A DNA stretch of 34,823 nt from positions 1-34,823 of the IMG/VR virus record IMGVR_UViG_3300006224_000023; one strand, 5' to 3'. Below are positions 1 to 34,823 of the stretch, piece after piece. The position numbers were made by a program, and so were the translations under genes. Within the stretch, counting starts at the first letter, position 1. Each line of letters starts with the position of its first letter. The notes under the pieces were generated by a model. That model was not told where the DNA came from, searched no databases, and saw only the letters and a list, made by a program, of their open reading frames with translations. Origin of the DNA: a virus.

Positions 1-42
1 CTGAGAGGGTGTAAGCTGTGCCTACTGCCGGGAGGGATACCG

Positions 43-933
43 TTGGATACCGACGAGCAGAAGCCGAAGTGCACGCGTCGTGCCCCGCGCCCAGCGCCCC
101 TCCTGGCGGTTCCACCGCCGCCCCCATCGACCGTCTCACCGAGCTGTCCCACTCCCTCGATAGACGCCTTGCCCAGCTCGACTGCATCTTCGAAGTCGCC
201 CCCGCTGACACCCCCTTCCTCCATGTCGCCTCTGACGACGCGCCAGTCACGCACGATTGGGTCGCGGACACGCTGTACGAAGGCGGGGAAGTGCGGGCGG
301 TGCGGCCAGTCTTTACCGGCGAAGAGTCTGTACCGGACGTGCAGCAACTGTCGCTCCTACTGGAAAACGCTACGCCTGAAGCGCGCAGCCGCACGCAGAT
401 GCTCCAAATGTGGTACGACTACTTCAGAAACTCCTCTCCGCTCGAAGTGCCATCGCTGTTCTCAACGCGATATCGTCCAGCACGCGAGACGGCGATTGAC
501 CGAGCACTGGCGGAGGGTGGTGGAGGCGTTGGCGGACCACGGCCACGGCGGGAGCGGGCGGGGCATGTGCAAAGACGCCGCGCTCGTATCGCTCGCCAAG
601 AAGATTTCCGCAGGCCGCAGCCTCCGGTGCGCAGTATGTGGGATCCCACACTGGGTGGTTTCACGGAGCAAGATCTTACCAGCACGGCGACTGTCGCTCG
701 ACCGCATCAACCCGGAAGCGCGGAAGGGTGGCTTGCGCAACTTGAGGCTACTGTGTCCCATCTGCAACAGCAAGCGCGGCGCAGGACTCTCGCCAGACAA
801 TACAGTCTGGCGCTATGCCCGCTGGTGGTGGACCCGAGCACTTGGGGACCGAACGGCGGGCCTGCTGTTCAAGACTCCCCCCTCGACTCGTAAGGCGCGC
901 TCGCCCCTGAGCGTGCGCTGGAGAATCACATGA
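43..933 (+). CDS. Zinc-ribbon HNH endonuclease (free-standing, homing type)
   Basis: A probable DNA-nicking or cutting HNH nuclease. With the TTG start at 43 (GGAGGG at 31-36) it has 296 residues. Two four-Cys zinc ribbons are visible (C84/C87/C100/C103 and C120/C123/C136/C139). A C-terminal HNH fold follows: C196-x2-C199, the LDRIN motif at 219-223, the NLRLLC motif at 233-238, then C241-N242. Residues 1-75 are Pro/Ser-rich and unlike a folded domain, whereas the frame starting at GTG 18 reads like ordinary protein over about 100-290 and has GC-rich third positions. The nuclease may therefore begin at ATG 223 (residue 61). The frame is also open to the left edge, so a longer 5' end is possible. 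Its stop overlaps the next start (ATGA, 930-933), coupling it to the replication genes. The nuclease call is firm and the start is not. Confidence 0.72.
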   Translation: MDTDEQKPKCTRRAPRPAPLLAVPPPPPSTVSPSCPTPSIDALPSSTASSKSPPLTPPSSMSPLTTRQSRTIGSRTRCTKAGKCGRCGQSLPAKSLYRTCSNCRSYWKTLRLKRAAARRCSKCGTTTSETPLRSKCHRCSQRDIVQHARRRLTEHWRRVVEALADHGHGGSGRGMCKDAALVSLAKKISAGRSLRCAVCGIPHWVVSRSKILPARRLSLDRINPEARKGGLRNLRLLCPICNSKRGAGLSPDNTVWRYARWWWTRALGDRTAGLLFKTPPSTRKARSPLSVRWRIT

Positions 934-1037
934 AGAAGACCATCCTTGGCCGCATCTGCAGCTACATCGACTACACCATCGTCGCCATTGTCATTCTGGT
1001 GGCGTTGGGGATCATCACGGCGGTGTTCCTCCGATGA
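930..1037 (+). CDS. 35-residue single-pass membrane peptide
   Basis: A 35-codon gene. It begins MKKTILGR, has one hydrophobic helix of about 20 residues (about residues 13-33, Ile/Val/Leu/Ala-rich), and ends in FLR. GGAG at 920-923 lies 6 nt before the ATG. It shares ATGA with the HNH stop (930-933) and its own TGA lies in the ATGA of the polymerase start (1034-1037), so it is translated as part of the operon. The positively charged N-terminus suggests N-in topology. It has no recognisable family. It could be a small holin-like protein or a membrane anchor for replication, but nothing in the sequence decides this. The tight fit between two overlaps is the main argument that it is real. Confidence 0.65.
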   Translation: MKKTILGRICSYIDYTIVAIVILVALGIITAVFLR

Positions 1038-3277
1038 GGCGCTGCAAGGCAGACGGGCCGCTCAACGCCCCGATCATGATCGTGGGCGAGGCCCCCGGCG
1101 ACACCGAGCTGGAGGAGGGCCGTGGCTTCGTTGGCGCGAGCGGGCGAGTGCTGTGGTCCTCGCTCAAGCGGGCGGGCATCCACCGGCACATGTGCCGGAT
1201 CACGAACGTCTTCCAGGGCGAGCCCGAGCTGAAGAGCGGGCAGCCCTCTGCACGACAGGTGGCCGCAGAGTGGGACCGCCTCGACGAGGAGCTGGCGGCG
1301 AGCAAGGCGAAGGTGCTGGTGTTGGTGGGTGGGGTGAGTCTGAGAAGGGTCACCGGCATCAAGAAGGGCATCCAGTCGATGCGCGGATACGTTCTGCGCC
1401 CGCAGGACTGCCAGCCTGTGCTTCGCCGCCAGCCTGTCCAGATCGGCGTCTACAAGACGAGCCGCAAGGGGTCCTATCAGAAGGGCGACCCCAAGTACGC
1501 GGTGCGCCGAGTGCCGGTGCCGCCCACCCTGCCCCCGAAGTGCGAGTGGATCATCTCACTGCTGCACCCTGCTGGCGTCATGCGCACGGGCTTCCGTTCT
1601 GCGCCTGCGCTGCGTGCTGACTGCGACCGGGTGGGGCGGCTGTACCGGGACGAGGTGAACCTGATCGACACGGTTCACTTCTCCGAGCACATGATCCCCA
1701 TCGAAGACAAGTCGGTCGCGTGGGACATCGAGACGGACGGCGACACGATCACCCGCCTGGGGGTGTCGGGGGCTGGCCGCACGTGGACCAGCATCATCAC
1801 CCCAGCGGTGGTGGGGTACGTGCGCCGCACGCTGCTGGACCCCGAGTACACGATCATCTGCCACAACGCCGCCTTCGACATCCCGCGGCTGTGCAACCTC
1901 GTCTCCCTGGACATGCGGGAGATCATGGCGAGCATCAAGGACACCATGCTTGCGGCTCAGCTCCTCTGCCCCGACCTGCCGAAGGGGCTGGAGAAGGCGA
2001 GCACGCTGTACCTGGACCTCACCCCGTGGAAGGACTCGGCCCATGACGACATGCCTGCCTACAACGCCAAGGACGCCTACGTCACCCGCTGTCTTGATGA
2101 TTGTCAATCCCTGCACATCGAGTCGATGGGCATGGGACCGGAGCTGGATGCGGTATTCCACTGCATGCCGGTGCTGTGGCGTGCTACCCAACGGGGAATC
2201 CGTGTACAGAAGGACGCGGCGCGGGATTGGGCGAAGGGGCTTGCGGCGCAGCTCCATGAGGCGGTGGAGCAGTGGCCCTTCCCAGACGTTCAGCTCTCAA
2301 GCGCCCCTCAGCTTTGCAGTCTACTGTACGGACGGCTCAAGCTACCTCCGCAGTGGGGCAAGAAGGGGAGCCTGACGGTTGCCGAGGAGGCCCTGGAGGA
2401 GCTGCGCGTGGTCGCGCCCGAGAAGGCTCCGATCTTCGACCACATCCTCCGCTACCGCGAGGCCGCAGGCAACCTAGCGATATGGGGCTCGATCCCCGAG
2501 CGGGTGCATCCCGCCTACCTCCCCTCGCTCAAGGAAGAGAAGGGGATCGGGCAGGGGGCCGCGACTGGCCGGATTCAGGCGCGGTCCCCGAACATCATGA
2601 ACCTGCCGAAGGACGCGCGCTCGCTCATCATCCCCGACGAGGGATACTACCTTGGCTACGCTGATTGGGCTCAGGCCGAGGCGTGGGTCGAGGCTACCCT
2701 GTTCGGGGACGAGGCGCTGAAGGAGGCCCTGCGCAAGGACCTCCATGCCTACATCAGCGAGACTCAGGGCATCGAGCGCGTGCTAGCCAAGAACTTCTGG
2801 TACGGCTCAGGTCGTGGGGCGGGGCCGACCAAGCTGCGTCAGGTGATGATCGCCAAGGGCTACACCGACATGACGGTGGAGCGCTGCCGCACCTTCCAGC
2901 AGAAGCTGAAGACGATGTTCCCGCAGTGGGCAGCGGGGCGGCGGGCTGTCACCGAGGAGGCGAAGCAGCGCCGCTTCTGCCGCAACCCCTTCGGCCGGAT
3001 GCGCGTCTACTTCGCCGAGCCCTCGTTGCCCGACGTGGTGGGCTTCCTGATTCAGTCCACGGTAGCGAGCATGTTCATTCGCATGCTGGTGGAGGTGGAC
3101 CCCCTGATTGAGCTGTTGGCCCCCTATCACGACGCGGTGCTGTTCCAGTCGCGGGATGAGAAGGCGGCAGAGAAGGTGGTTGCGGTGATGCAGCGGGAGT
3201 ACCCCGAGGTGGCCCCTGGGTTCGCGCTGCGCTCCGACTGCAAGACCAGCACTACAAGCTGGGCGGAGGCGTCATGA
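1034..3277 (+). CDS. DNA polymerase: UDG-like domain + 3'-5' exonuclease + family A polymerase
   Basis: The replicative polymerase of the phage, 747 residues in three modules. Residues 1 to about 215 match family-4 uracil-DNA glycosylases: GEAPGD at 18-23, GFVGASG at 31-37, and the HPAGVMR motif at H178. The Cys ligands of the Fe-S cluster are not there (only C4, and the usual second-pair loop reads TNVFQG). Residues about 228-365 are a DEDDy proofreading exonuclease: D231/E233, N278/D282, Y343/D347. Residues about 375-747 are the polymerase: motif A D544 with E549, O-helix R582/K586/Y590, motif C H699-D700-A701. The O-helix aligns with T7 polymerase without gaps, but the second T7 Tyr (E. 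coli Y766 position) is R594, and motif C has Ala instead of Glu. ATGA overlaps link it to both neighbours. The fused glycosylase may bind or scan uracil in template DNA; whether it is catalytic is unclear. Confidence 0.95.
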   Translation: MRRCKADGPLNAPIMIVGEAPGDTELEEGRGFVGASGRVLWSSLKRAGIHRHMCRITNVFQGEPELKSGQPSARQVAAEWDRLDEELAASKAKVLVLVGGVSLRRVTGIKKGIQSMRGYVLRPQDCQPVLRRQPVQIGVYKTSRKGSYQKGDPKYAVRRVPVPPTLPPKCEWIISLLHPAGVMRTGFRSAPALRADCDRVGRLYRDEVNLIDTVHFSEHMIPIEDKSVAWDIETDGDTITRLGVSGAGRTWTSIITPAVVGYVRRTLLDPEYTIICHNAAFDIPRLCNLVSLDMREIMASIKDTMLAAQLLCPDLPKGLEKASTLYLDLTPWKDSAHDDMPAYNAKDAYVTRCLDDCQSLHIESMGMGPELDAVFHCMPVLWRATQRGIRVQKDAARDWAKGLAAQLHEAVEQWPFPDVQLSSAPQLCSLLYGRLKLPPQWGKKGSLTVAEEALEELRVVAPEKAPIFDHILRYREAAGNLAIWGSIPERVHPAYLPSLKEEKGIGQGAATGRIQARSPNIMNLPKDARSLIIPDEGYYLGYADWAQAEAWVEATLFGDEALKEALRKDLHAYISETQGIERVLAKNFWYGSGRGAGPTKLRQVMIAKGYTDMTVERCRTFQQKLKTMFPQWAAGRRAVTEEAKQRRFCRNPFGRMRVYFAEPSLPDVVGFLIQSTVASMFIRMLVEVDPLIELLAPYHDAVLFQSRDEKAAEKVVAVMQREYPEVAPGFALRSDCKTSTTSWAEAS

Positions 3278-3675
3278 GGTACAAGCTGGTGTTCGTGGCT
3301 CGCCGAGTTGAGAGCGCCCTGATCGGGCGGCTTGTCGTCTTCGACCTCAAAACGATGGCGACTACCACGTACGAGGCGATCAGTGGGAAGTGGGGCAAGG
3401 GGGCGCTGCCGTCTGGTCTTCCCTACAAGGTGAAGCAGGCGGTGAGGCTGGGGCATGATGCCTCACCCGCCTATGCAGACAAGTCAGGGATGCGGTGGTG
3501 GGCGCGGATCGAACCTGATGGATGGGAGTGCGATCGCACTGGGTTGGGCATCCATCCAGACGGTAATCTCCCTGGCACACTTGGCTGCATCGGTATCGGC
3601 GAAGCCTATACAGCCTCGCTGTTCGATATGCTCAGTGAGGGGGATTCGAGCCTAGATGTGATTGAGGTGGCCTAA
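3274..3675 (+). CDS. L,D-transpeptidase (YkuD)-like small protein
   Basis: 133 residues. The C-terminal third carries an IHPDG motif (H94) and the GTLGCIGI motif with C105, the His...Gly-Cys signature of YkuD-type L,D-transpeptidase or carboxypeptidase domains, including short versions seen in phages and in peptidoglycan-targeting effectors. Such enzymes act on the peptidoglycan stem peptide through a Cys nucleophile. No signal peptide is visible, so export would need a holin or another route. The start overlaps the polymerase stop (ATGA, 3274-3277), giving coupled translation. In this window it is the only candidate for a cell-wall enzyme, so it may act in lysis or modify host wall. A structural role is not excluded. 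The family call is moderate and the biological role is inferred. Confidence 0.6.
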   Translation: MRYKLVFVARRVESALIGRLVVFDLKTMATTTYEAISGKWGKGALPSGLPYKVKQAVRLGHDASPAYADKSGMRWWARIEPDGWECDRTGLGIHPDGNLPGTLGCIGIGEAYTASLFDMLSEGDSSLDVIEVA

Positions 3676-3726
3676 CGCCAGATCCACCAGAAGATGTCGG
3701 CTAGAAACCTAAGCCACATGGCAAAA

Positions 3727-3755
3727 CGAAGGGCGGCTTGTTAGGCCGCCCTTCG
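3727..3755. terminator. Hairpin terminator between convergent units
   Basis: A perfect 11-bp stem (CGAAGGGCGGC at 3727-3737, GCCGCCCTTCG at 3745-3755) with a 7-nt loop. On the - strand the hairpin is followed by TTTT (AAAA at 3723-3726), so it fits best as the end of the late transcript. It also sits 51 nt past the last + strand gene and may stop that transcript too. The rest of the 108-nt gap (3676-3783) holds nothing else I can recognise. Confidence 0.8.
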
Positions 3756-3783
3756 CGTTACTACTTGTTGGGGTTGAGCGTTA

Positions 3784-4098
3784 TCACTGCAGCGGAGAAG
3801 GCATCGGGGGGTACACCCCCTTGGCCATGAAGGCGGCGGTCACCGCGCGCCGGATCGCGTCCTCGTTCTTGGTGGGCGTCGAGGGGATGGCAGTCATGAG
3901 GATCTGCACGGCCTCTTCCACCAGGAGGGTGAAGTCGCGGTCGGGGTAGCGAGCGATCAACTCGGCGACGATGCCCTCGGCGAGCAGAGCGATGAGCTGA
4001 GCGCGCCGCACATCATCACCCGTGCGGATGCGCCGGGCGATGAAGGGGATGATCATCGAAAGGCCGAGGGTGAGGAACGGCTTCAGGTACTTGAGCAT
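3784..4098 (-). CDS. Small protein with N-terminal membrane segment
   Basis: 104 residues. Residues 1-20 are hydrophobic with a positive flank (MLKYLKPF... then ARRIR), consistent with one membrane helix. The rest is helical and charged, with a Pro-rich C-terminus. GGAGAG lies about 9 nt before the ATG. It is the last gene of the late strand before the terminator, and the promoter at 4155-4183 lies just upstream. Position at the end of the late unit and a membrane helix fit a holin or spanin-like lysis role, but no family is recognisable, so this is inference only. Confidence 0.7.
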   Translation of the reverse strand: MLKYLKPFLTLGLSMIIPFIARRIRTGDDVRRAQLIALLAEGIVAELIARYPDRDFTLLVEEAVQILMTAIPSTPTKNEDAIRRAVTAAFMAKGVYPPMPSPLQ

Positions 4099-4114
4099 GG
4101 GCGTCTCTCCGTGG

Positions 4115-4255
4115 TCAGGGCCGGGGGACCGGCAGGTTCAGGTGCGTCAGTATGAGTATAACACTTTGCTCCAGGACGGTCAAGCGGTGCTCTATCCCGT
4201 TGGCCGCCTGCAACATGGTGAGGAAGCTGCCCGCCATCGCCCCCAGGACAGCCAC
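4115..4255 (-). CDS. 46-residue membrane peptide with amphipathic tail
   Basis: The frame reads as a hydrophobic Ala/Val/Leu/Gly-rich helix, then an amphipathic stretch with the GIEHRLTVLEQ motif, then NLPVPRP. This layout recalls small phage membrane proteins of the holin-accessory kind, although in XhlA the order is reversed. The start is uncertain: GTG at 4255, 7 nt after the stop of the large ejection protein, is chosen; ATG at 4237 (40 residues) or a start inside the upstream gene are alternatives, and no good Shine-Dalgarno was seen. It lies between two real genes and holds the promoter at 4155-4183 inside its coding region. Together with the 104-aa protein downstream it could form a lysis pair. 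Confidence 0.45.
   Translation of the reverse strand: MAVLGAMAGSFLTMLQAANGIEHRLTVLEQSVILILTHLNLPVPRP
4155..4183 (-). promoter_or_regulatory. Sigma70-like promoter for the terminal late gene
   Basis: On the - strand: TTGACC (4183-4178), 17-nt spacer, TATACT (4160-4155). It lies inside the 46-residue peptide gene and points at the 104-aa gene starting at 4098. It has the same layout as the promoters at 10075-10103, 24027-24055 and 28627-28655. Confidence 0.65.
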
Positions 4256-4262
4256 CAGCAGG

Positions 4263-7200
4263 CTACTGAGAAGGCTGCTCTTTGATGGGGATGTTGAGCG
4301 TGTACGGGCGTCGAACCCCCGCTCGAATGAGTCGCTCTTCAGTCTTGCGTATCTCCGCGCGGATCTTCCGGCGCTGGAGTTCTGTGAGGTCGAACGTTTC
4401 CGAGTTGATGCCGAGCGCGATGTCGAGGAGCGTATTGTCGAGGGCATAGTTCTTCTTCTTCGCCTCACCGTACATGGCGAGAGGCCACAGCATCCGCTGC
4501 ACAGCGAAGGCTTGGAAGAGGAGGTACGACTTGGTACCATTCATCTGCCACTTGCCTTCGGGCGTCTGCCGGAACTCCAGCCAGTCCTTCGTGCGTTCTG
4601 GAAGGGCGTTGATGATCTTCGTCCAGCCAGCGTCCACCTCGCGGGGCAGCTTGAGGTCTGCGCCCGTCATGGGGTCCTGCTGGAACTGAACGGCCTGGAT
4701 GGCCTTCAGCGTGGGGTTGATGGTCGCGCCGAAGCGCTTCAGCGTCTGCGTGAGCCCATTGTCGCCCACGAAGAAGTTGTCGAGGAAGGCTCGGTGCGGG
4801 AGGTCGATGCCGTAGAAGTAGGACACCTTCCCCTTCCGCTCCGTGCGTAGCTTGTACGTGCCCGCGAGGTAGGCTGAGAGGGAGCCGTTCTCGGGGGCTC
4901 GGTCGGGGTCGTTGGTGGTGTTGAACCGCTCCAGCATGGAGATGCGGCCCGGCTCCTCGACCATGAGCTTCGAGTAGAGCTTCATGTTCTTGGACCACCA
5001 CGTGTAGAACGGCATGATGCGCCGGAACCAGCTCTTCTCGATGGCCGTCAGGCTCTCGTAGTCGAACAGCACTTGTTGGGTGCGGAAGGCCGCACCGCGC
5101 AGCCCCTCACCCCGCTCGAAGTGGGCGAGCGCAAGGCTCAGCTTCGACCAGTTCTCGATGTAGGAGTTGACCTGCGAGAGGCGGCGGATGGGGCCGTGCG
5201 CCAGGATCTTCGAGCCACGGGCGGTGCCTCCCACTTCGAGGGCGAAGTCAGCGTCGTTGAAGACGCCATAGTGGCGCATGGCATCGCGGAACTGCGAGAA
5301 GGAGACGTTGCCAGTGGGCGTGCGGATGGTGCCCTCGGCCCCGTTCATGATCGCCATCGCCCGCTTGCCGCGGAGTGGGTTGAAGGCAGTGAAGCCCACG
5401 TCTACGAAGCTGGTGGCGAGGTTGCTGTATCCGTTGCGCGAGAAGAACGCGGGCACCGTGATGGTGACCCCCGCCTTCCAGAGCGCAGTCGCCGTGTCGT
5501 AGAGGTGCAGCGCGTCCCGCAGCTCGGGCGGGAGGGGCCGCGTCTCCAGGAGGCGGCGGGCGTCGTCGGCGATGGCCTTCGGCAGGAAGAAGGTACGCGA
5601 GGCTCCGCCGTACTCGACCAGCAGCTCATCGTACTGGTCGCGGAAGGTGTTCGTCCACTTCTTGTAGCTGGTGCCGAGGTACTCGCGCATGGCCTTGACG
5701 AGCTTGTCGTCAATGCCCAGGGCGCCGGGGTGCTCCTTCGCCACTGCCTCGAACTCAGCGAAGTTGGTCACCGACCGCAGCTTCGTCATCCAGTAGAACG
5801 CCTTGGCAAGTTGGTCCTGGCGCTTGATGAACTTGATGCCACCCTTGGACCGCATGGCGGCCTTCACCCCGCGCTGGGCAGCCCGCTGGAGCTGGCGGGC
5901 AGCAGCAGCCGCAGCCTCGGCCTCACGCGAGACAGCGAGTGGCTTCCAGCCCGTCGTCGAGAGATACTCCAGCTCGGTCGCGGGGATGGGGCGGTTCGTG
6001 ATGATGTCGCCCGTGCCGCGCTCCGCGGCGAAGCCCTTCCCGCTCTTCGTGCGGACGATCACGGACTTGGAGGGCTCGGGCCAGAAGGGCTCCGTTCCCT
6101 TGGGACTGGTGCTCCAATAGGAGCGGGCGCGCGTGGTGCCGTCGGGCCACGCGGTTTGCTCGCCGCGGAAGGAGGGCTTCTGCGGACGCAGTGCACCTTC
6201 GGCGATGTCGTTCAGGGCGTCGCGCGAGGTGGCGTGGTAGACGTATCCCTGCTCACCTGCACCGAGGGTGCGCGGGGAGAGGGCGGCGTCGTTCAGGGCA
6301 GCCACCTTCGGCTTCAGCTTGGTCGTGGCCGAGATCGCCCGCTGTGGGACCAGAGTGCGGGCCAGCCGCCGCTCCAGCTTGTCCACGCGGGCGCGCAGGG
6401 CCTCCACCCGCTTCTCGCGGAGGATGGAGGGCTTGGACGGCACCTCAATGGGCGTACCCTCACGCTCGGAGAGCTGAGCGATCTTGGCGCGAGTCTTCTT
6501 CAGCTTGGTGTTCAGCTCGTTCCACTTCGGCCCCTCAGCCGACTTGAGGCGGCGCTCAAGGCGCGTAGCCACAGACTCCAACTGCCGCACGCGGTACTGG
6601 CGCACGGCCTCGGCCTTGCCGAGTACCTGCCGGGGCGGGGCCGCTTCAGCGACCCTCTTCTCAAGGGCAGCGAGTGCCTCGCGGGCCGTCTCAAGCTGGC
6701 CCTGGAGGATGGTCGCCCGCCTCCCCACGCGAGCCCGCTCGGTTTCGAGGGCCTTGCCCAGGGTGGTGACCTTCTGGCGGGCAGCGCGCGCCTGGGCGCT
6801 GGCGGTGAGGGCCTTGGAGCGCTGGGCGTAGTCTAGCATGATCTTCTCCAGCTTCGCCCCCGCGGTCTTGTACGCCCCTTCAAGGTCGGTGACACCGTGG
6901 TTGACGAGCTGGTGAAGCTCGGGCAGGATGGTCTTGAAGTGCTGGTCGATGGCCGCCTCGGGGTCGATCCCGTGGTCGAGGAGGAAGCGGCCCTCCATCT
7001 TGGCAGCGGCGACGGCCTCAGCGTGGTCCAGGCCGCGGACGAGGAGGGACTCCTCAAGCGGGGCGGGGGTCAGCTTCCAGGCAAGGCCCCGCTCGGTGGC
7101 CTGCTGGTTCAGGATGCCGATGGCGTCGGTGTAGGTGGCGAAGGTACGCGCCTGGGTGGCGCCGCCAACGGTGGTGGAGACGCGGGATCCCAGGAAGCGC

Positions 7201-8624
7201 ATGGCCTGCTCGCCGCCGAGCTGCTCCCACTCCTCAGCGGTGATGGGGCGGGCCTTGCGCCCGTTGATGGAGACGTGGTAGAGGTGCTTGATGTAGTTCT
7301 CGCGGTGCCGCACCGCGTAGCCAAGTCCCACCTCCGTCTGGAAGAGGTCGTCGCGCCAGACCTTCATCTCCTCCACAACGTCCTGCACCTCCTTGGGGAG
7401 GGCCTCGACGGGGAAGCGCTCGGGGTCGTCCAGGCTGTTGCGAACGTAGTCGTCGAGGGGCATGCCGTTGGGGCCGGGCTTGCCCTTCAGCCCCTTCGTC
7501 CAGCGCTCGATCTGGCTGCGCGCCTGGTTGCCGAGGTTGCGCCGCATGGCGTGGTACTCGGAGACAGTCTCCTCCACGCCAGGGTACTTCTTCGCCGCAG
7601 TAGTGACGACAGAGAATAGGCGCTCAGTGTTCTTGGCAAGGCGGGCCACCGCTTGGTAGGGGGTGTACCGTTCGAGGCGGCGGGCAGCCCGGCCGCGGAG
7701 CTTGGCGCCAGCGGAGATGATCTGCTCGGAGAGGGGGACGCGGACTCCGCCGAAGACTTCGAGGTGCGGTTGCTCGATGAGCTTCGGGGACTTCGCGGCC
7801 ATCGTCCAGAGGCGGGTGGCAGCCTCGTCGCGTGCCTCCTCCATCTGCTCCCGAGTCATCTTTGTCACTACCTCAGCCGCGGGCTTGCCGAAGCGGGCGG
7901 TGATCACCTCGTCGTAGATCTTGCGGAAGGCGGTCGAGCCCTCCTTCGAGACGAAGACACGGGCGATGGCCTTGCCCGCGGGCGTGCGGGCGATGCCAGC
8001 CTGCAGGCCGCGCTCAAGGCGGAGGGTAGAGATGGGGGAGGTATAGGCTTCGCCGATGAAGCCAGCGGCCTCGCGCACGGTGGGGTCGAGGAGGCCGCCC
8101 TTCTGTAGGGGCAGGCCCTCGCCGGTCTGCGTGTAGGCCAGCCCGAGGAGCGGGACGTCGGAGGGCTTGCCGATCTCGGGCACGCCGAGAAGGTTCAGCT
8201 CCTGGTCGAAGCTGATGCGCTCGGGCTTGACGCCGCCCACCTCGACCTTGCCGAGGCCGGGAAGACTGCCCTTGAAGATGGTTCCCTCGGGATCGGCGTA
8301 CAGCTCGGAGGCGATGCGCCCGAGGCTAGGCATCTCGCCCGTCTCGCGGAGCGAGTCCACGATGGCCGAGAAGGCGTAAGGGGTGTTGATGATCCCCCGA
8401 AAGCCCATGCGAAGGGCCTGCCCGAGATTGGAGGCACCTTCCTGGGCTCGGGAGAAGAGGGCGTTGGTGAGGGACTGCGTGGGCTCGGGGGAGGGAGCGT
8501 TCGCGGTGGCTGCTTCGGCTTCTAGCTTCTGGAGCTTCGCCTTGTCAGACGCACCGCCGCCCAACTGGCGCGGGCGGCGGTTTCGCTGCCATCTCTGCTG
8601 CCGAGCGCGGAGGCTCTCGGCCAC
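4263..8624 (-). CDS. Large internal virion (ejection) protein, gp16-like position, with ART-like insert
   Basis: 1453 residues, the largest gene here, third of three consecutive genes in the place of T7 gp14-gp15-gp16. Residues about 1-590 are mixed alpha-rich. About 590-760 are strongly coiled-coil (Arg/Lys/Glu/Ala heptads). About 793-895 look like an ADP-ribosyltransferase-type fold: YHATS with H797, then SYWSTS with Y836, then an IPATELE segment with E884/E886, the usual H-Y-E spacing class. The C-terminal part includes an aromatic PFYTWW motif preceded by an FDYESLT segment, seen in other large phage virion proteins. No lytic transglycosylase motif was recognised. The likely job is to leave the capsid with the DNA and form a channel through the host envelope; the ART-like region might modify a host protein. 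Virion role is probable, ART identity tentative. Confidence 0.75.
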   Translation of the reverse strand: MAESLRARQQRWQRNRRPRQLGGGASDKAKLQKLEAEAATANAPSPEPTQSLTNALFSRAQEGASNLGQALRMGFRGIINTPYAFSAIVDSLRETGEMPSLGRIASELYADPEGTIFKGSLPGLGKVEVGGVKPERISFDQELNLLGVPEIGKPSDVPLLGLAYTQTGEGLPLQKGGLLDPTVREAAGFIGEAYTSPISTLRLERGLQAGIARTPAGKAIARVFVSKEGSTAFRKIYDEVITARFGKPAAEVVTKMTREQMEEARDEAATRLWTMAAKSPKLIEQPHLEVFGGVRVPLSEQIISAGAKLRGRAARRLERYTPYQAVARLAKNTERLFSVVTTAAKKYPGVEETVSEYHAMRRNLGNQARSQIERWTKGLKGKPGPNGMPLDDYVRNSLDDPERFPVEALPKEVQDVVEEMKVWRDDLFQTEVGLGYAVRHRENYIKHLYHVSINGRKARPITAEEWEQLGGEQAMRFLGSRVSTTVGGATQARTFATYTDAIGILNQQATERGLAWKLTPAPLEESLLVRGLDHAEAVAAAKMEGRFLLDHGIDPEAAIDQHFKTILPELHQLVNHGVTDLEGAYKTAGAKLEKIMLDYAQRSKALTASAQARAARQKVTTLGKALETERARVGRRATILQGQLETAREALAALEKRVAEAAPPRQVLGKAEAVRQYRVRQLESVATRLERRLKSAEGPKWNELNTKLKKTRAKIAQLSEREGTPIEVPSKPSILREKRVEALRARVDKLERRLARTLVPQRAISATTKLKPKVAALNDAALSPRTLGAGEQGYVYHATSRDALNDIAEGALRPQKPSFRGEQTAWPDGTTRARSYWSTSPKGTEPFWPEPSKSVIVRTKSGKGFAAERGTGDIITNRPIPATELEYLSTTGWKPLAVSREAEAAAAAARQLQRAAQRGVKAAMRSKGGIKFIKRQDQLAKAFYWMTKLRSVTNFAEFEAVAKEHPGALGIDDKLVKAMREYLGTSYKKWTNTFRDQYDELLVEYGGASRTFFLPKAIADDARRLLETRPLPPELRDALHLYDTATALWKAGVTITVPAFFSRNGYSNLATSFVDVGFTAFNPLRGKRAMAIMNGAEGTIRTPTGNVSFSQFRDAMRHYGVFNDADFALEVGGTARGSKILAHGPIRRLSQVNSYIENWSKLSLALAHFERGEGLRGAAFRTQQVLFDYESLTAIEKSWFRRIMPFYTWWSKNMKLYSKLMVEEPGRISMLERFNTTNDPDRAPENGSLSAYLAGTYKLRTERKGKVSYFYGIDLPHRAFLDNFFVGDNGLTQTLKRFGATINPTLKAIQAVQFQQDPMTGADLKLPREVDAGWTKIINALPERTKDWLEFRQTPEGKWQMNGTKSYLLFQAFAVQRMLWPLAMYGEAKKKNYALDNTLLDIALGINSETFDLTELQRRKIRAEIRKTEERLIRAGVRRPYTLNIPIKEQPSQ

Positions 8625-8636
8625 GTGTTACTCCGT

Positions 8637-9524
8637 TTACTCTGCTCTCTGCGACTTGCGGGGTCCGCGGGTGCCAATGGCATCGCGGAGGGCTTGGTCT
8701 GCTTCCTTGCGCACCTGATCGTAACCGGGCGACCCACGGAGGGTCGCGTCGATATACTGCATGACAGTGTAGTAGATCTCCTGTTCACCCGCCAGCTCTT
8801 CGTCGCGGTCGGGGAGGATCAGGGTCCACTTCACGTCTTGGTCAATAGGGGTGTTGCGTATGGCCGAGACAGCTTGGGCTACGTAGTCTCGGGCGCTCGC
8901 GCGGAACTCTTGCGTATCACGCTCGGAGAGGTTCTTCGTGCGGGCCTCGGACTCGCGCATCTGCTGCATGCGGACCAGCTCTTCCACCCCAGCGAGGCGG
9001 TCCTGGATCTCGGTGCGGGCCTTCCGATCTTCAAGGGCGCCTTCCTGGATGCGGAGGCTGATCTCCTTGAGTTCGTTCGCGGCCTTCGCCCGCTCGTTCG
9101 CAGCGTCAATCTGAGCCTGGGTGCGCTCAGCGATGGCCGCCTGGGTATCCTGGGAACGGGCAGCGGCGGCTTCGTCACGCATGCGCTGAAGCTCTTCGCG
9201 CGTGGAGGCCGCGGCGCCTGCGGAGACGATGGACTGCTTCTGCTTCTCGAAGACATCCTGGCGCTTGACGTTACGCTCCTTGGCGGCTTCGGCGCGTAGG
9301 AATGGACCAGCCGTCCCCTGGGCAGCGATCTCGGGGTTGTCGGCAAGGGTGCCGCCGAGGGTTGCCAGGAGTGCGGAGGTGAGGACTTGGGGCAGAGTGA
9401 CCTGGGTGTTCTCCATCTCCGGTGGCTGCAACCCGGCCAGCGCCGCGGCGAATGCGGGCGGGAGGGTGCCAGCTAGGGAGGAGAGGTCGGGCTGCTCCTG
9501 CGGGGGGACGCCGGGGCCGATCAT
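8637..9524 (-). CDS. Coiled-coil internal virion protein, gp15-like position
   Basis: 295 residues. The N-terminal ~90 residues are Pro/Ala/Leu-rich, and residues about 85-205 form a long Glu/Arg/Ala-rich coiled coil with many Gln. The C-terminus is a mixed domain. The start overlaps the stop of the upstream Gly/Ala-rich protein (ATGA, 9521-9524) and the gene ends 12 nt before the large ejection protein. Its position between a Gly-rich small protein and a giant helical protein is that of T7 gp15, though it is much shorter. No sequence family was recognised. A role in the ejected channel complex is inferred from order and composition. Confidence 0.65.
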   Translation of the reverse strand: MIGPGVPPQEQPDLSSLAGTLPPAFAAALAGLQPPEMENTQVTLPQVLTSALLATLGGTLADNPEIAAQGTAGPFLRAEAAKERNVKRQDVFEKQKQSIVSAGAAASTREELQRMRDEAAAARSQDTQAAIAERTQAQIDAANERAKAANELKEISLRIQEGALEDRKARTEIQDRLAGVEELVRMQQMRESEARTKNLSERDTQEFRASARDYVAQAVSAIRNTPIDQDVKWTLILPDRDEELAGEQEIYYTVMQYIDATLRGSPGYDQVRKEADQALRDAIGTRGPRKSQRAE

Positions 9525-10057
9525 GCGTTGGTCTCTCCAGGAGGTAGTTCATCGCCCTGCTGACCACTAACGATACCAGAGGCGAGGCCAGCCACCTTTC
9601 CACCTACGCCAGGGATGCCGAAGGAGGCGAGTGCACCGAGGCCGCCGCCGATAGCGCCCAGTAGCTTCTCGCCCCACGTCTTCTTCTGGAAGGCTTGGTT
9701 GATGCCAGCGATCGAGGCCATGCGCTGCATGAGGTTCTCGTTGGTGAGATTCAACGATTCGCTGCTGAGGTTGCCGAGGAGGTTCGCTGCCCCGAAGCTG
9801 GCTGCCCCACGCCCGGCAGCCGAGGAGAGCGCGCCGATGCCGGAGGTGGCACCGCCCGCCCGCCCCAGACTGCGGGAGAGGTTCGCGGACAGACCCATGC
9901 CCGCCGAGGCGTTCGCACGGAGCGCCTGGGCGAACATCGGGGACTTCATGAGCATCTCGAAGAGCTGGGGCGCCTGAGCCGCAAGGGCTCCGGTGCCGAA
10001 CTCTTCTCGCTGGAATCTAGCCGCTTGGCGGGCTGCTTTCTTATCGAATTTTGGCAT
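9521..10057 (-). CDS. Gly/Ala-rich internal virion protein, gp14-like position
   Basis: 178 residues. A basic helical N-terminus (MPKFDKKAARQAARFQ) is followed by Met/Ala/Ser-rich segments and, near residues 130-168, a glycine-zipper stretch with membrane-inserting character (GAIGGGLGALASFG and the Gly/Ala/Val region after it). Small Gly-zipper proteins at the head of the ejection gene set are typical of short-tailed phages (T7 gp14 forms the outer-membrane part of the ejectosome). It is directly preceded by a promoter at 10075-10103 and coupled by ATGA to the next gene, so the three ejection genes can be transcribed apart from the tail genes. Function is inferred from order and composition. 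Confidence 0.65.
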   Translation of the reverse strand: MPKFDKKAARQAARFQREEFGTGALAAQAPQLFEMLMKSPMFAQALRANASAGMGLSANLSRSLGRAGGATSGIGALSSAAGRGAASFGAANLLGNLSSESLNLTNENLMQRMASIAGINQAFQKKTWGEKLLGAIGGGLGALASFGIPGVGGKVAGLASGIVSGQQGDELPPGETNA

Positions 10058-10074
10058 GGTAGGCTCTACTCATA

Positions 10075-10103
10075 AGTATAGCACAGTGGTGCTATTCAGT
10101 CAA
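10075..10103 (-). promoter_or_regulatory. Sigma70-like promoter for the ejection genes
   Basis: On the - strand: TTGACT (10103-10098), 17-nt spacer, TATACT (10080-10075), with TGC just before the -10 (extended -10 like). The -35 lies in the last codons of the upstream gene, which ends at 10092. The expected start of transcription is about 10068, just before the ATG at 10057. Confidence 0.75.
10079..10094. promoter_or_regulatory. Operator-like inverted repeat inside promoter spacer
   Basis: A perfect inverted repeat, TAGCAC-4 nt-GTGCTA, that runs from the -10 box into the spacer of the promoter at 10075-10103. It could bind a dimeric regulator or be a chance hairpin. No regulator gene is visible in the window. 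Confidence 0.35.
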
Positions 10104-10835
10104 ACGAGTGTTTCGACGAGCGGTAACTGCCGCGGTGTAGGCGGCGGAAACAGGAGCCTCCGCTCCAGTGAAAGAGATCGCCGCGCCGCGGACGCAGGCG
10201 TAGGTGGTGAGCATCCGGACAGCGAGGGCGTCGTCGGCACGGACACTGTAGATGTCCCTCGAATGACACTCCATCAGAAAAGGGATTTGCAATGCTGGTA
10301 TGGCCTCGAAGTAGCGCGGGGTGTCCTTGTAGCGAGAGCAGTTGGTCAGCTTTGCATTGACGATACCCATGAAGGTGTCAAGGTTAGCATGCCAGCTCGT
10401 CCGAATAGCCTCGGGGAAGTCTGTGAGCTGTGGTCCGCTGGGATCGAACATCCAGTGTTGCAGATCGGGGAAGTAAAGATCCAACGACAGCGGAATTGGG
10501 ACTACCCGTAGAAGTGCCTCACAAAGTCCAACAAGGCGATCGCCCGAGACTTCGTTCCAACCCCATAGTTGGACGTGGTTGTACCATGGATAGATGGCGG
10601 GACGACCATCGGGGGCAGTGAGCGGCGGCACAAATTGCCGTACCACGTCCAGTAGCGGGTCAGACCAGGAGGGCTCTGGGAGAGTTAGGATGTTCAGATA
10701 GCGGTAAGCCGGTTTGTCAATATGAGCGAGTCGGATTGCTTCTTCTGGAACAAAGCAGCCGTGATAGATGATAGCATCGGCATAGGTGGGAAGTTCTTCT
10801 GGGAGTGGAGAGAGGCATTCAGCGACGATCTTCAT
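10092..10835 (-). CDS. Unknown tail-region protein, possibly TIM-barrel glycosidase-like
   Basis: 247 residues, not assigned to a family with confidence. It begins with MKIVAECLSP, has alternating beta-strand/helix texture, and carries aromatic, acid-rich segments such as IYPWYNHVQLWGW and LSLDLYFPDLQ that recall TIM-barrel glycoside-hydrolase-like proteins. The start overlaps the stop of the 113-aa gene upstream (ATGA, 10832-10835). It is the last gene before the ejection-protein promoter, at the end of the tail/receptor-binding block, so it may be a virion accessory protein acting on host surface sugar. Base composition is visibly less GC-rich than the neighbouring ejection genes, as for the two genes upstream, which hints at a separate origin. 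Confidence 0.6.
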   Translation of the reverse strand: MKIVAECLSPLPEELPTYADAIIYHGCFVPEEAIRLAHIDKPAYRYLNILTLPEPSWSDPLLDVVRQFVPPLTAPDGRPAIYPWYNHVQLWGWNEVSGDRLVGLCEALLRVVPIPLSLDLYFPDLQHWMFDPSGPQLTDFPEAIRTSWHANLDTFMGIVNAKLTNCSRYKDTPRYFEAIPALQIPFLMECHSRDIYSVRADDALAVRMLTTYACVRGAAISFTGAEAPVSAAYTAAVTARRNTRLTE

Positions 10836-11173
10836 ACTCCCTCTTCAATGTTGAGGTCGAATACAATGTTGTTGGTGTCGAAGCTAACACCCAAACGATC
10901 GAAGAGGGTGGGTGGATAGGAGCTGAACCATTGGGTGCGAATGTCTTCGAATGGAGTCATGATCCACCGCTCTGTCACACGGGTGATATTGGGAATGGGC
11001 GTGTTCGCTTCAGTGATAGAGCTGATGCGGGCAAGCAGAATCCCATTGCGCCCCATTCCCTCCCACGCCCACTCAAGGGGCACTTCTGGAATATTGAGGG
11101 CGGTTTTGGCAGTGAGCTTGGACACGGTGAAGTATCTGTTGAAGCGGGTGGTCTGAAGGAGAGGTGTTGGCAT
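10832..11173 (-). CDS. Hypothetical 113-residue protein in tail block
   Basis: 113 residues from the ATG at 11173, which overlaps the stop of the upstream gene (TAATG); a longer open frame exists upstream, but its Cys/Arg/His-rich translation is a shadow of the beta-propeller-like gene. The protein is mixed, with WAWEGMGRNG and WIMTPFEDI segments and an acidic C-terminus. No family was recognised. It is coupled by 1-4 nt overlaps to both neighbours, so it is probably made with them. It may be a small tail or baseplate-like accessory, but nothing in the sequence proves that. Confidence 0.6.
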   Translation of the reverse strand: MPTPLLQTTRFNRYFTVSKLTAKTALNIPEVPLEWAWEGMGRNGILLARISSITEANTPIPNITRVTERWIMTPFEDIRTQWFSSYPPTLFDRLGVSFDTNNIVFDLNIEEGV

Positions 11174-11949
11174 TAGACACTCGAATCGAATTCGTAGATG
11201 AATGCTCCATCGAAAGCAATAGGCCCTTGCTCGGTGGCATTGTCTGCAACAGTAGAGATATACTTCATGGGAGCAGCGCCAGCAGAGCTTATGTCGTAGA
11301 GCCAATAGAGTCGTGTGAAGTTGAGTGCGGGGTCGATTTTTTCTAGGATGCGTGCTCCGTCGAATATGATCCCACCTCCTTGCATTCCAGCGGAAGAGAG
11401 CGGCAGAGCAGCTCTGATGGGTATACCAGTCTTTCCATCGTAGGTATGCAGATAGCATGCGCCTGGCGCCGCATTGGATGAGGTGCACCAAACCTGGGCT
11501 CCACTGCACGCAAGTCCCCTAGAGTAGGTGGGCATTGTAGTGCTGAGTATTGCTTGAAGTAGTCCGCCCTTTGGATCGCATACGTTCAGCTCAATGGTTC
11601 CAGCGATATCATCCAAGACATAGAAGAATCCACCTGCTTCCCTCCCATCGTTCTCTTCCGGAGAACCACACCAAGCGATGTCTCGAATGCTACGTGATGA
11701 ACTGAGGCCGGTTTGTACTGCTTTGACAAGGGTGAAGGCTGTTGGATCTACAAAGAGGAGAAAGGGGGCAGAGGCTGTGGCCCCCAAGGAGTTACTGGTT
11801 GCGAAGACGAGGTGGCTGCCATCCCAGGTAATACCCCGGACACCAAGGGAGATAGTCGCCTTGGATGCAGTATAGGAAAACGATCCAGACTTGACAAGCG
11901 CCATAGTCTTGTAATCGTACTTTCTAACTGTGACAGTAGTGGTAGCCAT
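11173..11949 (-). CDS. Beta-propeller-like virion protein
   Basis: 258 residues. Repeated short blocks of beta-strand with Trp/Asp/Gly turns (GITWDGSHLVFA, RDIAWCGSPE, GGFFYVLDD, GLACSGAQVWC, GGIIFDGARI, GPIAFDGAFIYEF) suggest a four- to six-bladed propeller. Such folds occur in phage tail and host-recognition proteins. The start overlaps the stop of the repeat-rich fibre gene (TGATG at about 11951-11947). Base composition is lower in GC than the head genes. It is likely a structural accessory of the tail or host-binding apparatus. The fold is inferred by eye from the repeated motifs. Confidence 0.6.
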   Translation of the reverse strand: MATTTVTVRKYDYKTMALVKSGSFSYTASKATISLGVRGITWDGSHLVFATSNSLGATASAPFLLFVDPTAFTLVKAVQTGLSSSRSIRDIAWCGSPEENDGREAGGFFYVLDDIAGTIELNVCDPKGGLLQAILSTTMPTYSRGLACSGAQVWCTSSNAAPGACYLHTYDGKTGIPIRAALPLSSAGMQGGGIIFDGARILEKIDPALNFTRLYWLYDISSAGAAPMKYISTVADNATEQGPIAFDGAFIYEFDSSV

Positions 11950-13394
11950 CAGGTCTTCAAGACGAGGCGCGAATTGGAGAGTACGAAGTAACTACCAGCA
12001 GCAAGTCCAGTACCTGTGACACGGATCTTCATGTAGTTGCCGCATACTTTGAAACCATAGCAGCGATTGATAGCGGTGGCGCAGATAACATCGTCGAAGA
12101 CCATATTGCACCACTCTCCTCTACAATATGTGTAGTAGGTGCCCCCGCTTGTCTCAGAGAAGAGAATTTCAATGGTGAAGTCGGTGGGTGTGCCTGTTGA
12201 GTCTAGGGTGAAGCAATATAGCCCCTCGCGGAATCGCCGCACGTCAATGGCTCCAGAATCATTGGTAGAGGGGGTACCATCGTAGGTGTCGTCGATGGTC
12301 GTGGGAGTGAGATAGTAGTTCTTCACTACGTCAGAGACGTGCATGGCGAAGTCGCCGTCGTTGCCCGCCTCCGTGTCCACGCTGGACAGCTCGCCGCTCA
12401 CACGCGAGTAGGTGGTCGTGCCCTCATCACGGGCGACGTTGTACGATGCGACAACTGAGGTGGTGGGGTTCGCTACCGTGTCAGCCAGTCCCGCCGCGGC
12501 GGGCAGCTCAGTGTCGGCGGTGACGGTCCCATCGACGGTGATGGAGCCACCGCCGTCCGAGACAGTGACGCTGCCGTCTACGGTCAGCGAGCCAGCGCCA
12601 TCATCCACCGAGATGACGTTGCCACCATCCTGGATGGTGACAGTGCCATCCACCGTGAGGGAGCCACCGTTGTCATCCACCGAGACTGGCTCGGTGACAG
12701 AGACGGTGCCGCTAACGGTGACAGAGCCGTCCACAGTGATCGAGCCCGCACCATCGTCGATGGAGATGGTGTTGCCGCCATCGTTCAGGCGCGTGACATC
12801 AACCTCGATGCCGTTGGCCGCTGAACCACCTGCGCGGTACCAAGCGCCCCCGTTCCAGCCTTGGAGACAGGCGCCCACCTGGGGAGCGGTGGGGTTAGCG
12901 TCCGCATCACCAAGGGCGGCGGCAGCCGGGAGTTCGGTGTCGGCAGTGACACTGCCGCTAACGGTGACGGCTCCATCGACGGTGAGCGAACCACCATTGT
13001 CATCCACACTGACGGGTTCAGTGACAGTGACAGTTCCATCGACGGTAAGCGAGGAGCCCCCGTCGTCCACGGTGAGCGAGCCCCCATTATCATCGACGCT
13101 GATGGGCTCGGTGATGGTGATGGTGGGCGCGGTGGTCAGCTCGACCATCAGCTCGCCGGAGGCGTTGGTGCGCAAGATGTGGGCGGTGCCAGGGACGGCT
13201 TCGGCGCCTGCGATGGGGACAGCATCATCCGGCAGGTTGAAGGTATCGTTCTCGTTCACTGTCGGCAAAGTGCTATCACCCCCTGACGCGCTGAGGTTGA
13301 GGTTCTTGAGCGTGCGGTCGATCTCGGAGAGCGCCTCCCGCAGGCGAGGATCGTCGAACATGGCGGGGTCGATGCCCCGGTAGGTGCGTGCCAT
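11949..13394 (-). CDS. Repeat-rich tail fibre/appendage protein
   Basis: 481 residues. After an N-terminal helix (residues about 10-35, ALSEIDRTLKNLNLS) the protein has at least six copies of an S-(L/I)-T-V-D-G strand unit, mixed with VSVDDNGG and EPVSV units, between about residues 90 and 290, and two copies of a DTELPAAA block. The C-terminal ~170 residues form a separate beta domain with Cys and aromatic residues. Acid-rich repeated beta strands of this type are common in phage fibres and decoration proteins and fold as stacked or trimeric beta structures. It follows the nozzle gene with a 1-nt overlap (TAATG). A fibre or virion decoration role is likely; the host ligand is unknown. Confidence 0.7.
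   Translation of the reverse strand: MARTYRGIDPAMFDDPRLREALSEIDRTLKNLNLSASGGDSTLPTVNENDTFNLPDDAVPIAGAEAVPGTAHILRTNASGELMVELTTAPTITITEPISVDDNGGSLTVDDGGSSLTVDGTVTVTEPVSVDDNGGSLTVDGAVTVSGSVTADTELPAAAALGDADANPTAPQVGACLQGWNGGAWYRAGGSAANGIEVDVTRLNDGGNTISIDDGAGSITVDGSVTVSGTVSVTEPVSVDDNGGSLTVDGTVTIQDGGNVISVDDGAGSLTVDGSVTVSDGGGSITVDGTVTADTELPAAAGLADTVANPTTSVVASYNVARDEGTTTYSRVSGELSSVDTEAGNDGDFAMHVSDVVKNYYLTPTTIDDTYDGTPSTNDSGAIDVRRFREGLYCFTLDSTGTPTDFTIEILFSETSGGTYYTYCRGEWCNMVFDDVICATAINRCYGFKVCGNYMKIRVTGTGLAAGSYFVLSNSRLVLKT
12520..13115. repeat. Imperfect tandem repeats coding TVDG units
   Basis: Degenerate direct repeats of roughly 30-45 nt built on GACGGTGAGCGAGCCACC-like sequence. They code for the S-L-T-V-D-G units of the fibre protein. 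Repeat number could change by recombination and so alter fibre length. Confidence 0.7.
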
Positions 13395-16300
13395 TAGGTT
13401 TCCGCGATCCAGTAGTTGATGGGCGCCCAGCTAGAGAACTCAAGCTGGAAGGTCTGCACCTCGCGCCCCACATCGAGCTGAGTCAGCGTCACATTCTGCA
13501 TGTCGATCTCCACGGGCGGGAGCGCCTCGGTAGGCTCGCCTGGGCGCTCCGTGATGAGTTGCACAGTGCCGGAAGAGTCGCTCTGGCCGTGACGGATGAA
13601 TAGGCGGTTGATGTTGATGAAGTCCGTGGGCAAGTGTCCGCGTAGCTTTCGCGTGCGAAGCACTGCGGGGAAGGGCGGCTCGCCACGGTTCTCGCGCCAG
13701 ATCTGGCTGTCGCTCCCTTCGAGGGTAGCGAGGGTGTGCTCGTCCAGATGGCGTGAAGGTAGGTAGCAGGCGTCAACGAAGCCGTAGTGCAGCGGGCCGG
13801 TTGCCTTGAGGCGGTCGTCCTTGCGGTGGCTTGCGTGGTAGTGTAGGAGGATCGTTCGGTTGTTGGTGGTGGCACCGGGCGCGGCGTAGCTCACCATGAC
13901 GAGCTGTAGCCTGGGGAAGTCGCGGACGACTACCGTGTCGAGTTCGCCGACCTCGGCTTCCCAGTCCACATCAGTGTCCACGGACCAACAGCGATAGCCA
14001 TCGGTGGCGTAGAGGCCGTAGGAGTGGGAGAAGAAGACGAGGGCGGGCGCCCCACCGTCGAAGCTCACCAGATCAGCAGCTTGCAGGCCAACGACGCCCT
14101 GGCTGGAGGACACGATGTCCCATACGCGCCCGCGGCGAAAGTCGGGGTCAGCCTCGGAGGGGAGGTAGTTGATGCGTATGACCTGCGAGCGCATGAGCAC
14201 AACGAGGGCGTTGCCCACACGCCGGATCTTGATGGGCACATCCTGAACATTCGTCTCAGAGGTAAGGAAGTAGGGATCAGGCCAGCAGCCGGGTTCGTCG
14301 GGGAACCCGTAGCGGATCTGGTTCGGGTTGTTCAGGTCGTTGCAGACGAGCTGGTTCTCGAACACGTCGATGGTGGTGGGATTGGGGATCGTCTCCCCGC
14401 TCTTCTGGAAGGGGATCGTCACACCACCAATGGTCAGGTCCAGCTTTGGAAATGGATAGCTGAACTGCACTGATGTGCTATCAATTGTTTGATCAGGGTT
14501 AGCGATAGCTGTCCCTGTAGCAATGTCATAGTTCACGATGCCATAGCCCGATGGGAAGGGATCGCTAGTAGTTTCGCCATCGGCTGTGGGACCGGATAGA
14601 TAGACGCGCCACACAGTCGTCTCAGCATTCACAACTGCTGGGAAGGTGACCAGGATGTTGTCGTTTGTAACATCCACCTCAACGACTGAGCGATCGCTGG
14701 CCGCGCTCTCAATTCCCGAGATGACATTGTACTCTGTGATCCAGACCCACCAGAAACCAGGCGTCATGGCCCCACCTGCGCCATTGTAAGCAGCGACGGT
14801 AGGTGTATTAGGCTTCTGCATACCAAGCTTGTAATTGGAAGCTACAGTAGTAGAGTTTCCAGCGGGGTCCATCACGATAATGGGGGTGACCCCATTCGCC
14901 AGGATGAACTTGCTTCCGATCTGCGCGGACTCAAGGCTTTGGCCACGAAGGTGTTCGACCACCTGGGGGATAGACTCGAACGCAACATTGTCCTCCGAAA
15001 CAGTGCCGTAGAGGAACTCGGTATTCGAGTGCACAATGATGAGATCTGTGCCCGTCTCCCTCTGGATGAATCGGATGCCAGAGATGAACCGGAGTGGGAG
15101 CGGCTGTTCAGGATAGGTGGTACTATACGTTGTTGTCGTAGTAGCTGAAGACCAACGTGTCGTATGAGGGGGCGTACTTGAACACCATCCGTAGACACGA
15201 TATACTGATGTAGCATTGATTACAGTAGTCAGTAGGTTATCAGAGCCGCTGGAGCCAGCGGGTGCCCGGCACAGTAGATGTAGACTAACTATAGCCGTTT
15301 CGTAGCGTGCTACTGGAGTGTACTGCACAGCTAGAACTAGCCCCGTGATCCCAAGCGTTGAGGCGGTCTCGCAAGTCCAGGTCTGATAGTCTGTCGGGTT
15401 GGTGGAACGTGCTAGATTCGTATCAGCATTGTCGGGCGCATCATCCACTGAGTCCCAGGAATCTGGGTCGGTGGTATTCGTCCATACTCCGTCGTAGTAA
15501 CCATCTGCGATAGGTAGGCTTCGCTTGATCACCCACCCGCCGTATGCTCCTTGTATCGCAATAAGCGTGGAGTCATTAGTAGCTTGGATGATCACATCGT
15601 CAAAGTAGCAGGTGTAGGTATTAGCAGTGGCTACAGCTTTACCAAAGCCCACTGTCTCGACACTAGTACCAAGAGCGACGCTAACGTCGATGTCCAATAC
15701 CCCGTCAATATACACCCGAATGGCCGAGTCGTCTCTACTGAAGAGGACATCTAGTCGATACCACTCACTCAAATTGAGTGCAGAGCCGGTTGTTGGAGTG
15801 CCGGTCTGTACTTTCAGCAAGCCGCCGGAGGTGATATCGAGGCGGCCCTGGACGGTTGAGCCTGTATCATGAAAAGTGAGGAAGGGGTTGTCTGTTGCCG
15901 CGGGGAAGGCAGTGAAGCTGACATAGAAGGAGGCTAGAACGTTCTCATATGCAGTGTTTGAATACTCGTTCGATCCACCATTAGCATCCCATGCCACACC
16001 CATGAATCCAACTGCTGTACCAAGGTTTGGTGCAGCAACACGGAATGCCCACTGACCACCGGGGGTATGGGCTATGCCACTTTGCACTCCAATCGCTGTT
16101 CCACCGATCCCCTGGAACATGGTCAGCTTGGAGGAGGTGTCGTCGCCGCCACCCTCGAAGCCCTCGATGCGAGTGATGATGCCGGGGACAGTGGCATCTG
16201 CAGCGCGGGCGTTGTCAGCAAGGACCTGAATATTAGCTTGGGTACATCGTAGATAGGTGTTAACCGCTCCAGCAATATGCTTGATGCCCCACTCTACACC

Positions 16301-16525
16301 GTCGAAGGCGTAGGCGGGCGTCGTCACGGATGTGGCGGTGACAACGGGAGCAAGTGAAGCGCTTCCAGTTAGCTTGTTCCGTCCAGGGAAGGGTTCTGGC
16401 GCGGGCGAGTTCGGGCGGTAGTAGGCATCGTCTACCCGCGCAAGTTCACCTGGGCCAAGCAACGAGGGCTCGCGGAGGGAGGGGCTAACCAGCCCATCGT
16501 GGAGAGATTCGGTGATTGGGGGCAT
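13394..16525 (-). CDS. Tail nozzle (gp12-like) protein with N-terminal lectin-like domain
   Basis: 1043 residues. Residues about 115-325 have the texture of a concanavalin/LamG jelly roll (paired strands, a YIDGVLDIDV strand-turn-strand, and a YFDDVIIQA final strand). The remaining two thirds resemble the propeller-type nozzle or tail tubular B proteins of podophages: a WWVWITEYNVISGIESA fibronectin-like strand pair, a VFENQLVCNDLNNPNQIRYG segment, a VIRINYLPSE segment and regular WD/FDG-type blades to the end. It probably closes the tail tube and binds fibres, and the lectin-like domain could bind glycans. It lies between the tailspike and the repeat-rich fibre genes with 0-1 nt spacing. The N-terminal half is visibly lower in GC than the C-terminal part, suggesting an acquired domain. 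Confidence 0.75.
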   Translation of the reverse strand: MPPITESLHDGLVSPSLREPSLLGPGELARVDDAYYRPNSPAPEPFPGRNKLTGSASLAPVVTATSVTTPAYAFDGVEWGIKHIAGAVNTYLRCTQANIQVLADNARAADATVPGIITRIEGFEGGGDDTSSKLTMFQGIGGTAIGVQSGIAHTPGGQWAFRVAAPNLGTAVGFMGVAWDANGGSNEYSNTAYENVLASFYVSFTAFPAATDNPFLTFHDTGSTVQGRLDITSGGLLKVQTGTPTTGSALNLSEWYRLDVLFSRDDSAIRVYIDGVLDIDVSVALGTSVETVGFGKAVATANTYTCYFDDVIIQATNDSTLIAIQGAYGGWVIKRSLPIADGYYDGVWTNTTDPDSWDSVDDAPDNADTNLARSTNPTDYQTWTCETASTLGITGLVLAVQYTPVARYETAIVSLHLLCRAPAGSSGSDNLLTTVINATSVYRVYGWCSSTPPHTTRWSSATTTTTYSTTYPEQPLPLRFISGIRFIQRETGTDLIIVHSNTEFLYGTVSEDNVAFESIPQVVEHLRGQSLESAQIGSKFILANGVTPIIVMDPAGNSTTVASNYKLGMQKPNTPTVAAYNGAGGAMTPGFWWVWITEYNVISGIESAASDRSVVEVDVTNDNILVTFPAVVNAETTVWRVYLSGPTADGETTSDPFPSGYGIVNYDIATGTAIANPDQTIDSTSVQFSYPFPKLDLTIGGVTIPFQKSGETIPNPTTIDVFENQLVCNDLNNPNQIRYGFPDEPGCWPDPYFLTSETNVQDVPIKIRRVGNALVVLMRSQVIRINYLPSEADPDFRRGRVWDIVSSSQGVVGLQAADLVSFDGGAPALVFFSHSYGLYATDGYRCWSVDTDVDWEAEVGELDTVVVRDFPRLQLVMVSYAAPGATTNNRTILLHYHASHRKDDRLKATGPLHYGFVDACYLPSRHLDEHTLATLEGSDSQIWRENRGEPPFPAVLRTRKLRGHLPTDFININRLFIRHGQSDSSGTVQLITERPGEPTEALPPVEIDMQNVTLTQLDVGREVQTFQLEFSSWAPINYWIAET

Positions 16526-18721
16526 CTACTGATTTAGGATAAGGTAGTTGTAGCGCTGGGTAAGGGCGTTCGCGTGCCCCACCTTGAAGGAGCCATCCGA
16601 CGTGCTGGAGACGAAGAAGGCGCTTACGTTGTTCGCGGCAACCTGGCTTGCAGGAGTGCAGATGATCCGCGCGCCGCTCTTGACGTTGCCGTTGGTAATT
16701 GTAGTGCTAGTGGCTGCTGCGGCACTGAACTGCCCGCCCCAGGCCGAGGCTCCCCCGCCTGGAGGAGCCCCCACCGTAATCGGGCCGCCATGGGCAGTAG
16801 AGGTATGCGTAACCAGTGAGCCGGTGACGTTCGGCCCCCAGTGGGTGTTGGTTCCGGCGTCGTAGATCTGGTAGGTGCCGCCGTTGCCGAGGGCGATGTT
16901 GTGTGCGAGGATGCAATCCGAGACGGAGGCCGAGTGCAGACGGATGCCCGAGCCTGTGGCGGAGTTGGTGCAGACGTTCCCCGTCAGGGTGATGCGCCGC
17001 GAGGTCGCCGACGTGCGATCCACGCGGATGCCATCGTAGCCACCACTGGCGTTGTCGCAGTCGTCGATGATGTTGTTGTTGATGCCACCGCCATCCACGT
17101 CGGTGACGTAGACGCCGTATCCGTCGATGGCCTTGATGCGGTTGCCGAGCACCGTCATGATGGCGCTCTGCACCGTCAGCCCCGAGGAGACGAAGATGCC
17201 GTAGGAGGCAGAGGTGACCGTGATGTCGGCGATGTCGCAGTTGACGATGCTCAGGTTGATGACGGAGCGGAGGTAGAGGCCGTAGGTCTGGACGTGATGG
17301 ATGTCACATCCGCTGACGGTCACTCCGATCCAGTTGCCTGCGGCGATGCCGGTGACGGTGGCGTCGTTGCCGTTGATGTAGCAGTCTCGGACACGCAGGG
17401 ACTCGTACTGATCACTGTAGTTGACGCCCTGCAGAGCCACAGCCGGGATAGCGTTGATGGCCGTCGTGCCGACGTTGTAGAAGTCGCACCCGGTGATAGT
17501 GATTGAGAGCGCGTTCTGGAACACATAGTCGGGCGCCAGGGAGATGCCGAAGTTATCGGCGTTCTCGATATAGGTGTCAAGGATGTGAACATCTTGGGTG
17601 TCCGAGAGCGTGATGCCATTGCGGACGCAGTTGACGATGCGGCAGTTCTTGATGAGAACATCCGTCGCCCTTGCTGAGCTAGCATCACCAATGTCGTCGC
17701 CCAGGATGATCCCGTCGTTACGGTAGCTGGAGCCGGTTCCGATGGCGGGGTCGCCGAAGTCGTGGATGTAGAGGTCTTCGAGCCGCAGGTTAGTGATCTC
17801 CGCGGTGACGATGCCCGCCAGCGTGGTAGCTCCGCCGACAGCGCCTACGCTGGAGCCGTCAAGCTCCAGCCCACAGATCGACCAGTTCTTGTTGGCGTCC
17901 GTGGAGTTCCTGAAGGAGAGAATCGCCATACGGGAGGTGGTCGTCCAGGCACCGCCCGCAGCAGTGGTGGCCGCGGTGATCTTCGCGCCGTCCTCACCTC
18001 GAAGTTGGAGGCCCACGACTGCGCCCGTGACGTTCTCGCCATCAGGGACTAGGGGGCTCTTGATGTAGTAGTTGCCACGGGGGAAGTAGACCGTGGAGAG
18101 GCCCTCGTCCGAAGCCAATAGGGCCACCTGATCGAAGAGGCGGTTGAGGGCAGCCTCGTCGTCAGTGGTGCCATCGCCCACAGCGCCGTAGTCAAGGACG
18201 TTGAACACGCTGTCGATGGCGCCGGTGCGAAAGTCTCGGATCAGGAGGGTGGTGTACCCAGTGCCGGAGACGATGTAGTCCACCGCCTGCTCGTAGACGT
18301 AGCAGGAGGCGTATCCCTGGGTGTTGGTGGTCAGGGCATTCGTAGTGCTGGCAGCGCCGGTGGCGTCACTGTAGATGGTAGGCTTCGTGGTGGGGACGAG
18401 TCGGTCGCCTGAGCTGACCGCGATACTGGAGCCCGTGGTGGACTTGATCGTCACCTGGATGCGCGAGTCGATGCTCACCACTTGCATCGTGGAGGCAGCG
18501 GTGGTGGAGAGCTGGATCGTCTCGCCGATGCGAAGGGCACCAGTGTCGCGCACAGCGAGGGTGGTGTCCGTGGTGAGGATGGTCTTGGTTTCAGCCGCGG
18601 TTGCCCCCTGCCGATGGATGGCAACGGAGAGGCTGGCGCCCGGCACCAAGCGGGTGTCGGAGCCAGAGTAGGGCTTGTTGACCGTGACCTCGAAGAGGCG
18701 GAGCTTGCCTGCGCGTGCCAT
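16526..18721 (-). CDS. Tailspike with right-handed beta-helix (pectate-lyase-like)
   Basis: 731 residues. Residues about 1-165 are a beta-rich N-terminal, virion-attaching part. The NVLDYGAVGDGTTDD motif near residue 173 is the classic start of Pectate_lyase_3 tailspikes. Residues about 190-640 are parallel beta-helix coils with repeated I-x-N-x-x-I/V-x-N/D-C rungs (for example LIKNCRIVNC, VTVSGCDIHHV). The last ~80 residues form a separate C-terminal domain after a Gly/Pro-rich linker. Such proteins bind and often cut host capsule or O-antigen polysaccharide. It lies 3 nt downstream of the adaptor gene in the same transcript. The catalytic residues cannot be picked by eye, so binding versus cleavage is open. 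Confidence 0.88.
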   Translation of the reverse strand: MARAGKLRLFEVTVNKPYSGSDTRLVPGASLSVAIHRQGATAAETKTILTTDTTLAVRDTGALRIGETIQLSTTAASTMQVVSIDSRIQVTIKSTTGSSIAVSSGDRLVPTTKPTIYSDATGAASTTNALTTNTQGYASCYVYEQAVDYIVSGTGYTTLLIRDFRTGAIDSVFNVLDYGAVGDGTTDDEAALNRLFDQVALLASDEGLSTVYFPRGNYYIKSPLVPDGENVTGAVVGLQLRGEDGAKITAATTAAGGAWTTTSRMAILSFRNSTDANKNWSICGLELDGSSVGAVGGATTLAGIVTAEITNLRLEDLYIHDFGDPAIGTGSSYRNDGIILGDDIGDASSARATDVLIKNCRIVNCVRNGITLSDTQDVHILDTYIENADNFGISLAPDYVFQNALSITITGCDFYNVGTTAINAIPAVALQGVNYSDQYESLRVRDCYINGNDATVTGIAAGNWIGVTVSGCDIHHVQTYGLYLRSVINLSIVNCDIADITVTSASYGIFVSSGLTVQSAIMTVLGNRIKAIDGYGVYVTDVDGGGINNNIIDDCDNASGGYDGIRVDRTSATSRRITLTGNVCTNSATGSGIRLHSASVSDCILAHNIALGNGGTYQIYDAGTNTHWGPNVTGSLVTHTSTAHGGPITVGAPPGGGASAWGGQFSAAAATSTTITNGNVKSGARIICTPASQVAANNVSAFFVSSTSDGSFKVGHANALTQRYNYLILNQ

Positions 18722-18724
18722 GTG

Positions 18725-19441
18725 TTAGAATCCGTAGTGCTCGCGGACGTAGTACCAAGAGGTGCCCGGAGGATAGGCGCCGTTGGGGGCGGGCTGTTGA
18801 GTGATCTCCTGGTCAGGCTGAACGAGGTCCTGGGCTCGGCAGCGGCGATAGCCTGCGAGGGCCTGCGCCATGTAGAACTGCGACTTCGCAGTCATGCCAC
18901 GCTCAGCACAGAGTAGCGAGCGCGCGTAGGAGAGGATGGGCTCGACCCACATGTCGGGCCAGCCGAGTTCCGCGTCATCCTGCGACGGGATGGTCAGCGC
19001 CTTGTAGTAGTTGATCGAGAGCGTGTCCTCTGCAGAAGGGGTGGGCACAAGCCGGATCTTGTTCTCGGCGCCTACTCGCGCTGTGGTGTAGTGGGTAGAC
19101 CCGCTGGTGCCCGTCTGGTCGTAGACGTACCGATCCCAGTCACGCTGGCTCAGGAAGAAGAGCGGTGCCTGAGCCAAGCGGACGGTGTAGGCGTGCTTGA
19201 AGTCGGTCGGGAGATCGTAGTCGGAGACGTTGGCGCTGACGGTGATGCTGGCCGCCTCGTCCATGAGCAGCTTCCAGTCACGGTGGTTCCACCACCGGAC
19301 GGCATCACCGATGCACTCGCCAGCCTCGGAGAGGGCGTTTGCTTGGCTGGAGCCCTGAATAGAACGGGCCACCCGCGCCTTGGCCTGGGCGTAGGTGACC
19401 GTGGTGGGGAGGTAGGCTCCACCGGGAGAGATGTTCGGCAT
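18725..19441 (-). CDS. Head-tail adaptor (gp11/tail tubular A-like)
   Basis: 238 residues. An N-terminal helical region (about 15-70, with AVRWWNHRDWKLL) precedes the SDYDLPTDFK strand motif and a RLVPTPSAEDTLSINYYK strand pair, then a C-terminal helix rich in Ala/Arg. This helix-beta-helix layout with a LPxDF motif is typical of podophage head-tail adaptors (T7 gp11 type) that dock below the portal. It opens the tail block right after the sugar genes and has its own promoter (19472-19500). The start ATG at 19441 has GGGAAGG upstream. Synteny with the tailspike and nozzle supports the call. Confidence 0.8.
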   Translation of the reverse strand: MPNISPGGAYLPTTVTYAQAKARVARSIQGSSQANALSEAGECIGDAVRWWNHRDWKLLMDEAASITVSANVSDYDLPTDFKHAYTVRLAQAPLFFLSQRDWDRYVYDQTGTSGSTHYTTARVGAENKIRLVPTPSAEDTLSINYYKALTIPSQDDAELGWPDMWVEPILSYARSLLCAERGMTAKSQFYMAQALAGYRRCRAQDLVQPDQEITQQPAPNGAYPPGTSWYYVREHYGF

Positions 19442-19467
19442 GCGCCTTCCCTGGCGTGGCTTCTCCC

Positions 19468-19971
19468 TTAGATTATACCATACCCCGTGCTATGAAACAA
19501 GCTTCCCGTCTTCCGCTTCTCCTCGTCCCAGCCTGCGCGCCGGAACGCCTTGAGCGAGGGCTTGTTCTCCTTCCACACCCAGGCACCGATGTCCCTGGTG
19601 CGGCGGTTGACGATGCGCAGGAGGGTCGAGCCGATGCCCTGGTCCTGGTACTCACGGGCGATGGCGATGGAGAGGCGCTTCCCCTCGGGCTTCTCGTCCA
19701 GGCGGAGGTACGCTACCGCCGAGTCTCGCCGGTCAGCGAGGACGAGGAAACAGGGCTTCTCCACCCGCTTCCGGAACCAGAGAATGTGGTCCAAGATGCC
19801 GATGTGGCGCGGCGGCAGATGGAAGTATGCCGCGTGCTCGTCAGCGTCGTTGTTGATGCTGAAGATAGCTTGGCAGTCTCCAGGGCGAGCCTTCCTAAGC
19901 ACCAAATATCCGCCGTCCCGCAGGTACAGGCGCGCGATTGAACCGAGAGCGTCGAGCGTCGATGGCGTCAT
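19468..19971 (-). CDS. GNAT N-acetyltransferase, PseH-like
   Basis: 167 residues. The GNAT acetyl-CoA loop is visible at Q109-D-Q-G-I-G114 after a beta strand (SIAIAREY), with an N-terminal strand (LVLRKARPGD) and a C-terminal LKAFRRAGW segment, all typical of the family. PseH acetylates the 4-amino group of UDP-4-amino-4,6-dideoxy-AltNAc before PseG acts. Context supports that role: it lies next to PseI-, PseF- and PseB-like genes. The ATG at 19971 has GAGGA about 5 nt before it and lies 77 nt inside the synthase gene. The stop overlaps the -10 box of the tail promoter. Other sugar amine acetyltransferases remain possible. Confidence 0.8.
   Translation of the reverse strand: MTPSTLDALGSIARLYLRDGGYLVLRKARPGDCQAIFSINNDADEHAAYFHLPPRHIGILDHILWFRKRVEKPCFLVLADRRDSAVAYLRLDEKPEGKRLSIAIAREYQDQGIGSTLLRIVNRRTRDIGAWVWKENKPSLKAFRRAGWDEEKRKTGSLFHSTGYGII
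19472..19500 (-). promoter_or_regulatory. Sigma70-like promoter for the tail block
   Basis: On the - strand: TTGTTT (19500-19495), 17-nt spacer, TATAAT (19477-19472; perfect -10). It lies in the last codons of the acetyltransferase gene and points at the adaptor gene (ATG 19441). A short leader with GGGAG follows. It can separate tail expression from the sugar genes. Confidence 0.7.
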
Positions 19972-20746
19972 GGGTATCCTCGATCATCTGCTTGAACTGG
20001 CTCGGGCGGAGTGCCCAGGAGCCGTTGTCGGGCGAGTCGGGCTGGTCGTCAAGGCGGATGTGCTTCTCAACGAGGCACACGCCCATCGTGGCGGCGACTA
20101 CCACGTCCATCCAGCCGGGAGTGTGGGAGCTGTATCCAGTGCGGAAGCCGCGACGCTTGAAGGCCGCGACCCGCATCAACCCCGCCTCCTTGTAGGGAGT
20201 TGGGTACTTGGAGATGCAGTGGGTTAGGATCAGTCCTGGCGAGCGGAGGAACTGCATGAGGCGGGAGAGCGAGCGGTCCCACGTCATGCCCGTCGAGAGG
20301 ATGAGGGGCTTCTGGTCAGCGGGGAGGGCGAAGACCAGCTCGGTGTAGAGGGCCTCGAAGCTGCCGATCTTCCAGGCGTCCACGTAGGGCGCAAGCACGG
20401 GGATCGCCCAGGGCGCGAAGGGCGTGCACAGGAAGGCCATGTCGCGCTGGTGCGCGTGCGTCTGCAGCGTGGGAATCCACTCGGGGTCCAGCTCGAAGGC
20501 AGGGTTCTGCTCTGCGGCCTTTCGCGCGATGTCAACCCACTTGAAGAGCTGGAACTTGACTGCGTGTGCGCCTGCGCCCTTCGCCTCCTCGATGAGCTGA
20601 ATCGCCCGCTCTAGCGAGCCCGTGTGATTGGACCCGATCTCCGCTACGAAGAGGGGGTACTTGGGGGCGTGGAGGTTGTGGCAGTAGAGCTGGGTGTGTC
20701 GCTTGTGACTGGGGACTCCATCGAGTCGCTTGAAACGGGAAGGCAT
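19895..20746 (-). CDS. Nonulosonic acid synthase (NeuB/PseI family), lacking SAF domain
   Basis: 283 residues. The NeuB TIM barrel is clear: FVAEIGSNHTGS (33-44), VKFQLFK (63-69), FLCTPF (105-110), KIGSFE (126-131), STGMT (151-155), LTHCISKYPTP (174-184, metal ligand H176), GYSSHTPG (204-211, H208) and VEKHI (226-230). The enzyme condenses phosphoenolpyruvate with a six-carbon acetamido sugar to give a nine-carbon nonulosonic acid. Family members normally run to about 340-350 residues with a C-terminal antifreeze-like (SAF) domain. This one ends soon after the barrel. The Asp of the usual SDHT motif is Ser. The ATG has AGGAG at ideal spacing, yet lies 103 nt inside the cytidylyltransferase gene. 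Context with PseB suggests a pseudaminic acid synthase, but neuraminate or legionaminate cannot be excluded from sequence alone. Confidence 0.88.
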   Translation of the reverse strand: MPSRFKRLDGVPSHKRHTQLYCHNLHAPKYPLFVAEIGSNHTGSLERAIQLIEEAKGAGAHAVKFQLFKWVDIARKAAEQNPAFELDPEWIPTLQTHAHQRDMAFLCTPFAPWAIPVLAPYVDAWKIGSFEALYTELVFALPADQKPLILSTGMTWDRSLSRLMQFLRSPGLILTHCISKYPTPYKEAGLMRVAAFKRRGFRTGYSSHTPGWMDVVVAATMGVCLVEKHIRLDDQPDSPDNGSWALRPSQFKQMIEDTHDAIDARRSRFNRAPVPAGRRIFGA

Positions 20747-21372
20747 ACAGGCTCCTCGCTAGCTCGGGCGTTGATCATCTCCCTGACAGTAGCGGTCAGG
20801 GGGACGCGCCGGAACATCCTGACGGCGGCAAGGCGGTCGGCCTCAGTGTCGATGGAGAGGTTGGGCGTGGGCGGGGCAGCGTCGTTCGGGAAGAACGCTG
20901 CGAGCCCGTGTTCGTGGCACGCCTGTAGGTAGTCGGCGAGGTAGATGAGGTTCTGCACGGTGCAGCCGCGAACCTCGCCGCCCTTCACCTCGAAGACGCC
21001 GAAGGGCTTCTGGTGCTCAATGACCTGAGCCGCGCACTTCTTGATATCCTCCGCGTCGGTGGCGAGCGAGTCGCCTGTGACTAGGATCACGACGGAGGCG
21101 TGGTAGCGGATGGCCGCCATGACCAGCTCCAGAAGGACGGAGCGGGTGGCCGGGCGGAAGTGGGAGAAGGGGATCTTCTTCCGGCGACACCACTTCGTCA
21201 CCTGGGTGTCAGGCGTGATTACGACGGTCTTGAAGCCTGATTCTCGGCAACGAGCGTAGACATGCTCCAGTAGGGAAGTCCCTTGAGGGTTGATCGGTTT
21301 GCGATACTTGCCGGGGAGGCGTACCGAGCTGTGGCGCGCGGTGACGCATACGAGTACGTTGGGTCCACCCAC
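20644..21372 (-). CDS. CMP-sugar cytidylyltransferase (NeuA/PseF family)
   Basis: 242 residues from GTG 21372 (AAGG about 7 nt upstream); the frame is open further upstream, where it overlaps the HNH gene. The nucleotide-binding N-terminus is clear: VLVCVTARHSSVRLPGK (6-22). A VTGD segment (possible metal-binding region) and an LSIDTEADRLAA segment near the C-terminus match the family. It activates the nonulosonic acid with CTP to give the CMP-sugar used by transferases. The last ~34 residues are Ser/Thr/Pro-rich and coincide with the start of the synthase gene in another frame, so they look like read-through added after loss of an earlier stop. SpsF-like specificity for another sugar is possible. 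Confidence 0.78.
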   Translation of the reverse strand: MGGPNVLVCVTARHSSVRLPGKYRKPINPQGTSLLEHVYARCRESGFKTVVITPDTQVTKWCRRKKIPFSHFRPATRSVLLELVMAAIRYHASVVILVTGDSLATDAEDIKKCAAQVIEHQKPFGVFEVKGGEVRGCTVQNLIYLADYLQACHEHGLAAFFPNDAAPPTPNLSIDTEADRLAAVRMFRRVPLTATVREMINARASEEPVCLPVSSDSMESPVTSDTPSSTATTSTPPSTPSS

Positions 21373-21806
21373 CTCAGTACCTTGTGTAGGCGGCTCTCCA
21401 GCCACCCCAGGCACAGGTTGCACCGCGTGCAGATTCCGCCCCGCAGTCGCCGGGTGCTGTGGCAGTGATCGAGGACGAGTTTCTTTTCTGTGGCGCCGCA
21501 TAGTCCGCACTCCTTCTTATTCACATGCGCGAGGTACTCTTCATAGGAGATACCGTATCGTGCTCGAACGTTACTCCGACGCGCTTTCTCCCGTGTCCTC
21601 GTCAAGTTCCTCAAACGCCACTGCCGACAGATTTCCGCCCGGCGCGTCCGTGCCAGAACAGTATGGTCCGGTGAGGGTGTTGACACCTCGGTAGGGCGGG
21701 TATCGGACGACGAAGTGGGAGGGGTACTCGTCGGTGTGGGGGAGTTCGTGCTCTCCGATGAGGACTTCGTGCCGCTTCTCCGTGTTGCGGAGTCCTTGTA
21801 TTTCAT
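21219..21806 (-). CDS. Endonuclease VII-type HNH nuclease nested between sugar genes
   Basis: 195 residues from the ATG at 21806, which has a perfect AAGGAG 6 nt upstream although it is inside the dehydratase gene. Residues 1-50 are Ser/Thr/Pro-rich. Residues 58-140 match Endo VII-type phage nucleases: ICRQWRLRN, YGISYEEYL (84-92), C100-x2-C103, LDHCH (112-116), R122-G123, C126-x2-C129-N130 and LG. The C-terminal tail is unstructured and lies over the start of the cytidylyltransferase gene. It overlaps its neighbours by 236 nt and 154 nt; only the middle, with the zinc and catalytic residues, is private sequence (21373-21570). It looks like a free-standing homing nuclease that landed between pseB and pseF. 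A shorter start (GTG 21686) is possible. Confidence 0.72.
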   Translation of the reverse strand: MKYKDSATRRSGTKSSSESTNSPTPTSTPPTSSSDTRPTEVSTPSPDHTVLARTRRAEICRQWRLRNLTRTREKARRSNVRARYGISYEEYLAHVNKKECGLCGATEKKLVLDHCHSTRRLRGGICTRCNLCLGWLESRLHKVLRWVDPTYSYASPRATARYASPASIANRSTLKGLPYWSMSTLVAENQASRPS

Positions 21807-22503
21807 ACCGTGCTCCTTCGGGGATCATGTCGATGAGTCGCTTGCTTGGAAGCTTGGGAACGAAGATCTCGCCACCCTGCATCTTGGTGAGGGCGAGGTC
21901 GATGAGCGCTACGGCCTGTCGCTGGGTGATCCAGAAGCGGGTGCATAGCGGGTCAGTGATAGGAAGGGGCGGATCACCGGGTTGCCACGCAGCAAGGCGG
22001 AGAGTGAAGGACCCCCGAGAATCCACAACGTTCCCATAACGGACAGCAGAAACAGCCGTCCCTTCGCTCCAGTCATTGAGCTGCATGGCAAAGTGCTCAG
22101 CGCAAAGTTTCGTCGCCCCGTACAGAGTTGTAGGTGCGACGCCTTTGTCAGTGGACACGACCAAGACTCTTTGAACCCCAGCCAGAATACTTTCCTGTAT
22201 GACATTGAGCGTCCCTATGATGTTGGTCTGGACCACCTCATCGGGGTTGTAGCCACCGTTGGGGATGATCTTGAGCGCGGCAGCGTGGATCACAGTGTGC
22301 ACGCCGCGCAGGGCCATGCGAAGCTTGTGCCGGTCGCGGATGTCTCCGAGGATCAGTCGGACGTTCGGGAGGTCGAGTTCCCTGAGTGCTTGGTGCTTCT
22401 GCTCGTCCCGCGAGAGGATGATGATCCGTTCTTGCCAGTCGCCGTGTTGGAGGTACGCCAAGCCGAGGGTTCCTGTGCCTCCAGTGAGGAGAAGTTTGCG
22501 CAT
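21571..22503 (-). CDS. UDP-GlcNAc 4,6-dehydratase/5-epimerase, PseB-like
   Basis: 310 residues from ATG 22503 (GGAGG about 13 nt upstream, inside the glycosyltransferase gene). Extended SDR enzyme: TGGTGTLG (7-14) binds NADP, SRDEQKH (31-37) is the PseB/FlaA1 signature strand, STDK (117-120) with D119/K120 and YGATK (128-132, Y128/K132) are the catalytic set, and RYGNVVDSRGS, LPITD, TRFWIT and GGEIFVPKLPS follow as in PseB. It catalyses the first step of pseudaminic acid synthesis (UDP-GlcNAc to the 4-keto-L-arabino sugar). The last ~79 residues coincide with the start of the HNH gene in another frame, and the C-terminus differs from the usual one and is slightly short. The enzyme call is firm and pathway assignment follows from neighbours. 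Confidence 0.88.
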   Translation of the reverse strand: MRKLLLTGGTGTLGLAYLQHGDWQERIIILSRDEQKHQALRELDLPNVRLILGDIRDRHKLRMALRGVHTVIHAAALKIIPNGGYNPDEVVQTNIIGTLNVIQESILAGVQRVLVVSTDKGVAPTTLYGATKLCAEHFAMQLNDWSEGTAVSAVRYGNVVDSRGSFTLRLAAWQPGDPPLPITDPLCTRFWITQRQAVALIDLALTKMQGGEIFVPKLPSKRLIDMIPEGARYEIQGLRNTEKRHEVLIGEHELPHTDEYPSHFVVRYPPYRGVNTLTGPYCSGTDAPGGNLSAVAFEELDEDTGESASE

Positions 22504-23597
22504 CGCTTTTTGATGTCCTCCGCGATGGCTGCTGAGCAGCCACCCTCTACGTATCCGTACCACGCGCGGGCGCGCGCCATCCCCGCTGCGACGATCTCGC
22601 GGGCTCGGGGCTTCTTCATGAGCATGATGAGGTAACGAGCGAGCTGGTTCTTGTTGTGAGCGTGCAGTGCTCCGAAGGGGCGCCACGCCCACCAGTCAGC
22701 CTGGGGGTGGTAGTCCACACAGATCACTGGCTTGCCCATCACCAGCGAGTCAGCGATCACACCGGACTTCTGCGTGACCACGATATCGGCGGCGTTGATG
22801 AGATCCACCAGCGGAGTGTCGTCCGTAACGTGGGCGGCGATGCCAGCGGTGTTGAGGCGTCCAGTGATGGTGGCGGCGGTGCCTGTGAAGCGTGTGCTCC
22901 ATAGGACCTTGAGCTGAGGAAACTGGTCCTGAAGGGTCTTCAGGACGTGCATCGTGTCAAGCTGATGATCGAAAGCCCAGTCATTCGAGGACCACTGGGT
23001 CAAGTAGTGCGTCCAGGTAGACGTGACCAGAACGTACGGTCCTTCTACTTCCAGACCAAGGGCCTCACGTGCGGCGAACCGATCCTGGAGCGCCCAGCGG
23101 TCGTACTGGGGCCGCCCCATCGGGAGGACTTCCCTGGTGTAGATGTTCTCGCTGCTCTTCTCCAGGAAGGTCTGATACTCGGGCGAGGCGTAGATGAAGT
23201 CTGCTGTGGGCTCGGCCTCGAAGTGGCCGATGAGATAGGTTGAGATCGCCCAGTGGTTGATCTCGAAGACGGGCACCCCACGGAGGCGGCAGGTGAGGGC
23301 GACAGCCCGGCGCTGCGACTGAACGGTGTTCCAGAGCACGCAGCCCACGGGCTTGTACTCGTCGATGAGGATGTGCGTGACAGCGACAGCCGCCGCTACG
23401 CTTTCGCGCGAGTCAGCGATGAACTGTGCAAGATCCACCCCCATGACAGGTGTGGCTGGGATGTGGAAGGACTGAACTGTCTCTCGGGCCTTGTCGGGGA
23501 AGGGGATCAGGTTGAAGTGCTTGGAGAGTTCAAGCATCAACTCTGCGCAGTCGAGGCGAAGACCGATGAGGAGGTTAGGCCTCTTCTCGGGAGGCAT
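22353..23597 (-). CDS. GT-B fold glycosyltransferase or sugar hydrolase
   Basis: 414 residues from ATG 23597 (AAGGA about 10 nt upstream); the frame is open 22 codons further. Two Rossmann-like halves are visible. The C-terminal half has the VTDDTPLVDLINAADIVVTQKSGVIADSL segment in pieces typical of GT-B enzymes (residues about 278-305), then GKPVICVDY. This resembles CDP-glycerol transferase-like and UDP-GlcNAc 2-epimerase-like proteins. It is directly upstream of pseB. It may transfer the finished sugar, or stand in for PseG, itself a GT-B fold hydrolase and the only missing step. The final ~50 residues (Ser/Thr-rich) lie over the start of pseB in another frame and are unlikely to be a folded domain. 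Confidence 0.7.
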   Translation of the reverse strand: MPPEKRPNLLIGLRLDCAELMLELSKHFNLIPFPDKARETVQSFHIPATPVMGVDLAQFIADSRESVAAAVAVTHILIDEYKPVGCVLWNTVQSQRRAVALTCRLRGVPVFEINHWAISTYLIGHFEAEPTADFIYASPEYQTFLEKSSENIYTREVLPMGRPQYDRWALQDRFAAREALGLEVEGPYVLVTSTWTHYLTQWSSNDWAFDHQLDTMHVLKTLQDQFPQLKVLWSTRFTGTAATITGRLNTAGIAAHVTDDTPLVDLINAADIVVTQKSGVIADSLVMGKPVICVDYHPQADWWAWRPFGALHAHNKNQLARYLIMLMKKPRAREIVAAGMARARAWYGYVEGGCSAAIAEDIKKRCANFSSLEAQEPSAWRTSNTATGKNGSSSSRGTSRSTKHSGNSTSRTSD

Positions 23598-23838
23598 CGA
23601 GATCTTCCTTGGTGCGGAGGGCAGCGCCGACGTAGTGGCGAGCGTCTTGGGCAAGGGCCTCACCGATGTTCACGCCCATGAACATGAGATGCGGCGCTCC
23701 GCGCCACCACTGATACTGGTAATGGCGAGAGGCCGCATCGAAGGCGCACTTCCGGCAGTCGTCATGCTGCTGGAAGTCATGCTTGCAGCCCGCGCAGACG
23801 GCGTGGTCGGCTGGGGTGATTCTGAAATCCTTAGACAT
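23575..23838 (-). CDS. Small Cys-rich (zinc-binding?) protein
   Basis: 87 residues from ATG 23838, overlapping the acyltransferase stop by 8 nt. The N-terminal third has CAGCKHDF and HDDCRKCAF (Cys/His spacing suited to one zinc ion). The rest is Tyr/Trp/Met-rich (HYQYQWWRGAPHLMFMGV) and ends in a charged helix. No family was recognised. It lies between an acyltransferase-like gene and a glycosyltransferase, with overlaps at both ends (8 and 23 nt), so it is part of the sugar operon. It might be a small regulator or adaptor for the sugar enzymes; the sequence does not say. Confidence 0.6.
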   Translation of the reverse strand: MSKDFRITPADHAVCAGCKHDFQQHDDCRKCAFDAASRHYQYQWWRGAPHLMFMGVNIGEALAQDARHYVGAALRTKEDLDASREEA

Positions 23839-24580
23839 TGAACAGCTTGTAGGAGGTCCTGAGGTGCGCCCCAAGATTGCGTTTCTTGCTCGCCATCGTT
23901 GGGGAGTTTGCCCCACCCAGGTCGAGGGATGCGAAGCGGGGGGCGACACTCCATGTCAGCGCGTCCAGTCCTGGACCCCACCCCGCGATCACGTAACCTC
24001 GGTCCTGGGAATCAACACCAACTATAAGTGTAGCAGGTCCACTATGGAAAGTCAAGGTGCTTGGAAGAATGCGCAACCGCTCGAAGGTGTCCGCAATCTC
24101 CTGCGTCGCCCACGGGATGTGGCACTCTGAGCCCTCGCCGTCCTCCACCTCGACCGCTTCGAGTTCGCGGAATGGGCGACATCGCCCATCCAGGAAGAGG
24201 GTGTATCGAATATCCGTGCGCCAGAGCGCCTGTGGGAACATCCAGTAGGCCGGGCGCACATCCACCAGAGCGGGGGCGTTCCACAGGCACGCAGGCTTCA
24301 CCTTCAACGCAACCTGCAGGAGAGCGGTGACTGCCTCGACCTGCTCGCGCTTGGTCTGGAGGATGCCCCGATACCCCACGAAGGGGATCGCGGTGAGGCT
24401 TTCTTCGACGAAGGCGGCGGCGACCAACTGGTCCTCAGACATGGCGCCGAGGATCAGCTTGGACGGCTGCGCGAGCCTCCAGTCACGGGTGACGTACAGA
24501 GAGGTCTGGTGGCTCTTGGCGACGAGGCTATCCAGGCTCGCGTCGGAGGGGTCCAGCTCTACTACCTTGATGGATCTCAT
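23831..24580 (-). CDS. FemAB/GNAT-superfamily acyltransferase-like protein
   Basis: 249 residues from ATG 24580, which shares ATGA with the stop of the glycosyltransferase upstream. The layout is that of FemAB-like double-GNAT proteins: a TSLYVTRDWRLA segment (about 30-41), a strand pair around LILGAMSEDQLVAAAF, a FVGYRGIL segment, then RYTLFLDGR near the middle and a second strand set around LIVGVDSQDRGYVIAGWG. Such enzymes transfer acyl or aminoacyl groups to amino sugars or peptides. In a nonulosonic acid gene block it could add an N-acyl group (formyl, acetyl or amino-acyl) to the sugar. A promoter lies inside the gene (24027-24055). The family call is by eye and moderate. Confidence 0.6.
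   Translation of the reverse strand: MRSIKVVELDPSDASLDSLVAKSHQTSLYVTRDWRLAQPSKLILGAMSEDQLVAAAFVEESLTAIPFVGYRGILQTKREQVEAVTALLQVALKVKPACLWNAPALVDVRPAYWMFPQALWRTDIRYTLFLDGRCRPFRELEAVEVEDGEGSECHIPWATQEIADTFERLRILPSTLTFHSGPATLIVGVDSQDRGYVIAGWGPGLDALTWSVAPRFASLDLGGANSPTMASKKRNLGAHLRTSYKLFNV
24027..24055 (-). promoter_or_regulatory. Internal sigma70-like promoter for the pse genes
   Basis: On the - strand: TTGACT (24055-24050), 17-nt spacer ending TGC, TACACT (24032-24027). It lies within the acyltransferase gene and points at the Cys-rich protein, the GT-B enzyme and the pse genes. It matches the promoter before the scaffold gene in both -10 and spacer end. Confidence 0.65.
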
Positions 24581-25776
24581 ACCATGCTCCGGAAGAGGAT
24601 CTGGCGGTACCACTCCGCCAACTTGGGCGCAGTGTGGACCACATGGAAGTTGTCCCACACGTACTGGTGGGCGCGGTAGGCAAGGCGGTGGCGGAGTGCT
24701 GCATCGTCAATGAGGTCGAGGAGGTACTGCTCGAACTCCTCCTCGCTGTTGTAGAGCAGACCCGTCTCGCCGTGCTTGATGTCTCGGCCATAGGGACCGA
24801 CGTTGGCTGCGAGGGTCGCGGCCGGGTGGGTGATGGCCGAGGACTCCATCCACTTGATCGAGGACTTGGCGTTGTTGAAGGGGTCGTCAACGATGGGGCA
24901 CAGGTTGATGTGATGCCCCAGGGTCGCCAGCCGGAGGGTGTACTTCTCGTAGGGCATCCAGGAGAGGTGCTCGAACTGCGCCTCTGGAACCGCCCGGCGC
25001 ACTGCTGGGAAGAGTGGCCCCCACATGAGGAAGCGTGCGTTGGGGCGCTTCTCCAGTGCAGAGCGAAGGGGGTCGATGATGGTCAGCCAGTCTTCGTAGT
25101 GCGCGTGCCCGCCCTGCCAGAGGATCGTGACGTTCTTCGGGCGGCGTGGGTGGATGTCAGGGTAGTCCTCATCGAGGAGAGAGTTGGGGAAGGTGAAGAC
25201 GTTCTTGCAGCCGTAGCTGCGATAGACCTCCGAGAGATACTCCGTCGAGCAGGTCACGCCAGAGCAGGCGCGGGCGGTCAGCTTGAGGATGTTCATCTTG
25301 GAGCGGTTCGCCATCACGTCGAAGACGTCACCGCCCATGTAGCGGTCGCCGTCCTTCCACAGCTCGATGGGCTCGGGCTCGTTGTCGTACTGGGTGAGGA
25401 TGCGGTCGCCCCGCTCCATCTTGTGGCCGTCAGGGGTGTGGGTACCCAGGCTGACGTAGCGGGGATTCCAGATCGAAATGCGCTCAACGTGGTCGTCGGC
25501 GTCGTAGATCACGTGGGGAGCGTGCCGCCGCCTGTTGAGGTCGTGGCTCTGGCGATCGCGGTTGAAGGCGTGGATCTGCCGAAGGAGCCCGCGCGAGCCA
25601 CGGAGGTAGTAGAGGTGGAAGTTGGCGCCGAACATCTGTTCGTCGCGGACTTCCTGCAGTTCCTCGATAATGGGAGCAGCGGCCCCAACGATCTTGAGGC
25701 CCATCAGCGGGGTGTAGATCCGGTAATGCGTGCAGGCGTTTCGCACGCGACCGAGCGTGCCGTAGACGGAGAACAT
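24577..25776 (-). CDS. GT4-like glycosyltransferase
   Basis: 399 residues from ATG 25776 (AGGAGA about 10 nt upstream). N-terminal half: a Rossmann-like region with HYRIYTPLMG, YDADDHVE and a variable Asp/Glu-rich loop. C-terminal half: NVTILWQGGHAHYEDW begins the donor domain, WMPYEKY follows, and IKHGETGLLYNSEEE is the family-4 nucleotide-sugar loop, ending in a HQYVWDNFHV helix. It transfers a sugar from an activated donor to an unknown acceptor in the cytoplasm. It is the first sugar gene after the head genes and is coupled by ATGA to the acyltransferase. It could build the glycan on a virion protein or on a host lipid or polysaccharide. Confidence 0.8.
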   Translation of the reverse strand: MFSVYGTLGRVRNACTHYRIYTPLMGLKIVGAAAPIIEELQEVRDEQMFGANFHLYYLRGSRGLLRQIHAFNRDRQSHDLNRRRHAPHVIYDADDHVERISIWNPRYVSLGTHTPDGHKMERGDRILTQYDNEPEPIELWKDGDRYMGGDVFDVMANRSKMNILKLTARACSGVTCSTEYLSEVYRSYGCKNVFTFPNSLLDEDYPDIHPRRPKNVTILWQGGHAHYEDWLTIIDPLRSALEKRPNARFLMWGPLFPAVRRAVPEAQFEHLSWMPYEKYTLRLATLGHHINLCPIVDDPFNNAKSSIKWMESSAITHPAATLAANVGPYGRDIKHGETGLLYNSEEEFEQYLLDLIDDAALRHRLAYRAHQYVWDNFHVVHTAPKLAEWYRQILFRSMV

Positions 25777-25793
25777 CCTTGTTCTGTCTCCTG

Positions 25794-26135
25794 TTACTTG
25801 AGGTTCTTGACCCAGCCGACCTGATACTCCTTGTGGCGGCGGAGCCATCTCCAGAAGATCGACTTGTCCTTATAGAAGTTGGGTTCGATGGCAAGGATGA
25901 TTGCGCGGACGTTCATGGGGATAACCGCCACCCGCATCATGGTGCCCTCGGCAGTCATGCCTACACGCTCGCGCGCGTTGATCACCTGACGATTCTCCCA
26001 GGCGATGTCACGCTCAGTCTCTAGCGCATCGAAGAACTCTACAAACGAAGGGACGCGACGAGTTAGCTCAGCCGCGTCCGTTACGTCGTCGAGGACAGTA
26101 GACTTGCCCCCGATGTTGAAGCTCCTGTAGAACAT
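25794..26135 (-). CDS. Hypothetical 113-residue protein
   Basis: 113 residues, MFYRSFNIGG at the N-terminus, then a charged helical middle (ETERDIAWENRQVI) and an aromatic basic end (FWRWLRRHKEYQVGW). No family was recognised. It lies between the last small capsid-adjacent gene (7 nt upstream) and the first glycosyltransferase (17 nt downstream). It may be a virion accessory or belong to the sugar block; position alone does not separate these. The start has only a weak AGGT site upstream. Confidence 0.6.
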   Translation of the reverse strand: MFYRSFNIGGKSTVLDDVTDAAELTRRVPSFVEFFDALETERDIAWENRQVINARERVGMTAEGTMMRVAVIPMNVRAIILAIEPNFYKDKSIFWRWLRRHKEYQVGWVKNLK

Positions 26136-26142
26136 GTGAAAC

Positions 26143-26391
26143 CTACTTGTTGGGGTAGAACTTCCCGCTGACCTTCTTGCCCTTCGCCACCGTCTTCTTA
26201 ACGGGGGTGTAGGCCCCCTTGGCGTGGGTGGTGCGGGTGGTCCCGGCCTCGGTGTCCTCGTCCATCATCAGAGGACCCATACCACCAGAGTAACGTTTCT
26301 CGGCGATGTCCTTCGCCACCTTCTTGTTGCGGATGCCAGACTTGACAACGGTGCGGATGTTCGCAGCCAGTCCAGGACTCTTACGTGCCAT
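26143..26391 (-). CDS. Small basic protein, 82 residues
   Basis: From ATG 26391 with GGAGA 4 nt upstream. Lys/Arg-rich: MARKSPGL, VVKSGIRNKKVAKDIAEKR, then a Met/Asp/Glu stretch, then a Lys/Thr/Val/Gly tail (VKKTVAKGKKVSGK). The strong positive charge suggests DNA or head binding. It follows a hairpin (26413-26438) that sets it apart from the capsid genes. No family was recognised. Confidence 0.62.
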   Translation of the reverse strand: MARKSPGLAANIRTVVKSGIRNKKVAKDIAEKRYSGGMGPLMMDEDTEAGTTRTTHAKGAYTPVKKTVAKGKKVSGKFYPNK

Positions 26392-26412
26392 TGTGTCTCC
26401 GGTAGGCGTTGA

Positions 26413-26438
26413 TACGGGCGCCCCGTGAGGCGCCCGTA
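26413..26438. terminator. GC-rich hairpin, probable attenuator after the capsid genes
   Basis: A perfect 10-bp stem (TACGGGCGCC 26413-26422, GGCGCCCGTA 26429-26438) with a 6-nt loop, between the 46-aa and 82-aa genes. No U-tract follows on the - strand, so it is more likely a partial terminator or RNA-stabilising structure than a full stop. The site matches the place just after the capsid gene where T7 has its terminator. Confidence 0.5.
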
Positions 26439-26448
26439 CCACTCTTTG

Positions 26449-26589
26449 CTAGCCGCGAGTCTTGCCCGGCCCCAGCGAGGTACCCTTGCGGGTGACCGTA
26501 CTGTCCTTCTTGCCATCCGGTGCAATCTTCACCGGGCAAGGAGTGGGCAGGCTCTCAGCCGTCTTGGTCTTCATCGGACCCTGAGCCAT
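26449..26589 (-). CDS. Small basic protein, 46 residues
   Basis: From ATG 26589, one base after the stop of the 78-aa gene, with GGAAG just upstream. It begins MAQGPMKTKTAE, has one Cys, and ends in KGTSLGPGKTRG. Lys/Thr/Gly/Pro-rich, probably unstructured. No family was recognised. It comes third in the capsid group and may be a decoration or head-stabilising protein. Confidence 0.55.
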   Translation of the reverse strand: MAQGPMKTKTAESLPTPCPVKIAPDGKKDSTVTRKGTSLGPGKTRG

Positions 26590-26590
26590 G

Positions 26591-26827
26591 TTACTTCTTC
26601 CCTTCCGCGCGGACACCACCGCGCGACGTGATGCGTCCAGCCGCCTTCGAGGAGAACCGAACACGGGTGGGAACCTCCGCCTCCCAGTTGAGACTGGGAT
26701 TGCGGAAGTTCTCCATCATGTCGGCGGGAGTCCGACGCGGACGATCGACACGCTCATCTCGAATGAGGTCCCGATTGGTCCGCGTCTCACCGTGAAGGCC
26801 AGCCTTCTTGGTAGGTAGGCGAGCCAT
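26591..26827 (-). CDS. Small basic capsid-adjacent protein, 78 residues
   Basis: MARLPTKKAGLH at the start, an Arg/Asp-rich middle (TNRDLIRDERVDRPRR) and a Lys/Gly-rich end. Ends just before the 46-aa gene, and starts 13 nt after the capsid stop with GGGAGAGA upstream. Strongly basic, so it may bind DNA inside the head or the capsid surface. No family was recognised. Co-transcription with the capsid gene is clear. Confidence 0.6.
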   Translation of the reverse strand: MARLPTKKAGLHGETRTNRDLIRDERVDRPRRTPADMMENFRNPSLNWEAEVPTRVRFSSKAAGRITSRGGVRAEGKK

Positions 26828-26839
26828 TCTCTCTCCCTA

Positions 26840-27829
26840 CTAGCTGAGAACGATGTTCTTGACGCCCCACGCACGGTAGCAGGAGCTGGGATCACCGATC
26901 TCAAGCGTGACCTCGCCCATGACGTAGCCGCGGGTGGCGTCGCCATTCGGAGCGAGAGGAACGTGATCGAAGGGGCGGTAGACCGCCAGACGGATCTGCG
27001 AGCGCTCCAGCCAGTAGACCTGACCGTAGGTGCCCGTCGAGATGGCCGCCGTGTGGTTCGAGGGCATGCGGATCCAGCGATTCAGGATCACCTCGACGAT
27101 CCCGAACTGGCTCTCGTACACCTCGACCGCGGCCACCAGCCGACGATCCGCCGCCGCGATGTTGCGCCGAGCGTTGCCATAACCCGTGAAGGCCATGACC
27201 TGCCGCGCAGCCGCAGCGTTGCAGTGGAAGACATCCGGCTTCCCACCGTTCTCGAAGGCGCGCTGGAGGGCGTTGTTGAAGCGCTTCTCCGTGATAACCG
27301 TCGAGGAGGCAGTGGCCGAACCCACACCATTCAGCGCCGAACCACGGAGGCTCGACCGCTTGCTGATGAGGTCGGAGAGGGTCTTCATGAGGCGGGCGCC
27401 ACCTTCGGCAGTTGCCGACTTGTGGGAGCCGGAGGGCGAGAAGATTCGCCGCTCAACGTTGCGGATGAGGGCCGCAGCGTTCTTCATGATCTGATACTTG
27501 TACTCGTCGTCCACGCCCGCCACATTGGCCGCGCGCTGCGAGTTCGACACCTTGACGGGGAGCTGGAAGATCTGCGTCCAGTTCTTGACTCGCGTGCGAG
27601 CGGTCAGAGCCGCCGACGCGAACTCGAAGCCTTCCCCAGCGCCAGCGGTCGAGGTCGCCGGAAGCGAGTCCGTCAGCCACTCATGGGTGACGTCGTTCGC
27701 CTCTGTAGTCTCGATGCTCGACAGGAGGGGAGTCTCCCGCGGCGAGATGTTAGTGATGAAGTCGAGGAGGTCTTCCCGGTTGCCCTTGCTACCAGGAACA
27801 CCACCGAAGGTGTAGGTTCCAGTACCCAC
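26840..27829 (-). CDS. Major capsid protein (DUF5309/SU10 type, HK97 fold)
   Basis: 329 residues. The N-terminal motif DFITNISPRETPLLSSI followed by THEWLTDSL is the signature of DUF5309 (SU10-type) major capsid proteins. A central region with LIRNVERRIFSPSG and a SALNGVG...ITEKRFNNALQRAFENGG segment, then FHCNAAAARQVMAF, and a C-terminal beta region with YWLERSQIRLAVYRPF and MGEVTLEIGDPSS, also fit. It builds the head shell. It lies 8 nt downstream of the scaffold gene, in the standard order portal-scaffold-capsid. No protease domain is visible in the window, so maturation may not need cleavage. Confidence 0.92.
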   Translation of the reverse strand: MGTGTYTFGGVPGSKGNREDLLDFITNISPRETPLLSSIETTEANDVTHEWLTDSLPATSTAGAGEGFEFASAALTARTRVKNWTQIFQLPVKVSNSQRAANVAGVDDEYKYQIMKNAAALIRNVERRIFSPSGSHKSATAEGGARLMKTLSDLISKRSSLRGSALNGVGSATASSTVITEKRFNNALQRAFENGGKPDVFHCNAAAARQVMAFTGYGNARRNIAAADRRLVAAVEVYESQFGIVEVILNRWIRMPSNHTAAISTGTYGQVYWLERSQIRLAVYRPFDHVPLAPNGDATRGYVMGEVTLEIGDPSSCYRAWGVKNIVLS

Positions 27830-27837
27830 AGTAACCC

Positions 27838-28581
27838 CTAGATGGTACGCGGAGGCTCGTCAAGGCGCTCAATGACTTTCACACGCCCCTTGAGGAACTC
27901 GCTGGCGATAGCCTTATTGATACCACCAGCCGCGATACCACGCTCGATGAGAACCTTGCGCTTCGCCGCATCCCGTTCTGCAGTCTCGGCGCTGTCATCC
28001 TCGCCTCGCCCGCCAGCTCCGCCACGCGAGGTCGGAAGGGCGGCGTCTGCACGCCTGCGCTCCCGGTCCTCCTTGACGGCCTTGTCCTCCTCCTTCATGC
28101 CCGCCTCTGCATCGTGCATACGGACGGCCTGAACGAGGAAGCCAGCAGCCCTGGTCGGGTTCCGGTCGAGTAGGATCTGGTACGTTTCCGCAATCTCCTG
28201 GTTCTCCGTGAGCAGCTTGTTGGCCGCAGGTTGCAGCTCAGTAGGTATGGCTACCTGGGCCTGAGCGGCTGAGATGATGGGCCGGAGCGCTTCCTGAGAC
28301 TCCTCACGCGCCGCAAGGCGCGAACGCTTGGTCAGGAATCGCTCAAGCGCAGCTACGTCGATGCCACTCTCTTCGAGGGTGGCGGCGTCCGTGTCGGACT
28401 CGGGAGCACTTCGACCGGCCAGCTTGAGAGCCCGGTTCTCGGACTCGATGGCGTCGAGGCGCGCCTTGAGCCGCTGCGCTTCTGCCGCGGACTCGTTGTA
28501 GCCCTTTTCAAGGGCCTCTACGGATTCGTACCTGCCAGCAAGCCGCTGGCTGTCCTGAGCGGGGGCCGATTCGTTCGGCAT
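27838..28581 (-). CDS. Head scaffolding protein
   Basis: 247 residues, acidic and helical, with coiled coil at about 15-55 (ALEKGYNESAAEAQRLKARL), a middle with QALRPIISAAQAQ, a charged linker (DDSAETAERDAAKRKVL) and a basic helical C-terminus ending in LKGRVKVIERLDEPPRTI, typical of scaffolds that hold the capsid protein through a C-terminal helix. Position between portal and major capsid protein supports this. A consensus promoter lies at 28627-28655, and GGGAGG about 7 nt before the ATG gives strong translation. Confidence 0.82.
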   Translation of the reverse strand: MPNESAPAQDSQRLAGRYESVEALEKGYNESAAEAQRLKARLDAIESENRALKLAGRSAPESDTDAATLEESGIDVAALERFLTKRSRLAAREESQEALRPIISAAQAQVAIPTELQPAANKLLTENQEIAETYQILLDRNPTRAAGFLVQAVRMHDAEAGMKEEDKAVKEDRERRRADAALPTSRGGAGGRGEDDSAETAERDAAKRKVLIERGIAAGGINKAIASEFLKGRVKVIERLDEPPRTI

Positions 28582-28617
28582 TGAAACCTCCCTGTTTACT
28601 GTGGGTTCTCCACAAGA

Positions 28618-28633
28618 CTACACTATAGTGTAG
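28618..28633. promoter_or_regulatory. Perfect 16-bp palindrome over the -10 box
   Basis: CTACACTATAGTGTAG is a perfect palindrome that covers the -10 (TACACT) of the scaffold/capsid promoter. It could be a repressor or activator site for the late switch. Its central part is AT-rich, so it could also assist DNA melting. No binding protein is identified. Confidence 0.45.
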
Positions 28634-28868
28634 CACGGTCGTTGTCGGATGTCAACTGGCGAAGTTCACCCAGCATGAAGGTACGTGCCCAGCGTAGGGC
28701 CGCTATGGCGCCACGCTGCCGCTCCTCTATCCTGGGATCGCGCGAGCCCACGCGCAGTCGTTCCATGAGTTGCCCCTCCCGACGCTCAAGTAGCTCGGTG
28801 TAGGGCTGCCACCAGCCAGAGGCGAGGATCGCCTGCCTAAGCTTGACCTGGGCTTCCTTCTCTTCCAA
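28623..28868 (-). CDS. 81-residue helical protein between portal and scaffold
   Basis: Start chosen at TTG 28868 because GGAGG lies 6 nt upstream; a GTG at 28916 (97 residues) has no such site. Helical and charged: EEKEAQVKLRQAILASGWWQ, then TELLERREGQLMERL, a short RDPRIEER turn and an ALRWARTFMLGEL helix. It overlaps the portal stop by 32 nt. Its stop (TAG) is inside the -10 of the next promoter. No family was recognised. Position suggests a head assembly role, such as a scaffold partner or internal head protein. Confidence 0.62.
   Translation of the reverse strand: MEEKEAQVKLRQAILASGWWQPYTELLERREGQLMERLRVGSRDPRIEERQRGAIAALRWARTFMLGELRQLTSDNDRATL
28627..28655 (-). promoter_or_regulatory. 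Consensus sigma70 promoter for scaffold and capsid
   Basis: On the - strand: TTGACA (28655-28650, perfect), 17-nt spacer ending TGC, TACACT (28632-28627). It overlaps the end of the 81-residue gene. It points at the scaffold gene (ATG 28581) and the capsid gene behind it, the most heavily needed products. The -10 is covered by the palindrome 28618-28633. Confidence 0.8.
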
Positions 28869-30759
28869 CAGTGTCCTCCATCGTGTTCTGAAGCGGGCTC
28901 GCGCCTCCGGCTCCACCAGGGAGGTTCGGGATTGGCGCAGTGCCTGGCGCCGGGGGCGTGGTCGGTGTGCGCGCCGCCATGCCTGCCGAGGCCATGTTCA
29001 AGGCGAGTTGCTGGAGCGGGGGGACGGCCAGGAACAGCTCGTCCACGTTCGGGAAGTCGAACAGCTCGAAGGCTTGGCGCCCGAAGGTGATCCAGTTGAG
29101 CACCTGCGCCAGCGGCGTAGAGGCAACGGTCTGCAGCAGGGCCATGAGGTTCTGCTGCCGCACCTCCTTGGGAAGCATCTGTGAGGAACCGCGGGCTCGG
29201 GCGTTGTAGTCCTTGTTGAGGGCGTAGTCCGAGACGGCGATCTCCTCGGGCACCGGGAGGCCGGTCAGGGCGTCGGTGATGGCGTTCGAGCCAAGGATGT
29301 GTCGCTTGAGGGGGATGGGGAGGAACTGGCGGTTGAGGGCACGGTACCAGTTGGCGAGCGGCTCGATGAGCTGCTGCTCGCAGATTACGGTTTCGAGGAG
29401 GAGCCGGGTATTGACGGCCGCTTGGCGCCCAAGGAAGCCGCGAGCAGTCTCACGATCTGGCCCCGACGCACCCATGACCGCATCCTCATGGATTCCAGTA
29501 GCGTTTTGGAGCCAACGCCACGCATACTCCACTTCGGTGTGGGAGAGCTGGAAGCCGCGAAGATCGGGTACGAGAGGCTGAAGCGTCCCGTTCGAAAGCC
29601 CCTCAATCGGGATCCAACGATTGGGGCGCACGTACAGTTGATCAGGATCAACGCCGAGCATATCAGAGTCGTAAGCGTACGCCGGAGAGACGACGTTATC
29701 GAGGACATCCAGGCGGTTCGAGACGAGGCGGTTCGCCACCGCATTGAGGTGCTCTCCTAGTTCCGTCTTCGAGGGGCCATCGAAGTGATGGGGATCGACG
29801 ACGGGAGTGTAGGCAAGGAAGGGGTCCTCGCCGAAGTCGTAAGGAGTGGGGCGGTCCCGCAGGATTACCTTCCTGTTGGCGATGCTGATCACTCGGCGAG
29901 CCACGCCATCGGAACCGACCAGATCGTCAGGGACCAGCCCCCACATCTCGATGATCTCGACGGGCTTCGCGTAGCGCTCCTGCACGAACATCTCGTTCCG
30001 CAGGTAGCCCGCCCGATCCTTGTAGTCAGCCTCGATGTCAGCGACGAGGCCCGTCAGCTCGACCTCGCGCGCGGCACTCTTGTTGAAGAAGCCCAGCTTG
30101 GCGAAGGCGCGGATGTCGTCCAACTCCAGGTAGTAGCGCCGGATCTTCCAGCGCATGTCCCAGATGCGGGGGACTCGCGGCTGCGGGAAGAAGTCAAGGC
30201 GGTCGAGGACTTCCCAGTCAGGACCGTCGAACTTGATCACCTTGCGCCCGCGGATCTGCTCGACCAGTTGGCCGGTAATGGGCGTGGCGACCTGACTGCG
30301 CTCCGGCATGATCTCTTCCTGGTAGCGCCAGCCCACTTGGACGATGGCAGTGCCGTAGAGATCGCCGGAGAGGAAGGCATCGACGCCCTTCAGGTAGGAG
30401 CGCGAGTCCTGCATCTGCGCAGCGACGAGCAGCTCCTGCTGCCGGGCGATGGCGTAGTCCTCCTCACCGTAGCCAACGAAGGCGACAGGCGGGTGGGCGC
30501 CGAGGGTCGCGGATGCCTTGCGGGCAACATCCGACCAGACCGTGGAGAAGGTCATGGGGATGAAGATGTTGTTCCGGTACTCGGGCGCCTGGGGGTCGCG
30601 GTACCAACCACGGTAGAGGTCGTACCAGTGCTTACACTTGGCGAAGTACGGCTCCTGGTGCTTCTTCGACGTCTCGAAGCGATCCAGGACGAGCGTGCGT
30701 ACTGCCTCGTCGTGGTTGCGGAAGGAGGCCAGCGAGGGATAGGTGTAGGTTTCAGCCAT
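28837..30759 (-). CDS. Portal protein
   Basis: 640 residues. The N-terminal region (ETSKKHQEPYFAKCKHWYDLYRG in pieces, residues about 28-50), a NNIFIPMTFSTVWSDVARK segment, then SGDLYGTAIVQVGW, a wing region with DFFPQPRVPRIWDM and EIIEMWGLVPDD, a stem with LGEHLNAVANRLV, and the DRETARGFLGRQAAVNTRL crown-side helix match podophage-type portal proteins. It forms the dodecameric DNA gate and docks the adaptor. The C-terminal tail is Pro/Gly-rich. It overlaps the methyltransferase stop by 8 nt and follows terminase by three genes. No missing motif was noticed. Confidence 0.88.
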   Translation of the reverse strand: MAETYTYPSLASFRNHDEAVRTLVLDRFETSKKHQEPYFAKCKHWYDLYRGWYRDPQAPEYRNNIFIPMTFSTVWSDVARKASATLGAHPPVAFVGYGEEDYAIARQQELLVAAQMQDSRSYLKGVDAFLSGDLYGTAIVQVGWRYQEEIMPERSQVATPITGQLVEQIRGRKVIKFDGPDWEVLDRLDFFPQPRVPRIWDMRWKIRRYYLELDDIRAFAKLGFFNKSAAREVELTGLVADIEADYKDRAGYLRNEMFVQERYAKPVEIIEMWGLVPDDLVGSDGVARRVISIANRKVILRDRPTPYDFGEDPFLAYTPVVDPHHFDGPSKTELGEHLNAVANRLVSNRLDVLDNVVSPAYAYDSDMLGVDPDQLYVRPNRWIPIEGLSNGTLQPLVPDLRGFQLSHTEVEYAWRWLQNATGIHEDAVMGASGPDRETARGFLGRQAAVNTRLLLETVICEQQLIEPLANWYRALNRQFLPIPLKRHILGSNAITDALTGLPVPEEIAVSDYALNKDYNARARGSSQMLPKEVRQQNLMALLQTVASTPLAQVLNWITFGRQAFELFDFPNVDELFLAVPPLQQLALNMASAGMAARTPTTPPAPGTAPIPNLPGGAGGASPLQNTMEDTVGREGSPGQA

Positions 30760-31327
30760 TCAGGTCGTCGGGCAGTGGGGCGGTTGACGCCTCGGGGAGT
30801 CCTTCTGGACTGAAGATGGGGTCCTTGATCGCCTTCCCCTTGGCCTGCAGGTAGACGATGCCCATGTTGTCGGCCTCGGTCTGCGCGACTTCGCCCTCGG
30901 GCGGCATGAACGAGAAGGCCGCCTTGATCAGGTGGGGGGCATAGAGGGAGCGCCAGGGATGGCTCTGCCAGACACCGCCGTTGTTGAAGACGGCGTAGTA
31001 GAAGAAGGAGTTGAGATTCCAGAACGAGACGTGCGTGGGGTCCTGGTCGGCGCCCCGCCCATCCGTGGAGGGGATCACCAGCTCAGCGATGCCACCCGGC
31101 TTGAGCACGCGCCAGCACTCGTTCATGAAGTGGATGCGGTCGGGCAGGTGCTCGGCGAGGTCGACGGCGATGATGCGGTCGGCGTAGTTGTCGGGGAACG
31201 GCCACTTCTCGCGGAGGTCGGCCACCACGTCCACGCCGGGGAAGCGGAACATGTCCACGTTGATGAACGCGGGCGAGGCATGGCGGTTGCAGCCGAGGTT
31301 GATGATGACAGGCTTCTTCTTACTCAC
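30752..31327 (-). CDS. Class I SAM-dependent methyltransferase
   Basis: 191 residues from GTG 31327 (AGGAG 7 nt upstream). SAM-binding motif I LGCNRHA (11-17), the acidic strand end VVADLRE, an AVDLAEHLPD motif, and the VLKPGGIAEL motif of Methyltransf_11-like enzymes are present; all fit small-molecule or sugar methyltransferases better than DNA methylases (no NPPY/DPPY). It lies with the DegT aminotransferase and the exonuclease between terminase and portal. It may methylate a sugar of the proposed virion or host glycan, or a protein. The C-terminus is Pro-rich and lies over the portal start by 8 nt. Confidence 0.8.
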   Translation of the reverse strand: MSKKKPVIINLGCNRHASPAFINVDMFRFPGVDVVADLREKWPFPDNYADRIIAVDLAEHLPDRIHFMNECWRVLKPGGIAELVIPSTDGRGADQDPTHVSFWNLNSFFYYAVFNNGGVWQSHPWRSLYAPHLIKAAFSFMPPEGEVAQTEADNMGIVYLQAKGKAIKDPIFSPEGLPEASTAPLPDDLNG

Positions 31328-31829
31328 TTGTTGGCTCCTCTCCCATTATACCACATTCACTACCCTCTTGTGTAGTGGCATGGTATACGTCTCGGGTCAG
31401 TTCTACGTCGTCGATGCAGTATTGGACTAGCTCGCCCCAGCGGCCCTCAGAGGCGAGGGCGGGGGCGTCTTCACCGTGGCCGGTCTTGCCCCGGCCCACG
31501 TAGCGTTGCCCCGCCTTCTCCAGGCTCAGGGGCTCACCGAACTCCATCTTGAGGTCGCGGTGGTCCTGGAGGAGGAGGGTTCGGCCGAGAAGGGACTCGA
31601 TCACACGGATGTCGAAGCGGAAGCCATTCCAGGTGACCACCTCATCGGCGGCCTCCAGGTAGGCGGCCAGGGCCTCGATGGTGTGGTCGTCCCACACGCG
31701 GGTGATGTTGCCGGGCTCCTCGATGGTGACGGCGATGGACATACCCCCCTCACCGCGGAGGAGGGCGTCCCAGCCACCTACGTCAGCAGCGAGGGCTCGG
31801 GTTTCGATGTCGAGGAAGACGCGCTTCAT
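31320..31829 (-). CDS. DEDDy 3'-5' exonuclease (RNase H-like, YprB/DnaQ type)
   Basis: 169 residues. Exo I LDIET (D7/E9), exo II WNGFRFD (N68/D73) and exo III YCIDDV (Y137 with D141) are all present in the correct order, with a KMEFGEPLSLEKAG segment between them as in standalone RNase H-like exonucleases. It degrades 3' ends of DNA or RNA. The genome also carries a proofreading domain inside the polymerase, so this second enzyme may serve recombination, host DNA breakdown or end processing. The start shares ATGA with the stop of the DegT gene. The last ~14 residues contain the -10 of the next promoter. Confidence 0.8.
   Translation of the reverse strand: MKRVFLDIETRALAADVGGWDALLRGEGGMSIAVTIEEPGNITRVWDDHTIEALAAYLEAADEVVTWNGFRFDIRVIESLLGRTLLLQDHRDLKMEFGEPLSLEKAGQRYVGRGKTGHGEDAPALASEGRWGELVQYCIDDVELTRDVYHATTQEGSECGIMGEEPTSE
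31345..31374 (-). promoter_or_regulatory. Weak sigma70-like promoter before methyltransferase and portal
   Basis: On the - strand: TATAAT (31350-31345, perfect) with a poor -35 (TACACA, 31374-31369, spacer 18). It lies in the end of the exonuclease gene, 18 nt before the methyltransferase GTG. The -10 is strong; the -35 may be helped by an activator. Confidence 0.45.
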
Positions 31830-32959
31830 GGGTTCACCTGGACAGTACGGATGGAGAGGTTCATGCGCTCCACGTCAGCCTGGGTTGCGGGCGGAGGTGC
31901 CCAGACCATGTTGGTGTTGAAGGTGTGCGCGGCGACGAAACAGCCGGGCTTGAGGTTCTTCTTGTACCAAGGGACGCAGCAGAGTGGGGTGTGGTAGCTA
32001 CGGGTGAAGCCGGGCGGCATGCTGCCCTTGGGATGCAGGAGCCCCCAGAAGATGAAGGGCGCGCCGTTGACCTCCATCGGGACGAAGGTGGTGCTGGAGA
32101 CGAGCCTGGCGAGGGCTCGGCTGGCCTGATAGGTGGAGTGCAACTTCTCCAGGATGTAGGTGAGGCGGGCGTCCAGGACGGCGGCCTGTAGCTCGGTCAT
32201 GTGGTGGTTGCCGCCCCACTGATCGGCAGAGGTCACGTCGCCGTGGTTGCGCAGGCCCTGGATGCGGATGTGAGGGCTCTCGTCCTTGGTGATGAGGGCG
32301 CCACCCTCGCCGCAGGAGAGGACCTTGCCCTGCTTGAAGGAGAGGACGCCGATATCGCCCTGGAGGCCCGCCCAGTAGCCTGTGACGTGGTTGCGGGTGC
32401 AGAAGGCTTGCGCACAGTCCTCGACGACGGGGATGTGCGGGAAGGAGCGCTTCATCGCAGCCACCGCAGGCACGCCCCCGTGCACGGAGACGGCGATGAT
32501 GGCGGCGGGCTGGAGGGCGAACTCCCAGTCCATGAGGACTTCGGCGATGGTTTCGGGGGTGATGAGGCCGGTGAGTGGGTCCACGTCGGCGAAGACGGGC
32601 TCGGCCCCACAGGCAAGGACGGCGGAGGCGGTGCCCGCCATCGTGTAGGCGGGGACGATGACACGATCGCACGGGCCGACACCGAGGGCTCGCAGGGCGA
32701 GTTCGAGGCCGGTGGTGCAGGAGGTGGTGAGGGTGACGTACGCGCCGCCGTAGATCTGAGAGAGGCGGTCTTCGACGCGCGTGCAGAAGCCCTGCGGCTT
32801 GCGATTGGAGACGCGATAGCCTGAGTAGCTCTTGCTGAGGACTACGGACTTGAGGTTGTCGAGGATCAGGCGATCCTCAGCGGATAGGGCTGCGGGGTCC
32901 AAAGGCTGCTTTGGGTCGGCGGTGCCAGTGGTCGTAGGAGGCCCGAATAGATGTGCCAC
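31826..32959 (-). CDS. DegT/DnrJ/EryC1/StrS aminotransferase, PseC candidate
   Basis: 377 residues from GTG 32959 (GAGGAG about 7 nt upstream). PLP-dependent sugar aminotransferase: TTSCTTGLELAL (78-89, phosphate loop), PAYTMAGTASAVL (103-115), VVEDCAQAF (178-186, D181 holds the PLP nitrogen), SFKQGKVLSCGEGG (207-220, K212 forms the Schiff base) and GGNHHMTELQAAV. These enzymes move an amino group from Glu or Gln to a keto sugar. PseC, the second step of pseudaminic acid synthesis, belongs here, and the phage has a PseB-like enzyme but no other aminotransferase. The SFKQGK/CGEGG form is also like enzymes of aminocyclitol pathways, so the substrate is uncertain. It overlaps terminase by 83 nt and lies apart from the other pse genes. 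Confidence 0.85.
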   Translation of the reverse strand: MAHLFGPPTTTGTADPKQPLDPAALSAEDRLILDNLKSVVLSKSYSGYRVSNRKPQGFCTRVEDRLSQIYGGAYVTLTTSCTTGLELALRALGVGPCDRVIVPAYTMAGTASAVLACGAEPVFADVDPLTGLITPETIAEVLMDWEFALQPAAIIAVSVHGGVPAVAAMKRSFPHIPVVEDCAQAFCTRNHVTGYWAGLQGDIGVLSFKQGKVLSCGEGGALITKDESPHIRIQGLRNHGDVTSADQWGGNHHMTELQAAVLDARLTYILEKLHSTYQASRALARLVSSTTFVPMEVNGAPFIFWGLLHPKGSMPPGFTRSYHTPLCCVPWYKKNLKPGCFVAAHTFNTNMVWAPPPATQADVERMNLSIRTVQVNP

Positions 32960-34544
32960 TGAGAATCTCCTCGAAGGGGCGCCGCTCGACGGGAGCCTCG
33001 CGGGTGCCCTGTGGGTTGAAGATGCGGTACACGTTGGGATGGAAGGCGTCGGCGGCAGCGGAGGCGTAGTCGTCGTGCTCGGAGAGGCCGATGCGCGCCA
33101 TCTGGTCGATGAGGTTCGGGCAGCGCCCGCGGACCAGCTTGACGTGGCCGTCCATCCAGTAGCCAGCCACGGAGCTGATGCGCGCGGTGTTGTTCTCGCC
33201 GCGGCCTCGTCGCAGCTCCTCGAAGTGGGGCATGCGGAGGCTCGCATCGCGGAAGGCGGAGCGGAGTCGGTCCCGCCAGAGGCCCGTCTTTCCGCCGATC
33301 TCAGCTTCGTCTGTCATGCAGAAGATGATCTTCTTACGCTCATAGAGGTGGCGGACCACCTCTATGAGCCGAGAGATGAAGTCATCGTCTCGCCAAGAGT
33401 TTGAACCGTGCTCGGCGATGTAGTAGACGTCGGCGAGGGCTCGGTGGTGAGCCGCGACGATGATGGTCGAGAAGTCGCCGGTGCCAGTCCGCTTCGGGTT
33501 CTTGAAGGCCGTGTCCATGTGGATCGAGATTATGGTGTTGGGCGGCACCTCGGCGGAGTTGATGAGGCACTCCTCGATCTGCGTGTAGGTCAGCGGCTGT
33601 AGGTCACCCGAGCCTGGGCAGAGCATGATCTGCGCAGCGTAGTCTGAGGGATTGGTGTCCTGGTAGCGGGACAGGTCCTTCTCGGGCCAAGCGTTCGGGA
33701 GGGTGGGGGTGCCGTCTTCCTTGCGGCCTGGAAGGTGGTACATGTGCCAGAGGCCCGACTTCCGAAGGTACCGGGCATAGTCTGTGGGGAGGGGCATACC
33801 CTCGACTTCGCACACCCCGTCCCGGCGAATAGCAGAAGTGAGAGGATCGCCATCAGTGTACGGCGTGCCCACGTAGACGAAGAGCGAGTGGTTGAGAAGC
33901 GCTGGGTACACGGAGTCCATGTGCTTCTTCGCCTTCGAGATCCAGTTTCCCTCTTCAACGATCTTCTCCTTGGTGACGGGATCATCGAGGATCATGACCT
34001 CGGGGTGCTTGCCCGTGATGCCAGTCTCGACAGCGGTAATCTCGACGGAGCCTTCGGTGCGGTTGACCCGACGAGGGCTCACGGTGAAGCGGTCCATCGT
34101 CCAGGTGTCGGACTCCCAGTTGCCGTAGAGCCACGCGAAGATGGCGAAGCCATCCTGGTCGGCAAGGACCTTGCGGATGTACTCGCCGAACTCGATGGAG
34201 AACTTGGTCACTGCGGAGGAGATCACGCAGGCTCGGTTGGGGTCGCGGAGAAGGAGCCAGAGCGGGAGGGCCTTGGTACAGAGCATGCTCTTGGCAGCGC
34301 CGCGGTGGGCGTCGATCATGATGAAGCGGCGTTCCTGCTCCTTCTCCCACTCTTCGACTTGGCGCTGGAGCCAGTCGCACCAGGGGCCGTGTACTCCCTC
34401 ATCCCACCACTTGCCCATCGGATTGCCACGGACGAACTGCGGGATACCAAGGACGTACTTGACGAAGAAGCGGAACGAGCGGACGCCCCCCTGCGCGAGC
34501 AGGCGGCGCTGAGACTCCTTGGGCCACTTCTTCGGACGCTTCAC
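32877..34544 (-). CDS. Terminase large subunit
   Basis: 555 residues. Motor ATPase: Walker A-type AHRGAAKS (79-86, K85), a CVISSAVTKFS strand (about 106-116), Walker B VMILDDP (183-189, D187/D188) and a VYVGTPYTDGD coupling segment (223-233). Nuclease: HMDTAF with D344, an IFCMTDEAEIGG segment with E413/E415, and a DDYASAAADAF segment with D491/D492/D499, giving the usual acidic triad. It packages DNA into the prohead through the portal. It starts 4 nt inside the preceding gene (ATGA). The C-terminal ~28 residues coincide with the start of the aminotransferase gene. The small subunit is not in the window. Confidence 0.93.
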   Translation of the reverse strand: MKRPKKWPKESQRRLLAQGGVRSFRFFVKYVLGIPQFVRGNPMGKWWDEGVHGPWCDWLQRQVEEWEKEQERRFIMIDAHRGAAKSMLCTKALPLWLLLRDPNRACVISSAVTKFSIEFGEYIRKVLADQDGFAIFAWLYGNWESDTWTMDRFTVSPRRVNRTEGSVEITAVETGITGKHPEVMILDDPVTKEKIVEEGNWISKAKKHMDSVYPALLNHSLFVYVGTPYTDGDPLTSAIRRDGVCEVEGMPLPTDYARYLRKSGLWHMYHLPGRKEDGTPTLPNAWPEKDLSRYQDTNPSDYAAQIMLCPGSGDLQPLTYTQIEECLINSAEVPPNTIISIHMDTAFKNPKRTGTGDFSTIIVAAHHRALADVYYIAEHGSNSWRDDDFISRLIEVVRHLYERKKIIFCMTDEAEIGGKTGLWRDRLRSAFRDASLRMPHFEELRRGRGENNTARISSVAGYWMDGHVKLVRGRCPNLIDQMARIGLSEHDDYASAAADAFHPNVYRIFNPQGTREAPVERRPFEEILSGTSIRASYDHWHRRPKAAFGPRSPIR

Positions 34545-34714
34545 TTGCCCTTCTTGCGCTTGGAGAGGCCAGCCTCAGACATGGCGATGGCGATGGCCTG
34601 CTTGCGGTTGGTGACTCGGGGGCCACGCTTCGAGCCGGAGTGCAGTTCGCCCTCCTTGTATTCGTGCATGACCTTGCGGACCTTGCTGGCGTTGCGAGGG
34701 GACTTACGTGGCAT
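34541..34714 (-). CDS. Small basic DUF6496-like protein
   Basis: 57 residues from ATG 34714 (GAGAG about 6 nt upstream). It reads MPRKSPRN, then SKVRKVMHEYKEGEL, GSKRGPRV and KQAIAIAMSEAG, the pattern of DUF6496 proteins seen in phages and bacteria. Function is unknown; the Lys/Arg-rich ends suggest nucleic-acid binding. It overlaps the terminase start by 4 nt and the partial membrane protein by 11 nt. Position ahead of the large terminase might point to a role in packaging, but that is a guess. Confidence 0.72.
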   Translation of the reverse strand: MPRKSPRNASKVRKVMHEYKEGELHSGSKRGPRVTNRKQAIAIAMSEAGLSKRKKGK

Positions 34715-34823
34715 CGGGGTCTCTCTTACTTGCGAATGCGCGGCGTAGCTGAACTGCAAGAACAGCGATGCAGACTGCCGCGGCGCAGACGACGAGTGCG
34801 GTTGGCTGGACGAGTAGGGCGAC
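34704..34823 (-). CDS. C-terminal part of a small membrane protein (cut by window edge)
   Basis: The last 39 codons of a frame that runs off the right edge. It contains one strongly hydrophobic helix (Val/Ala/Leu/Cys-rich, about 20 residues) followed by a basic end, QLRRAFASKRDPDAT. The stop TAA lies 8 nt after the A of the next ATG, the same overlap style as other genes here. It could be a holin-like or other single-pass membrane protein. The N-terminus is not visible. Confidence 0.5.
   Translation of the reverse strand, partial: VALLVQPTALVVCAAAVCIAVLAVQLRRAFASKRDPDAT

Follow-up and report, generated by a model that had tools for sequence, protein, structure and literature searches.

Gene content of the capsid-to-adaptor interval

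The window, that is, the whole stretch of DNA analysed (34,823 nucleotides, IMG/VR record IMGVR_UViG_3300006224_000023), carries a cassette of eight ORFs on the minus strand (19468-25776), flanked by the genes for the major capsid protein (MCP) and an SU10-type tail adaptor. The junctions between these ORFs are short or overlapping. An earlier note, made from the sequence alone, had placed eight ORFs in one direction in this interval, and all eight were confirmed at those positions. However, its gene list had overlooked an endonuclease VII-like ORF of uncertain start, inserted between the PseB and PseF genes and overlapping both, as well as a DegT aminotransferase outside the cassette, between TerL and portal, where a methyltransferase gene also lies. 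The features are as follows, with profile scores in brackets.

31826..32959, minus strand: DegT/DnrJ aminotransferase, PseC/LegC candidate (PF01041, 159 bits)
30752..31327, minus strand: SAM-dependent methyltransferase, between exonuclease and portal (phrog_6636)
26840..27829, minus strand: MCP, upstream boundary of the cassette (phrog_1328, 210 bits)
25794..26135, minus strand: conserved 113-aa protein directly upstream of GT4 (homologues in 10 relatives)
24577..25776, minus strand: GT4-type glycosyltransferase, 399 aa (phrog_7162, 92 bits; NF038229, 38 bits)
23831..24580, minus strand: FemAB/GNAT-like putative acyltransferase, 249 aa (conserved in relatives)
23575..23838, minus strand: small protein rich in Cys, 87 aa, with which the inserted block begins (homologues in relatives)
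22353..23597, minus strand: GT-B-fold enzyme, candidate nonulosonic acid (NulO) glycosyltransferase or PseG substitute (PF04464, 26 bits; PF02350, 18 bits)
21571..22503, minus strand: PseB-type UDP-GlcNAc 4,6-dehydratase, 310 aa (TIGR03589, 246 bits; Polysacc_synt_2, 200 bits)
21219..21686, minus strand: endonuclease VII-like ORF (PF02945, 43 bits; phrog_2914, 84 bits)
20644..21372, minus strand: cytidylyltransferase in the PseF position (PF02348, CTP_transf_3, 40 bits; NF003952, 34.5 bits)
19895..20746, minus strand: NulO synthase of the NeuB/PseI family, catalytic barrel only (PF03102, 149 bits)
19468..19971, minus strand: GNAT acetyltransferase, PseH candidate (PF00583, 32 bits)
18725..19441, minus strand: SU10-type head-tail adaptor, downstream boundary of the cassette (PF24175 SU10_adaptor, 67 bits)

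The DegT gene sits between TerL and the exonuclease, ~6 kb from the cassette. The methyltransferase is not specific to the pathway, because relatives without the cassette have it too.

Assignment of the pathway enzymes

A phage-borne NulO pathway, as proposed in the earlier note, is well supported, and more so than the note could tell: an aminotransferase was found as well, and relatives share the block. Profiles bore out the enzyme families, but not every "Pse" name. That of PseB held against other sugar families, with TIGR03589 as top model (its 246 bits fall short of the equivalog cut-off of 407.75), followed by FnlA (137 bits) and LegB (56 bits). The best PDB match was 2gn4, a UDP-GlcNAc C6 dehydratase (192 bits), in which the STDK and YGATK motifs were aligned. 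By these matches the enzyme is clearly predicted to be an inverting UDP-GlcNAc 4,6-dehydratase of the PseB type. After PF01041, the DegT protein scored 101.7 bits to RffA, 99.9 to LegC and 97.4 to PseC; the top score of its orthologue was to LegC in L172 (143 bits) and to PseC in L211 (144 bits).

The synthase belongs to the NeuB family, but its proposed name of PseI ties with NeuB (TIGR03586, 147.8 bits, vs TIGR03569, 149.9 bits). Residues E36, K64, Q66, K126, S129, H208, H229 and D240 are kept, matching the NeuB barrel active site; the profile search found the barrel and no SAF domain. Trees of NulO synthases, in which long branches abound, did not decide between PseI and NeuB, gave the window protein no firm placement beside Campylobacter PseI and paired it with that of a distant relative (L090) at a support of only 88. 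The name PseF failed its profile test: KdsB-type models were the sole NCBIfam matches for a cytidylyltransferase in the window, and the PseF model TIGR03584 had no match anywhere in it. The enzyme thus appears nearer to KdsB than to PseF; its L090 partner scored 43 bits. For the acetyltransferase described as PseH-like, the GNAT family stood but the PseH model TIGR03585 gave no match, and the protein is best treated as a generic acetyltransferase and a PseH candidate. In L090 a SAM methyltransferase stands in its place. The PseG profile TIGR03590 had no match at E <= 10 in the window record, which may be incomplete; of 30 further viral records carrying NulO genes, 28 likewise had none.

The GT-B protein and its neighbours

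The AlphaFold model of the GT-B protein (pLDDT 75, pTM 0.72) matched UDP-GlcNAc 2-epimerases, including NeuC, at Z 22-25.6, whereas the remaining GT-B enzymes gave about 20-22; the predicted fold is that of a 2-epimerase. The sequence fell below the curated cut-off of the epimerase family (PF02350, 17.8 vs 30.6 bits), and hhalign against a pair of epimerases gave a probability of 0.6%; an identity as PseG or NeuC by sequence was rejected on these grounds, and it is consequently the fold by which a hydrolase role is suggested. The protein is also a remote homologue of the BFO_1060/TIGR04396 glycosyltransferases found in a second phage lineage (below). A link from the BFO_1060 family to GtfS of Tannerella, a proven Pse transferase, could not be made.

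The GT4 gene is a core gene of the window's phage lineage: almost every visible member has it in the interval from MCP to tail adaptor. DNA hypermodification was considered as a possible role for it, but no gene for base modification came to notice in the window. The Fem-like gene is conserved in L090, in L219 and in relatives lacking the cassette (L303-L313). An ORF is indeed present where the earlier note saw a FemAB-like acyltransferase, but the protein had no family match of its own in the window profile searches and its FemAB identity is putative, by analogy with the second lineage (TIGR04421). Since hhalign to the FemAB protein of L155 aligned just 11 columns, homology between the two is unproven. 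The AlphaFold model had a pLDDT of 47 and was therefore kept out of the fold search. The Cys-rich protein had no family match, and its homologues occur at the equivalent place in L090 and L219 only.

Conservation of the cassette and its empty site

Viral scans with a single PseI or MCP protein returned nothing close; alignments were required as queries. With these, the gene order sought in related contigs was found in full in L090 and in part in L211/L219, which hold a third copy. L090 is only 44% identical to the window in MCP, 44% in TerL and 56% in PseB, and has the same order: DegT, methyltransferase, portal, MCP, the 113-aa protein, GT4, Fem-like, Cys-rich, GT-B, PseB, PseF, PseI, tail adaptor. 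The endonuclease VII ORF is absent between its PseB and PseF genes. The known complete cassettes of exactly the window type number two, both metagenomic.

Most members of the lineage lack the cassette. In L303-L313, GT4 and the Fem-like gene are followed directly by the tail adaptor, with neither cassette nor DegT, and this constitutes an empty site. Wherever both sites are visible, DegT and the cassette are jointly present or jointly absent. This co-occurrence spans two separate TerL groups, and a single TerL clade of carriers was rejected (AU p = 2.3e-5); DegT and the cassette have therefore changed together at least twice. The position of the cassette is fixed between GT4-Fem and the tail adaptor, not in a hypervariable host-recognition region.

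A second phage lineage with a NulO block

Seven contigs of a second, unrelated lineage (L123, L125, L143, L145, L153, L155 and L158) carry, between head and tail genes, the order PseI, PseB, aldo/keto reductase, aminotransferase, PseH-like, FemAB, GT-B, cytidylyltransferase. As in the window, a NulO block with FemAB (in the window a putative one), GT-B and cytidylyltransferase lies among the virion genes and PseG is lacking. Unlike the window, these phages have an MCP of phrog_9953, a clear PseI (274-291 bits; PseB 358-376 bits), and a class-III aminotransferase with an aldo/keto reductase where the window has DegT. Their GT-B homologues match TIGR04396, "surface carbohydrate biosynthesis".

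Proposed pathway and target

We read the cassette as a late-expressed NulO supply block, most likely of pseudaminic type, that feeds phage glycosyltransferases, with a virion protein as the likeliest target; we put the probability of this reading at roughly 55%. Its place among the structural genes agrees with the suggested timing at virion assembly. PseB would convert UDP-GlcNAc to an inverted 4-keto sugar, to be aminated at C4 by the DegT enzyme and acylated by the GNAT. UDP would then be removed by hydrolysis, with a host enzyme and the GT-B protein as candidates. Condensation with PEP by the SAF-less synthase would follow, and the PF02348 enzyme would form CMP-NulO. Transfer may be by the GT-B protein, the core GT4 or both, and the Fem-like protein perhaps contributes an acyl group. 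Of all this, gene content, families, order, conservation, empty sites and co-occurrence were observed directly, while the order of reactions, the stereochemistry of the sugar, the hydrolase, the acceptor and the function are inferred. A virion protein is the likeliest target, given that GT4, alone or together with Fem, keeps its place in the capsid-to-tail order even where the NulO block is missing. The sugar probably coats the phage's own particles or the infected cell. Counting against this reading are the absent PseG and SAF, the PseI/NeuB tie, the KdsB-like enzyme, a GNAT that has no PseH match and is missing from L090, the loose placement of the synthase relative to Campylobacter PseI in the tree, and the small number of complete cassettes, both metagenomic; no acceptor protein was identified by sequence.

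The same pathway could instead deliver its sugar to the host surface (LPS, capsule or S-layer) and so block competing phages or re-adsorption of progeny. This is a serious though rather unlikely alternative, in keeping with the TIGR04396 matches of the GT-B homologues and with the glycan islands of T4-like cyanophages and pelagimyophages, which have been read as modifying host O-chains (PMC7029224, PMC7824862). However, neither a flippase, a polymerase nor a membrane glycosyltransferase came to notice in the surroundings of the block, which lies inside the virion genes and not in a variable region for host recognition, and the core GT4 stays beside the capsid gene in relatives without the cassette. 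To a similar degree improbable is a product other than pseudaminic acid, such as a legionaminic-, neuraminic- or Kdo-like activated acid sugar. The synthase tie and the KdsB-like cytidylyltransferase would allow it, as would a DegT protein nearest to RffA, then LegC and PseC, all within 5 bits, with an L172 orthologue nearest to LegC. Against it stand the dehydratase, whose motifs and LegB score clearly mark the inverting type that sets the L-altro configuration, and the second lineage, where the same GT-B and cytidylyltransferase partners accompany a clear PseI.

Less probable again is an incomplete pathway that serves only to modify or supplement a NulO route which the host already possesses. 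The missing PseG, in the window as in most other viral NulO records, speaks for it; five to six enzymes are nevertheless retained together, plus the separately placed aminotransferase, and PseB and the synthase would be redundant because such a host would already make the sugar. We consider recently acquired cargo without a stable role very improbable: the endonuclease VII ORF interrupts the block and most lineage members lack it, but its order is conserved among relatives just 30-60% identical, its GC resembles the remaining window, catalytic residues are kept and DegT shows a dN of 0.47 against a dS of 2.7 to L173.

If the supply-block reading is true, a small phage produces an activated sialic-acid-like sugar by itself, using genes that lie among those for its virion, and compact SAF-less NulO synthases, together with new candidate NulO transferases and hydrolases, become available for testing. 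The comparable block of at least one unrelated lineage would in that case suggest a selective benefit common to both, such as shielding, adsorption or competition. More tentatively, and on balance we doubt it, capsid-tail-linked NulO modules may have arisen independently in unrelated lineages. In them, a SAF-less synthase, a GT-B protein and a FemAB-type acyltransferase would take over from PseG and the standard machinery for transfer, and virions would receive, as they assemble, an acylated nonulosonic acid specific to the phage.

Relation to known systems

To our knowledge, glycosylation of phage virions has become a subject of study only recently, and few examples are known. A limited literature search for pseudaminic acid together with auxiliary metabolic genes found no paper, though such work may exist. 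The cassette adds a variant to the known gene sets for phage glycan modification. With the CMP-pseudaminic acid pathway PseBCFHGI of, for example, Tannerella forsythia (PMC6120980) it shares the PseB-type dehydratase, DegT, GNAT, NeuB-family synthase and PF02348 cytidylyltransferase. It differs in being phage-borne, in lacking PseG and the SAF domain, in the move of the aminotransferase to the TerL-portal interval and in its additional GT-B, Fem-like and Cys-rich proteins.

For mycobacteriophages, phage-encoded glycosyltransferases and glycans on capsid and tail tube subunits are reported (Freeman et al. 2023, via PMC12619734). The window, which comes from an uncultured phage, shares such enzymes, and its virion glycans are hypothetical; the mycobacteriophage sources consulted here describe no de novo NulO supply of the kind proposed for the window. 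Acinetobacter phage enzymes also alter a NulO sugar, namely EpaA/EpaB (PMC12053666) and O-acetyltransferases (PMC6586298), but act on host-made Pse, whereas the window pathway would start from UDP-GlcNAc. T4-like cyanophages and pelagimyophages have variable islands, which lie in large genomes and hold many glycan genes, with no fixed insert between capsid and adaptor. Within the Kyanoviridae, record MH319754.1 (L007) resembles the window in carrying consecutively an SDR, a cytidylyltransferase, a DegT and a SAF-less NeuB.

Gene order of a probable nonulosonic acid block

The window, a virus record in IMG/VR that is 34,823 bases long and classed as linear, carries in its right half, on the minus strand, genes for TerL, a DegT aminotransferase, an exonuclease, a methyltransferase (MT), the portal, a protein in the scaffold position, the major capsid protein (MCP) and small proteins. 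These are followed on the same strand by GT4, Fem-like, Cys-rich, GT-B and PseB genes, an endonuclease VII ORF, a cytidylyltransferase (PseF), a NeuB-family synthase (PseI), a GNAT, an SU10-type tail adaptor and tail genes.

Features of the window
19468-25776, minus strand: probable nonulosonic acid (NulO) cassette
21219-21686, minus strand: endonuclease VII ORF
30752-31327, minus strand: SAM methyltransferase
31826-32959, minus strand: DegT aminotransferase

ORF calls in the window confirmed the ORFs and coordinates of an earlier note. GC content of the block is similar to that of the remainder of the window, and its genes abut or overlap (GT4/Fem by 4 bases, PseF/PseI by about 100). A scan of 18500-34823 found few promoter-like sites on the minus strand, two of which fall within Fem around 24,050. 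From MCP to the tail adaptor it found no terminator-like sites on that strand, consistent with a single late transcription unit. The endonuclease VII ORF lies in the PseB-PseF gap, overlapping both genes, and resembles an insertion of the homing type. In loci L183 and L187, ORFs similar to it sit between exonuclease and portal.

Relatives of the window

The distant relative L090 (IMGVR_UViG_3300025314_001329) shares the window's gene order to either side of the cassette (PseB 56%, synthase 41%, GT4 40% and Fem 33% identical) and also has DegT ahead of MT and portal, preceded by an additional Gfo/Idh/MocA oxidoreductase. It is without the endonuclease VII ORF and has a SAM methyltransferase where the window has GNAT. 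L211/L219 (3300009506_001321) reads TerL-GFO-DegT-MT-portal-MCP-g113-GT4-...-Fem-Cys-GTB-PseB, where the contig ends; g113 is a 113-aa protein (25794..26135 in the window). Contigs L303-L313, from a scan with Fem, have GT4-Fem-tail adaptor without NulO genes, and DegT is absent wherever their TerL-portal interval is visible. They are the empty site for both inserts.

Wherever both sites are visible, DegT and cassette are together or both missing. In the TerL tree, DegT carriers form two groups, the window with L173 and L170 with L178 and L211 (L173 and L178 showing the DegT site only), separated by non-carriers. Forcing the carriers into one group was rejected (p = 2.3e-5), ruling out a single TerL clade. 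DegT and cassette were thus gained or lost jointly at least twice, which argues for one function.

Among the 47 loci of a TerL scan, GT4 lies between MCP and tail adaptor in all with both flanks visible except L185. GT4 keeps its place next to the capsid gene with or without the cassette, which is why we favour the virion as the NulO target; the host surface is the main rival.

The contig L002 is 99.3% identical over 5.7 kb and adds about 4.5 kb to the window. In the genes compared between these near-identical strains, DegT holds 17 and MT 12 of 35 differences, and the DegT amino-acid changes are all confined to its first 74 residues; this concentration may reflect recombination. Past the window's right end (L002:780-3017, plus strand) are, by eye, an amidoligase-like protein followed by one with an N-terminus (MCSISG) like that of class II glutamine amidotransferases.

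NulO genes in other viruses

IMG/VR holds at least 555 stretches with NeuB relatives and at least 318 with PseB relatives. PseB-, NeuB-, DegT- and cytidylyltransferase-like ORFs are co-present in 38 fetched viral loci by local profiles, which may also catch other SDR enzymes. In seven contigs of an unrelated second lineage, NulO genes sit between MCP/adaptor and virion structural genes. The set comprises PseI (274-291 bits), PseB (358-376 bits), an aldo/keto reductase, a class-III aminotransferase, a PseH-like GNAT, FemAB, GT-B and cytidylyltransferase, with scores from L155 and L143 and gene order in the remaining contigs from local profiles. Cys-rich small ORFs adjoin these genes, and the window likewise has a Cys-rich protein beside its NulO genes.

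Cys-rich ORFs of the second lineage (CCxxC pattern)
L143:7898-8350
L123:8822-9184
L125:8774-9229
L145:15911-16330

In a third phage contig, L093, synthase and GNAT adjoin a head morphogenesis gene. Nearby are PseB, DegT, cytidylyltransferase, an N-acetyl sugar amidotransferase that exceeds its cut-off at 311 bits, and genes that look HisH/HisF-like by eye. The amidotransferase and HisH-/HisF-like genes (L093:9484-12674, plus strand) near PseB/PseI/DegT suggest an amidinated nonulosonic acid.

Phage glycan islands (PMC7029224, PMC7824862), glycosylated virions (PMC12619734) and phage enzymes that modify Pse (PMC12053666) are already known. The literature searched gave no precedent for a complete NulO supply block that two unrelated lineages carry at a fixed place among their head and tail genes.

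Cassette enzymes and the proposed pathway

PseB scored 246 bits to TIGR03589, 200 to Polysacc_synt_2, 137 to FnlA and 56 to LegB; its closest solved structure is the UDP-GlcNAc C6 dehydratase 2gn4 (192 bits; the runner-up scores 141), and the STDK and YGATK motifs align. The synthase matched PF03102 (149 bits), NeuB (149.9) and PseI (147.8), and is closest to the pseudaminic acid synthase 8h2c (92 bits versus 80 for sialic acid synthases). In alignment it keeps the residues corresponding to the NeuB active site; no SAF domain is present in it. SAF-less synthases, defined by under 45 aa after the barrel, made up 42 of 139 intact viral ORFs (L007-L220) versus 2 of 83 cellular ones (genome loci L221-L300), both sets being drawn mainly with SAF-less queries. 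The cytidylyltransferase matched PF02348 at 40 bits, with KdsB models nearest, and the GNAT gave a generic family match only. DegT scored 159 bits to its family, and its orthologues in related contigs tend towards PseC or LegC.

The likely route would run from UDP-GlcNAc to CMP-NulO via PseB, DegT, GNAT, a postulated UDP-removing step, the synthase and the cytidylyltransferase, an order modelled on the established Pse pathway. The GT-B protein or GT4 would then transfer the activated NulO. The block would work like a canonical Pse pathway, but we do not class it as one because a profile search of the window gave no PseG match. PseG was likewise absent or weak in 30 of 30 viral records checked, and the 2-epimerase family absent or under cut-off in the same records.

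We lean to the GT-B protein being a transferase. It is a remote homologue of the second-lineage GT-B, whose sequence family (matching BFO_1060 and TIGR04396 glycosyltransferases) supports this role. The competing role, a hydrolase, draws on the missing PseG and on the predicted structure (pLDDT 75, pTM 0.72, a usable AlphaFold model), whose nearest folds are UDP-GlcNAc 2-epimerases including NeuC (Z 22-25.6). Profile matches of the GT-B protein to Glyphos_transf and Epimerase_2 are both weak.

Elsewhere in the window, 1034-3277 (plus strand) encodes a DNA polymerase whose N-terminus is fused to a domain resembling uracil-DNA glycosylase: residues 7-118 align to UDG chains and 418-724 to Pol I. 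A 1453-aa protein at 4263-8624 (minus strand) in part matches phrog_3147 and, by eye, resembles an ADP-ribosyltransferase-like domain in one stretch.
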